NCBI RefSeq assembly: GCF_018446385.1
Contig: NC_055987.1
Location: 83,013,418 to 83,077,417 of the forward strand
DNA: 64,000 nucleotides
Reading direction: 5' to 3'
Source of the DNA: Zingiber officinale
Lineage: Eukaryota > Streptophyta > Magnoliopsida > Zingiberales > Zingiberaceae
Numbering within the stretch: the stretch's first letter is position 1; each line of letters starts with the position of its first letter. Below are positions 1-64,000 of the stretch, in pieces. The notes beneath the pieces are model-generated. The model searched no databases, had not been told where the DNA came from, and saw only the letters and a program-made list of their open reading frames with translations. A program made the translations under genes and the position numbers.

Positions 1-1138
1 ATCGAGTGAGTCTACTTGGAGTTCAAGATTTAGATTGATTAGAGGATGACACGGTCTATGCCTCACATTGATCAATCTAGGTGTCTAGGATAGAAGGACA
101 ATACCACATATTGTGAGGAGTCACAATTAGTAGTCACAAGGTGATGTTGGATCTCAACATTCTTGTAACATTGGGTAGTAATGATGTGTTGCTAGATACC
201 GCTCATTACTCATGCCTCTAAATGGGTTTAGGGGCATTGCTAACGTTACAAGAACCTATAGGGTCACACACTAAGGAAATTTAGATGGAGATTAGGTTCA
301 TATGATGAACCAAAAGGATTAGATTCATTTGATGAATCAAATTGGATTAAGAGTAATCCTAATTGGGCTAATTGAGTTAGACTCAAGTTGATTCATGTGT
401 TTAATGAGTCTAATTTGGATTATGACTCATTAAATCAATTTAATTAAATGAATTAGATTCATTATATTAAATTGGCTTGAATTAAATGGTTGGATTAGAT
501 CAACCATGAGAGAGATTAAGTCAAGTTTGACTTGACTTGAGAGGAAGATGAAGAGTCAAGTTTGACTTGACTTTATGCCACCTCATTGGTGAGTGGGCAA
601 GATGTGGACCAATGATAATGCTCCACATCATCATGGTTGCTTATGTGGAATGCCACCTCTTGGGAGTTACCAAGAGTTGTGACTCTTGGCATTCCATGGG
701 AGTTACTCATGCTCTTCATGTGGCCGACCACATGAATGGGAGAGATAAGTTTCATTTTGGAATTAATCTCATTCATTCCTTCATCTTCTTCCTTGCTCCA
801 ATTTTGCTCTCCCTCTCCTCTCTTGGCCGAACCATCCAAAGGTGCTAGCACACTTTGTTTTGGTCATCTCCACCTAGTGTGTTCGTGTGGATACATATAG
901 AGAAGTATCTATCCTTGATACTTTCGAGATCCGACGAATCTTGGACGAGCGGGATACGAAAAAGGGCACGCATCGAAGGTAAAGTTCTTAACATGTAGAT
1001 CTAGGAGTAGATCTAAAAGGTTTTTAAACTCGTACTCGTATTTATCGTTCGGTTTTCCTTGCACGGATCCGTTGGCCTTGGGTGATTCGGGGTTTCCGCG
1101 ACGCGAAAAGCGGTTTTCGCGGCCCGAAAAACCCAACA
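1..1138 (+). mobile_element. Ty1/copia family A LTR, 3' portion (start lies outside the window)
   Basis: The sequence matches the last 1.1 kb of the complete LTR at 9645-11478 and, in reverse complement, the LTRs at 30874-32713 and 38158-39996. It ends in the same GGCCCGAAAAACCCAACA terminus. The next base begins the minus-strand copia B RNase H region, which is cut at this point, so this LTR was inserted into copia B. The 5 bases after it, CTACT, would be one half of the target duplication; the other half is outside the window. Whether it is a solo LTR or the end of a full element cannot be told here. No gene is seen inside it. Confidence 0.9.
505..576. promoter_or_regulatory. W-box-like inverted repeat cluster in family A LTR
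   Basis: Two copies of the near-palindrome GTCAAGTTTGACTTGAC lie about 50 bp apart. Each contains TTGAC cores on both strands, the core bound by WRKY factors. The same pair occurs in the other family A LTRs (about 10867-10922, 31443-31500 and 38720-38782). A regulatory role is inference from the motif alone. Confidence 0.4.
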
Positions 1139-2462
1139 CTACTGTCCTGATCTGATTGGAAATCTGAATCCGTGTAACCCACAGGGAGTAAATCGTCTGC
1201 TTGGTAAACTAGCATATAATCTCTAGTCCTTCTCAGGTACTTTAATATATGCTTTACCGCAGTCCAATGTCCTTGTCCAGGGTTACTCTGATATCTACTG
1301 ACCATGCCAACGGCAAAGAAGATATCAGGTCTCGTACATAGCATTGTATACATAAGGCTTCCTACAGTCGAAGCATAAGGAACTGCTTTCATGTCTTCTA
1401 TCTCCTTTGATGTCTTTGGAGACATCTCTTTAGATAGAGCTATTCCATGCCTAAAAGGTAAGAAACCTTTCTTGGAATCCTGCATGCTAAAACGAGCAAG
1501 GATTGTATCTATATATGAAGTTTGGGACAGACACAACATTCTTTTCTTGCGATCCCTTATAACTTTGATCCCAAGAATGTGTGCACATTCTCCTAAGTTC
1601 TTCATATCAAATTGTTTGGACAACCATACCCTTACGTCTGATAATACCTTGACATTGTTGCCAATTAAGAAAATATCATCTACGTATAGTACAAGAAATA
1701 CCACCACGTTTCCGTTACACTTATTATATACACAAGACTCATCCGGACTTTGAATAAATCTATATGACTGGATTACTTCATTAAACCGGATGTTCCAAGA
1801 TCTTGAAGCTTGCTTCAGTCCATAAATGGATCGATTGAGCTTGCACACTAGATGCTCTTTGCTTTTTTCAATGAACCCTTCTGGTTGCTTCATATGGATG
1901 TTTTCTTCAAGATTTCCATTAAGGAAAGCTGTCTTGACATCCATTTGCCAAATCTCATAATCCATATGAGCAGCAATGGATAAGAGTATCCGGATAGACT
2001 TAAGCATGGCTACCGGTGAAAAAGTTTCCTCATAATCGATTACCTCTTTCTGAGTATACCCTTTCGCAACAAGCCTAGCTTTGAAGGTTTCTACCTTCCC
2101 GTATGTCCCTCTTTCCCTTTTGTAGATCCACTTACATCCAACGGCTTTTACACCATCAGATGGTTCTACAAGCTCCCAGACCTTATTAGAGTACATAGAC
2201 TCTATTTCAGAATTCATCGCCTTTTGCCAAGATGCTGCATCTATATCTTGGAGTGCTTCGTCATATGTTCGGGGATCAGGTTCATGTTTACCTGGGATCA
2301 AGTCCGAAGACTCTCCCAAAAACATGAATCTCTCAGGCTGCCTCACAACCCTCCCACTACGACGAGGTACTGTCTGTGGTTGTGTATCATGTGAGACACG
2401 TGTTGCAGTCTCTTGTGGTACTTCATCTTGTACTGTTGGTACTAAAGTAGACGTGCCCTCTC
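1139..2462 (-). pseudogene. Copia B reverse transcriptase and start of RNase H, truncated
   Basis: Reading from about 2460 down to 1139 gives the copia reverse transcriptase: the GCKWIYK entry motif, DVKTAFLNG, SIYGLKQASRSW, the catalytic YVDD box (in LYVDDIFLIGNN) and the YTDSDFQSDQDSS entry to RNase H. The reading is cut at 1139 by the family A LTR. It is in a different frame from the upstream gag-protease-integrase reading, with a stop and a small indel near 2460-2475, so the polyprotein is broken between integrase and reverse transcriptase. The missing RNase H active site should lie left of the inserted LTR, outside the window. Confidence 0.9.
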
Positions 2463-4649
2463 TTAGTTCTTATAAAACAACTTTACTACTGGCTTGTGAT
2501 CCATTATATAGTCTTCTTCTAAAAATTGGGCATTGGTGCTAACAATGACCTTCTGGTCTTTAGGACTATAAAATAAACCACCTTTCGTTCCTTTGGGATA
2601 TCCTACAAACACGCGAACTTCTGTACGAGATTCTAACTTATCAGCATCTGGTTTCAGCACATGTGCTGGACTACCCCAAATCCGAATATGTCTTAGATTG
2701 GGTTTTCGCCCATTCCACAATCCTATGGGAGTAGAAGAAACTGATTTAGAAGGTACTAAGTTCAAAACGTATACTGCTGTTTCCAGAGCATATCCCCAAA
2801 ACGAATTTGGTAATTCTGAAAAACTCATCATCGATCTAACCATCTCCATAAGAGTCCTATTCCTTCGTTCTGCCACACCATTCTGTTGGGGTGTTCCAGG
2901 TGCAGACAATTGGGATTGGATCCCGGTCTCTGATAAGTAATTCCTAAACTCTCCTAAGAGGTATTCGCCACCACGATCAGATCGTAGTGTCTTGATACTT
3001 TTACCTAATCGTTTCTCCATATCAGCCTTGTATTCTTTGAACTTATCAAAGCACTCGGACTTGCGGCGCATTAGGTAAATATATCCGTATCTTGAATAAT
3101 CATCTATAAAAGAGACAAAATATTCAAAACCACCTCTTGCTTGGACAGACATAGGACCACACAAATCAGAATGAACCAATTCTAACACTTCTTTGGCTCT
3201 ATACCCCTTGGCCTTGAACGGCCTCTTGGTCATTTTTCCTTCCAAGCAAGATTCACAAGTTGGAAAATTTTCCAACTCTAAAGAACTCAAAAGTCCATCG
3301 GCTATAAGCTTCTGAATACTACTTAAGTTAATATGACCAAGCCTTAGATGCCAAAGATATGCTTGGTTGATTTCCGAAGGTTCTTTTCTCTTATTAGAGT
3401 TAGGAGATGAGTTATAAATTTCCATGTTTTGCTTTGTGGAAGAAATTGGATTTAAAGTATACAAATTGCCAACTAATGCACCAGAACAGATAATCACTTT
3501 ATTTCTCTTAATAACTACATCGTTACTGAAAGAAACTAAATATCCATCTAAAAACAGTTTAGAAACTGAAATTAACTTCTTTCTAAAACTGGGTACATAA
3601 AGACAATTTCTTAAAACCAAATTTCTATTTCTACTAAAATATAAATAGACATCTCCCACTGCAATAGCTGCCAACTTAGTAGCATTGCCCATGTAGACGG
3701 TAATCTCTCCTTCAGATAGTCGTCGGGTTTCCTGGAACCCCTGCAAGGAGTTGCAGACATGATCAGTGGCTCCCGTATCTACACACCAGGTGCTGGTAGA
3801 TAACACCGCTAAACATGTTTCAATAACTAGAGCATGAGATATACCTTTGTTTTGGTTCCTACGAGGACAGTCCGCCTTCCAATGTCCTGCCTGCTTGCAG
3901 ATGAAGCATTTGCCCTTTGGCTTCTTCACTCCAGCTTTAAATCCCGTACTCTGAGATTTATTCACTTTCTTTGCTGAACCAGTTTGTTTCTTCTTCTTCT
4001 TTCCTCTCGGTTTAGAAGTAGAACCATTTTCAGCATAGTGAATTTGAGCATTGTGACGAAATAATCCTTCTGCTGCTTGAAGTTCTGTCAGTAGTTCCGC
4101 TAATGAATAAATCCTTTTATTCATATTATAGTTCAGGCGGAACTGCTCAAAACTTCTAGGTAGCATCTGGAGGATCATATCGATCTGGGTTTCCCCATCA
4201 ATTTCTCCTCCAAGGATCTGTATTTCGTTCAGATAAGCCATCATCTTTAGGATATGATCCCTCACAGGAGTACCCTCTTGCATGGTGGCTGTCATTATCT
4301 TTCTCATGGCTTCTTGCCTAGAAGCCCTATCCTGATGACCAAAGAGTTCCTTGAGATTGTTCATAATATCATAAGCTGTTGGTAAATCTTGATGCTGATG
4401 TTGCAATACATTTGACATTGAAGCCAAAATGTAACACCGCGCCATCTCATCAGCTTTTACCCATTTCCTATGATATTCAATCTCCTCTTGAGTAGATTCA
4501 CCAGTAGGTGCTTCAGGGCAAGGCTCAGTCAGTACAAATTTATAGCTTTCAGCAGTAAGAACAATGTCCAGGTTTCTTTTCCAATCTATGTAGTTTGGTC
4601 CAGTAAGTCTATTCTGTTGAAGTATGATGGACAGTGGGTTGAAAGTCAT
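2463..4649 (-). pseudogene. Copia B gag-protease-integrase polyprotein (open 728-codon part)
   Basis: From the ATG at 4649 (context ATGACTTTC) the reading runs 728 codons. Gag of the UBN2 type is followed by a CX2CX4HX4C zinc knuckle near residues 248-261 (CFICKQAGHWKADC). The aspartic protease DTG triad is near 291 (VDTGATDH). The gag-pre-integrase HHCC segment is near 434-471, and integrase has catalytic D in HSDLCGP (about 495), D in RSDRGGEY (about 558) and E in GVAERRNRT (about 594). The reading stops at 2463 and reverse transcriptase continues in another frame. As written it could give gag, protease and integrase but not one complete polyprotein. The first possible start, 12 bases upstream, is not an ATG. 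Confidence 0.93.
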
Positions 4650-5770
4650 CCTAAGAATCACAAATAACTTTTGGTCAGAACTCTAAATTTAGAATAATAT
4701 TGATTCCTCAAACAATACTATTTTAAATTAACCAACACCTCAAAACACCGTGAATTTTGTATGCCACGTTAGTGTGGACGTATACAAATTCAACATTTGT
4801 AAAAGGAGGGTTTTAACCCATTAATTTTATTATCTTGTCAACCTAACTTTTTGACAAATAAAATTAATAGTTGGTGTCTTTTGGTCACACAAATAATAGC
4901 AGTGACTCCGATGGGGAGGATACTATTAGATGTGTCTAAGTGTATACCATTACTTGACACTAAGTCCATTAATAAGATTATGCCCCTTCCGTTGGGGAAG
5001 ATCACACGCTCTTAATTAACTTCCTATAGTCATCCAAAAATGGAAGTATGTTCTAGTGATCCGCAAACAAGCTCATCCGTTATAGAGGAAGGCACTCAGA
5101 GCCAACGCGCAAGCTTGTTTACATCACTTACAAACCAGTAATGGAGACCATGAGATTTACTTAAAAATCTCTCTCCCACTTAGTTATTTATAAATGAGGA
5201 ATTTTAACTATGCTAGCCTACTAAACATGTAAACTAACATGCACACACAGCACAATATAAAAGCAATAAATAGAAAATATAATTTTCAACTATTATGGCT
5301 TTTATCTCTAGTTGTCCTCCGTGTGTTGTCATCCCAAGCTGCTGCCATATTTGGCCAACGCCACCGGGTCTAGCTGTCGCATCCATCTTGCTCCTAGTTC
5401 CGCTGCGCCTCTGGTCCTTAGAAAGTTCCACGCTTTGCAAGATTTGATCCGCGACATAAATAGAATTTTACATTTTTGATCCTATATTCCATAAAAGGAA
5501 TGTACATGTATCTAGATCAAAAAATAAAATCCTAATAAAACTAAATACAGCTCCTGCTGTATTTTAATACAATCATGCACACACATATAAATGCCCTTGA
5601 CATGTCCAAGGGTCCAATCACACACATAGTAACTAAAAGCCATAATAGTTGGATCTTGCATCCACAAAGTTAGCACATCCAACTATTATCCTGCCTAAAT
5701 TATGTATGACATGTGCATAATTAAACTAATACCAAATACACAGAGGCAAAACCCTAGCTCTGATACCAAT
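4650..5770 (-). other. Copia B leader and tRNA-Met primer binding site
   Basis: This stretch lies between the LTR and the gag ATG and holds no gene. Next to the LTR, bases 5753-5769 read on the minus strand TTGGTATCAGAGCTAGGG, the standard complement to the 3' end of initiator methionine tRNA used by plant copia elements. The rest is AT-rich non-coding leader with phrases shared with the family A and C leaders. Confidence 0.85.
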
Positions 5771-5784
5771 TGTTGGTTGCTAAG

Positions 5785-5835
5785 AAAAGGTTCAGACCTT
5801 TGTACAAAAATTTTGTACAAAGGTCTGAACCTTTT
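5785..5835. repeat. Perfect 25-bp inverted repeat with a 1-base centre in copia B LTR
   Basis: Bases 5785-5809 and 5811-5835 are exact reverse complements (arms begin AAAAGGTTCAGACC) around a single A. The palindrome lies 14 bp inside the LTR end next to the primer site, so every genomic RNA would carry it at the U5 edge. Confidence 0.95.
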
Positions 5836-7315
5836 CCTAGCTACCATGTGTTCTTTTAAATTAAATTTTGGATCGCCTGCGGAACTTAACACGTTTGATC
5901 GAAAACTTAATCTATTCGTTCTTTTAGGTTTTGACTTGGGTCTCCTGCGGAACTTAACACGTTCGACCCAAATCACCTTAAGTTATTAATTCCATTAAAT
6001 ATTAATTTCCATAAATGGTTCCCAGTACTGATATGGCGAGGCACATGGCCTTCTTGGATATGGGAGCAACCACCACCGACTAGACAAAACCTTTTATAGA
6101 AAGCTAATATTTAATTTCCTAAAATAACTTTAGGTTAACCGAAAAGAACAATCAAATCACAAGGAAAAAATAAAACAAAAGAACACAATATCGAAAAACA
6201 TATTCGAAATACTAGAATCGTAAACCTCTTGTATTTGGTATTATTTCCATAAATAACTAGCATGATGCGGAATAGGAAAAACTACTAGTTATACCTTCTA
6301 GAAAGACCTCTTGATCTTCTACCGTATTCCTCTTCTAACCTCGGACGTTGTGTGGGCAACGATCTTCCGAGATGAGAAATCACCAACCACCTTCTTCTCC
6401 TCCTAGCTAGGTTCGGCCACAAAAAGCTTTACCAAGGATGAAGAACAAAACACCAACCAAGCTCCAAGAGATGCTAGCTTTCTCTCCTTCTTCTTCTTCT
6501 TCTTCTCCAAATAGTATCCGGCCGCCACAAGAGCTCCAAGCCTTTGAGAGTTTCGGCCACCACAAAGAGGGAGAGAGGAAGAGGATGGTCGGCCACTCCA
6601 AGGAATAAAAGAGGGAGAGAAATAATAGAGGTTGTGTCTCATGAAGGCACCCTCACCCCTTCTTTTAAATTCCTTGGCCTAGGCAAATTAGGAAATTTAT
6701 TTACAATAAAATTTTCTTAATTCCCTTGACATGATTTAATTGAGAAAAATAAAATAAAATTTCCCCAATTAATCTCTAATGGCCGGCCACATCAAAAGAG
6801 ATAAATTAGACAAGTTTTAATCAACAAATTAAAACTTCCTAATTTGTTTCCAGAAATTTTAAAAATAAAATTTCTCTTCAAAAATCTCTTCATGGTTGAT
6901 AAAAAGAAATTTCTATAATTTTAATTTTATCAACATGTGGATAATTTTTAAAGAGAAAATAAAATATCTCACCAATCTACAAATAAGGAAAGAGATCTAA
7001 TCTCTTTCTTTAATCTTTTGTAGATCTTTTACAAGAGAGATATTTTAATTTTAATTCTCTTTAATAAATTATTTTTCCATATAATAAAAATAAAAATAAT
7101 TTTTTTTTAATTTTATTTAGCCGACCCCCACTAGCTTGGGTTCAAGCTAGGGCCGGCCACCCCAATTTATACCTAGGCTGGCCCTAGCTTGGTTCCCAAG
7201 CTAGCTTGGCCGGCCCCCTATTGGTGGGTATAGAAGGTGGGCATAGGTGGGTATAGTACTCTATAAATAAGAGGCTACGATAGGGACCAAGAGGAGGAAT
7301 TGGTTTTGGTCTCTC

Positions 7316-7366
7316 GATAAAATTAAGCATCCCGTGTTCGCCCCGAACACACAACTTAATTTTATC
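7316..7366. repeat. Two-level stem-loop in copia B LTR
   Basis: Outer arms GATAAAATTAAG (7316-7327) and CTTAATTTTATC (7355-7366) are perfect. Inside them GTGTTCG (7334-7340) pairs with CGAACAC (7344-7350) around a 3-base loop. On the plus strand a TATAAATA sequence lies about 50 bp upstream (7263-7270), which is antisense to the element. Confidence 0.8.
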
Positions 7367-8172
7367 AATAATAATTCCTTCCACTAGAGAACTATTATTG
7401 AACTACCGCACCAATCCCAAATTACATTTTTGGGCTCCTTCTTATTATGAGTGTGTTAATCTCCCTGTATTTAAGATATCGAATGTCCACTAATTAAGTG
7501 AGTTACTGACAACTCATTTAATTAATATCTTAGTCCAAGAGTAGTACCACTCAACCTCATCATCATGTCGAACTAGGCCCACCTGCAGGGTTTAACATGA
7601 CAATCCTTATGAGCTCCTCTTGAGGACATTATCAACCTAGTATCTCTGGGACACAGTTTCCTTCTATAATCAACAACACACACTATAAGTGATACCATTT
7701 CTCAACTTATCGGGCTTATTAATTTATCGAACTAAATCTCATCCATTGATAAATTAAAAAAATAAATATCAAATATATGTGCTTGTTATTATATTAGGAT
7801 TAAGAGCACACACTTCTATAATAACCGAGGTCTTTGTTACTTTATAAAGTCAGTTTAAAAGAAACAACCTCAAATGGTTCTACTCAATACACTCTAAGTG
7901 TACTAGTGTAATTATACAGTCAAAATAAACTGATACCTAATTACACTACGACCTTCTAATGGTTTGTTCCTTTCCATTTTGGTCGTGAGCTACTGTTTAT
8001 AATTTATAAGGTACTGATAACATTATCTTCTGCATGTGGCACCACATACTATGTTATCTACAGTATAAATTAATTGAACAACGACAACTAAATGTAGACA
8101 ATTTGACCAAATGTGATTTTTTATTCATAATGAATGTTTACAAAGCTTAGGCTTTCAGTATACACTCCAACA

Positions 8173-9624
8173 CCTGAAGGGGTAAAACCCATTGGGTGTA
8201 AGTGGGTCTTTAAGAGAAAGACTGACATGGATGGACTTATTTATAATGGTCGCTTGTTAGCTAAAGGTTTCAAGCAAATTCATGGTATTGACTATGATGA
8301 AAGCTTTTCTCCAGTAGCGATGTTTAAGTCCATTCGGATCATGCTTGCTATTGCAGCGTACCACGATTAATAGATCTGGAAGATGGATGTCAAAACCATG
8401 TTTCTGAATGGAAACCTGCTCGAGGATGTGTACATGACATAACCTGAGGGTTTTGTAGATCCACAATATACTAGCAGAGTATGCAAGCTGTATAGGTCCA
8501 TTTATGGACTAAAGCAATCTTCTCGGAGCTGGAATCTTCGATTCAATGATGTAATCAAACAGTTTGGTTTCATCAAGAATGAAGATGAATCTTGTGTCTA
8601 CAAGAAGGTTGTTGGAAGCACAGTTGTCTTCCTTATATTGTATGTGGATGACATACTACTCATTGGGAAAGACATCCCTTTGCTGCAGTCTGTCAAGACT
8701 TGGCTAGGGACTTGTTTCTCAATGAAGGACTTAGGTGAAGCATCCCACATTCTTGGCATACAGATCTATAGAGATAGATCTAAGAGATTGCTTGGCCTAT
8801 GTCAGAGTACATACATTGATAAGGTACTACTTCGGTTTGCCATACAGAACTCCAAGAAGGGATTTCTGTTGATGTCACATGGTGTGAGTCTTTCTAAGAC
8901 TCAAAGTCCTTCTTCTAGAGAGGAGAGAGACCGCATGGATCAGATCCCTTATACTTTAGCCATAGAATCTATCATGTACGCCATGCTATGTACTTGTCCT
9001 GATATCTCGTATGCTTTGAGCATGACGAGCAGATACCAGTCAGATCCAGGTAAAAGTCACTAGATAGCGGTCAAGAATATTCTAAAGTACTTGAGAAGGA
9101 CTAAAGAATATTTCTTGATATATGGAGGTGATGACTCGCTAGCTATAAAGGGTTACAGTGATGCCAGATTCCAAACCGACCAGGATGATTATCAATCACA
9201 GTCAGGGTTCGTGTTTTGCATAAATGGTGGTGCTGTGAGCTGGAAGAGTTTGAAGCAGGACATAGTAGCTGATTCTACAACAGAGACCGAGTATATTGTT
9301 GCATCAGAAGCAGCAAAGGAGGCAGTTTGGATCCGCAAGTTCATCACTGAACTTGGGGTGGTTCCTAGCATCGCTGACCCTATTGAACTCTATTGTGACA
9401 ACATTGGAGCAATTACGCAGGCTACGGAACCTCGCTCACACCAGCGGAACAAACACATACAACAACGCTTCCATCTCATTCTAGAGATTATCGAGAGAGA
9501 AGATGTGAAGATTTGCAAAGTATCCACTGAGGCTAACATCGCAGATACCTTGACCAAGGCTTTGGCACAAATAAAGCATGATGGTCACACTAGGTCATTA
9601 GGCCTTAGGGCCTATACTAATTAG
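8173..9624 (+). pseudogene. Copia family A reverse transcriptase-RNase H, 5'-truncated, four stops
   Basis: A single frame covers reverse transcriptase and RNase H with no frameshift. Landmarks are GCKWVFK, SIRIMLAIAAYHD, YVDD (LYVDDILLIGKD near 8635), SDARFQTDQDD, GAVSWKS and the RNase H end at LGLRAYTN with a stop at 9622. In-frame stops fall at 8368, 8371, 8440 and 9061. The usual DVKTAFLNG box reads DVKTMFLNG. The gene begins abruptly at 8173 because copia B is inserted there; gag, protease and integrase would lie beyond the left edge of copia B. It is non-functional. Confidence 0.93.
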
Positions 9625-9633
9625 CACTAGTGC

Positions 9634-9644
9634 TAGTGGGAGAT
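9634..9644 (+). other. Polypurine tract of family A copia
   Basis: AGTGGGAGAT lies directly before the TGTTAG start of the 3' LTR, as expected for the plus-strand primer. The same sequence is found in reverse complement at 32714-32724 beside the other family A element. Confidence 0.8.
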
Positions 9645-11478
9645 TGTTAGTTAGAGCCCTAGAGCTAATCATTTGATGATTGTTGTATGGACTCATTGTA
9701 TCATTTTCTTATATATATAAAAGGCATTTGTTTTTGGATATTATATTTACTTGTATTAGTGCCAAATAACTAAGTATAATAGTGTCCTTGAGTAGAAGGT
9801 TCTTACCTATATTAATCGATTAGTTGAATCGATAGTGAGATGATATAGGGAACACTACTCTTAATCATCCCTAGTCGAGTATTAACATTCAGGGACAATG
9901 TTAATGCGATGAGACTAGCATGTAGGTCAACTCGATGACTTGATCTCACAAGTCATGGATATAGGGATATCAAGTTGACACATGGGTATGCATTAGAGAA
10001 TGTAAACTGAATGACCCGCCATGAGAAAGTATCATGGATCGTTATATGAGTGTTATATACTTTCTCATGTGGCTATTAGTATGACTACTAGTCCTTGGAC
10101 CTAAAGTCACCATGGTTCCCTACATAAGGAGTTACGTACTTTGGCTTCGTCAAACATCACCCGTAACTGGGTGGACTATAAAGGCGATTACTGGGTATGT
10201 AACAAATTATGCGGAGGGATGTGAGTGATGTAGATGGGATCTATTCCTCCTATATGACGGGAGTGACATCGATATTCTTGATAGAGTGAGACCACTAAGT
10301 GGATGACCATGCCCAAATGTATCAATATGAGATATTGAGCTCATTTGATTGAGTGAGTCTACTTGGAGTTCAAGATTTAGATTGATTAGAGGATGACATG
10401 GTCTATGCCTCATATTGATCAATCTAGATGTCTAGGATAGAAGGACAATGCCATATATTGTGAGGAGTCACAATTAGTAGTCACAAGGTGATGTTGGATC
10501 TCAACATTCTTATAACTTGGGTAGTAATGATGTGTTGCTAGATACCGCTCATTACTTATGCTTCTAAATGGGTTTAGGAGCATTGCCAACATTATAAGAA
10601 CCTATAGGGTCACACACAAAGGGCAATTAGATGGAGATTAGGTTCATTTGATGAACCTAAAGGATTAGATCCATGTGATGAACCAAATTGGATTAAGAGT
10701 AATCCAAATTAGGCTAATTGAGTTGGACTCAATTTGGTTCATGTGTTAGATGAGTCTAATTTGGACTTAGACTCATTGAATCAATTTAATTCAATGAATA
10801 GAGATTCATTAAATTATAATTGACTTGAACCAATGGTTAGATTAGATCAACCAAGGGAGAGAAGTGGTCAAGTTTGACTTGACTTGAAAGGAAGATGAAG
10901 AGTAAAGTTTGACTTGACCATTTGCCACCTCATTGGTGAGTTGACATTAAGTGGCTAATGGTGATGTGCCACATCATCAAGGCTAGCACATGTGTGTGCC
11001 ACCTCATGAGGGAGATCAAGAGTTGTGACTCTTGAAATCCCATGGAGTATATAAACTCCCATGTATAGTGGCCGACCACTTAATGGGGTAAAAAGAAGTT
11101 TCATTTTGTATGGTAACTCCATCTTCTTCTTCCTCTCTAGGTTTCTTCTCTCCCTCTCTTCCTCCTTGCCGTGACCATCAATGGTGCTAGCACACCTTTT
11201 GTGTGGTTTTCTCCATCTCTTGCTTGTGTGGATACACATAGAGGAGTATCTACTTTGATACTCTCGAGATCCGACGTACCTTTGACGAGCAGGATTACGC
11301 GAAGGGCTTCGCATCAAGGGTAACCTCTTTATCTTGTAGATCTAAAGTAGATCTAGGCTTATAAAACTCGTACGTGTAAGTTTTACGAAATTTTATTTCT
11401 TCGCACGGATCCATGGCATGGGAATTTCGAGGTTTCCGCAACGCAAAAAGTGGTTTTTGTGGCCCGAAAAACCCAACA
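9645..11478 (+). mobile_element. Family A copia 3' LTR, complete (1834 bp)
   Basis: It begins TGTTAGTTAGAGCCC just after the polypurine tract and ends AAAAACCCAACA. It is clearly homologous to 1-1138 and to the LTR pair of the element at 30874-39996. A TATATAAA box at 11048-11055 is a candidate promoter. The equivalent site in the copy at 1-1138 has lost it. W-box-like inverted repeats lie at about 10867-10922. No coding capacity is seen. Confidence 0.92.
11048..11055 (+). promoter_or_regulatory. TATA box of family A LTR
   Basis: TATATAAA inside the U3/R part of the LTR, about 430 bp before its end. It has a typical plant sequence, but transcription is not shown. Confidence 0.5.
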
Positions 11479-12518
11479 AGCCCTAGGACAGGTTGGCGGG
11501 GGTGCTGGGGGCGAGTGTATTCACCTTTTGCCACCGTGAACCAATTCAGTGCCAACCCCACGAGGTTATCCGACATGGTAAGTGGTTGATACATTTGCAG
11601 CTGAGAACGCGAGATCGAATCACAGGGATGTCGGGGCGTAAATATCCGGATCATGTGTACCTCACCCCACCCATCACTTACTCTCTCGATTACCGTGATT
11701 TACCTCCCTCATGATGACCTTGGGTTGGGTGTGGCGGAGGCACTGGGGGCGTGCGATTTTGCCTTTTAAAGCAGGTGAACCGGTTCGGTTCCTGGCCTCG
11801 TGGTGCCAATGGGAGGAGGCTTGATGAGATCACCCTAGAGGGAGGCCTTCTTCTCAGAGTGCTTGATGAGATCGCTGCACCCAGATTGGACCGGAGAGGG
11901 GAGAGAATTGGAGATCGGGAGACGAATCATAATTCGTCCCTGATTTAGCAAGAGTCACGACTAAATTAGCGAACAAAGATGAGCATTCATTAATTCGATA
12001 ATAATTCTGCTTTTTACCACAAACAAAGAGCGGCCCACGTTTTTTTATTTACCCAAATAAACACCTTAATTTTAAAAATACTAAAAAGAGCACTAAAAAT
12101 AATATTATGCTCTTCCTACCCCTCTCGCCAATCTCCTAAATCTCCTCCCTCCCTATGTCATTTTTCCAATGCATCCAAGCCACATTTGTTTATTTTTACA
12201 TTTAAAATTAATAAAATGGTTTGGATGCATGCGGGACTCATTCACATCTTTCTTACCTTGTGAAAACGAGAGAAACCTTAGCTTGGTATGTCTCAGTGTC
12301 CAGGGTTTCCAACAAAAATCACACATCTAAGGCGACAGACGTTAAGGGTCTCCGATGAAATCCACACAGAGGTCTGTCCATTCAAGTATTTATTATTTTG
12401 TTCACCTTAAATACTCTTCTTTCATAATGAAACAAGAAGCTACGGCAGCAAAGGTAAGTATCATGATCTTGTTCACCTTAGAAACTCATAGGATATATCC
12501 ATAAACCATAGGAAATAT
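11479..12518. other. Non-coding stretch, possible SINE-like repeat at its start
   Basis: No gene is seen. Bases 11488-11570 and 11723-11800 look like two degenerate copies of the same 80-90-bp phrase (around GCTGGGGGCG...TTTGCC). Between them GAGATCGAATC (11611-11621) resembles the B box of RNA polymerase III promoters, which suggests a tRNA-derived SINE, but no clear A box or tail is seen. A short inverted repeat (ATGCATCCAA / TTGGATGCAT) lies at about 12170-12230. The rest is AT-rich. Confidence 0.3.
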
Positions 12519-12668
12519 CCAGAAAGCGCCTAATATGGGATCATAACATTGGGTCTGATATGGTAAAATATCAGGCCTAACGTGGACTTGATATGGTAAA
12601 ATATCAGGCTCAACGTGGGTCTGATATGATCTCATATCAAGCCCAACATGGACCTGATATGTTCCTAT
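12519..12668. repeat. Cluster of palindromic CTGATATGG / CCATATCAG motifs (left cluster)
   Basis: Four or five copies of (C)CTGATATGG or its complement are spaced about 35-40 bp apart (for example TCTGATATGGTAAAATATCAGG). The same motif family fills the inverted repeat at 41418-43937 and 57221-58106. It may mark one end of an old transposon. Confidence 0.7.
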
Positions 12669-13119
12669 ATTAGACCCTCCAGAACATTCCACCAATTTTA
12701 ATTTTGTTGTTAATAAATTAAATTTGTAAAAATTATAGGTTGTAGTTGACTTTGGATAGAAATTACATTGGAATAGTATGTTAGGTCACGTTAACAGTTT
12801 TTTTCGACCATGCATAATTAAAGGAAGACATCATGGATCTATTATTTTATATGATCGACACATAACAATGATCAAACAATCTCCCTTTTGAGTTTTCTTG
12901 GACATAAAAGAAATTCAGCATATTCATGGTATACTAGACAATATATTTCAAAATTAGGATTTAACATCTCAAACATTTAGATTCTCAGGTACAATTCTCA
13001 ATTTTTAATCTTACGCACCAAATAATTTTAGAAATTTAATATTTTATTTTTTTTTCATCTTGGTATGTAAAAATAAATCTTACAATATAACTATTAATTT
13101 ATGATTTTCAGGTGTACCT

Positions 13120-13800
13120 GTTGCATTTACATGAAGAGGTGTATCTTTATTGCTTGGTATTGCAGACTGAGGTGCTTCGATTCCTATGAATTCAAATTAA
13201 GCATCGGGTGACCTCTTTCTTGCTCACTTCACAAATAACAAACTCATAAACAAATCAAGAATTCAGGAGTTGATGAAATTTTATTCTAATAGAGTTAAAG
13301 CACATACTGATGTTTTATTATTTTACAAATTCTACATTTTATATATATTTGTTTGTGTCTTATTTTCTTCTAGTATGTATAAACTTCCTTTAGATCATAT
13401 AGATATATTAGATGCTTTTGAGAATCTTGGTAGATTCAATTGGAATGAAGCTGTCCATCAATTTATAGCTCCACAATAAGCTACGATTGGGGATTTATTT
13501 TTATCAACTCAAACATATGACCCTAAGACACCACACTCCCTTACCTAAAGGGATTTGCTAGTCTTTTGCCTGTGAGTATATTTTTTATGTTAAATTTGAT
13601 AATATTTTGTAGACATTTATGATTATGTAACACTTATTATGATGAATCATGTATGATTTTTGGAGCATGTTCCAATCCAAAAACCATACAATATTGAATG
13701 AGTATGAATAAACAAGTGGAGGAATATTCCTTCACATATTAGTAAGGTGAGGATCTTGTTATACCAAGTATCACCTAAAGATGTAAATATTGAAAACTGT
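13120..13800 (+). pseudogene. Weak plant-mobile-domain/DUF1985-like exon remnant
   Basis: The clearest part is 13270-13479 (69 codons), which ends with a segment like IDILDAFENLGRFNWNEAVH. This resembles the 'D-L-x-x-x-x-x-Y-x-W-G' region found in the plant mobile domain and in DUF1985 proteins, which commonly accompany Ulp1-type peptidases in plant transposons. A splice-like AG lies near 13111, and reading quality is poor after 13479. I infer that it belongs to the same old gene as the pieces at 24316, 30417 and 40540, but the similarity was judged by eye and is weak. Confidence 0.3.
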
Positions 13801-13839
13801 CATGTTAGAGTTTGAGGGATGTCTTAAGATAAATCGCCT

Positions 13840-16278
13840 TGTCACGCCCCCAAAGGAGTCCCTACCGAAAAATTTTGGCAGCATCTCCCTTGTACCAGTG
13901 ACAATCTGAGGCATACATGCATACAAAATACATCAGCCACATACGGCTGGAATACACACACAACCACGCAGTTAATAATGCAGCCCACACGGCTAAAACA
14001 TAGCATAACCACGCAGTAATAATACAATCCAATCGGCTGAAACATAGCACAACAAAAATCACAAAATAACGGACATGAAATGAACAAAACAACTAACTGC
14101 GAGCCAACTCGGCTTGACACAACATCACCAAACCAAATACAAGACACCGCAAGACAAAACTCCAAGTCCATATCAAACTATTACAATGCCAAGATCACAA
14201 ATCCAAAACAAAATAGCGAAAGAAACCGAAACCAGAAGATCGTCCTCGAATATGACGTGGGACTGGCGAACAGGACCTCCAAGCTACTCCATAAATCCTT
14301 TACCTGCTACCTGACAAAATAAACCAGTTTATGGGGTGGTGAGTATTAAGACTCAGCAGATAATAGACAGACAGTGCATGAGTATAGAAAAGAACTAGAG
14401 ATACAAAGGTATACAGTCTCGTAGGGAAAATAACATATACAACAGTGATATAATAATAAGTGTCCATACCCGAAACCATATCCTAGGCTAGTAATAGAAG
14501 GTCAAGTGTAGCAAAGACCTGCTACAGTAGTGCTCATAACTAAATTGGTAACATGTGAGGTATATACATATTACCAATAAGCAAACCAGTGTCTAAACCC
14601 ATACTTCAGGTATATATCTCAACCTATGTGAGCATATCAGCATAAGTAAGCAACAGCAGTATAAGAAAGCAATAACAGCATAAGTAAGCAATAACATCAT
14701 AAGTAAGCAATAACAGCATAAGTAAGCAACATCATCAAAAGATATAATAATAACAGTGTATGCACAGATGGTCACTCCCGCCCACCCCCTTGTACCATGA
14801 CCCTTGTATGGTCGAGAGGTCTGGATAATGACAGATTGTACATCACTCCAGCTATCACTACTCTCGAGTAGCCGAGGGGACAGTTGCATAGTAGCTAACT
14901 AGCTACATCTACGACGGGGGGTCCCTACTGCTCGCAACTCCAGCAATGACCACCCATGAGTGAGTGAGTGGAACCACGTCAGGACAAGCGACACGCTCCA
15001 GCTACCACTACCCATGAGTGGCCGAGCGTGTGGCCCTGGCCAACGACCCTCTCAACAACAAGGGAGATATGATCGTCGACATTAATGCAATGACATGATG
15101 CGTAAAATGGAGCAGTCATCATATATATAAATAGAAATCAGATATGCTACATGAAGCCAGCATGCTCAATAAGAAATGTGAATAAATAGCAGTTAAAACA
15201 AGTAAGCATGGTATCTGATATCTATATATATCCAATATCTAATATCTAGTATCAGGTGTCTGGTATCTGCTAAATATCATATAGACAGCAACGTGAGACT
15301 GTATAGATATAGAAACGAATATCTCAAAGATTGAGTGGAAGTATCAAGCGCAGGAAAAATAAGAGTGGAGTCAAGGTAAAAACAGTTTCTATCCAAAGAT
15401 AGCTCATGCACTAAGATTGATATATACTAAAGAGATTAACAAAGAAGTACCAGCCTTAATCAGTAATTCATATCGAAAACAAATCCCAGGTCGAGATGCT
15501 CGTCTCGAATCAACGTCCTGCAAATCACATGATATACAGTTTAGCTAATCACATATACGACAACTAGCTAAACCCAAAACTCAATCCTAGTTCGATTAGG
15601 TAATCTCATTTAATTTCACCTAATGATCCAAGTCCAATTAATAACGATCTATTCAAATACTCACCAAATTTATCCATTAATCAATCCAATGCTATTTAAT
15701 CAACACAAAACAACTGAATTCACAACTTCTAATCAACTATCAAGCTAAGCATCATAAATCCAATACAACTTAAATCAATTTCTATTCCATAAATAAAATC
15801 CATCCCTTGCATTGATCTACATGTAACAATAAACCAATCTATCGAGATCGTTAACCAATCCAACAATTGATTTAATCACTGCATGAAGACTATCTACTCA
15901 ACCTATCTCTTAACGATAGATTAACTAACTCCAAACCAATACACATCACACTAATCACATCCAATCTTAACAATTAAGCACAATTCATTATTTGTTCAGA
16001 TTTAGTTTTATTACCTCAATTCCAGATCTACAGCAACTTCTCAGTGACGGAGCCAAATGCAACCAATGGCTGGTGGAGACTGCAACAGTGGCATGATCAG
16101 CATGGGCACAATCGTGTGCGTTGTTTGTCAAGTAAAGGGTGACATAACCTTGATCCGTGCGACCTTAGGCAGTGGCTGACGACTTGGTAGTAGAGGGGAG
16201 CCTACTGAGATCGGTTTCTCATGAGTACCACTGATCCAAGGTGGCGACGTCAGGTGGAGATACCCAGAGATGAGGCTA
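13840..16278 (-). mobile_element. 3' LTR of the decayed gypsy element, partly deleted
   Basis: It begins TGTCACGCCCCC at 13840 and matches 19259-21660 closely until about 16278, where similarity stops. Inside, 14634-14735 is a minisatellite of about 19 bp (ATAAGTAAGCAATAACAGC) repeated about five times. The equivalent lies at 20060-20125 in the other LTR. No gene is seen. Confidence 0.8.
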
Positions 16279-19237
16279 CCTTGACATCAAGCCACTAAAT
16301 CCATGATATCTTTCTTCATATCGTTCGACCTATCAGAACGTTTCAAGTCTCTATACATCGGGTGCCACCCGAATGTATCACAAATCCATATCAAGGTGTT
16401 TCCTGCAATAATTCCTCCCGGATAAGAAGTGACTCAGGAAGACACATAACCTTCCACAGAAATAAAGAATCTTATTCCCGTTACACGAGAATTCTATCTA
16501 CTGGCATAAGGCTACTGTGCTTCATGCTACATCGGAACTACACCAAACCCCAGATACGATACATCTGTGTAGAGTACAAATCCATCTACACTAGAAAGTA
16601 CAACTAAAACAGATGCAGTTATCAGCTTTTCGTTTCAACTCCTGTAACTGATCTCGTGAGCATCTATATAAATAAATTCCACTCTTGCCAGACAGTCCGG
16701 TCAACTGCATAATACTGGAGAAACCCTCAATCAGTCTCCATTAATATCCAGCCAGAACAAGGAAGCTACGAGTTTCCTGTATAGACTACGACTACTCCCA
16801 ACTGGTAATAACCTATATCTTCTGTGGATCCACTGATATGCTCCCATTGGAAATAATGTGTTCCCAAAAATACCACAAAAGATAGCCCATCATACTTATT
16901 TGTTAAACTACGGTTAGAGATGTTCTCGAAGCATCTCTAGAACTATGTGAAGATAGCGTTTGTGATCCACCTCGGATCGGGCATAAATCACAATATTGTC
17001 ACTAAAGATCATATCACCTGATCCAAATGCCCTAAGAATACCAATTCATCGAGTCCATGGAAATATCTAGGGTATTATATGCCTAAATGGTAAAACCAAG
17101 GACTCACAATATCCATACAACAGGCACACTCAAACCTAAGATCACTGGTAACAAGTCTACAATCTGATCACCAACTACAAATCACCAAATCTATAAATAT
17201 CACATGTGACACTCCCTATGTCACCATCAACAACAAACACCAAATAATAGATCATCAATCAAATATCTACCAATAGATCATCAAAAGACAACATATCACC
17301 ACATCTAATCCCACAATATCCACTAATCTCAAATCATCCTCAACATCAATCAAACTTGATAATTTTCCAGTAACCAATTCTCATTATGGTGTACTATCAA
17401 GATGTAGACATATATCATCATCCTACCTATGATGTATGACTACTGAAGTCCAAGAGATATCCCTTGACTTCCTGATCGGTAATCAACAACTCTCCAAGTG
17501 GCAGAGACACGATCAATCCAAAGGATATGAGTATAAAAACTCTACTAATCCTATCTAAAAATGGCCAAAGAGTATGTCAAATTCCATCCTTCAAATACTC
17601 AAATATCCACAGTAAAAGAAATAACAATGCAAAGTCCAAAGAATCACTCAACCTCCTACTGAAAATCTACCCATAAGAGAATATCATCTCAAATCTCATA
17701 ATCATACTCGTAAATGTCTTTCGACAAATGTCGATAAAATATCGAACATCCTGTTCTAACATATAAACTTCAAGACCTTTAGTAACTGATCATGTGGTCA
17801 AGGTCTTGAGCTACTTATGGAGACAATGATAGTTGAGTCGACTACCCATTGTCTTGTAACACATCCTACTCTGATTGCTCCACCTGATGTTCAATAACCT
17901 CTAGTGAAGTGCACACCAGGGTAGAGAAGCACTATCAACAAAAAACTAACCAACATAACTATTGATCTCCTCTCTGTTCCTCGAACATCATCATCTGATA
18001 TTCCCACTCGGTGACGGTGGAACTTCATAGGTGTTAATCAACTAACACCACCTCCTTCGCATCATTAAGGGTCGTAGATCTCTAGATACATCAAGGATAT
18101 CTAACCATATCTGATCAGTCCATAAGTTAGGATCTCCCATGGAACAACGTTAGACAAGTCAACCGATCATCGCCTAATAATCCATCATGCTACAAAATGA
18201 GGTAGTGGAGTACTCCCTCTCTTAAAAATCCTCAAAATCATCACCCAGAGATGTTTTGTTCTCAAATTCATCTTTTGCATCTTCCTTCACGTGGTGCTTG
18301 GTCATGTAAAGGATACGCGACTAACATCATCTTTTCTGCACCAATACAAGTCATATATCTGAATGTACTCACCAATTTATACACCTATATAATAGATGTA
18401 TCACGTAAGGGTTAAGCAGCTAGCTCTATACTTTCCCACATCAGTGGAGGTCATCTATCCAAATATACCTTCTAGGTTATCCTACCAGGTACATTCAATC
18501 CATGGTCCAAGTCCCCATGTAAAAGGATACACCGATCCTCTATAGACTAATCAAGCCGATAATGATATGCGGCTAATTCAATCCATTCTACGTCTATACA
18601 AGTCATGTACTCAAATGTGTTTTCTAGGTTATCTAACCAAACACAAATAGCCCAAAGGTCAGAATCTTCATGAAATAAAGTAAGTTGGTCTCCTACTGAC
18701 CGAACTAATAGAAGTAACTCAGTACTCTATTAACTACACCGACAAGAATGGATCAATCTTCCACTGATCATGTCAACAAAGGTAAATCGGTCCTCTACTA
18801 ACCAAAGCGAAAAAAGTAAATTGGTCCTCTACGAACCGAACCAACTAGGTTAAACCGATCCTCCACTACCCAAGTCAATAAGGGTAAATCGATTCTCTAC
18901 TAACCAAAGCAACATGATATTTAGGAGATACTGTACACTACCAAACTAGTGATAATAGAGACTAATAATACTGATGGTATGGTAAAAGAAATCTCATGAG
19001 ATTGTAATCCCTAATCTCTAGCAGTGTTTGATAGATCTAAATAATGACGGACATAACACAAGTCATACATAGTATAAACAACTAGTCAAGTAACAACGGA
19101 AGTGTATGATAACAATAAACCACATACCTCCTATATCTTGGAGATTCCTGTCACTGCCTGGTCCCAAAACTCGAAAAGTTACATTAAGAAATCAAATCAC
19201 AAAAATCCAAAACACAGAAAATAGGCCTCATAAACTT
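16279..19237 (-). pseudogene. Gypsy pol remnant, heavily mutated
   Basis: On the minus strand around 17035-16890 a reverse-transcriptase segment is recognisable: YARSEVDHKRYLHIVLEMLR matches the stretch following the catalytic FxDD of gypsy reverse transcriptases, and a VVFLG-like motif follows. Stops and frameshifts are frequent, and nothing longer than about 25 residues survives in one frame. Gag and protease should lie toward 19237 but are not recognisable. At 18670-18910 there is a degenerate repeat of about 36 bp (phrase TCGGTCCTCTACTAACC). Confidence 0.7.
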
Positions 19238-19252
19238 GTGGCTCTAATACCA
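19238..19252 (-). other. tRNA-Met primer binding site of the gypsy element
   Basis: The minus strand reads TGGTATTAGAGCCAC, one base different from the usual TGGTATCAGAGC. It lies six bases from the LTR edge. Confidence 0.75.
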
Positions 19253-19258
19253 AAAAAT

Positions 19259-22200
19259 TATCACGCCCCCAAAGGGGTCCCTACCGAAAAATATCGACAG
19301 CATCTCCCTTTTACCAGTGATAATCTGAGGCATACATACATATAAAATACATCAGCCACATACAACTAGAATATACACACACCCACACAGTTAATAATGC
19401 AACCCACACGGCTGAAACATAACATAACCACACAGTTAATAATGCAACCCACTTGGCTGAAACATAACACAGCAGAAATCACAAAATAACGGACATGAAA
19501 TGAACAAAAAAAACTAACTATGAGCCGGCTTAGCTTGACACAACATCACCAAACCAAATACAAGACACCACAAGACAAAACTCCAAGTCCACATTAAATT
19601 ATTACAATGCCAAGATCACATATCCAAAACAAAATAGTGTAAGAAACTAAAACCAGAAAATCATCCTCGAATGTGACGTGGGATTGGCGAACAGGACCTC
19701 CAAGCGACTCCATAAATCTTTTACCTATTACCTGGAGAAATAAACCTGTTTATGGGGTGGTGAGTACTAAGACTCAGCAGGTAATAGACAGATAGTGCAT
19801 GAATATAGTAAAGAACTAGAGATACAAAGGTGTACAGTCTCGTAGGGAAAATAACAGATACAACAGTGATATCATAATAAGTGTCCATACCTGAAACCAT
19901 ATCCTAGGCTAGTAATAGAAAGTCAGGTGTAACAAAGACCTGCTACAGTAGTGCTCATAACTAAATGGGTAACATGTGAGGTATATACATATTACCAATA
20001 AGCAAACCAGTATCTAAACCCATACCTCAGGTATATATCTCAACCTATGTGAGCATATCAGCATAAGTAAGCAACAATAGCATAAGAAAGCAATAACAGC
20101 ATAAGTAAGCAACAACATCAACAGGTATAATAAGAACAGCGTATGCACGGATGGTCACTCCCGCCCACCCCCTGTACCATGACCCCTGTATGGTCGAGAG
20201 GTCGGGACAATGACAGACTGTACACCACTCCAGCTACCACTACTCTCGAGTGGCCGAGGGGATAGTTGCATAGTAGCTAACTAGCTACATCTGCGACGGG
20301 GGTCCCTATAGCTCACAACTCCAGTAATCACCACCCATGAGTGAGCGAGTGGGAGCATGTCAGGACAAGCGACACGCTCTAGCTACCACTACCCATGAGT
20401 GACTGAGTGTGCGGCTCTGACCAACGACCCTCTCAACCACAAGGGAGACATGGTCGTCGGCATGAATGCAATGACATGATGCGTAAAATTGAGCAGGCAT
20501 CATATATATAAACAGAAATCAGGTATGCTACATAAAGCCAGCATGCTCAATAAGAAACATGAATATATAGTAGTCAAAACAAGTAATCATGGTATCTGGT
20601 ATCTATATATATCCAATATCTAATATCTAGTATTAGGTGTCTGGTATATGCTAAATATCATATAGATAGCAACGTGAAACTGTATAGATATAGAAACGAA
20701 TATCTCAAAGATCGAGTGGAAGTATCAAGCGTAGGAAAAATAAGAGTGGAGTCAAGGTAAAAACAGTTTCTATCCAAAGATAGCTCATGCACTAAGATCA
20801 ATATATACTAAAGAGATTAAGCAAGAAGTACCAGCCTTAATCAGTAGTTCGTATCTGAAACAAATCCCAGATCAAGATGCTCGTCTCGAATCAACGTCCT
20901 ACAAATCACATGATATATAGTTTAGCTAATCACATATATGACAACTAGCTAAACCCAAAACTCAATCCTAATTTGATTAGGTAATCTCATTTAATTTCAC
21001 CTGATGATCCAAGTCCAATTAATAACGATCAATTCAAATACTCACCAAATTTATCCATTAATCAATCCAATGCTATTTAATCAACACATCACAACTGAAT
21101 TCACAACTTATAATCAACTATCAAGCTAAGCATCATAAATCCAATACAACTTAAATCAATTTCTATTCCATAAATAAAATCCATCCCTTGCGTTGATCTA
21201 CATGTAACAATAAACCAATCTATCAAGATCATTAACCAATCCAACAATTGATTTAATCACTATATGAAGACTATCTACTCAACCTATCTCTTAACCATAG
21301 ATTAACTAACTCCAAACCAATACACATCACACTAATCACATCCAAGCTTAACAATTACGGACAATTCATTATTTGTTCAGATTAAGTTTTGTTACCTCAA
21401 TTCTAGATCTACAGCAGCTTCTCGGTGATGGAGCCTAATGCAACCAATGGCTGGTGGAGACTGCAATAGTGGCATGATCAGCATGGGCACAATCACGTGC
21501 ATTGTGTGCTGAGGAAAGGGTGGCATAACCATGATCCGTGCAACCTCAGGTAGTGGCCGACGACTTGGTAGCAGAGGGGAGCCTACTGAGATCGATTTCT
21601 CACAAGTACCAATGATCCAAGGGCTACCCGTGGAGATGTAACCGATGAGGAATTGACGACACGAACAGAGAACAAGAGGAGCAATGAAATAGGTCTGCTC
21701 CTCCCACGTGACAATTAAGCAACATCGGGCATATCAGGGGCAGAGATGCGAGAGGAGAAGGAAGCATCGCTACCCCGACTGGGAGACCGATCGATCTGCT
21801 CATAGCCGAAGAGAGGTCGACGGTAGAGCAGTGATGGTCGGTTGAAGGGAAGATGATCAGGTGTCGGCGACTGAGCGTCGGCGCATGGTGGTCTGCGACA
21901 GTGCTGAAAGAAAGGAGAGGGTGAAGGAGATCGGGCGGTGAGGATGGCTAGGGCACGGGGTAGCGACAGGAACATGCCTATAGTGAGGGAGAAGGGAGAG
22001 GAGTGGAGTTCGAGCGACGTCAGCTCGGGTAGTGGCTCTCGACGCTGACGGTGGTGGATTGGCCGGAGATCGCTCGTGAAGGAGATGAGAAGAGGAAGAA
22101 GGGTTCTGGCACGAGAGAGAAGGAAGATCGAGCGGATGTGAGGAATCGGGAAAGAAAAGAAAGAAAATAGGATTATACACATAGGACTTAGGGTTAATTA

Positions 22201-22410
22201 ATTAAACCCTAAACTAATTTTCAATCAACTCCTATTTAAATGGTCTTCCAAATAGGCTTCTACCTAACCCTACCGATTCATCTCCTCAAAACGAGTCATA
22301 CGGACTCCATTTAAACCACGAAAAATTTCTAGAAATTCCTGAAAAATCTAGTAAGATTATTTCTCGAATAACCTTATTATTTAATTATTATTTGGCCACC
22401 GTAGTTTACA
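19259..22410 (-). mobile_element. 5' LTR of the decayed gypsy element (3152 bp)
   Basis: On the minus strand it begins TGTAAACTACGGTGG at 22410 and ends at 19259, where the expected CA has become TA. It is the longer and more complete copy. Readings inside it at 21715-22182 are low-complexity (Ser/Pro-rich) and have no domain, so I do not call a gene. Confidence 0.78.
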
Positions 22411-24235
22411 TGCCTTACATCCTTTTCTATTTATTTAATAAGTATAGATTCACTATTTGAGTGCATATTATATGGTTGATTGTCTTAAACTCATTTATTG
22501 AATATCCATAATATAATTTATAACATGAGAGAATTTTTGATTGGATCACAACTAGTGATTATCTGTACATGTACAATTATGAATATATTGAAATTTTCCT
22601 CGTCGTCGAATTAATATATTCGGACACCATCAATTTTATAAGACTAGCACGGGTTATATTCTTTATTTGGCCAAGTAGCTATTTTCTCACTAGCTAGAGA
22701 CGTTGGGATGTTGAGAGTTAAACGTAGATGCTAGTTATGGTAACTAGTTCATTGGAGTGACTCACTGTATCACTTCATATGGTTCTCTACATATATAGAT
22801 ATGTCTATAAAGTTCTTACTGCAGCACGAGTGCAAGTTTCCTTTAACTTGAGCTATACAAATTATCTTGGTCATGGAAACTTATACTTTGATATCTTAAG
22901 CAAGTATCTCATTGAGGTGTGGACCCAGGATGATTGGGTATAAGTTGAAGTGCCCAAAGGTGTTTGGATAGCCCACAGAGGATTCACCGCTTCTTGCGAG
23001 GAGACATATACCCTATGGCCACTCATTAGGATTATTACTCAAAATATTTGGGCAAAGCATCACATGTTAAGAGTGCAAGACTCTTGTACACATGTATGAG
23101 TAATTTGAATCTGTAGAACGAGGAAGTATTACTTGTGCTAGGTGTGACGTAGTCAGCCTAGTGGGCACAAGACACATAGACCATGTCCTGAACCAAGTGG
23201 GTATAAGATGAGTGAAAGGAACGAGACACGACTCACTTTAGCTGTTGAAGGATATAGAATTCATTCTAAGATCAACTATGATTTTTTGGCTAATTGGTGA
23301 TTATGATAGACTACTAGGTGTCATTCATGATAGTTCTATAATTAAGTAGTTAATTATGGATGACCAAAATAAACCGGGAACCTATTGGGTCACACGCACT
23401 AACGAGTCTCTAAAAGATGTAAAACAAGTTAAAGAATATGATTCATAGATCAAGAGATAAATATTTGGTTGAACCATACATAAGACAAATATAGAAATAT
23501 TTATTGTAATGGAAGCGCAGATGGGCCACATCTCTTATGGAAGAGTTGGACCATATTTGCTTTAATCATGAATTATTCATGAACCAACTTGGTTTAGTTG
23601 TGAACCAAACCAAGGGGTTAATGAGCTAATTTTTGGTTAAGGGATAATGGGTTGGATTTGGACTTTCTAATCTAACTCATTATTGAGGGCTATATATTGA
23701 TATGGTTGAGAGAAAATTATACACATGAGATCATTAATTGGCTTGTAAAGTTTTTGGAAAACCTTAACCTCTCTTCTCCTCTCCCTCTCCCCTCTCTCTT
23801 TACTGCCGCCAATAAGGGGAAGCCTTTCCCCTTGTTGTCGTGACCACCACAAGGGAGAAAACTCTCCCTTGTGTGCTTCTCTTCCTCTTCCTCTTGATCC
23901 ATCTTCTTCGCTCATGGCTAGTAACTTCCGAAGGAGAGGCTTGTATTCAAGGAATTGTCTTGAGGAGTTCGGCGTGGATACAAATAAAGGCGAGGTTCGA
24001 CAACGTCGCTTCGGTTGATGCCCTTCTCATTACAGATCATCCATAAGGTACACCTAGTGTAAATTTACTTTTCGTAAAAATTTAATTATGCGATCATGTT
24101 TAACATGTTGTATCCTTGTATGCGTGTGGTGTGTGTGATGTAATAATTTAGGAATTATTATTATTTTATTTTCTGCTGTGCATATTTATGAGACGTGTTT
24201 TAGCACACATCGCATCGGATATAACCCAATATGCC
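22411..24235 (+). mobile_element. Copia-type LTR, plus orientation, borders uncertain
   Basis: No gene is seen. The layout is LTR-like: a TATATATT box at 23691-23698, a pyrimidine-rich run (23766-23802), then a GTGGATACAAATAAAGGCGAGG-type phrase near 23970 that parallels the GTGGATACACATAGAGGAG phrase of family A LTRs. No primer site follows, so it is probably a solo or truncated LTR. I could not fix its TG/CA ends or a target duplication. Confidence 0.45.
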
Positions 24236-24315
24236 ACTTATTCAAAGTAAATATATAGTTTATTACATTTGTCTTTAGAATTATATTGGTTATGATTGAA
24301 TTAATCCCTACCTAA

Positions 24316-24470
24316 TTTGAAAAAATATTGGTTGAGGACCTTGATTTGGCTGATGATATTCCATGTCCAATGGAGACACCACAATTAGATGACATTAAAG
24401 CTGGATGGCAAGGTAATAAGGAATCTTGTAAATACATCATTCAAGCAAACCGAATCAAAGATCTAACATT
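24316..24470 (+). pseudogene. Possible exon of the underlying Ulp1-type gene, split by the CACTA element
   Basis: An open acidic reading (EDLDLADDIPCPMETP...) runs into the CACTA insertion. Removing the CACTA and one ATT copy lets the frame continue about ten more codons into 30417 and beyond. It has no recognised domain. I assign it to the Ulp1-type gene only from strand and position. Confidence 0.35.
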
Positions 24471-24489
24471 CACTACAACAAAAACTGCA

Positions 24490-24900
24490 AACGACAACGG
24501 ATATTATCCGTTGTCGTAGGGTGAAAAAACCGTTGTAACTGAGGGTGTTGTAGAATGTATGGCCCTACGACAACGGTTTTGAATCCGTTGTCTTTGTAGA
24601 CATTTGACAACGGTTTTTATCCGTTGTTGTATATATGCTCAAATTTGTCTACGAAGGATACGACAACGTTTTAAAACTGTTGTAGTAGATAATTTCAACA
24701 ACAGAAATAAATCGTTGTGGTAGACTTTTTTTACAATAGATATAAACTGTTGTGGTAGATAATATTTACTCGTTTTGCTTTTTTTACAATAGTTTTAATA
24801 TATTTTACAACGGATAAAACCGTTGTCTTTTATCACTTTTTTTCAAAAAAAAATCGTTGTGGTTTACATAGTTTTTACAACATTTTTAACTATTGTCTTT
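24490..24900. repeat. CACTA left subterminal repeats
   Basis: Many direct and inverted copies of GACAACGG(TTTT) and CCGTTGTC lie here, degrading inward. In this superfamily such arrays are transposase binding sites. The right-hand counterpart is 30140-30400. Confidence 0.85.
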
Positions 24901-26297
24901 AATGTTCATTAATACCAAACAACCAATCTTATTTTACTATAAGCAAACCACCAATACAAAACTAAATATTTACTACATTAAATCCAAAATAAACATTCAT
25001 ATATACAAAATGAGTTGTTACTCATCAAAATACACATGTTTTCCATTACTGTTCTCCATATACATTAAATCACATGTTTTCCATTTGTTGTTCTCCATAT
25101 GGCGCGCTTTTAATTTACAAATTAGCAAGGCAAGCTACATCCTAACAAAGCTCACTTCTTGCATCAAAAAAACTCAAGCCTCACGAATTTTCCCACCTGC
25201 AAAAGTAAAATTCAACAAAACTTATAAAATTCTATAATTCCAGATTATAGTCTACATGACAACATGAATTCTTGGAAAATAAGAAATACAAGGAAACATG
25301 CCATTTTATACTCGAAGTTGCATGTTTGAGGTGGTTATAGTCAAAATTACTATAAATATGATTACCAAAGAATAAGAGCAACCAAAAAACTACTTTTATC
25401 CAGTTAGGGAAAAAAATAGACAATTGCAAATTTTCCTCCTTCTCTTACGTTTTCAACTAATGACTGGTTTAAAGAGGATTTTTTGCAACTTCATCAAGTT
25501 TTACATTGACTCAAACTTATGACTACCCTTGAACATAATCTTTGAGTATCTATTTGTACATGTTGCAGAAATGTTAGCCACTGCTAGAAGAAATGGAGAA
25601 ACTCTTCCAACTAATGTACTCCATGTGACTCAAGGAGCCTTATCAAAATATGGTTCTAATAATGATAATAATAAATCCTCTCTCAATCAGCTGCATTCAT
25701 GAGTAACACATTGGAAGAGGAATATCAAGGCTGTGTCTGAAAGGAAAAGAACTCTGGTATTCACAAAATATAATTTAACCGTCAGTCCTTGCATAATGCA
25801 GAAACAACTAAATAAGCGTCATGTAACATCAAATGTTAGAATGACGTATTGGGCAAAGGTATGTGTATAATTTATTTCATGGAACATCAAATGTAGAAAT
25901 AGAGTTTTTTTTTCCTTCAAACAAACATTTAAAAAAAAATGGAAATTTCCAAAGCATGACATAACTGCCGAAATCTGCGTTGGATATAGATACTTGGATA
26001 ATGACACTCAAATAGTGACACTAAGAGTGAACAATCACTAATCCTATTGAACACATGTACAATTTGTAAAAATAGCCATGTCATAGATTGCGATCATACT
26101 CATGTTGAACTATATCAAGTCCAGGTAACATAGACATGGAACAGTTGTAGCACTGACACCATATTCAACCACACAAGCATTATCATACTAGAGATTTGAA
26201 TGAACATTAGTTATCAAATTTCGTAAACAAAAAGCAGTAGAGTACTAGCTTGTATGTTAAACTTGTTGAATGTACAATATCTCATAAGAAAGTTTAC

Positions 26298-27612
26298 CTT
26301 TAATGTTATCACAATAATCACATCCAGAGAGAATACACAAATCAATGAACTGATCCATAGTGAGTCTTAGCTCTTCAAGAACCTGAAAAATAAGGATGAG
26401 AATAAATACAGTAATTCAATTAGCAAAAAGCAGAATAAATATACCTTTGAAACGTCAAATTCCATCACAGAGATTTTTTTGGAACTAGGATCCATTAAAT
26501 GATGGAGAAACCTTGGTACCCCAAAAGTTAAAGTATCCATGTTTTCTGAGGCAACCGCAAACACCTAGAGATTGATAACAAACAAATATGTTTAGGATAT
26601 TAAAGTTAAAAAAATAAAATAGAATGTGTTACATTGCATCATTTTACCTTGTCACTTTTGCAAAGAGCTGCGCATTGAGCGTCTGCTTCACAGGGTGCCT
26701 TTAGATCAGAAAGATGAGTTTAGCTTCTAAAACTAGAGATACAATACTTGTATATTAAGAAATTGCATGCAGCTTTAGGAAATGTTTACAAGAGAAAGTA
26801 AAATTGTGTCATTGTTAGTTCAAATTCTTGTAGCAAGGATAAAGAATTCAATAAGTGAAAGTGGACTAGTTTACCTCAATAGTAGGCACACCCATTAGTC
26901 TTAAGAGACGTTTACAATCTTCATTATGTTGCTTGGTTACCTGTGAAAAAACTCTACAGTCATCTACTGGAATCAAATTCTTCAAGAAAGTAATTTGAAA
27001 GTTCAAAATATATTTAAAGAAACTCTATGTTACATATGAAGAAAACAGATAATCAGCATGCTAACTTTATGTTGATTGCATCATAATCAATAAGATCCTC
27101 ATGATAATTTCCAATAAAATAGCAATATCAAAGATTACCTTGATAGTCCTTTTGCTGTACTTTTCAATTCCCTCCAAATCACCAGTCTGCAAACAACAAA
27201 TGTAACCAAGACAGCAAACGAAATTCTAGCACACTAAGGAGTCCCAATAAAGGTACTTGTTATGCACAAGCAATGACCTCAATTGTTGTGTTCAGATCAT
27301 TAGTTGCATCTTTCCTCTTTAAATATCTAAAGAATAAAATAAGCTTAAAGATTATCATTATCTTGCAACAAAAAAAAAGGAGGGGGACAATGACAAACCT
27401 ATAAAGACTAGCCTTTTGGCAAGTTCTTGTTTCTTCAACTCTGGAGGTTGACCGTCAAATACATATCTGGCATAAAAAAGATGATAATAAAATATGGTGG
27501 CTGAATGATAAACAAAATGATATTTAGACATGCAAATGGACTTACACTGGCTCGATACCTGCTTCTAATAATCTGATAGTTCGATTGAACATCCCTTGCA
27601 AATGACTTATCG
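26298..27612 (-). pseudogene. FEN1-like captured fragment (flap endonuclease, internal exons)
   Basis: Eight exon-like blocks match flap endonuclease 1, which cuts 5' flaps in Okazaki fragment processing. They lie at 27612-27546 (SHLQGMFNRTIRLLEAGIEPV), 27466-27413 (YVFDGQPPELKKQELAKR), 27326-27278, 27186-27139, 26940-26875 ([17 protein letters not shown]), 26698-26648 (APCEADAQCAALCKSDK), 26564-26445 ([20 protein letters not shown]) and 26382-26298 ([18 protein letters not shown]). All have AG acceptors where visible and GT donors, except 27413, where the donor is GC. Two acidic active-site regions (CEAD and GCDYCD) remain. The N-terminal exon(s), with the first catalytic Asp, and the C-terminal exons are absent, so no normal enzyme is expected. 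Confidence 0.92.
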
Positions 27613-27677
27613 ACCATACAAAATGTCAAAAGTTAGAAGAAGAAATAAAAAAGTCCAACTCATGCATAGATTTTTCA

Positions 27678-28990
27678 ATGAACTCTGTAAATTCTTTCCT
27701 AATTCCAGGAAGTCCTCGAGAATCACTATATGCACCTGATTGCTCGAAAGAAAGTTGAGATTCTTATCAGAATGACTAAAACAATATTTACTCATCAACA
27801 TGAAAAAAATAACAAGGCCTGCAGATGATGTTTTGGGTTTGTTACATATAAAGATACAACTAAAAACTGGAATATGACACAAATGTTATGAAAAGGTCAA
27901 CATAAAAATTGCTTGGGTTACAAATGCCCAAACAAGTATAGAATACATTTCTTTTCCAGATCACCATTAACAAGAGGAAACAAGTTGAAAAGCAGTTTAG
28001 CTTGAGAAACAGACTACATCAAAAAGGAAAAGGTTTAAGTAGACTGCAAGTTGAAAATTGTAGGAATATGTGAATACCTAAACCACCCGAATTCAATTAA
28101 AGATAATGTTTAGCTCTTGCAATGACATCTGCTGGGAATAAAAGCCCGACATTAGGGTCATCCAATAGAAATGGAGCTTGGCACAATGCTACCACCTGGA
28201 GAATAGTATAGGTAAAAAATTACACCATTAAAAAGAGAAATCTAATGGAAAATGTCTCTTTATCTCAGGGAGCACAGAGAAGGAGAAATTGCTCCATGTA
28301 CAAGGAATTTTTGACTTGTGAAGATGATTTTTTCTCACTGAGTTCCTTAAGTCATGCAATAGAGAAGAATGATCAACACTTTGATACAAGTAGTTTTTAA
28401 GAAAGAATAAAGAGAAAATGGAAACCTGACGGGGAAATGTTAATGGCTTCTATCCAAGAGCATGAGGGTTCCCGACATTTGTGAAAATAATCTGCAAACA
28501 ACAAAAAAAACCGATCTCATGGAAAGTAAGTCCAACTTGTATCTTGTTTCTTAAGAATAAATTGCAAGGGGAGTGCAGTATTATAACCTCAAATTTTAAT
28601 CTCACAAGTGGCATCCCAACAAGCTAACAATAAAAAGAATCAAAGGCATATGTGCACTTCATATCTTGATACAAGCAATAAAGCAAACATATACAGTGCT
28701 AAATAACCCAAGAAGATATCTTCAACCAGATAACAAGAATGGAAAAAAAAACAATCAAAGTCAGATCTTTCAGGAATCGAAATAAGAGTCTCTTTCAATA
28801 AAATTTATTCTATTTAACTCAAATCATGTTGTGGCACAATCAACGAAAATTGTGTATGAGAAAGCATCATAACCTTCTTACCCTCCTTCTACAACTCCGA
28901 AGCCCGCAGGTAAAGCTCCCCTTTGACAGCATATGCAACTTTCTTCACATTCTCATTCAGCAACTCGTAGTCCAGCGGCTTCGGCGCCAT
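27678..28990 (-). pseudogene. Glutamate:glyoxylate / alanine aminotransferase-like captured fragment
   Basis: Four exon-like blocks match the N-terminus of plant glutamate:glyoxylate (alanine-type) aminotransferase, a peroxisomal photorespiration enzyme. They lie at 28990-28874 (starts ATGGCGCCGAAG; LDYELLNENVKKV), 28491-28426 (IIFTNVGNPHALG), 28195-28078 (VVALCQAPFLLDDPNVGLLF) and 27735-about 27678 (GAYSDSRGLPGIRKE). Intron phases join correctly. Stops occur at codon 34 (CAG to TAG), in the second block (CAG to TAG) and near the end of the third. The pyridoxal-phosphate lysine region is absent. The last block runs without a splice site into the FEN1-like part, so the two fragments share one exon. 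Confidence 0.92.
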
Positions 28991-29570
28991 CCTAATACTA
29001 ATTAATGATTTAAAATTAGAACTTCTTATCTTAATACTGACTAAACAAAAAAAGGAGTATAGAAGAGGTCACATGCTAATTTTATAATGGAAAGCAGATC
29101 AAACTTACTTGGACATCAAAGATTCTGCTGTCTTCTCCAGGCATGGAAAAATTAGCCTATTTTGACTGAAACTTGTTGACTCTCTTTGTTAGAAAATGAG
29201 CAGTCTTCTTGGAGCTTATAATGTAGAAATATGCATCTCCGACTCTGCTGTAGTTCTATAGACATGAACAGAAACTACAATAAACAAGGATGCCATGGCT
29301 AAAATCCTGATGCCTTTGCAGTCTGCTATAGACCCTGCAGAAGAAGCTTGCTTACATGCGAAACAGACGTATGTCTTCATGTTCTTCTCTGATCTAAGAA
29401 GTCATTAAGAAAAACTAGAGGAACAAATCTCGTGGAAAATGATCGTCATATTCAATTAATGATACGATTAAGACGATTTGGTGAATTATTTTATAAAAAA
29501 ATGACCCTAATTCGATTGAATCTGAAGCAGAAGAAACCCTAATCGAAGGAAAAAAAGATCGAGCGCAGAC

Positions 29571-29906
29571 CTGGAACTCGGAGGTGTGGTACAAGCTCAT
29601 AAACAAGCGGAGGGCACTGGCCTGGAGGAGTATGGGCTGCGGCTTCCCGCTGTCATCCTCCTCGCCTCTTCCCAGCGGTGCGAAGATGTCGTGTGTGTTG
29701 CTATATAAGGAAACAGGTTCGAAGAACCCTCTGCCAAGGCCAGACGACGAAGCAACGGCTTGCGTCCCGGAGAAGGTGATGAAGACCGCATCGTCGCTCC
29801 TGTCAATGACGAAGTTGGCGCTACCTGCATTGGCACGCAGGCAGCGGGTCCAGGCTTGTGCCAGAAGAGGGGAAGATGCAAGGAGCGCACCAAGGACATG
29901 GCTCAT
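29571..29906 (-). pseudogene. PAD4-like captured first exon (EDS1/PAD4 lipase-like immune regulator)
   Basis: From the ATG at 29906 the reading MSHVLGALLASSPLLAQAW continues to FVIDRSDDAVFITFSGTQA and SALRLFMSLYHTSEFQ, ending at a GT donor at 29570. This matches the beginning of PAD4, a lipase-like partner of EDS1 in plant immune signalling, including the strand before the nucleophile elbow. The exon with the catalytic-like GHSLGG segment is missing. The open reading has no stop in this exon, and the ATG may be internal to the original start. It lies upstream of, and in the same orientation as, the aminotransferase fragment, so it could supply promoter and 5' exon to a fused transcript. Confidence 0.8.
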
Positions 29907-30139
29907 CTCGAACCTTTAGGAGGCAAAGGTAGACAAATCAAGAGTGAGGGTGAGAATGAGAGAAAGAGGAGAGCACACCGTTGTGGAGGAAGATCCAGTG
30001 GTCGACGGGATGGCGTGAAGAGATTGTATGAGGAGAGGGAAAGAAAATTGCCCTAGGTTTGGGAGCGCGAAGGAAAAACACGACGCCGAAAAGAAAACAG
30101 CGAGGGAAAGGAAAACAACGAGGGGGGAAAATGACCAAA

Positions 30140-30400
30140 TTCAATTACAACGGTTTTTTTCAAAATTGTTGTCGTAGACGCTAAAAACGCGGATAAAAAC
30201 AACGGTTTATAAAACCGTTGTAAAAAGTGTTGTCATTTTAAAAAAATATTGCTCAATGACAACAGTTTTGCCAAAACCGTTGTCTTTTATATTTAATGGG
30301 GAGTTCAAAGACAACGGTTTTGGCAAAAATCGTTGTCTTTGAGCAAATACGCAATGCTTTCTCTTAAAACCGTTGTTGTAGGAGTGTTGTCGTTTGCAGT
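30140..30400. repeat. CACTA right subterminal repeats
   Basis: Repeated AACGGTTTT / AAAACCGTTGT(C) units on both strands mirror 24490-24900. Confidence 0.85.
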
Positions 30401-30416
30401 TTTTGTTGTAGTGATT

Positions 30417-30868
30417 GGAGAACATGCATCTGAATGAAGGGTGAAAGAATTAATCAAAATAATAGAAAATAAAGGCATGCAAGGTCAATCAAGTGAGCGT
30501 GTAGTCGATCCACAAGACCCAGTTGCTTTTGGAACAAGGAGTAGGAGAATATGTGATCGTAGTGGGTATGATTATAGTATACTTCAAGTGATAGTCCATT
30601 ATGGAGAAAACTTTTACCTAAGAGGAAGCTGAGCAAAATACAAATATGCAAGCCTATAGAGAACATCATAGTAATAGAAGAGACTGAAAAAATTGTAAAA
30701 GAAGGTGAAGCTAAAGATGTTATGGACAAGGGCAAAGGAAAACTTGATGGGGGTGATATGGAAGAAGAAACAGAGATTATCTCAATGTCGGATGGTAATT
30801 CTGTAGAAGAGGTGGAAAATGATGCACTTAGGATTGCACAACTCAACAAAATAAGAAAAAAAGCTATT
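30417..30868 (+). pseudogene. Possible exon of the underlying Ulp1-type gene, between CACTA and copia
   Basis: Two readings occur: about 30441-30632, and in another frame about 30610-30868 with a basic patch (RKLLPKRKLSK) followed by an acidic stretch (EEETEIISMSDGNSVEEVEND). There is no known domain. The last bases read GTC|GTAAGT once the copia and one GTCGT are removed, an ideal donor site, so this looks like an exon end. The frame change and the stop near 30630 suggest decay. Confidence 0.35.
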
Positions 30869-30873
30869 GTCGT

Positions 30874-32713
30874 TGTTGGGATTTACAGGCCACGAAAATC
30901 GCTTTTTCGCGTCGCGGAAACCCCGAAACCCCCATGCAACCGGATCCGTGCGAAGTAAAACTTTTGAAAACATTACGAGTATGAGTTTTATGCTAGTTCT
31001 AAACTAGATTTACAAGGAGAAAAATCTTTTACCCTTGATGCGTGCCCTTTATGAATCCCGCTCGTCTAAGGAAGTGCCGGATCTCTAGATCGTCAAGCGT
31101 ACGATCCTCTAGAAGTATCCACACGAACAAATGGGTGGAGAAAAACTAAACAAAGGTGTGCTAGCACCCTTGATCAGCCACCGCAAGAGGAGGAGAGGGA
31201 GAGCTTGAGGAGAGAGCTTGGAAGAAGATGATGTGAATGTGCCTTGAATGAAAAATGAATTTCTCATTCACCACAAAAGTGGTCGGCCACCTCAAGAAGT
31301 GTAACCCCCTTTTTTTTGCATTAAGTGGCCATTAAAAAGGGAATTTGTAACCTCCATGAGGTAGCACACACATGTGCCAACTATGATGATGTGGCACATC
31401 ATCATTGGCCACTTAATGCCAAGTCACAAATGATGTGGCATAAAGTCAAGTCAAACTTGACTCTTCCTCTTCCTCTCAAGTCAAGTCAAACTTGACTTAA
31501 TCTCTCTCATGGTTGATATAATCCAACCATTTAATTAAAGCCAATTTAATATAATGAATCTAATTCACTTAATTAAATTGATTTAATGAGTCATAATCTA
31601 AATTGGACTCATTGAACACATGAATCAACTTGAGTCCACCTCAATTAGCCCAATTAGGATTACTCTTAATCCAATTTGATTCATCACATGAATCTAATCC
31701 TCTTGGTTCATCATATGAACCTAATCTCCATCTAATTTTCCTTAGTGTGTGACCCTATAGGTTCTTGTAACGTTGGCAATACCCCTAAACCCATTTAGGA
31801 GAATAAGTAATGAGCGGTATCTAGCAACACATCATTACTACCCAAGTTACAAGAATGTTGAGATCCAACATCACCTTGTGACTACTAATTGTGACTCCTC
31901 ACAATATATGACAAGTGTCCTTCTATCCTAGACTTCTAGATTGATCAATGTGATGTATAGACCGTGTCATCCTATGACCAATCTAAATCTTGAACTCCAA
32001 GTAGACTCACTAAATCAAATGAGCTCAATATCTCATATTGACTCATTTGGGCATGGCTATGCACTTCGTGGTCTCACTCTATCAAGAATATCGATGTCAC
32101 TCCCGTCATATAGGAGGGATAGATACCATCTACAACACTCACATCCCTCCGCATAATTTGTTACATACCCAGTAATCGTCTTTATAGTCCACCCAGTTAC
32201 GGGTGACGTTTGACGAAACCAAAGTACATAACTCCTTATGTAGGGAACCATGGTGACTTCAGGTCTAAGGACTAGTAGTCATACTAATAGCCACATGAGA
32301 AAGTATATGACACTCATATAACGATCCATGATACTTTCTCATGGCGGGCATTCAGTATACATTCTCCAATGCATACCCATGTGTCAACTTGATATCTCTA
32401 TATCCATGACTTGTGAGATCAAGTCATCGAGTTGACCTACATGCTAGTCTTATTGCATTAACATTGTCCCTGAATGTTAATACTCGACTAGGAATGATTA
32501 AGAGTAGTGTTCCCTATATCATCTCACTATCGGTTCAACTAACCGATTGATATAGGTGAGAACCTTCTACTTAAGGACGCTATTATACTTATTTTATTTG
32601 GCACCAATACAAGTAAGTATAATAACCAAAAACAAATGCCTTTATATAAGAATATGATACAACAAGTCCATAATACAATCATCAAATGATTTGCTCTAGG
32701 GCTCTAACTATCA
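30874..32713 (-). mobile_element. 3' LTR of family A copia (1840 bp)
   Basis: It starts TGTTGGGATT on the plus strand. The outer minus-strand start reads TGATAG rather than TGTTAG, a point change. The polypurine tract (minus strand AGTGGGAGAT) adjoins at 32714. No gene is seen. Confidence 0.93.
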
Positions 32714-32734
32714 ATCTCCCACTAGCACTAGTGC

Positions 32735-34480
32735 CAATCAGTGTAGGCTCTAAGCCCTAATGACCTAGTGTAACCATCATGCTTCCTCTGTGTGAAAGCC
32801 TTGGTCAAGGGATCTGCGATGTTAGCCTCTGTAGGTACTCTGTAAATCTTCACATCTCCTCTCTCGATAATCTAATAAATGAGATGGAAGTGCCGTAGTA
32901 TGTGTTTGGTCCACTGGTGTGAGCGAGGTTCCTTCGCCTGTGCTATAGCTCCATTGTTGTCACAATAGAGCTCAATAGGGTCAGCGAGACTTGGAACCAC
33001 CCCAAGTTCTGTGATGAACTTGCCGATCCAAACTGCCTCCTTTGCTGCCTCTGCTGTAGTAATGTACTCGGCCTCTGTCGTAGAATCAACGATTATGTCC
33101 TGCTTCGAACTCTTCCAGCTCACAACACCACCATTAATGCAAAATACGAATCCTCACTGCGATTGATAATCATCCTGATCGGCATGAAAGCTGGCATCAC
33201 TGTAACCCTTTACAGCTAGGTCATCCTTGCCTCCATATATCAAGAAATATTCTTTAGTCCTTCTTAAGTACTTAAGAATATTCTTGACCGCTATCCAGTG
33301 AATTTCACCTGGATCTGACTGGTATCTGCTCGTTTCACCTGGATCTGACTGGTATCTGCTCGTCATGCTCAAAGCATACGAGACATCAGGACGAGTGCAT
33401 AGCATGTCGTACATGATAGATCCTATAGCTGAGGCATAAGGGATCTGATCCATGCGGTCTCTCTCCTCTCTAGAAGAGGGACCTTGAGTCTTCGAAAGAC
33501 TCACGCCATGTGACATCGGCAAAAATCCCTTCTTGGAGTCTTGCATGGCAAACCGAAGGAGTACCTTGTCAATATATGTACTCTGACTTAGGCCAAGCAA
33601 TCTCTTAGATCTATCTCTATAGATCTGTATCCCTAGAATGCGGGATGCCTCACCTAAGTCCTTCATTGAGAAGCAACTCCCTAGCCAGGTCTTGACAGAC
33701 TGAAGCATAGGGATGTCCTTCCCAATGAGTAGTATGTCATCCACATACAATATGAGGAAGACAACTATATTCCCTACAACCTTCTTAAAGACACAAGGCT
33801 CATCTTCGTTCTTGATGAAACCAAACTGTTTGATTGCATCATTGAATCGAAAATTCCAGCTCTGAGAAGCTTGTTTTAGTCCATAAATGGACCTATGCAG
33901 CTTGCATACTCTGCTAGTATGCCGTGGATCTACAAAACCCTCAGGTTGTGTCATGTACACATCCTCGAGCAGGTTTCCATTCAGAAACGCGGTTTTGACA
34001 TCCATCTGCCATATCTCATAGTCATGGTATGCTGCAATAGCAAGCATGATCCGAATGGACTTAAACATCGCTACTGGAGAAAATGTTTCATCATAGTCAA
34101 TACCATGAATCTGCTTGAAACCTTTAGCTACCAAGCGACCCTATAGATAAGTCCATCCATGTCAGTCTTTCTCTTAAAGACCCACTTACACCCAATGGGT
34201 TTTACCCCTTCAAGTGTATCAACCAAAGTCCATACTTGGTTGGTGTACATGGATTCCATCTCGGATCTCATGGCCTCTAGCCATTTCTCAGAATCTGGTC
34301 TCATCACAGCTTCCTGATAGGTGGTAGGCTCATCCTCTATAAGCACAACGTCATCATGGTCATACAAGAGAAATGAGTATCTCTCAAGCTGACGACGTAC
34401 CCTATCAGACCTGCGAAGAGGTATGTCTACTTGAACTGGTTGTTGTTCCTCAACTCCTTGTTAAACAACATAATCCACAA
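32735..34480 (-). pseudogene. Family A copia reverse transcriptase-RNase H, frameshifted
   Basis: The parts are 34367-34128 (entry, GCKWVFKRKTDMDG), 34134-33154 (reverse transcriptase with DVKTAFLNG, SIYGLKQAS and YVDD in LYVDDILLIG) and 33123-32872 (RNase H, SWKSSKQDIIVDSTTEAEY), then LGLRAYTDWH ending at about 32735. There is a frameshift near 34130 and stops between 33154 and 33123 and at 32872. A 30-bp exact in-frame tandem duplication at 33303-33362 repeats TSRYQSDPGE. Non-functional. Confidence 0.92.
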
Positions 34481-34594
34481 CACTTTGTGGTTCCAGTTCA
34501 ACTTCCATCGAGACTTCAGTGCTATTGTTCGCATCTTGAACTTCTTCAAGATCAAAAGTGCTCCCACTAGTCTTTCTAGAAACAAAGTCCCTTT

Positions 34595-35895
34595 CTAGAA
34601 AGACCCAGTCTTTGCCACAACTACCTTGTGCTGACTGGGAATGTAGAAGTAATATCCTTTATTTTCCTTGAGATATCCAATAAAGTAGCACTTGTTAGAT
34701 TTGGGTCCTAATTTGTCTGAGACTTGACGTCTAACGTAAGCCTCACAACCCAAAATCCTCATAAAAGACACCTGAGCATCTCTCCCAGTCCATATCCTAT
34801 ATGGTGTCTTTATCACAGCCTTGGATGGAACTCGGTTGAGTATAAAAGTTGTCGTATCTAGAGCATAGCCCCAAAGGAATGACGGAAGATCTGTGTGACT
34901 CATCATAGATCGTACCATATCTACTAGGGTACGATTCCTCCTTTCGGATATACCATTCCACTGTGGTGTTCCAGGAGGAGTGAGTTGGGATAGAATCCAC
35001 ACTCAGCTAGATAGTCACGAAACTCATGGCTAAGGTATTCTCCACCTCGATCTGATCGAAGTATCTTAATACTCTTGCCAAGCTGGTTCTGTACTTCATT
35101 CTTGAATTCTTTGAACTTTTCAAAGGATTCTGACTTTTGTGTCATCAAGTACACATAACCATATCTACTGAAGTCATCAGTAAATACGATGAAGTACCTA
35201 TAACCGCCTCTAGCAGTGACATTGAAAGGGCCACATACATCACTATGTATAAGTCCTAACAAATCTGTCGCTCTTTCACTGTGCCCACTAAAGGGAGTCT
35301 TGGTCATCTTGCCTAGTAGGCATGACTCGCACGTCTCATAAGATTCAAAATCAAATGAGTCCAGCAAACCATCCTTATGGAGTTGGGATAAGCTCTTGTC
35401 ATTTATATGACCTAAGCGACAGTGCCAGAGATAGGTTTGGTTCATGTCATTTGACTTGAACCTCTTGGTATTTATGTTATAGATAGGGCTTTCAAGGTTT
35501 TGAATGTAGAGTCCGTTCATCAGAGGTACACTACAATAGAACATATCTTTTAAATAAACTGAACAACATTTGTCCTTTATTATAAAAGAGAAACCTTTCT
35601 TGTCCAAACAAGAAACTGAAATTATGTTCTTAGTTAATGCAGGCACATAACAACATTCATCTAATTCTAATACAATCCCAGAGGGCAGAGATAGATGATA
35701 AGTCCCTACAGCAACAGCAGCAACCCATGCTCCATTGCCTACGCGTAGGTCCACCTCGCCCTTCGCCAATGCCCTGCTATTTCTCAGCGCCTGCACATTA
35801 GTACAAATGTGAGAAGCACATCCGGTATCTAATACCCATGATGAAGAAATAGATAGATTGATTTCTATAACATATATACCTGAAGTGGAAGTCTC
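34595..35895 (-). pseudogene. Family A copia protease-integrase, one frameshift
   Basis: The protease DTG triad (VLDTGCASHIC) is encoded at 35829-35821. The HHCC segment (YLWHCRLGHINDKS, then CESCLLGKM) and integrase follow, with D in HSDVCGP and D in RSDRGGEY. A frameshift near 34990 moves the last part (PQWNGISERRNRTL with the catalytic Glu) to another frame ending at 34595. Confidence 0.92.
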
Positions 35896-35908
35896 ACTTC
35901 GCTTCTTC

Positions 35909-36697
35909 TTAAGATCTTCCTGTTACCTTGATCCCTCTTGCTTGACCGCAGTGGAAGCAGGTAGCATCCTTGGCGACCCCTCCTTTAGGCTTCAGTGCCT
36001 TTCCTTTGCCCTTGGCTTGGGACTTTCCCTTGCCTTTGGGCTTGCCCTTGCGCTTGTGTTTCTGAACCATTAGAACAGAGTGGGGCTTAGCCTTCTTAAG
36101 GTTCAGCTCAATAGTTATTAACATGCTAAGCAGCTCGGGCAGTGGCTTGTCAATTTCGTTCATATTATAGTTTAGAATGAACTGACTATAGCTATCCGGC
36201 AAGGATTGCAAGATCAGGTCAGTGGCCAGCTCTTGGCCAAGCGAAAATCCCAACCTCTGTAGGTTTTCTATGTACCCAATCATTTTGAGTACATATGGGC
36301 CTACGGGAGCCCCATCTGACATCTTGCACTAAAATAGTGCCATTGAGATATCAAATCTCTCATGCCGCGCTTGCCCTTGATACAGTTGATGAAGATGTTC
36401 AACCATATCGTAAGCACCCATCAACTCGTGTTGCTTCTGAAGCTTAGAGTTCATGGTCGCGAGCATTAGACAGGACACATCTAATGCGTCATCTTGATGC
36501 TTCTTGTAAGCATCTTTGTCTGCTCACGTGGCATTGGCAGGAGGAGCCTCCGGAATAGGCTGCTCCAGAACGTACAGTTTACGTTCCTGGGTGAGAACTA
36601 TTTTCAAGTTCCTGTACTAGTCTAGGAAATTTGCTCCGTTGAGCTTGTCCTTCTCAAGGACAGAACACAGGGAGAAAGTGTTCGTATTCGACGTCAT
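35909..36697 (-). pseudogene. Family A copia gag, three premature stops
   Basis: It begins with ATG at 36697 (MTSNTNTFSLCSVLEKDKLNG). One frame runs through LQKQHELMGAYDMVEHL and FILNYNMNEIDKPLPELLSML to a lysine/glycine-rich tail and the start of a zinc knuckle (CFHCGQ), which is lost by a frameshift. The stops replace Trp (TGG to TAG), Arg (CGA to TGA) and Gln (CAG to TAG), all C:G to T:A changes. Confidence 0.9.
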
Positions 36698-38157
36698 GGT
36701 TATCTACAACAAAAAAATGCAGAAAATAAATATCATATTCTTTTAAATCATTTAATTAGGCCTTTAACTAAATGATGCTCCCATTGAATTCTATAATTCA
36801 TGTGGGACAAGATCCACATCATACTAACCCTTGAGTTAGCTTTGGCTAATACGCCCATGATTTAGTATGATCGGTAGGTAACGATTTACCAATTACATCT
36901 CTATGCAACTTTTATTTATAGGATCATTATCAACAGTTATATTAAAACTTGAGTTAGCTTTGGCTAATACGCCCAAGAATTAATATAAATGTGATTTATG
37001 TCCTATCTTTCCAACCATTGGAAGAATGCCTATAGTTGTACTCGATCAAACCGAGTTAACTAGGAATAATCAATCTAATTGAGTTTGTACTCGCCCATGC
37101 GTTGATAAGCGGGACCAAGATTGTCCCTCTGTACCCTACCAAGATAATATGTGTTGCTCTGCTTTGGCAGATTCAACAACACATGTGATCAAGGTAGTAA
37201 TAGGTATCATGGCACGGTAGGCATTAGAGTTGATGCGATTGAGATCTAATCTAATCGAGAGGGTGCATCTTGTACATGATTTAGATCTAATCTAATCGTT
37301 AGGCACTAATTAATTACTAATCATGCATCACATACACACAAGCAATTAATTAAATTTATTTGTGATTAGTCATGGCCCTACTACGATCTTCTCAAGCCAA
37401 TGAGAAGATCGGATGGTCAACCTAAGGTCAACAGCTTCTCAAGCTCCTCCCTTTGACCACCTTGTGTTGCTCGCGCCCTCCTCGTAACTTCGTCTCGAGT
37501 GGACCTTCTACGGCTCCAATTTTGTACATTACAATTTTGAAACTTGAGTTACATTCGAGTCTAAACTTATTTACAACAAGAATAAATGGAGAAAAGGCAC
37601 GACGCGCAGGTCGCGTATCAAATATACAACACACACAACACAAATGACAGCGCGCAGGCCGTAATATGAATTATAACACATATCCAATCAGATTGGGTCG
37701 TTTTGGGCCATGACCATCACAAATTATACATAATTCTAAATTATGTAATTTCCATAATTTTCTGTAATGTTAATACCAATTTTTACAATTTTTATGAGTA
37801 AAAATTCCCGGCGGTCCCGTTTAGCGATTTTCAGGCGCAATCGCGGAACGAATCCCCTTGCGGGGCCAGGGGCAGCGCCCCTACCTGCGATCTAACCATC
37901 GCGAGTGTCCCTAAGCAATCCTACAGTGCCTTAGTCCATTATCCCAAAAAGTTTTGGGGTGAAACTTTGCCGTTTCGGAAAAAACTTGTCGGTAGTCGAA
38001 GCCTACAAGTGTCGAAACACTTGTGTTTCGCTTCTACGAGAAAAATACCCATAAAAACTCTAGAAATCATAAAATTACAGAATGTTACAGAATCTATATT
38101 TTTCATAAAAATACAAACTAAACTCGTACAAGTCTTCGCATGTGGCTCTGATACAAT
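36698..38157 (-). other. Family A leader with primer binding site
   Basis: Non-coding. At 38141-38157 the minus strand reads ATTGTATCAGAGCCACA, the methionine-tRNA site with one base change (TGT for TGG). The leader carries a repeated phrase CTTGAGTTAGCTTTGGCTAA on the plus strand (about 36823 and 36949), also found in the copia C leader. Confidence 0.85.
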
Positions 38158-39996
38158 TGTTGGGATTTTCGGGCCGCGAAAATCGATTTTTCGCGTCGCG
38201 AAAACCCCGAAATCCCCATGCGACCAGATCCGTGCAAAGTAAAACATTCAAAAACATTACGAGTACGAGTTTTATGCTAGTTCTAAACTAGATTTACAAG
38301 GAGAAAAATCTTTTACCCTTAATGCGTGCCCTTTATGAATCTCGCTCGTCTAAGGAAGTGCCGGATCTCGAGATCGTCAAGCGTACAATCCTCTAGAAGT
38401 ATCCACACGAACAAATGGGTGGAGAAAAACTAAACAAAGGTGTGCTAGCACCCTTGGTCAGCCACGACAAGAGGAGGAGAGGGAGAGCTTGAGGACAGAG
38501 CTTGGAAGAAGATGATGTGAATGTGCCTTGAATGAAAAATGAATTTCTCATTCACCACAAAAGTGGCCGGCCACCTCAAGAAGTGCAACCCCCTTTTTTG
38601 CATTAAGTGGCCATTAAAGAGGGAATTTGTAACCTCCATGAGGTGGCACACACATGTGCCAACTATGATGATGTGGCACATCATCATTGGCCACTTAATG
38701 CCAAGTCACAAATGATGTGGCATAAAGTCATGTCAAACTTGACTCTTCCTCTTCCTCTCAAATCAAGTCAAACTTGACTTAATCTCTCTCATGGTTGATC
38801 TAATCCAACCATTTAATTTAAGCCAATTTAATATAATGAATCTAATTCACTTAATTAAATTGATTCATTGAGTCATAATCTAATTTAGACTCATTGAACA
38901 CATGAATCAACTTGAGTCCAACTCAATTAGCCCAATTAGGATTACTCTTAATCCAATTTGATTCATCACATGAATCTAATCCTCTTGGTTCATCATATGA
39001 ACCTAATCTCCATCTAATTATCCTTAGTGTGTGACCCTATAGGTTCTTGTAATATTGGCAATGCCCCTAAACCCATTTAGGAGCATAAGTAATGAGCGGT
39101 ATCTAGCAACACATCATTACTATCCAAGTTACAAGAATGTTGAGATCCAACATCACCTTGTGACTACTAATTGTGACTCCTCACAATATATGACAAGTGT
39201 CCTTCTATCCTAGACTTCTAGATTGATCAATGTGATGTATAGACCGTGTCATCCTATGAGCAATCTAAATCTTGAACTCCAAGTAGACTCACTAAATCAA
39301 ATGAGCTCAATATCTCATATTGACTCATTTGGGCAAGGTCATGCACTTCGTGGTCTCACTCTATCAAGAATATCGATGTCACTCCCGTCATATAAGAGGG
39401 ATAGATCCCATCTACAACACTCACATACCTCCACATAATTTGTTACATACCCAGTAATCGTCTTTATAGTCCACTCAGTTACGGGTGACGTTTGACGAAA
39501 CCAAAGTACATAACTCCTTATGTAGGAAACCATGGTGACTTCAGGTCTAAGGACTAGTAGTCATACTAATAGCCACATGAGAAAGTATATGACACTCATA
39601 TAACGATCCATGATACTTTCTCATGGCGGGTCATTCAGTATACATTCTCCAATGCATACCCATGTGTCAACTTGATATCTCTATATCCATGACTTGTGAG
39701 ATCAAGTCATTGAGTTGACCTACATGCTAGTCTTATTGCATTAACATTGTCCCTGAATGTTAATACTCGACTAGGAATAATTAAGAGTAGTGTTCCCTAT
39801 ATCATCTCACTATCGGTTCAACTAACTGATTGATATAGGTGAGAACCTTCTACTCAAGGACGCTATTATACTTTGTTTATTTGGCACCAATACAAGTAAA
39901 TATAATAACCAAAAACAAATGTCTTTATAAAAGAATATGATACAACAAGTCCATAATACAATCATCAAATGATTGACTCTAGGGCTCTAACTAACA
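38158..39996 (-). mobile_element. 5' LTR of family A copia (1839 bp)
   Basis: It has TG...CA ends, adjoins the primer site on the left and the target duplication GTCGT on the right. It is nearly the same length and sequence as the LTR at 30874. No gene is seen. Confidence 0.93.
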
Positions 39997-40539
39997 GTCG
40001 TAAGTGCGTATATACATATTAATTAGTTTTAGATGTTAGATTTAAATTATTAATTAAATGTGTTTAATGTTCATGGTTGTTGTATGTGAAGAAGCAATTT
40101 AAGACTTCGAACAAGAAAAAACAAGAGAAAGATGTGGCCTACCTGTTAAAACAATTGGAAAACCTAAAGTATGGTAGTGTGAATTCTAAAATATATAGTC
40201 TATTTAATTCAGTGAAAAATTATAAAAATTATCTGGTTCCTTCCTTAATTTATTATAGTAATTGATTTAATTTCTAGGTGTACAACAACTTTTTTTTGGG
40301 AGGAACCACCCTTTGGTTTAACTGTGGCTTCCTTCTTATCTGGTGTGAATGGAGAGGTGTTTATAAAAGGGGAGTTAATTGACACATATTGTAAAATTTT
40401 ATTTAGAGGGGCATCCTTGTAACAAGTCTATATATTATTCTACCTTCTTCACTATAAGAAATTTAAATGATTTGATAATATATAATATCTTATAATATTT
40501 TATTATTTTCTTAAGTAAATATACCTTTGCATATTTGTA
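39997..40539 (+). other. Intron-like AT-rich sequence of the underlying gene
   Basis: It begins with the GTAAGT donor context discussed at 30868. An open piece at 40077-40262 is lysine-rich (QFKTSNKKKQEKDVAYLLKQ) without a known domain and could be a small exon. Otherwise nothing recognisable. Confidence 0.3.
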
Positions 40540-41193
40540 GTTGGCAAAAAAGTCCACAATGAAGTTTGTCATGCAACAACAAGTGATAAAGACATATATT
40601 GAAATGAAGGGGTTAGGTATAATTTTATACCTTTGTCCACTGATAGTGCACACTTTCACTTGATGGCGGTGGACACCAAAGCAATGACTTTCAATCATTG
40701 TAATTCTCTTACAAGTAGCTCTAAATCAAAATATGAGTTTGAATTAGCGGTGAACATCCAATATTAATGTGTATATTAGTATTGTAGTATAAATTAAAAA
40801 TTATAGGTAATGTTTATTTGATAAATTGTTTGTCCATTCTTATAGGTGTCGGAGATAAAATAATATACTCATGAGCAACTTGCTATTATTCATCCATATT
40901 TAAAAAGTCATCATCAATATGACAAATGAGTTTGTCTCACAATAGAATGCATACAACAAGAAGCCAGGTAAGTAAATGAGAAATAGTATGAATATAACAA
41001 TTGTATATTAAATGTCAAATATTAAATTGTTGATGTTATTTACAGCGTTGATTGTAACTTCTTTGTGATGCAATACATTTGATGTCTGCTATATGATTTA
41101 GAGATGAATTTCAAATAAGGAGACATGAAAAAATTTAGAATTGATGTACTAGCATCAATCTTGAGGGACAGGTTCTGCATAAAATTAGATTAA
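40540..41193 (+). pseudogene. Ulp1/SENP-type cysteine peptidase (C48) C-terminal exons
   Basis: One block reads IPLSTDSAHFHLMAVDTK, with the catalytic His (40651-40659) and Asp (40672-40674) of SUMO-protease-like C48 enzymes. A second ends VCLTIECIQQEA at a GTAAGT donor (40968). After an AG acceptor (41045) SVDCNFFVMQYI gives the oxyanion Gln and catalytic Cys (41053-41055). The reading ends at TAA 41191. Two stops after the Cys are CGA to TGA and CAA to TAA type changes. Ulp1-like domains are carried by some plant Mutator-like elements; a role in deSUMOylation of host proteins is not implied. Confidence 0.75.
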
Positions 41194-41417
41194 TTATCCA
41201 GTGTTGTAAGAAAAATTGTTGGATAGGGAATGTAAAGCTACAATTTTCTAAAGTGATGTTAGTTTGATCATCTTTGTATGTATTATTTGTAGCACATCTA
41301 GTGTTGTAACGTAAATTTATATTTTTGTATAGTGTTGTTACTTGGATTATGTTTGTATGTATTACATCCATCGTTGTATGAGAAAAAGTTTGGTAGGGAA
41401 TGTAAAACTATAATTGT

Positions 41418-43937
41418 CTAGATATTACAAAGTGGATGCTTGTAAATTGGGTTTTACCTGTAAGTTATGACTAAATTATGATAAGTTTCAGTTAGAACAT
41501 GTCAGGCCCATGATGGGCCTGATATGGGATCATATCAGGTCCACAATGGGCCTGATATGGGATCATATCAAGCCTAAAGGTGGGCTTGATATGGTAAAAT
41601 ATCAAGCCCACAATTATTCCTGATATGAGAATTGTATAGTTGAATAATTTACTGAATAAAAAATAGGATTTAAATTGATTTTCAACTCTAAGTTTTGACT
41701 TAAAAAATAGGGTTTTATTATGCTTGTAAGTTAAAACTTGAAAGTATGTGATGTTCATTAAATTCCAACAAGTGCATTATTCCGTGCCAAATGGTATGAC
41801 ACAATAACTACTTTGACAATAGTTAGAACCTAGCTTTGACACCATATTTACCTTCTCCTCGCTCAACCTTTCCCATTGATTTATATTTTAGTGAAATCTG
41901 ACTACCCTAGGTCCATTAGTGGGTTTTAGACAAAACCTATTGATGGCCCTAGATAGGTCAGATTGTTCCCAAATTAATTCCTATGACTTTCTAATGCATC
42001 AAGGATTCTAAACAGTGTCGTCTATTGTTGATTTAGATCTCTCTAGAGGCGATCTAATCTTACGATACATTTCAGTCAGAACGTAGGTTGGTGGGCCTGA
42101 TATGGTGGCATATTAGGCCCATGGTAGGCCTGATATGGGACCATATTAGGCCTAATGGAGGGCCTAATATAGGAAAATATCGGTCCCACGGTTATTCCTG
42201 ATGTGATAATTGTATAGTTGAATAATTTCCTGAATAACAAATAGGATTGTAAATTGAGTTTCAACTCTAAGTTACGACTTAAAAAATAGGATTTTGTTGT
42301 ACTTGTAAGTTAAAACTCGAAAGTATGTGTCGTTCATTGAATTCCAGCAAGTGAACCATTCCGTGCCAAATGGCACGACACAATAACTTCATTGACAGTG
42401 GTTAGAACCTAGTTTTGATACCATATCTACCTTCTCCTCACTCAACCTTTCCTATTGATTGATATTTTGGTGAAATCTGACTACCCTATGTCCATTAGTG
42501 GGTTTTGATTAACACCCACTGATGGACCTAGAGAGGTCATATTGCACCCAAATTAATTCCTGTGGCTTTCTCATACATCATGCACTATAATGGTGTCATC
42601 TATTGTTGATTTAGATCTCTTCGAAGGTTATCTAATCTTACAATACATTTTAGTCAGAACGTGGGCCTAATATGGAAACATATCAGGTCCATCAAATGAC
42701 ATGACACAATAACTTCATTGACAATGGTTAGACTCTAGATTTGACACTATATCTACCTTCTCCTCGCTCAACCCTTCCCATTGATTAATATTTTGATGAA
42801 ATCTGACTACCCTAGGTCCATCAATGGGTTTTGGTCAAAATGCACTGATGGACCTAGAAATGTCAGATTGCACCCAAAATCAATTCCTGTGACTTTCTCA
42901 TGCATTAAAGACTCCAACAGTGCGGTCTATTATTGATTTAGATCTCTCCATGATGATCTAATCTTACGATACATTTTAGACAAAATGTGGGCCTGATATG
43001 GAAACACAATAATTGGGATTTGGAGTCCTTAATGCATGAGAAAGACACAAGAATTGATTTGGGTGCAATCTGACCTCTCTAGGTCCATCAGTGGATTTTG
43101 ACCAAAACCAATTGAAGGACTTAGGGTAGTCAGATTTCACCAAAATATCAATCAAAGGAAAGAGTTGAGCTAGGAGAAGGCAGATATGGTGTCAAACCTA
43201 GGTTCTAACCAATGTCAATAAAGTTATTGTATCGTGCCATTTGGCACAGAATAATGCACTTGCTAGAATTCAATGAACAACACATACTTTCGAGTTTTAA
43301 TTTACAAGAACAACAAAATCTTATTTTTTTAAAGTCATAACTTAGAGTTGAAACTTAATTTACAACCCTATTTGTTATTCAAGAAATTATTCCACTATAC
43401 AATTCTCAGATTAGGAATAACTATGGACCTAATATTTTCCCATATCAGGCCCACCATTGGGCTTGATATGGTCTCATATCAAGCTCATTGTAGGCCTGAT
43501 AGTTTTCATATCAAGCTCAGCGTGGGCTTGATATGCCACCATATCAGGCCCACCATTGGGCTTGATATATTTCCATATATGGCCCATGTTCTGGATGAAA
43601 TGTATTATAAAATTAGATCACCTATGGAGAGATCTAAATCAATAATAGACAACATTGTTAGAGTCCTTAATGCATCAGAAAGCCATAGGAATTGATTTGG
43701 GTGCAATCTGACCTCTCTAGGTCCATCATTGGGTTTTGACCAAAATCTATTGATGGGCCTAGGGTAGTCAGATTTCACCAAAATATCAATCAATGGGAAG
43801 GGTTGAGTGAGGAGAAGGTAGTTATGGTATCAAACCTAGGTTCTAACCACTGTCAATGAAGTTATTGTGTCACGCCATTTGTCACGGAATAGTGCACTTA
43901 CTGGAATTCAATGAACAACACACACTTTTGAGTTTTA
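41418..43937. repeat. Inverted repeat region, left arm and first half of right arm
   Basis: Plus-oriented units of about 580 bp start at about 41490 and 42073, with a third shortened one at about 42653. At about 43010 the same sequence continues in reverse complement (units at 43028 and 43659). The region resumes at 57221 after the Tat element. The outer edges, at about 41418 and 58106, are reverse complements over about 90 bp. Each unit includes a cluster of GGGCCTGATATGG...CCATATCAGGCCC palindromes. No gene is seen. Confidence 0.85.
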
Positions 43938-44019
43938 ACTTATGATATGGGTTAGGTTTTGTGGGTCTTCAGATGAGGAAAGAAAAGGAAGAAAAGAGTC
44001 AAAGGAGGAAGGCCAATAA

Positions 44020-44690
44020 CGGCCGAAACATACTTTCAGAACAAAGGTAGGCCAATATCGGTCGATACATGCCTGCTGAACGAAGGTAGGCCAATATCGA
44101 TCGATAAATGCTTGCCGAACGAAGGTAAGACAATATCGGTCGATACATGCTTGCCGTATGAAGGTAAGTTAATAATGACCGATGCACACTCCAAAGCAAA
44201 GATAGACCAATATCGGTCGATACATGCCTGCCGAACGAAGGTAGGCCAATATCGGTCGATAAATGCTTACCGACAGAAGGTAGGCCAATATCGGTCGATA
44301 CATGCTTGCCGTATGAAGGTAAGTTAATAACGACCAATGCACACTCCAAAGCAAAGATAGACCAATATCGGTCGATACATGCCTGCCGAATGAAGATAGG
44401 CCAATATCGGTCGATACCTGCTTGCCGAGCGAAGGTAGGCCAATATCGGTCGATACATGCTTGCCGTATGAAGGTAAGTTAATAACGACCGATGCACACT
44501 CCAAAGCAAAGATAGACCAATATCGGTCGATACATGCCTGTCGAACGAAGGTAGGCCAATATCGGTCGATACATGCATGCCGAACGAAGATAGGCCAATA
44601 TCGGTTGACACATGCTTGCCGTATAAAGGTAAGCCAATAACGACCGCTACATACTCAGAAGCAAAGATAGACCAATATCGGTCAAGAGGG
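44020..44690. repeat. U3 tandem array of 38-39-bp units with TATCGGTCGATA core
   Basis: About 17 units are arranged with a higher-order period of about 155 bp (every fourth unit diverges to AATAACGACCGATGCAC). Most contain CCAATATCGGTCGATA, whose core TATCG-GT-CGATA is an interrupted palindrome. The array is conserved in the 3' LTR (55800-56475). Its place upstream of the TATA box suggests an enhancer-type array, which is inference. Confidence 0.9.
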
Positions 44691-45029
44691 TTCTTTCGAG
44701 CAAAGAACCCGCATAGTTCCTTCAATGAATACCTTAGAAACATGTTGAATAAAATGTTATTTTTTAACATAACAAAAATACAAACAGAAGGCACATGAAG
44801 GAGAATCATACATGAATATACCAAATAGAATAATTCATGATAGAGAATATATATTTTGACGGGAAATATGCTTTCAGCTTGTCTTGTAGGCGCTAAACGA
44901 CAAAGAAGGTACATCTGGGGTACAAAAAAGATTCCTTAAAAATCATCTTCCCCAAGTACGCAGCTGATGTCATAACGAACTATAACAAACCGGGGTCCAC
45001 TTCATGACTACGGAGGTTATATGAAGTGG

Positions 45030-45037
45030 TATAAAAG
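45030..45037 (+). promoter_or_regulatory. TATA box of Tat LTR
   Basis: TATAAAAG in GTGGTATAAAAGGGGG, with the counterpart at 56817-56824. Transcription would start about 30 bp downstream. Confidence 0.7.
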
Positions 45038-45432
45038 GGGGAATCCTCTCCGTTGGCTAGGTAAGTGGACATCCCTAAATTTCTTGCTACTGTTCATCTT
45101 CTTTCTTCTTCTTTCCTCGACATCAAGGGAGATCACTAACTTGAGCGTCGGAGGGCCTAGCCAGGGATTCCCACCCCGGTCTTAGGTCACTGACGATAGT
45201 GTTGGTTGGTCTCTTGTGCGCAGAGAGCTTCAGGAGCTTGAAAATTCGGTTTTCTCCTATTCGGACGGGGATTTCCTCCTATTTATCAGATTTCCTACGG
45301 TGATTCTGGTTTTCTTCTGATCCGTTTTGGGTTTCTCGGGTCGAGGTTTCACCGGCATTATTCCTCGTCATTACAGTGGGTTTCCTTCTTCCGGATCTCC
45401 TTCACGGTCAGCTTCTCAGACAGGATCAAATT

Positions 45433-45450
45433 TGGCGCCGTCTGTGGGAA
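45433..45450 (+). other. Primer binding site of the Tat element
   Basis: TGGCGCCGTCTGTGGGAA follows the LTR by four bases, a form typical of this lineage of plant gypsy elements. Confidence 0.85.
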
Positions 45451-45476
45451 ACTTCACCTGAATCTGAGACTACGTG

Positions 45477-45902
45477 ATGGAAGAAGCTGGGAAGTCGAAC
45501 CTACTTACTATCAGTCGCGAGGATTTGGAGCTCCTCAATAATTCTCATGTTCAAAAAGCCCTGCAACAACAACAACAACCATTGCAAGCTCATACTGGGG
45601 CCACTCTGCCGACGGCTCATCATCCGGCGATATCAACTACTGAGCATCGGAAAGGCAAGGAAATGGAAGAAGAAGAACCTTTGTATTTTCCTCCAGTTAT
45701 TGTTTCTCCAACCAGGCGTCCACGAGCTTTCCTTCGCACTCCCTTTGATCCAGGGGGTAAGAGGCCTGTGTTTCAAGAGTCCTCTGGTGAGGTGCCAGAC
45801 AGAGAGAAGCGTAAGATTAAAATGATAACTAGTGATAGTTCACCAGAAAAGGTCATCTCTCTATTCTCACAAAGTGTATTAGATGACCCAATGAGGCTGT
45901 AA
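45477..45902 (+). pseudogene. Tat gag N-terminus, truncated by deletion
   Basis: From ATG 45477 the reading MEEAGKSNLLTISREDLELL runs 141 codons with a glutamine run and an arginine/proline-rich section, then meets a stop at 45900. At about 45885-45895 the sequence switches to RNase H (EAVNEALIAGL in another frame), so a single deletion removed the rest of gag, protease and reverse transcriptase. Confidence 0.85.
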
Positions 45903-47461
45903 ATGAAGCTCTAATAGCTGGCTTACAGGTTGCTCGGCATGTAGGAGCAGCTCGAGTCCTTATATATTCTGATTCTCAGCTAGCAGCCCAACAATTATCA
46001 GGTAATTTTGAAATCAATAATGACAGGCTTAAGTTATATGCCGAGGCATTCGATAAGTTGAAATCTCAATTTCAAGATGTGAGCATACAAAAAATTCCTC
46101 GATCGGAGAATCAGGTGGCAGATGAATTAGCTAAATTAGCCTCTGCTGTAATACCATGGAGTCTTGATCGACCAGTGGAACAGACCCTGTTAATTTCTTG
46201 TATTGAAAGACAGACTGATATAGAAATTCAGGGTGATTGACGAGCTCAAATTATATTATATTTACAGCAAGGTCTTCTTCCGAGAGATACAGAACAAGCC
46301 AGGGTATTTAAGAAGCGAGCTACTCAATATACTATGGTGGGGGAATAATTATATAAAAGGGCTTTTTCCAGACCTTTGCTCAAGTGTGTAGGTACAGAAG
46401 ACACACAATTTATTTTACAGGAGGTGCATCAGGGTTCTTGTGGTAATCATATAGGAGGAAGATCTTTGGCTCGTAAAATCCTCTTAGCGGGATATTTCTG
46501 GCCCACTCTACATGAAGTTGTCGCTAAACTGGTGAGAACTTGTATTTCTTGTCAAAAGCATCAGAATATATTACATCACCCTACCCAGTTATTAAGAACC
46601 TCTATAGTCTCGTGTCCCTTTGATCAGTGGGGAATGGACATAGTAGGTCCATTTCCTATGGCTGCTTCACAGAGGAGGTTCTTGTTGGTGGCTGTGGATT
46701 ATTTCTCTAAATGGGTGGAAGCAGAACCGTTTGCTAGAATCACAGAGGACGCGGTCATTAAATTCTTATGGAAAAATATAACCTGCCGGTTTGGCATTCC
46801 TCATAAGTTGGTGGCTGATAATGGAAGGTAGTTTCAAGGCGATAGAATCCTAGACTGGTGTCAGAGTTATGGGATTACTCAGGCCTTCACCTCTGTAGCT
46901 TACCCGCAGAGCAATGGGTAAGCAGAAGTAACTAATAGGGAGACTATCAGAGGACTGAAAACTAAGTTAGATCATGTCGGAGGTAGCTGGGTAGACGAGT
47001 TACCCAGTGTTCTCTGGGCATATCGTACTACGCCTCGTGAAGCTACAGGAATCACTCCCTTCCAGTTAGTCTATGGAGGAGAAGCAGTAATCCCCATTGA
47101 GGTAGGAGTAGAGTCTGACAGAAGACAATTGTATGATGAGGATAATAGAGACAGACGACTTATGGAGCTGGACTTGATCGAGGAAATAAGGGATAAAGCT
47201 GCTACTCGTCTTATATCATATCGACAGAGGATGAGATAGAATTATAACAAAAGGGTCATTCCCAGATTCTTCAAAGTAGGTGATTTGGTATGGAAACGAG
47301 TAAAGCCTGTGGGAGATGTCAGCAAGTTAGCACCATAATGGGGAGGGCCTTATAAAGTAATAGAAAAGCTCGCGTCAGGCTCATACTATCTCCAAGATGC
47401 CGAAGGAAGAATGTTGGAACGCCCTTGGAGCGCTAATCATTTGCAACCCTATCGAGCCTGA
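45893..47461 (+). pseudogene. Tat RNase H-integrase, six in-frame stops
   Basis: One frame spans the region with no frameshift. An RNase H end (VLIYSDSQLAAQQLSGNFE) is followed by the integrase zinc-binding HHCC (HQGSCGNHIGGRSLARK, then CISCQKH). The core has D in WGMDIVGPF, D in LVADNGR and E in AEVTNRETIRGL, and the C-terminal part runs to HLQPYRA with TGA at 47459. Stops are at 46238, 46346, 46829, 46919, 47237 and 47336. At least 46829, 46919 and 47336 fit CAA/CAG to TAA/TAG changes. The reverse transcriptase is absent. Confidence 0.93.
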
Positions 47462-48729
47462 TTGGATCATATTACTTTAAATACATTCATAGTTATTGGA
47501 ATTCCCAGGCGAATTGAGATACTTGCAGTTTATGTACTTTGTTTCTTTGATGAAAGTCAAGCAAGATAAATATTGACACGGAAGATAAATATGGTTCATG
47601 TGAATTGATAAGTATCAGGGGAAGCCTCCTTTTTATTTTTCCAGCAGTAAAATAGGGGGAAATCCTAAAGGCCTATTCAGCTCCCCTCAAGGAATTACAA
47701 GCCAACACGAGGTTAGCCCAAGTATTATACTTTCGTATAAACCAAAGTCGATCGAGAAAAGCCTATGAAGTAACCTGGTCGGGCCTTCATAGGAAAACTC
47801 GGAGACTATAAACCAAAGTCGATCAGGAAGATTCTATGAAGTAACCCAGCAAGCCTTCATAGGAAAAACCGGAAACTATAAACCAAGACAGATCAAAGTC
47901 GATCGAGAAAAGCCTATGAAGTAACCCGGTCGGGCCTTCATAGGAAAACTCGGAGACTATAAACCAAAGTCGATCGGGAAGATTCTATGAAGTAACCCAG
48001 CGGGCCTTCATAGGAAAAACCGGAGACTATAAACCAAGACAGATCAAAGTCGATCGAGAAAAGCCTATGAAGTAACCCGGTCGGGCCTTCATAGGAAAAC
48101 TCGGAGACTATAAACCAAAGTCGATCGGCAAAATCCTATGAAACAACCCGGACGGGCCTTCATAGGAGAAGCCGGAGAATATAAACCAATATGAAGCAGA
48201 ACCATCGAGAAATTATATGAAATACATCAGATGAGTCTTCACAAAAGAGATCAAAGATTCTGAACCCGTGCAAGATATAAATAATCAGAGAATCTTCTGG
48301 TTTCGAAGCCTAATTTCGAAAGGGGATTCCATAGAGGAGCCCAGATATGTGAAAATGAAAATATTTACTCAAAAGTCGTCCAGGATATTATATTCAGCTT
48401 GGAGGCCAATAGTTTATACAATTTCATATCCAGTCTCGACCAAGACTATTCATCCTCGGGGAAATACAAAGCACACGGGAGGTTACTGGAAAAAAGAACC
48501 CATCAAGATAAGGCTCCGCTTTGAAGGATAAACAAGGAATTTCTTATTAGAGTTTATACTCAGCAAGCAATAACATTCCAAAAGGGGTATTCTCAAACTA
48601 AGTATGAAGAATAAGCAAGTAAGTGTTAGAATTTCCTTATACCTTGCAAATACTTAGTTACTCAGTACCAACTGCACCTTTTTTGCTCATTATCAATTCT
48701 TACTTTACAAGTTTTTATGAATACCTTCT
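47462..48729. other. Spacer after pol with hairpin repeat array
   Basis: No gene is supported. An open reading at 48268-48531 lacks any domain. The notable feature is the six-unit array at 47744-48187. Confidence 0.6.
47744..48187. repeat. Six tandem 70-80-bp units, each with a stem-loop
   Basis: Units begin AAAGTCGATCG and alternate between two forms. Most include CCTATGAAG ... CTTCATAGG as 9-bp arms with an inner CCCG/CGGG in one form, so the RNA of either strand could fold six successive hairpins. It lies between the dead integrase and the 3' end of the left antisense gene. Confidence 0.88.
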
Positions 48730-51193
48730 TTAAACATCCAGGAAAGGGCCTTTCAAATCTGAGGGTAGTTCTTCATTAAGCCTGCGACGATTTATGAAGG
48801 AAAGGGGAGGTTCCCTGGGTAAATATCCACCCTCTTTTAGCTGTTGAAGAACCCCCGATACGGAATGATTTAGCGCACCCACTATCCTACGAACAAATTC
48901 CCAGGAAAATGCTGGCGACTTTAAGTAAGCTTGCCGCCACTCTTCCCATCGACTCTTTTCCTGCTCCTTATAACGCTGGAAATCAGCTTGCAGTTTTGAG
49001 TTTTGTTCTTTTAAAACATCCTTCTCCGATCTTAGCTGTTCCAATTCCTTTTGGAGCAGTGATAATTCGTCATCTTGAGCTTTCCTCAGCTCTTGTTCCT
49101 GTAGAATAGTGAAATCATGAGAAGCCAGGTCCTGAGCTTGGTCAGAAAGACAAGCATTATGAAGCTTCTCTACTTTCTCTAAGATAAGACTTTTCTGAGA
49201 AACATCTAAGAGAGCTTTCTCTTTTAAAGCGATCTCCAATCGAAGATCTGAATGCAGTCTCTCCATCTGTAATTCTAACGTCTTCCTAGCAAGCTCTTTG
49301 TCTTTCAGCAGTTGTTGACATTCCTCCAATGCTTGCTTCAGGGTTCCCAATTGTTGATTTTGCAAGACCACCTGCTCTTGCAACTGAGCCCCATCACTAC
49401 TAGAAGAAGGTGAGGCAGCCTTCAATGTCTCTAGTTGAGCTTTCAACTTAGTGTTCTCATGATCTTTAGCTGTGAGCAGCTGATCGATATGCAGACTTGT
49501 GGCTAGAAACTAAATAAAAGGATAACGTGGGTTAAAGATACAGTTACAAAGCTAATAAACACATAACTAGGAATACTTACAGCCACTGCCTGACGACTAT
49601 GGTGATCCGTTAGATGTGGGAGACTAAGGCCTCGCAATTGTTCATTACCTTGTGATCAAGATTCAGCCAATAAACCTTGCAATTGCAAAGTACCATAGCC
49701 AGGAGGACTAGAAGGTTTTCCCAATTGAGAAGGCAAGCCCGCAGCCACTCTAAATAAAGGAGGGGGATGAGAGGAAGCCGGAGATGGAGAAGAAGAGGAG
49801 GCAATCTGAGGAAAAGGGATAGTAAAAGCAGGAGGAGCAGAGTAGGAGCTAGAGGGAACAGAAGGTAGTAGTGCAGGAGGGGTTGTTATAATTGTGGAAA
49901 CACTAACGGTTGAAGGGCTGATAATGGGAGAAGATCTCCGGCAAGGTGTTCGTTTCGCTCGAGGCCTATAAGCCAAGGGAGGCAAGGCCAATGCCGAGGA
50001 TGTAGAAGGCACAGGAGAGATAGCGGCCATCTCAGAAGCAGGAGCAGGAGAAGCTGAAACAGTAGAAGAAGAAGAGATAAGCAGACCAGGCCTCATCATT
50101 CGAAGAGCAGGATTGGAGATGATATTGGTGGGAGTCATCGGTGCCTTACCTCTTTCAAAAGAAATAGGCGCCGGAACAAGAGGAGTTTGTACAAAGGTAC
50201 CAAAGAAATCACCAAAGGGAGAATCCTTGGTAAGATTTGGCTTTTTAACTAAAGTGACAAAAGGCTCTTCTTCTTCCTCTTCCATGAGTGCGACACCCTC
50301 TGCTTGTTGTTCTTCTTTAGAAAGCATGCCCAGGGTAGAGGTATGGGGATCAGATTGGCGAGCCAGTAACCATTGTTCTCCAAGATTATTGATAAAGGAC
50401 TTGGTCATAGCAGAATTCCTGTACATAAGAGCCGGAAGAATAGCATCGGCTGAAAAACAGAGTATAAACATCATGGTTATAGAGATATACTAATCAGCAA
50501 AGGCGAAGTACAATAATTATACTCACCAAAGGAACTATCCAAAGGAGTGTTAATGTTGCCTATCCCAAAGGGAAACATTAAGCCCTCTTCAATTAGATGC
50601 GGTAAACTGAATTTCGCTCCCTGCAGTTTAGGCAAGGCAGAGGCCACAGAAGGATCATCGAGAAGACCTTGAGTGTCAGGAAGCGAGGGAAGATCATGTA
50701 TCCATTGAATAGGAAAAGGAGGGGGAGAAGGTAGACGCATATAGAAAATTTTTTTATACCATTCACCTTGAGGGGGAATACGATTAAATAGAATGGCTTT
50801 GGGACGAGACTGAAACTTAAAAATACAAACATCTACCCGACGAGGGATAAAGAAATGATGGAAAAGACGAGGAGACAGTGGGAAATCTAACAGTTTGGAT
50901 ACTCCAATGAAGCCCACTAGAATGGAAAAGGATTGAGGGACGAACTGGTTTAGCGGGATAGCAAAATAATGGCTAACCTCACAAAAAAAGGAGTGAAGAG
51001 GAAATCTGAAACCTTGCAGGACTTGGTCCCTGAAGATGGAGATACAGTCTAAGGGAGGAAGGTGAGGACCCTCATGGGGAGCAGGGCGGACAATGTAAGA
51101 GGGAAAACCATAGGTTGCCTGTAAGTCCACTTCTTCTGTATCTGTGAGGTCGGAAGAGCAAGAGAGGAACCATGCCGGAGAATAAACCGCCAT
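48730..51193 (-). CDS. Tat antisense gene 2 (left copy), three exons, one premature stop
   Basis: ATG at 51193 (ATGGCG). Exons are 51193-50527, 50449-49581 and 49509-48730. Donors are GTGAGT and GTAAGT, acceptors TTTTTCAG and TTATTTAG, and introns are 77 and 71 bp in phases 1 and 0. The product would be 771 residues. Exon 1 has a domain like the plant 'putative gypsy type transposon' family (PF04195-like; FRDQVLQGFRFPLHSFFCEV, then LVGFIGVSKL). Exon 2 is Ser/Pro-rich. Exon 3 is a long coiled coil ending in FINRRRLNEELP. A TGA at 49658-49656 (codon 487), probably from CGA, would remove the coiled coil. Function is unknown. It is a paralogue of the gene at 51861-54088. Confidence 0.8.
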
Positions 51194-51860
51194 GAAGAGA
51201 GAAGGTCAAAAGAAGAGGAATTGAGAAGCGAAAAGATGGACTGAGGGAAGCAGAATAAGATTCCATAAACCCTTGTCCCTTTTCTAGTCCTATGCTAAAA
51301 CCTCTAAACATAAGATACGAAAGGGAAATACAAGGTGCTCAGAATGTCAAACGTCATAAAAGGTAATAATATCATAGAATAAAGGGGAAGAGATGAAGTC
51401 AAATAAACTACCTCGGAAAAGCGTAAAATTTCACTAGAAATAATTTTTGAAGAAACTTGATGAGACAAAACAAAAATTAATAGGTTTAAAGTACGGGTCA
51501 AGCCTCGAATATTGATTAATGAAAACAACCTGGTTAAATTTAACCATCCTAATAAATCGATCGATAATTGGGGGTATCTTCGAAATATCAAACGATACCT
51601 ACCAATGATTATACCTAAGTCGACCGGGTCAGTAAAGAATGAGGATAATTGGGGGTATCTTCGAAATATCGGACGGTACTTACCAATGTTTATACATATA
51701 TCGACCGGGTCAGTGAAGAATGGGTCATAGGGAAAAAATTGGACACTAACAAGCTAAGTAGCATTTAGTACACGTACATGAAACCAACAAATTATCCAAA
51801 AATTTGAATAAGATCAGCAATCAAAAGAGACTATTCAGATTCACTTAAGTTTGTAAAACC
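51194..51860. other. Spacer between the two antisense genes
   Basis: No gene. An 81-bp direct duplication (51563-51643 and 51644-51724) begins GATAATTGGGGGTATCTTCG. The minus strand has a TATAAA at 51694-51689, about 0.5 kb before the start of antisense gene 2, a weak promoter candidate. Confidence 0.6.
51563..51724. repeat. 81-bp tandem duplication
   Basis: Two copies differ at several positions. Both contain CGAAATATC and CGACCGGGTCAGT. Confidence 0.85.
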
Positions 51861-54088
51861 TTAATTCCCCTTCTCTACAACCACTGGAGAATGAGTTAGA
51901 ACTAGTTTGGGGTACAAATAAGGAGGTCTTTCTTCAATGAGTCTGCGACGGTTCAGGAAATTGAGAGGAGGAACGCGCGCTAAGTAGCCCTCCTCTTCCA
52001 ACTGTCGAATTGCTCCTTTGGCTCCTTCAGTAAAAGCGGATAGAATGGACCTCACGATCGATCTGTTGAACTCGGGAGATTCAATCATGACTGTGGCTCG
52101 CTCCTTATAACGAGCATCCTCACCCCCTTTATAGACTACCAGCGCCATCTGAGAGGTTTTTAATTCATCTTTTCTGGCAGAAGTCTCGGCTTTACCCAAA
52201 TCAAGGGAGGTGGTCAAAGAGGCTACCTCGTCCTCTTTCAGCTGTAAGGCTTTGAGTTTCTCAGTCAATTCTGCTTCATAATTCTCTTTTAGTTCGCCAA
52301 GTTTTGAGGTCAGCTCTTGATTGAGGTCCGTAACCAATTTGAATTGGGCTTCAAGGCTCTCAATTTGAGTTTCAAATTGCTTCTTGGCGGCAGCGGAAAA
52401 CTCGGCAGAAGACAATTCGATAACCTGCTGTCGCAACCCCTTGTTCTCCGATTTCAATTTCTCGTTCTCAGTGTACAGATTATGCAATAGTCGGGAGAAA
52501 CCCATGTTCTCTAGCCACCGCTGGGAGCATATTCAAAACCATAAGACGATACTTCATAAACAGAAAGCAGGAGTATGTAAACATACCTTATTCTCTTTAT
52601 TAGAAAAGCGGTCAATTGCTTCAGGAATGGAAAGCCCCTCAAAGAGGGGACGCACCTCATCCCAGGAACTAGCGAAAGAACCCCCCAGTAATATGGGGAG
52701 AACAGGAATGGTAGAAGAGCCAGTTGAGAAGGAAGAAGTAGGGATAGATGGTGGAGCAAAAACCAAGTAAGAAGAAGGCGAAGAGGGTAGAGATCCTGAA
52801 GTCGGAATAGACAGAGGAAAAGTAAAAGAAACATCACCAGAAGTACTAGTTTTAGGAAAAGGAGAGCCAGGAAAATTCAAGGAAGGATAAAGTTCTGCTA
52901 ATGTGGGCTCATCGGAAAGAAGGTCAGTTGACACAAAATCTTCTGAAGCAAGCTCATCAGCAGTAAGAATGAGCCTCCTTTTTGGAGGAGCCCTGATCAG
53001 CTTGCGTCCCGGACGCTTGCCCGCAGAAATCTTAGTTAGGGGTTTATCAGAACTACCAGGGGATGTAAGCTCAATAAGAGGAATAGAGGCAGATGGGGAG
53101 ACAGTGACAGCTGCGGGAGACGTAATAGCGGGAGCAGGATCAGGGAGGATCTGCGCAGCAGGATCCCTAGAAGAGCCTCCTGGAGTCTCATGAAGCCCAG
53201 AAGAGCTAGGTATTTCGGCTAAGGGAGCCGGCTCTTCAATTGACGGTGCAGGGGCGATAGCGGCCAGAAATTTGGCCTCCTTGGCGCGAAGCAATTCTTC
53301 TTCCACGCGTATTTCTTCATCAATCAAAGCATCATAGAAACTCTCCACTGTATAGAACAGAGAAACAATTTAGGCAGTTATAAGCAAAAAGAAAAGAACA
53401 AGACGTTACCTAAGGAAATGTGAGTATCGGGTTTGACGGGGCTTAAACCAAATAAGTATAAAAGCTCGACCTTCAACCATTTCGGGATCGAGAGCCGGTG
53501 ACCTAATAACTTCTCACAATAAATAGGAAAAGCAGGAAGGAGATGAAACTCTCTAACATCGGGTAAGGGAGGCAAGAAAGATTTCCAAGCATGAGACCAA
53601 GGAATAGGTCCCGGAAACTTTAAAAAGAAAAAACGAGACTTCCAGGCTTTGAGAGACGATGGCATATCTCCAAAAAGGACCATTTTAGTTCTCGACTGGA
53701 ATAAGAAGACACCAGGTTCCGAGAGCTTGGTGTAGGAAAACATGAAGAAATTTTGAGGAGTAGGAGGAATATCTCGTAGACGAAACAACATATAAGTACC
53801 ACATAGATAACGAAATGCATTAGGAGCAAATTGTTGCAAAGGAATATCAAAATATCGACTTATTTCAATTAAGAAAGGAGGAATGGGGAACCTTAAGCCC
53901 CCTATCAACTCGTCCCTGAAAAAAGTCACGCAGTTATCAGGGGGATGATGAGGTCGAGCATTCGGTGCTGGGAGTATGATTTTATATTCCTTAGGAATTT
54001 CATATTGGCGACGGATGGATAGTCTAGCATTCTTATCAAAGATAGAAGACATATGGACATACCAAGGAGCGATTGCTTCTTCAGCCAT
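51861..54088 (-). CDS. Tat antisense gene 1 (right copy), three exons, fully open (699 aa)
   Basis: ATG at 54088 has good context (TCCATGGCT). Exons are 54088-53410, 53347-52587 and 52520-51861. Introns of 62 and 66 bp begin GTAACG and GTATGT, end TATACAG and TCCCAG, and lie in phases 1 and 0. Joined, they give 699 residues with no stop. Residues about 45-180 match the PF04195-like 'putative gypsy type transposon' domain (FRDELIGGLRFPIPPFLIEI, later MPSSLKAWKSRFFFLKF). Exon 2 is Ser/Pro-rich with a basic patch (GKRPGRKLIRAPPKRR), possibly nuclear-targeting. Exon 3 is a coiled coil with a conserved end, FLNRRRLIEERPP. Additional antisense ORFs are known in Tat elements; their function is not established. 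Confidence 0.85.
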
Positions 54089-54380
54089 GGACAAAGGTAT
54101 GGGCTAGAGCAGTAATGGATTACTTACTGAAGACAAGAAAGGGGATCGTCGTGAAACGGCGAGCACGAGGACTGGTTGAAGACAGCAACAGGAAAAAAGC
54201 TCTAGAGAAGGAAAAAGGAAGGACGAGGTTTAAAGAGGAGACGAAAGGTTTATGGTTTGAAAAACGCAAGACGGTCGTCAGATTAGGACGTTGGTAGCTC
54301 AGCAGACGCTGAGGATCGCAAAAGAAAGGTGAAAGGCCTATGTGACGTGGTGATCAGAAAAGGCATGTGTCAGAGGGACG

Positions 54381-54386
54381 TTTATA
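54381..54386 (-). promoter_or_regulatory. Candidate TATA box of antisense gene 1
   Basis: The minus strand reads TCACGTCTGATATAAACG. The TATAAA lies about 295 bp before the ATG, with an ACGT core (CACGTC) just upstream. It is the only good TATA sequence near this gene. Confidence 0.45.
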
Positions 54387-55715
54387 TCAGACGTGACGAA
54401 TCGGATCGCGATGGGGTTTGTAGTGCCTCAAACATTCTCTCACCCGAAGGAGAGCCAATCACCAGTTCAGAAACCTCGAAAGGAAACGTGATCGACTGGG
54501 CCTAATGAAATAGAAAGGGGCAGAACTTTTTGACCGTACTTAGGCTAAAGACAAAAATATTTTAAGGGCAATATTTCAGGAAGAAGGATAAATTTTAATT
54601 TGGGCGTACGAAATATAAAGTTAGTATTTGTTGAAATAACTTTATGTTTACAGAGATAATTGCGGGTATGAATGTTTCAGTCTAAGGAATAGCATCTGTT
54701 GATGTAGAAATACCGAACCATGCCAACAGGTAAGATAGTGTTAGCCATGATGAATAGCACATAAAATACCCGAAGTAATGATGAGTGCAACACAACATCT
54801 GGTAAATAATAGAAGATTTAGTAACAAGAACAAAGCATCTGAGACAAAAGTTGGTCTTTACATGTATGATCAGATCAGATACACAATATTACATTCCCCT
54901 CAGGAACAACAAACCTCAATTAGAAAACAAATATTACAAGCATACACTCTTGGAGCACGCAGAAAATTTCAATCACCACTGGATTCAAACTTACTATGGA
55001 GCGGAGATGGAAATAGCCCACTTCGTTCGAGCTTGTCAAGGCTCATAAGAGACAATATTTTGCCCGAGACGAAGAAAGCAACAAAAAACAAAAGCTCAAG
55101 GGCAACGAGACAGGGAAACATTGATTCATTCCATGATGGAAAAGTAAATGTGAAAACCACTTCCCCTCTCAAGCCGTATGAGCTCAACAAGTGAAGCAAC
55201 CAATTTTAGCCCAAGGGTGACATATGCTGTGCCCTTCACACAACACCCCTGGGTCATTTGGCTGCCCCTCAATAAGTAGAAAAAATTTCTCTGAAGTTTC
55301 TTGGGTCCTTCAGAGCACCTGCATCTTTGGATAGAAGATTTGAACTATGAAGTTTCCTCTCTTAAGACATCCCTTGAACCTCTGAAGTAGCCAAAGCAAA
55401 AATCCCGATAAACTCATATATAGATCTCACCTGGTCCAACAAAAGTTGCCTCCAAAAAGGAGGATCCACGACCATGGCCTTAGCAACAAAAAGTGGCAAG
55501 GAAGAAAAAGAACTGAGAGAGGTTGTGGGTGAAGAGAAGGTTGTAGCCCTATTTAAAGGAGAAAAGGCTTACAGTATGGCCACACTTAATCTATTAAGAC
55601 AGTGGTACACAAAATCTGTGAGGTCATTTCAAAATCTGGAGCAGAGTCACGGGTAGGAAAAAACAAGATCATACTTCTGTCTAGTCAGTCGTCTACACCT
55701 CCTTCGACTAGACTT
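54387..55715. other. Spacer before the Tat 3' LTR
   Basis: No gene is supported. Readings at 54778-55194 and 55474-55656 on the plus strand have no recognisable domain. Confidence 0.5.
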
Positions 55716-55725
55716 GAAGGGAAGG
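55716..55725 (+). other. Polypurine tract of the Tat element
   Basis: GAAGGGAAGG lies four bases before the 3' LTR. Confidence 0.8.
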
Positions 55726-55729
55726 CTAG

Positions 55730-57215
55730 TGATATGGGTTAGGTTTTGTGGGTCTTCAGATGAGGAAAGAAAAGGAAGAAAAGAGTCAAAGGAGGAAGGC
55801 CAATAACGGTCGAAACATACTTTCAGAACAAAGGTAGGCCAATATCGGTTGATACATGCCTGCCGAATGAAGGTAGGCCAATATCGGTCGATAAATGCTT
55901 GCCGAACGAAGGTAAGCCAATATCGGTCGATACATGCTTGCCGTATGAAGGTAAGTTAATAACGACCGATGCACACTCCAAAGTAAAGATAGACCAATAT
56001 CGGTCGATACATGCCTGCCGAACGAAGGTAGGCCAATATCGGTCGATAAATGCTTACCGACCGAAGGTAGGCCAATATCGGTCGATACATGCTTGCCGTA
56101 TGAAGGTAAGTTAATAACGACCAATGCACACTCCAAAGCAAAGATAGACCAATATCGGTCGATACATGCCTGCCGAACGAAGATAGGCCAATATCGGTCG
56201 ATACCTGCTTGCCGAGCGAATGTAGGCCAATATCGGTCGATACATGCTTGCCGTATGAAGGTAAGTTAATAACGACCGATGCACACTCCAAAGCAAAGAT
56301 AGACCAATATCGGTCGATACATGCCTGCCGAACGATGGTAGGCCAATATCGGTCGATACATGCATGCTGAACGAAGATAGGCCAATATCGATCGACACAT
56401 GCTTGCCGTATGAAGGTAAGCCAATAACGACCGCTACATACTCTGAAGCAAAGATAGACCAGTATCGGTCAAGAGGGTTCTTTCGAGCAAAGAATGCGCA
56501 TAGTTCCTTCAATGAATACCTTAGAAACATGTTGAATAAAATGTTATTTTTTAACATAACAAAGATACAAACAGAAGGCACATGAAGGAGAATCATACAT
56601 GAATATACCGAATAGAATAATTCATGATAGAGAATATATATTTTGGCCGGAAATATGCTTTCAGCTTGTCTTGCAGGCGCTAAACGACAAAGAAGGTACA
56701 TCTGGGGTACAAAAAAGATTCCTTAAAAATCATCTTCCCCAAGTACGCAGCTGATGTCATAACGAAATCTAACAAACCGGGGTCCACTTCATGATTACGG
56801 AGGTTATATGAAGTGGTATAAAAGGGGGAATCCTCTCCGTTGGCTAGGTAAGTGGACATCCCTAATTTTCTGGCTACTGTTCATCTTCTTTCTTCTTCTT
56901 TCCTAGACATCAAGGGAGATCACTAACTTGAGCGTCGGAGGGCCTAGCCAGGGATTCCCACCCCAGTCTTAGGTCACTGACGATAGTGTTGGTTGGTCTC
57001 TTGTGCGCAGAGAGCTTCAGGAGCTTGAAAATTCGGTTTTCTCCTATTCGGACGGGGATTTCCTCCTATTTATCAGATTTCCTACGGTGATTCTGGTTTT
57101 CTTCCGATCCGCTTTGGGTTTCTCGGGTCGAGGTTTCACCGGCATTATTCCTCGTCATTACAGTGGGTTTCCTTCTTCCGGATCTCCTTCACGGTCAGCT
57201 TCTCAGACAGGATCA
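55730..57215 (+). mobile_element. 3' LTR of the Tat element
   Basis: It is 1486 bp with the same ends, array and TATA box as the 5' LTR. Differences are scattered point changes, several of them C to T. Confidence 0.93.
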
Positions 57216-57220
57216 ACTTA

Positions 57221-58106
57221 CAAGCACAACAAGACCCTATTTTTTAAGTTGTAACTTAGAGTTGAAACTCAATTTACTACCCTATTTGTTATTTAGAAAA
57301 TTATTCAACTATATAATTCTTACATCAAGAATAACCATGGGCCTGATATTTTCCTATATCAGGCCCATCGTAGGCCTAATAGTTTCCATATCAGACCTAG
57401 TGTGGGCTTGATATGTTTCCATATCCGGTCCACGTTCTGGCAGAAATATATCATAAGTTTAGGGCTCCTATGAAGGGATCTAAATCAATAATAGATGGTA
57501 ACGTTAGAGTCCTTGATGCATGAGAAAGCCACAAAAATTGATTTGAGTGTAATTTGACCTCTCTAAGTCCATTAGTGGTTTTGATCAAAATCCACTGATG
57601 GACCTAGGGTAGTCAAATTTCACCAAAAATCAATCAATGGAAAGAGTTGAGTGAGGAGAAGATAGATATGGTGTCAAAACTAGGTTCTAACCACTATCAA
57701 TAAAGTTATTGTGTCATGCCATTTGACATGAAACAATGCTCTTGCTAGAATTTAATGAATAGAACACACTTTTGAGTCTTAACTTACAAGAACAACTAAA
57801 TCCTTTTTTTAAGTCATAATTTAGAGTTGGAACTCAATTTACAACCCTATTTATTATTCAGGAAATTATTCAATTATATAATCCTCACATCAGGAATAAC
57901 CATGGGCATGATATTTTCCCATATCAGGCCCACCTTTGGGCCTGATATGGTCCCATATCAGGCCCACCTTTGGGCCTTATATGGTCCCAAATCAAGCCCA
58001 CCGTGGGCCTAACACGTTTTAGCTGAAACTTATCATAATTTAGTCATAACTTGCAGATGAAACTCAATTTACAAGCACCCACTTTAAAATGTCTAGACAC
58101 TTGACA
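57221..58106. repeat. Inverted repeat region, rest of right arm
   Basis: It continues, in reverse orientation, the 580-bp units of 43010-43937. The final 90 bp up to about 58106 are the reverse complement of about 41418-41510. Palindromic CCTGATATGG motifs are at 57335-57430 and 57905-58010. Confidence 0.85.
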
Positions 58107-58332
58107 CCTCATATTAGAGATATAAAATTTATAAAACTCAACACAATTGTTTATCTTCAAATTCATGCAAACATATACCAGTAAAAAAAAATATATGAAT
58201 GTACTACATATAAAATTTTCTAGGACATACTATATACAAAAGATATGGATCCATTCTACCTTTATACAAAATATATAAATCAAGCATAATATTCCTGCTT
58301 ACAAAATATTCTTGTATACATATACTTGTAAA
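58107..58332. other. AT-rich sequence, nothing recognised
   Basis: Lies between the inverted repeat and the end of the MULE transposase. It could be its 3' untranslated part. Confidence 0.4.
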
Positions 58333-58975
58333 TCAATTAGCAGGGACTGGCGGCATTCTACAAGTCCTTCGATTATGGCCAAGTTGTTTATAGCAGTTGT
58401 ATTTGATTTTTACCTTCCCATTATGTTTTGACTCGATTCGTGCCTTCTTTCTCCTACCAGGCTGCACAAGGCTATGGGAACATAGAACTATAAAGTTATT
58501 TACACCACAAGGACAAAATTCCTTGCTTCGATAAGGATAATTACGATCCATGTAAACAACCTTCTAATTTCGCGAATGAAAATAATGTTGACAATACGGG
58601 AGTGTATCAATGTTCCGATGAATGATTACAACAATAACATTTGAGCAAGGAAATCCAAAATTTTGAAACTCTCCGTAGTTGCAATATTTTCTTTCCAAAT
58701 CAATAATGTATGAAGCACTCCGAGTCTCTACTTCCATTTCAAATTGAGAGTAGGGGTGGACTCTCTTTGAATCCATTTCTATAGTAGCATTAGGTGTTAA
58801 AGCACCCTCGCATTTCAAGCTTTCCTCCCTCTGGTTATAGAACTATTGAGCTACTTTTCTTCTAGTATTATCAATTAACATGTTTATGGGAAGTTCACGT
58901 GTATACTTGAACAAAGCATTTAAACTCTCTACACAATTAGTAGCTAGCATTGTGTACCTTCTCTACAACAATAAA
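58333..58975 (-). pseudogene. Mutator-like (MULE) transposase C-terminus
   Basis: One minus-strand frame reads RRYTMLATNCVESLNALFKY, then a stop where Trp is usual (TGG to TAG). A SWIM-type zinc finger region follows (CNYGEFQNFGFPCSNVIVVI, expected CxC...CxH), and a zinc knuckle end (KQLGHNRRTC). A second stop follows HSRN. Two SWIM ligands are changed (C to Y, H to N) and both knuckle cysteines read Tyr. The frame is otherwise continuous. The N-terminal catalytic DDE part is not in the window, being displaced by copia C at about 58975. Confidence 0.85.
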
Positions 58976-60156
58976 ATGTAAAAATAAGTATCATATTTTG
59001 ATCATTTAACTAAGCCTTTAATTAAATAATTCTCCCACTAAATTGTAAAGCTTTGGTAGGAGCAAGTCATGGATGTGGTTTTACCCACACTACTAGCTCC
59101 AAATCCAATCGCGATAATATTCATGTGGGACAAGGTCTATATTATACCACATCTTGAGTTAGCTTTGACTAATCGCCCAAGACTTAGTATAATTTAGGTA
59201 GACAACATTTACCAGTTACATCATATGTAACTCTTGTATCATTGTGTAAACAAGACTATTTGTTCATTTGCCCATCTTATAAAATTTGCATTATAACTCA
59301 TCTTGAGTTAGCTTTGGCTAATCGGCCAAGACTAGTATAATTTGAATTTCATCATATGAGATATGCCTCTAAGTTCTCAACTTAGCTAAGTCACACCCAA
59401 AGTCCAATAGTCGGACATCACTATTGTCTTGTCGCACTCTACCAAGATAAAATGAGTCACTTTATTTTGACAAACCTGACTACAAATGATCGAGATAGTA
59501 GTGAGTATCGAACTTTTGTAGGCATATTTAAAAGACCTAATCATGATTAAACTACACATGCATCGCATAAAATCATAGCATATCATGGCATACATCACAT
59601 ATATGCATAAATAAATGTGACATGGTTATGAGCCCATTTTCTATAATCCTCTCAATCCAATGAGAAGATCGTAAGGTCAACCTAGGTTAAAACATCTTCT
59701 CCAAGTGCTTCCTCGGTCGTCATGTGTTGTTGTCCTCCTCCCTTTTCACAGTCGTCAAGTAGACTTATTCTTCTCTAATTTGTACATTACAAAATCTAAA
59801 GAAAACTCAAGCTACATTTGAGTGTAGTATAAATTTACAACAAGAATGAAAAAGGAGAGGCACAACACACAGACCGTATTATGAATTACAACACACACAT
59901 CTAATCATATCGAAATTTAAGGACCATAGCCATGCACCATGTCATATAACATTCTCAATCTATTATGATATAAAATTTACTATGATTTAAACAACTAATT
60001 ATGAGCCGCAACACCACAATGGTCTCGCTAAAACCTGTTGGCCGAAACTTGCTCATAATCATGCAAATCATAATAAACATGTCATGCAATTTCTATATTA
60101 CATATGAAATTCTACTACAACTTAGCATATACCTTCGCAAGTGGCTCTGATACTAC
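58976..60156 (-). other. Copia C leader with primer site
   Basis: Non-coding. Minus-strand TAGTATCAGAGCCAC at the LTR edge is the methionine-tRNA site with one change. It contains two copies of the CTTGAGTTAGCTTTG phrase seen in family A. Confidence 0.8.
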
Positions 60157-61864
60157 TGTAAGAAACTAGGATGCTAAACAAGTGAAAGTACATCGGAAGA
60201 CATCTAGTTCCTCCCAAAAGATCTATGTGAAGGAAAACCACATACTAAGTTTCTACATGAAAAAGGAGTTATACCTTTATTGCATGCCCTTCACAATCCT
60301 GACCGCAACGTTTCTTTAGGTGTAGATCTTAGCACGATCAAGTGACTACACCTCTATGGTATCAACATGAACAAGCCTCGCTTGTCTCACAAACTCACAA
60401 AGTGGAGAATGAAACAACCAAAGGTTGTGCTAGCAACCCTTCTTAGAAGTTTTAGCCAAGTAAAGAGAGGAGGAGGAAGAAGAGCAAGAACACCAAAAAC
60501 TCATCATGAAAATGAATCCAAAAACCCCTTTTTATAGATTCATGGAATTGCCTTATACCTTAATATCAATTGCCTTAATTGACATTAATATGTGTCTTCA
60601 TCCAATGAATCCAATGCATCCAATGCATGAATAATTCAAATTGTTCACTCTTTATCCAATGCATGAGTAATTCAAGTTGTACACACCTCTTTCTTCATGA
60701 ATTCAAATTCATGAAATCACTTAATGAGTCCAACTCATTAATCATCAATCCAATTGACTCAATGAGTCTAATTCAAATTAGACTCAATCCAATAGTTAGA
60801 TTTAATTGAGTCTAACTCAATGAGTCTAATTTGAATTAGATTTAATCTAATGATCCATCATATGAATCTATCTCCATTGATTTGTTCTTTGTGTGTAACC
60901 TAATAGGTTCTCGTAATGTTGGTAATGTATCCAAATCAACATTTAGATACATAAACAATGAGTAGCATCTAGCAAGGCATAATTTCTACCCAAGTGACGA
61001 AAATGTCGAGATCCGACTTAACCTTTCCGTGGCTATTATCTTGTATAACTCAATCCTTCTATCCTTGATATATAGATTGATCAATGAGGTATATACTATG
61101 TCATTCTCTTATCAATCTTTGTGTTTCTTGATCTCTAAGTAGACACACTCAATCAAATAAGCTCAATATCCCATATTGATTCATTTAAGCATGACCATGC
61201 ATTCTTGTGTCCTACTAATCAAGGGGCTCACAGATATCACTTTTGTTATATGGAAGTGATAGATCTCATCTATATCACTCACATCCCTCCGCATAACATA
61301 TTGCATACCCAGTGATTGACTTTATGGTCCACCCTATTACGGGTGACATTTGTCGATACCAAAGTATACAACTCCTTATGTAGGGAATAGTAGTGACTTC
61401 AGGTCTAAGGACAATTCATACTAATAGTCACATGAAAATATTTATGACACTCATATAATGATCCATGAAACATTCTTATGGTGGGTCATTCAGCATGTAT
61501 TCTCTAATATACACTCATGTGTCAATCTAATATCTCATATCTCATATCTATGACTTGTGAGATTAAGTCATCTGTTGACCTACATGCTAGTCCCAACACA
61601 TTAATATTGTCCTTACATATTAATGCTTGACTAGGAATAGTTAGAGTAGTGTTCTATGTATATCTATAATATCTCACTATCAATTCAACCAATTGATATG
61701 CTGTAGATTAGAACCTCCTACTCTAGGGCATTATTATACTTATTCATTCGACACTGAATTGAAGTAAATATAATAACCAACTTTGCCTTTATTAATAATG
61801 AAATATGATACAAAAGGAGCTCTTTACAATCATCTCATAATTAGTACTAGGGCCAATACTAACA
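60157..61864 (-). mobile_element. Copia C 5' LTR (1708 bp)
   Basis: The minus strand starts TGTTAGTATTGGCCC and ends TTTCTTACA. It is a diverged relative of the family A LTR, sharing phrases such as CCGCATAA and GTAGACTCACT-like stretches. No gene is seen. Confidence 0.83.
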
Positions 61865-63206
61865 TAACCAAAGATAGCATGTGATTTTTAACATCAATCA
61901 CAACTCCTGTAGTAGCAAGGAATGGTTATCCCAATATGATTGGGATTTTTGGATCTTCCTCCATATCAAGCACCACCAAATCAGTAGGTATGATGCACCC
62001 ACTCACCTCTATTGGCATGTCTTCAATTATACCCTTAGGGTACCTGCATGAATGATCGGCTAATTACAATGCCATAGTGGTGAGCTTTAAGTTTTTCAAA
62101 GCTATCTTATTACAAATAGAATAGGGAAAGCGGCTAACACTTACCCCAAAATTATAGAAAGCATTTTCAAAAATAGTGGTCCCTATCTTAGAAGGGATGG
62201 AGAAGCTTCCAGGGTCTTGTAGCTTGGGTGTTAACACGTTCAGGATTAGTGCACTACATTCCTCAGTTAATGTTATGGTCTCATGTTCTTCTTTCTTTCT
62301 TTGGGTAGTTGTTATCTCTTTTAAAAACTTAGCAAACTTAGGCATTTGATAAATTGCATCTATCAATGGTACCTCGATGCAAAGCTATTTAATTCTATCT
62401 AAACATTTGATGAATTTTTCATCCTTCTTTATCATAGCTAATCTTTGTGGGAAAGGGACTGTTTGACTTTGAGGTGGTGGTGGAAGAGTCTCTTCAACCT
62501 TTTTGATAATCTCCTTATCATCTTGGGTCTTAGATAGGTCAGGTGAGGGAGGAGAGAGCTCTTCTAAATTAGCAATCCTTTTAGGAGCAATCACTTGGGA
62601 GTCTCCCAAGGTCCGTCTGCTCCATAGCTCAATTTTGTTACAACATTCAATTGGGTTCACATATGCTTTTCCTGGAAAACCACCGAGTGCTTTTGTAGAT
62701 GAAGAAGCAATTTGAACAATTTGGCTATCTTGAATCTTCTAGTGTTTTTCGGTGTTTTCCATTCTTTGAGTGAGCTACTTGATATCATTTTTTATTTCCA
62801 TTTGAGTTGCATGAACCTCTTCAAGCAACTTTTTGATTCTTGACTATTGATAGCCTTGTGGTGGATGTTATTATTGAAAATACCCTTGTGACTATCTCGG
62901 TTGGTACCATTGCCTTTGATTTATGGGTTGGCCTTGATTTTGATTGTTTTTGTAGGAAAAATTTGGGTGATTTCTCCATCCCATATTATAGGTGTTAGAC
63001 TACAGATTTCCTTGCTTGGTGTTGAAGCTTGCTATGACATCGCATTGCTCGAACTTTTCAAGTTGAGAATATAAAACTCCAAGTGGGCAAGCTTCTTGGT
63101 CATGCTCTATACTTCCACATGCATCACACTCCTACATTCGTGTTTACTATGTCAGTTCCCATTAATTCCAACTTCTTTGTTAGGGCATCGATCTTTACGG
63201 GCATAT
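61865..63206 (-). pseudogene. Ty3/gypsy gag-protease remnant (Tat/Athila-like)
   Basis: On the minus strand, KIDALTKKLELM and a zinc knuckle-like CDACGSIEHDQEACPLG are followed by YNMGWRNHPNFSYKNNQNQG, typical of the gag end. Then come IKKVEETLPPPPQSQTVPFPQRL, FAKFLKEITTTQRK and LTEECSALILN, and a retropepsin where the DLGAS-type active site reads NFGVS (about 62153). YPKGIIEDMP and LVVLDMEEDPKIPIILG follow. There are several stops and frameshifts. Loss of the catalytic Asp makes it inactive. It is cut by copia C at 61864. Confidence 0.85.
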
Positions 63207-64000
63207 GTTGGTATCAAAGCCACTTGCGAAAGGGTTATGCTAAGTTATTTGAAATTTTATATATGATATAGAAATTGCATGATAGGGTTTACTGTGATTT
63301 GTAAAATCTTATGAGTTTCGGCCACACAAGACTCTTGGCCAGATTTTGTGTCTTGGCCAAATCTTGAGTCTTGACCCAAATGGGTGTTTTGTTGGGAACA
63401 AAACGTAGTTGGTTTGTGACCAACAAGGTCTCGGCTAGAGATGTTTTGTTTAAAACAAGTATGCAAAATAAATTTTGTTTCGTAGCAGGACCGCCGTGGT
63501 ATTGTGGCTCATAATTTATTTACTGAAATCATAGTAAATTTATGTCATAAAATATTATGAATAGATATGACATGGTGCATGGTTATGGTCATTTAACCCC
63601 AATGTGATTGGATGTGTGTAATGTTGTAATTCATAATACGGCCTGTGCGTCATGCCTTCATCCCTTTTATTCTTTTTGTAATTAGATTACACTTGAATGT
63701 AACTCGAGTTTCTTTGGATTTTGTAATGTACAAAATTAGAAAGAGTTAGTCTTCTAGAAGACGGGTGAAAAGGAAGGAAGGACAATAACACACGACAACC
63801 AAGGAAGCGCTTGGAGAAGCGGCTTAGACCTAGATTGACTTATCGCTCTTCTCATTGGCTTGAGAAGATCGTAGTTTATAGGGGCCATAACCATGTCATG
63901 TTTAAACTTGTGTATATGTTGATATATGCCATGATATGCCATGATGTATGTGATACATGTGTAGCTATCATAATTAGGTCATTTACATATGCCTACCAAA
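63207..64000 (+). mobile_element. Copia leader in plus orientation, beginning at its primer site
   Basis: TGGTATCAAAGC (63209-63220) resembles the methionine-tRNA site with one change. The following 790 bp match the copia C and family A leaders read in the same direction (GAGTTTCGGCC, TAATTCATAATACGGCCTGTG, TTGGCTTGAGAAGATCGTAG). No LTR precedes it; gypsy gag is directly adjacent. An insertion of about 150 bp (63320-63480) is not seen in the other leaders. The gag would lie beyond the window. Confidence 0.75.

Follow-up and report, generated by a model that had tools for sequence, protein, structure and literature searches.

A pair of related antisense genes with predicted introns in a probably non-autonomous Tat/Retand-type retrotransposon of Zingiber officinale

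The 64,000-nt window of Zingiber officinale NC_055987.1, by which we mean the whole stretch of DNA analysed, holds an LTR retrotransposon of Tat/Retand type with both its ends (43943-57215). The sequence ACTTA is duplicated on either side (43938..43942, second copy at 57216-57220), and both the 5' LTR (43943..45428, plus strand, 1486 bp) and the 3' LTR (55730..57215, plus strand) have TG..CA termini; such termini and a 5-bp target site duplication are a general trait of plant LTR elements. The two LTRs show 35 differences over 1486 bases (K2P 0.0246), and the 5' copy contains a 39-bp/155-bp tandem array (44006-44683) and a TATAAAA box at 45030. A primer binding site-like sequence, to which no tRNA was matched, starts four bases past the LTR end (45433..45450, plus strand) and is followed by an ORF (45477..45902, plus strand) that has no Pfam match, is named gag N-terminal-like by its position only, and ends at an internal deletion. 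No protease, reverse transcriptase or first RNase H lies between this ORF and the pol remnant (45902..47458, plus strand, 519 codons), which comprises a truncated RVT_3 domain, the second RNase H (E 1.5e-15, model positions 46-123 of 123), immediately 5' of the integrase. On our reading this RVT_3 may be of the archaeal type that Retand elements have between RNase H and integrase, although the first RNase H is missing from this copy. The stretch from pol to the 3' LTR spans 8271 bp and includes a 151-bp tandem array of three copies (47736..48189) and, as is characteristic of Retand, an antisense PF04195 ORF. The plant mobile domain (PF10536) found no match up to a Pfam E of 10 in six exon stretches and two plus-strand ORFs; an ORF with this domain is reported from 57% of Ogre elements, and is thus common but not universal there (PMC6317226, in part).

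Two genes are read on the minus strand between pol and the 3' LTR, where an initial annotation had placed them, each with three predicted exons. The reading frame of gene A (54088-51861, 699 aa) is unbroken: its ATG and a PF04195-like domain fall in exon 1 (53410..54088), which is followed by predicted intron 1 (53348..53409, 62 nt, phase 1), a Ser/Pro-rich exon 2 (52587..53347) with the basic motif KRPGRKLIRAPPKRR at residue 337, predicted intron 2 (52521..52586, 66 nt, phase 0) and a coiled-coil-like exon 3 (51861..52520) that carries the conserved C-terminus and the stop codon. Gene B (51193-48730, 771 codons) is laid out in the same way, with its ATG and PF04195 domain in exon 1 (50527..51193), predicted intron 1 (50450..50526, 77 nt, phase 1), a Ser/Pro-rich exon 2 (49581..50449) with the basic motif AKRTPCRRSS at residue 387, predicted intron 2 (49510..49580, 71 nt, phase 0) and a coiled-coil-like exon 3 (48730..49509), again with the conserved C-terminus and stop codon. 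Both genes had been described as intact-looking, which holds for A; gene B is not intact, because an in-frame stop at 49658-49656 in exon 2 (codon 487 of 771) is simply read through by the exon model first proposed. The C-termini, NRRRLIEERP versus NRRRLNEELP, are as originally noted. A coiled coil in exon 3, also claimed, is not firmly upheld: composition and sub-threshold Pfam matches point to it, and a simple heptad count is weak for A.

The HMM comparison with PF04195 called for at that stage gave a match for exon 1 of both genes. Gene B scores above the curated cut-off of 26.2 bits (35.2 bits, E 1.5e-8) and gene A below it (21.6 bits, E 2.5e-4), and we count A with PF04195 nonetheless because it is homologous to B (E 2e-37). 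A profile search for the PF04195 domain found no sequence relative in the PDB (best E 0.3), and structure prediction for exon 1 of gene B from a four-sequence alignment did not model the domain reliably (mean pLDDT 40.8).

All four introns, of 62-77 nt, at equivalent positions and in phases 1 and then 0 in each gene, are borne out as predictions with GT..AG ends. They are AT-rich, with a GC content of 0.30-0.36 against 0.453 in the exons. On its minus strand the antisense region has six ORFs of at least 219 codons, as against zero on the plus strand and zero in 300 first-order random sequences of equal composition. The intron 2 junctions of A and B are in register in five A-type/B-type protein BLAST alignments, and the register is kept free of gaps over 15 residues on each side when A is aligned with P0013 and B with P0001, P0002, P0003 and P0014 (database-named ginger gene models); intron 1 of the two genes falls in the same column of the four-sequence alignment and four residues apart by BLAST. 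Frame alone is insufficient to fix the introns, since the ranges tried contain 19, 3, 10 and 33 frame-keeping GT-AG pairs for A1, A2, B1 and B2, the chosen pairs included, and the choice was made because homology and sibling gene models favour it. Frame, homology, composition and sibling gene models back splicing of both antisense genes, which we infer from predicted introns. As for how the introns would survive retrotransposition, the account first proposed, in which the packaged RNA is the other strand and the introns cannot be spliced there, is logically sound, if hypothetical.

Exon 1 of A and B can be aligned by BLAST at 33% identity over 227 aa (E 2e-37) and exon 3 at 37% of 108 aa (E 1.3e-20), and the two genes are true paralogues. 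Over 383 aligned codons, nucleotide identity at the three codon positions is 0.467, 0.577 and 0.311, the second being the most conserved. The codon is shared at 44 of the 125 identical residues for which synonymous alternatives exist, where 48.1 (sd 5.2) would be expected if synonymous sites were fully randomised. Because synonymous sites are saturated (pS 0.816, dN 0.74) and the second codon position is the most conserved, purifying selection has acted over the divergence of A and B. The question raised earlier, whether dN/dS lies near 1, can be answered to the extent that it is clearly below 1 for A against B only; the saturation of dS means that no ratio is given.

The earlier proposal that the pair arose by duplication inside the element is not supported, as exon 1 of A and B is 32% identical, no more than either gene is to two other ginger PF04195 proteins (32-40%). 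The joining of two older PF04195 lineages by recombination, with no tandem duplication in the element, is as possible as duplication because the A-B identity is no higher than that with P0011 and P0012, and we regard it as only a little short of an even prospect; it bears on the origin of the pair and not on its function. Exon 1 of A is nearer to P0011 and P0012 (35-40%) than to B, and exon 1 of B is 32-35% identical to the same two proteins, yet A and B share their orientation, equivalent intron positions and a C-terminal motif. The informative columns of the unrooted four-sequence alignment (8, 4 and 3) mainly reflect the closeness of P0011 to P0012, and the origin of the pair is undecidable from them.

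Evidence from sibling loci comes from 14 matching ginger proteins, which are gene models often fused or truncated. That a two-gene antisense module recurs in sibling loci, as had been suggested, is supported by the occurrence of A followed by B in a single protein in four of the 14 (P0005, P0008, P0009 and P0014); no complete A or B was present among the ginger gene models inspected. The A-type basic motif, under a strict pattern, occurs in nine of the 14 and the B-type motif in P0008, P0009, P0013 and P0014. When exon 1 of A alone was used to search proteins, there were 914 candidates, none with an E of 0.01 or better, which we read as a limit of the word filter and not as absence because P0011 and P0012 do match exon 1. 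Viral contigs yielded no relative.

A feature that is new here is the contrast between the pol remnant, with six in-frame stops in 519 codons, and the antisense genes, with zero and one. Since insertion, 0.91 stops would be expected in pol (P 0.00025), compared with 0.77 in gene A and 0.98 in gene B, and the chance that at least six of the seven stops in total fall in pol is 0.008 whatever the rate. The pol remnant is too damaged for the age of the insertion, and because of this difference in stops the antisense genes have apparently been kept by selection after the loss of pol, an argument that is drawn from one copy.

The explanation that we consider on balance probable, taken as a whole, is that this is a non-autonomous Tat/Retand-type retrotransposon with a paralogous antisense gene pair on board, and that the pair is a two-protein nuclear regulator of the element, its function being proposed. 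As read, each gene encodes the Transposase_28 domain (PF04195), a linker rich in Ser and Pro that bears a basic motif resembling a nuclear signal, and a coiled-coil-like part that ends in a conserved motif. A and B would be transcribed from their own promoters and then spliced; the proteins may enter the nucleus, pair via their coiled coils and act by binding DNA of the element itself, keeping the LTR promoter active or unsilenced, while the element would be copied with gag-pol from an autonomous relative. Such a role at the LTR promoter would account for selection keeping A and B after the loss of gag-pol.

The same anatomy is compatible with proteins that assist the particle or the pre-integration complex as accessory factors, acting in packaging, nuclear import or target choice instead of in transcription or silencing, and the nuclear location of the Grande protein would fit a part in importing that complex, which the review PMC7264820 (in part) raises as a role. 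An accessory factor would be expected to work alongside gag-pol, whereas these genes appear to have outlived it in this copy, which is an argument and not a test, and an element mobilised in trans might obtain the factor from its helper; we judge this explanation rather unlikely. It is very improbable that A and B are passengers, open merely because the insertion is young and devoid of selected function. At a K2P of 0.0246 each gene should have gained only about one stop since insertion, such that openness in a single copy says little, but the pattern across codon positions and the saturated synonymous sites in the A-B comparison, the far greater damage to pol of the same element, and the presence of antisense TRP28 ORFs in 97% of the Retand clusters with recent activity (PMC11963269, in part) all stand against it. 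We give equally little credence to the idea that antisense transcription is itself the function, through double-stranded RNA or interference with genomic RNA, and that the proteins are dispensable: it is raised as an additional possibility in PMC7264820 (in part), but conservation at the protein level with free synonymous change would then be unexpected.

Within the preferred reading of the pair as a regulator, we also considered whether it might be a retrotransposon counterpart of VANC, that is, a coiled-coil dimer on TATCGNNCGATA in the LTR arrays and upstream of gene B that would activate the LTR and regulate itself; this we regard as quite improbable. Both LTRs have the palindrome TATCGNNCGATA in an array that precedes the TATA box, and it would recur upstream of gene B, where three near-matches (51555..51678, no strand assigned) form a weak lead, two of them sitting in one 81-bp duplication (51563-51722). 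Allowing at most one mismatch, the whole window has 26 matches, 23 in the LTRs and three in the A-B intergenic region, and none elsewhere, against 1.11 expected and a maximum of five in 100 shuffles, for a motif noticed before testing (post hoc). With a matrix built on the 21-column core of the LTR unit, the best internal score (11.6, against a 95% point of 12.0 from 200 random sequences) falls in the 151-bp array, and the sites upstream of gene B score 8.8 and 7.8; with the full 39-column matrix the best internal score (9.7, above the 95% point of 4.7) again falls in that array, and a site upstream of gene B scores -10.8. By these matrices it is the 151-bp array that is linked to the LTR unit, and the gene B upstream sites do not stand out. 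For 25 words repeated at least five times in the 5' LTR, nine of the 21 internal matches lie in the A-B intergenic DNA, 6.5% of the region, although the words overlap. The minus strand of 48001-57215 has nine TATA[AT]A occurrences, so that the two TATA-like boxes among them that lie upstream of A (54386) and B (51694) prove nothing. Were the pair VANC-like, its acting mainly on copies with the same repeats would explain its spread in a non-autonomous element, and its introns would persist only through the genomic RNA being the opposite strand.

The VANC anti-silencing proteins of Arabidopsis VANDAL elements offer a likeness in that an element-encoded protein goes together with motifs repeated in tandem in non-coding DNA of the same element (PMC5735166, PMC5142408, PMC12859917, PMC12844716, each in part); VANDALs are DNA transposons, and the ginger likeness is one of layout. 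Of the hallmark of a VANC-like factor, repeat-specific binding accompanied by methylation loss, the ginger element offers a motif coincidence, with one control against it. Closer to hand are the antisense PF04195 (TRP28) ORFs, single and known from nearly all Retand clusters, whose DNA binding is a published prediction (PMC11963269, in part). They share with the ginger pair an antisense PF04195 protein between pol and the 3' LTR and tandem arrays in the region (PMC11963269, in part), whereas the ginger element has two PF04195 genes, each with three predicted exons. It is also larger than the elements of that survey, at 8271 bp from pol to 3' LTR versus a maximum of 6566 and with an LTR of 1486 versus 1194 (PMC11963269, in part). 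That survey ran ORF Finder without modelling any splicing, and its main text nowhere has the word 'intron' (PMC11963269); it lists 57 long TRP28 ORFs and five clusters with short ones versus 61 positive clusters (PMC11963269, in part), and simple arithmetic on these figures leaves room for about one cluster with two TRP28 ORFs. Grande gene23, RIRE2, Silene Retand and PvRetro13 carry antisense genes in the same place as the ginger pair, the Grande protein being nuclear with its own promoter and PvRetro13 having an SMC-like antisense ORF; a tandem paralogous pair or multi-exon structure is not described for them in the part of the paper available to us (PMC7264820). A separate SMC-like ORF of this kind might be how the coiled-coil exon of such a gene shows up when splicing is ignored. 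An intron inside a Tat-clade element is known from Ogre (PMC6317226, in part), and the ginger introns differ in being antisense predictions. The literature searched yielded no description of a tandem antisense pair or of introns in such genes.

If spliced pairs are real, unspliced ORF finders may have cut such genes into pieces, and TRP28 and SMC-like ORFs recorded separately could be exons of one gene. That the antisense genes seem to outlive pol is a testable hint of a benefit to the element in cis or of an effect on copies of the same family, as an anti-silencing or self-activating factor would have. The gene pair suggests that such elements keep proteins which help or control their own spread.

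Both minus-strand genes lie within an LTR retroelement of 13,273 bp. A repeat search of the window returned a pair of ~1490-bp direct repeats matching at 97.6%, and the TG..CA termini, together with an ACTTA target duplication on either flank, set the limits of the 5′ and 3′ LTRs at 43943-45428 and 55730-57215. Between the two LTRs 35 of 1486 bases are different, and their K2P distance of 0.0246 (over 1490 aligned bases, 4 past the LTR end) corresponds, at a substitution rate of 1.3e-8, to an insertion age of ~0.95 million years. On the plus strand, a gag-N-terminal-like ORF without a Pfam match occupies the 5′ part; beyond an internal deletion come an RVT_3 domain cut down to model positions 46-123 of 123 and then integrase. 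Protease, reverse transcriptase and the first RNase H are all missing between the gag-like ORF and the RVT_3/integrase stretch. Given the antisense PF04195 (Transposase_28, TRP28) domain and the position of RVT_3 immediately ahead of integrase, the element is best filed near Retand in the Tat clade, using features described in PMC6317226 and PMC11963269.

Each LTR carries ~16-17 copies of a 39-bp unit, organised in 155-bp higher-order repeats (44006-44683 and 55793-56470), and in the 5′ LTR a TATAAAA box at 45030 lies downstream of the array. With one mismatch or none, the two LTR arrays contain 11 and 12 occurrences of the palindrome TATCGNNCGATA. Two more tandem arrays, 151 bp x 3 (47736-48189) and 81 bp x 2 (51563-51722), lie between pol and the 3′ LTR, and the former is more like the LTR unit than random sequence is. 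The flanks of the element (41189-43942 and 57215-58337) are diverged repeats with TGGGCCTGATATGG-like stretches. Elsewhere, direct repeats of 1.84 kb with 96.4% identity (30873-32716 and 38157-39999) enclose minus-strand pol ORFs at 33154-36328, which looks like a Ty1/copia element, and related repeats are present at 1-1138, 9642-11479 and 60722-61864. A further 2.4-kb direct repeat pair (13839-16241 and 19258-21622; 90.7% identity) is separated by ~3 kb.

Re-reading the sequence reproduced the coordinates, splice ends, phases and C-termini that the initial annotation gave for gene A (54088-51861) and gene B (51193-48730). Its description of the pair as intact-looking holds for gene A, open over 699 codons, and fails for gene B, whose 771 codons include an in-frame stop at codon 487 (49658-49656). 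Copies of gene B free of this stop seem to exist, since a predicted ginger protein, P0008, reads through the equivalent place. The PF04195 domain proposed for both products is significant in gene B and falls below threshold in gene A. Six minus-strand ORFs of at least 219 codons were observed, against none in 300 first-order random sequences.

The identity of the two products is 33% over 227 aa in exon 1 (E 2e-37), 37% over 108 aa at the end of exon 3 (E 1.3e-20) and 45% over 64 aa near the C terminus. Of the Ser/Pro exon, just the final portion can be aligned, and the match is weak (32% over 31 aa, E 0.024). Five BLAST alignments that pair an A-type with a B-type protein (A with P0013; B with P0001, P0002, P0003 and P0014) place the predicted intron 2 junctions in register, gap-free for 15 residues on each side, at a low flanking identity of 1 to 3 of 15 residues per side. 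Intron 1 junctions lie four residues apart by BLAST; a multiple alignment ends both exon 1 sequences at one column, an outcome favoured by cutting the sequences at the junction. The predicted introns have a GC content of 0.30-0.36 versus 0.453 in exons. Equal-length exon windows are as GC-poor as the intron in fractions of 0.017 and 0.089 for introns 1 and 2 of gene A, and 0.0076 and 0.0038 for those of gene B, making intron 2 of gene A the least distinct of the four.

Two protein searches, each scoring the ~8000 candidates sharing most words, yielded 14 distinct matching proteins (P0001-P0014), all named Zingiber officinale; they are gene models from a database, and some of them are fusions with other elements. 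The two-gene module expected in sibling loci was recovered in four of the 14, with A followed by B in P0005, P0008, P0009 and P0014, the B portion of P0005 being just 27 residues. Among the matches found, the closest segment is in P0008 (87% identity to A over 100 aa); none of these proteins carried a mark of being encoded in the window, which therefore probably derives from ginger or a related species. The intron 2 junction of A is joined without a gap and matched on both sides in P0001, P0002, P0003, P0006, P0010 and P0014, joined gap-free with a match mainly to the right in P0005, and gapped in P0004, P0007 and P0009; that of B is joined in P0008 and P0013 and gapped in P0009 and P0014. At intron 1 of A, both sides are well matched only in P0005; P0003 and P0007 match the acceptor side, P0011 and P0012 the donor side only, P0006 matches poorly, and the alignments of P0002, P0004, P0008, P0009 and P0014 start at or near the junction. 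For intron 1 of B, the P0014 alignment starts at the acceptor and P0011 and P0012 match weakly, with nothing further among these proteins. P0009 also carries, after its A and B segments, a second, diverged A-type exon 2 (residues 549-623; 32% identity); this may reflect either an A-B-A′ order or an adjacent element.

Over 383 aligned codons, 52 of them around intron 2 hand-aligned on the junction, A and B are identical at 0.467, 0.577 and 0.311 of first, second and third positions. The same codon is used at 44 of 125 identical residues, versus 48.1 (sd 5.2) expected under full randomisation, and pS is 0.816 (saturated) with dN 0.74. These values indicate that protein sequence was kept while synonymous sites fully turned over, which answers the dN/dS question for A against B, and for that comparison only. 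The pol remnant (plus strand, 45902-47458) is a single 519-codon frame interrupted by six stops, where simulation at the LTR-derived rate, without mutation of methylated cytosines, expects 0.91 since insertion (P of six or more 0.00025, or 0.008 at double the rate). Gene A has no stop where 0.77 would be expected (probability of a stop-free gene 0.46), and gene B has one where 0.98 would be. LTR gene conversion would make the copy appear younger, a possibility covered by a rate-free test, in which chance alone would put at least six of all seven stops in pol with P 0.008. For this one copy, the excess of stops in pol relative to A and B suggests that pol was probably dead before insertion, with the antisense genes then whole.

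Exon 1 identity is 32% for A-B, 35% for A-P0011, 40% for A-P0012, 34-35% for B-P0011 and 32% for B-P0012, so that A and B are about as diverged from each other as either is from other ginger PF04195 proteins; tandem duplication within the element is a possible origin. Paired antisense genes with predicted introns may be undescribed: in mostly open literature on antisense Tat/Retand ORFs, gene23 and introns, PF04195, extra ORFs with introns, and Grande and RIRE2 splicing, no title or abstract opening suggested either a tandem pair of antisense genes or introns within such genes.

A basic motif in the Ser/Pro linker, which on our reading would be a nuclear signal, occurs in its A type in 9 of the 14 proteins (strict pattern) and in its B type in P0008, P0009, P0013 and P0014. 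The third exon is coiled-coil-like: in gene A it gives leucine-zipper-like Pfam matches below threshold, and its heptad count is weak for A and better for B. Together with the nuclear localisation described for the Grande antisense protein in PMC7264820, these features point to nuclear proteins that may form dimers or larger assemblies; DNA binding is predicted for the TRP28 domain in PMC11963269. The nearest functional model is VANC of VANDAL transposons, whose targets are often arranged as tandem repeats according to PMC5735166. The palindrome, present in both LTR arrays and as near-matches upstream of gene B (51555-51678), would fit a VANC-like model, albeit post hoc; in matrix controls the LTR unit points to the 151-bp array and not to the palindrome sites upstream of gene B. 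Retention of the antisense genes after the loss of pol favours a role for A and B in acting on their own element or on like copies.
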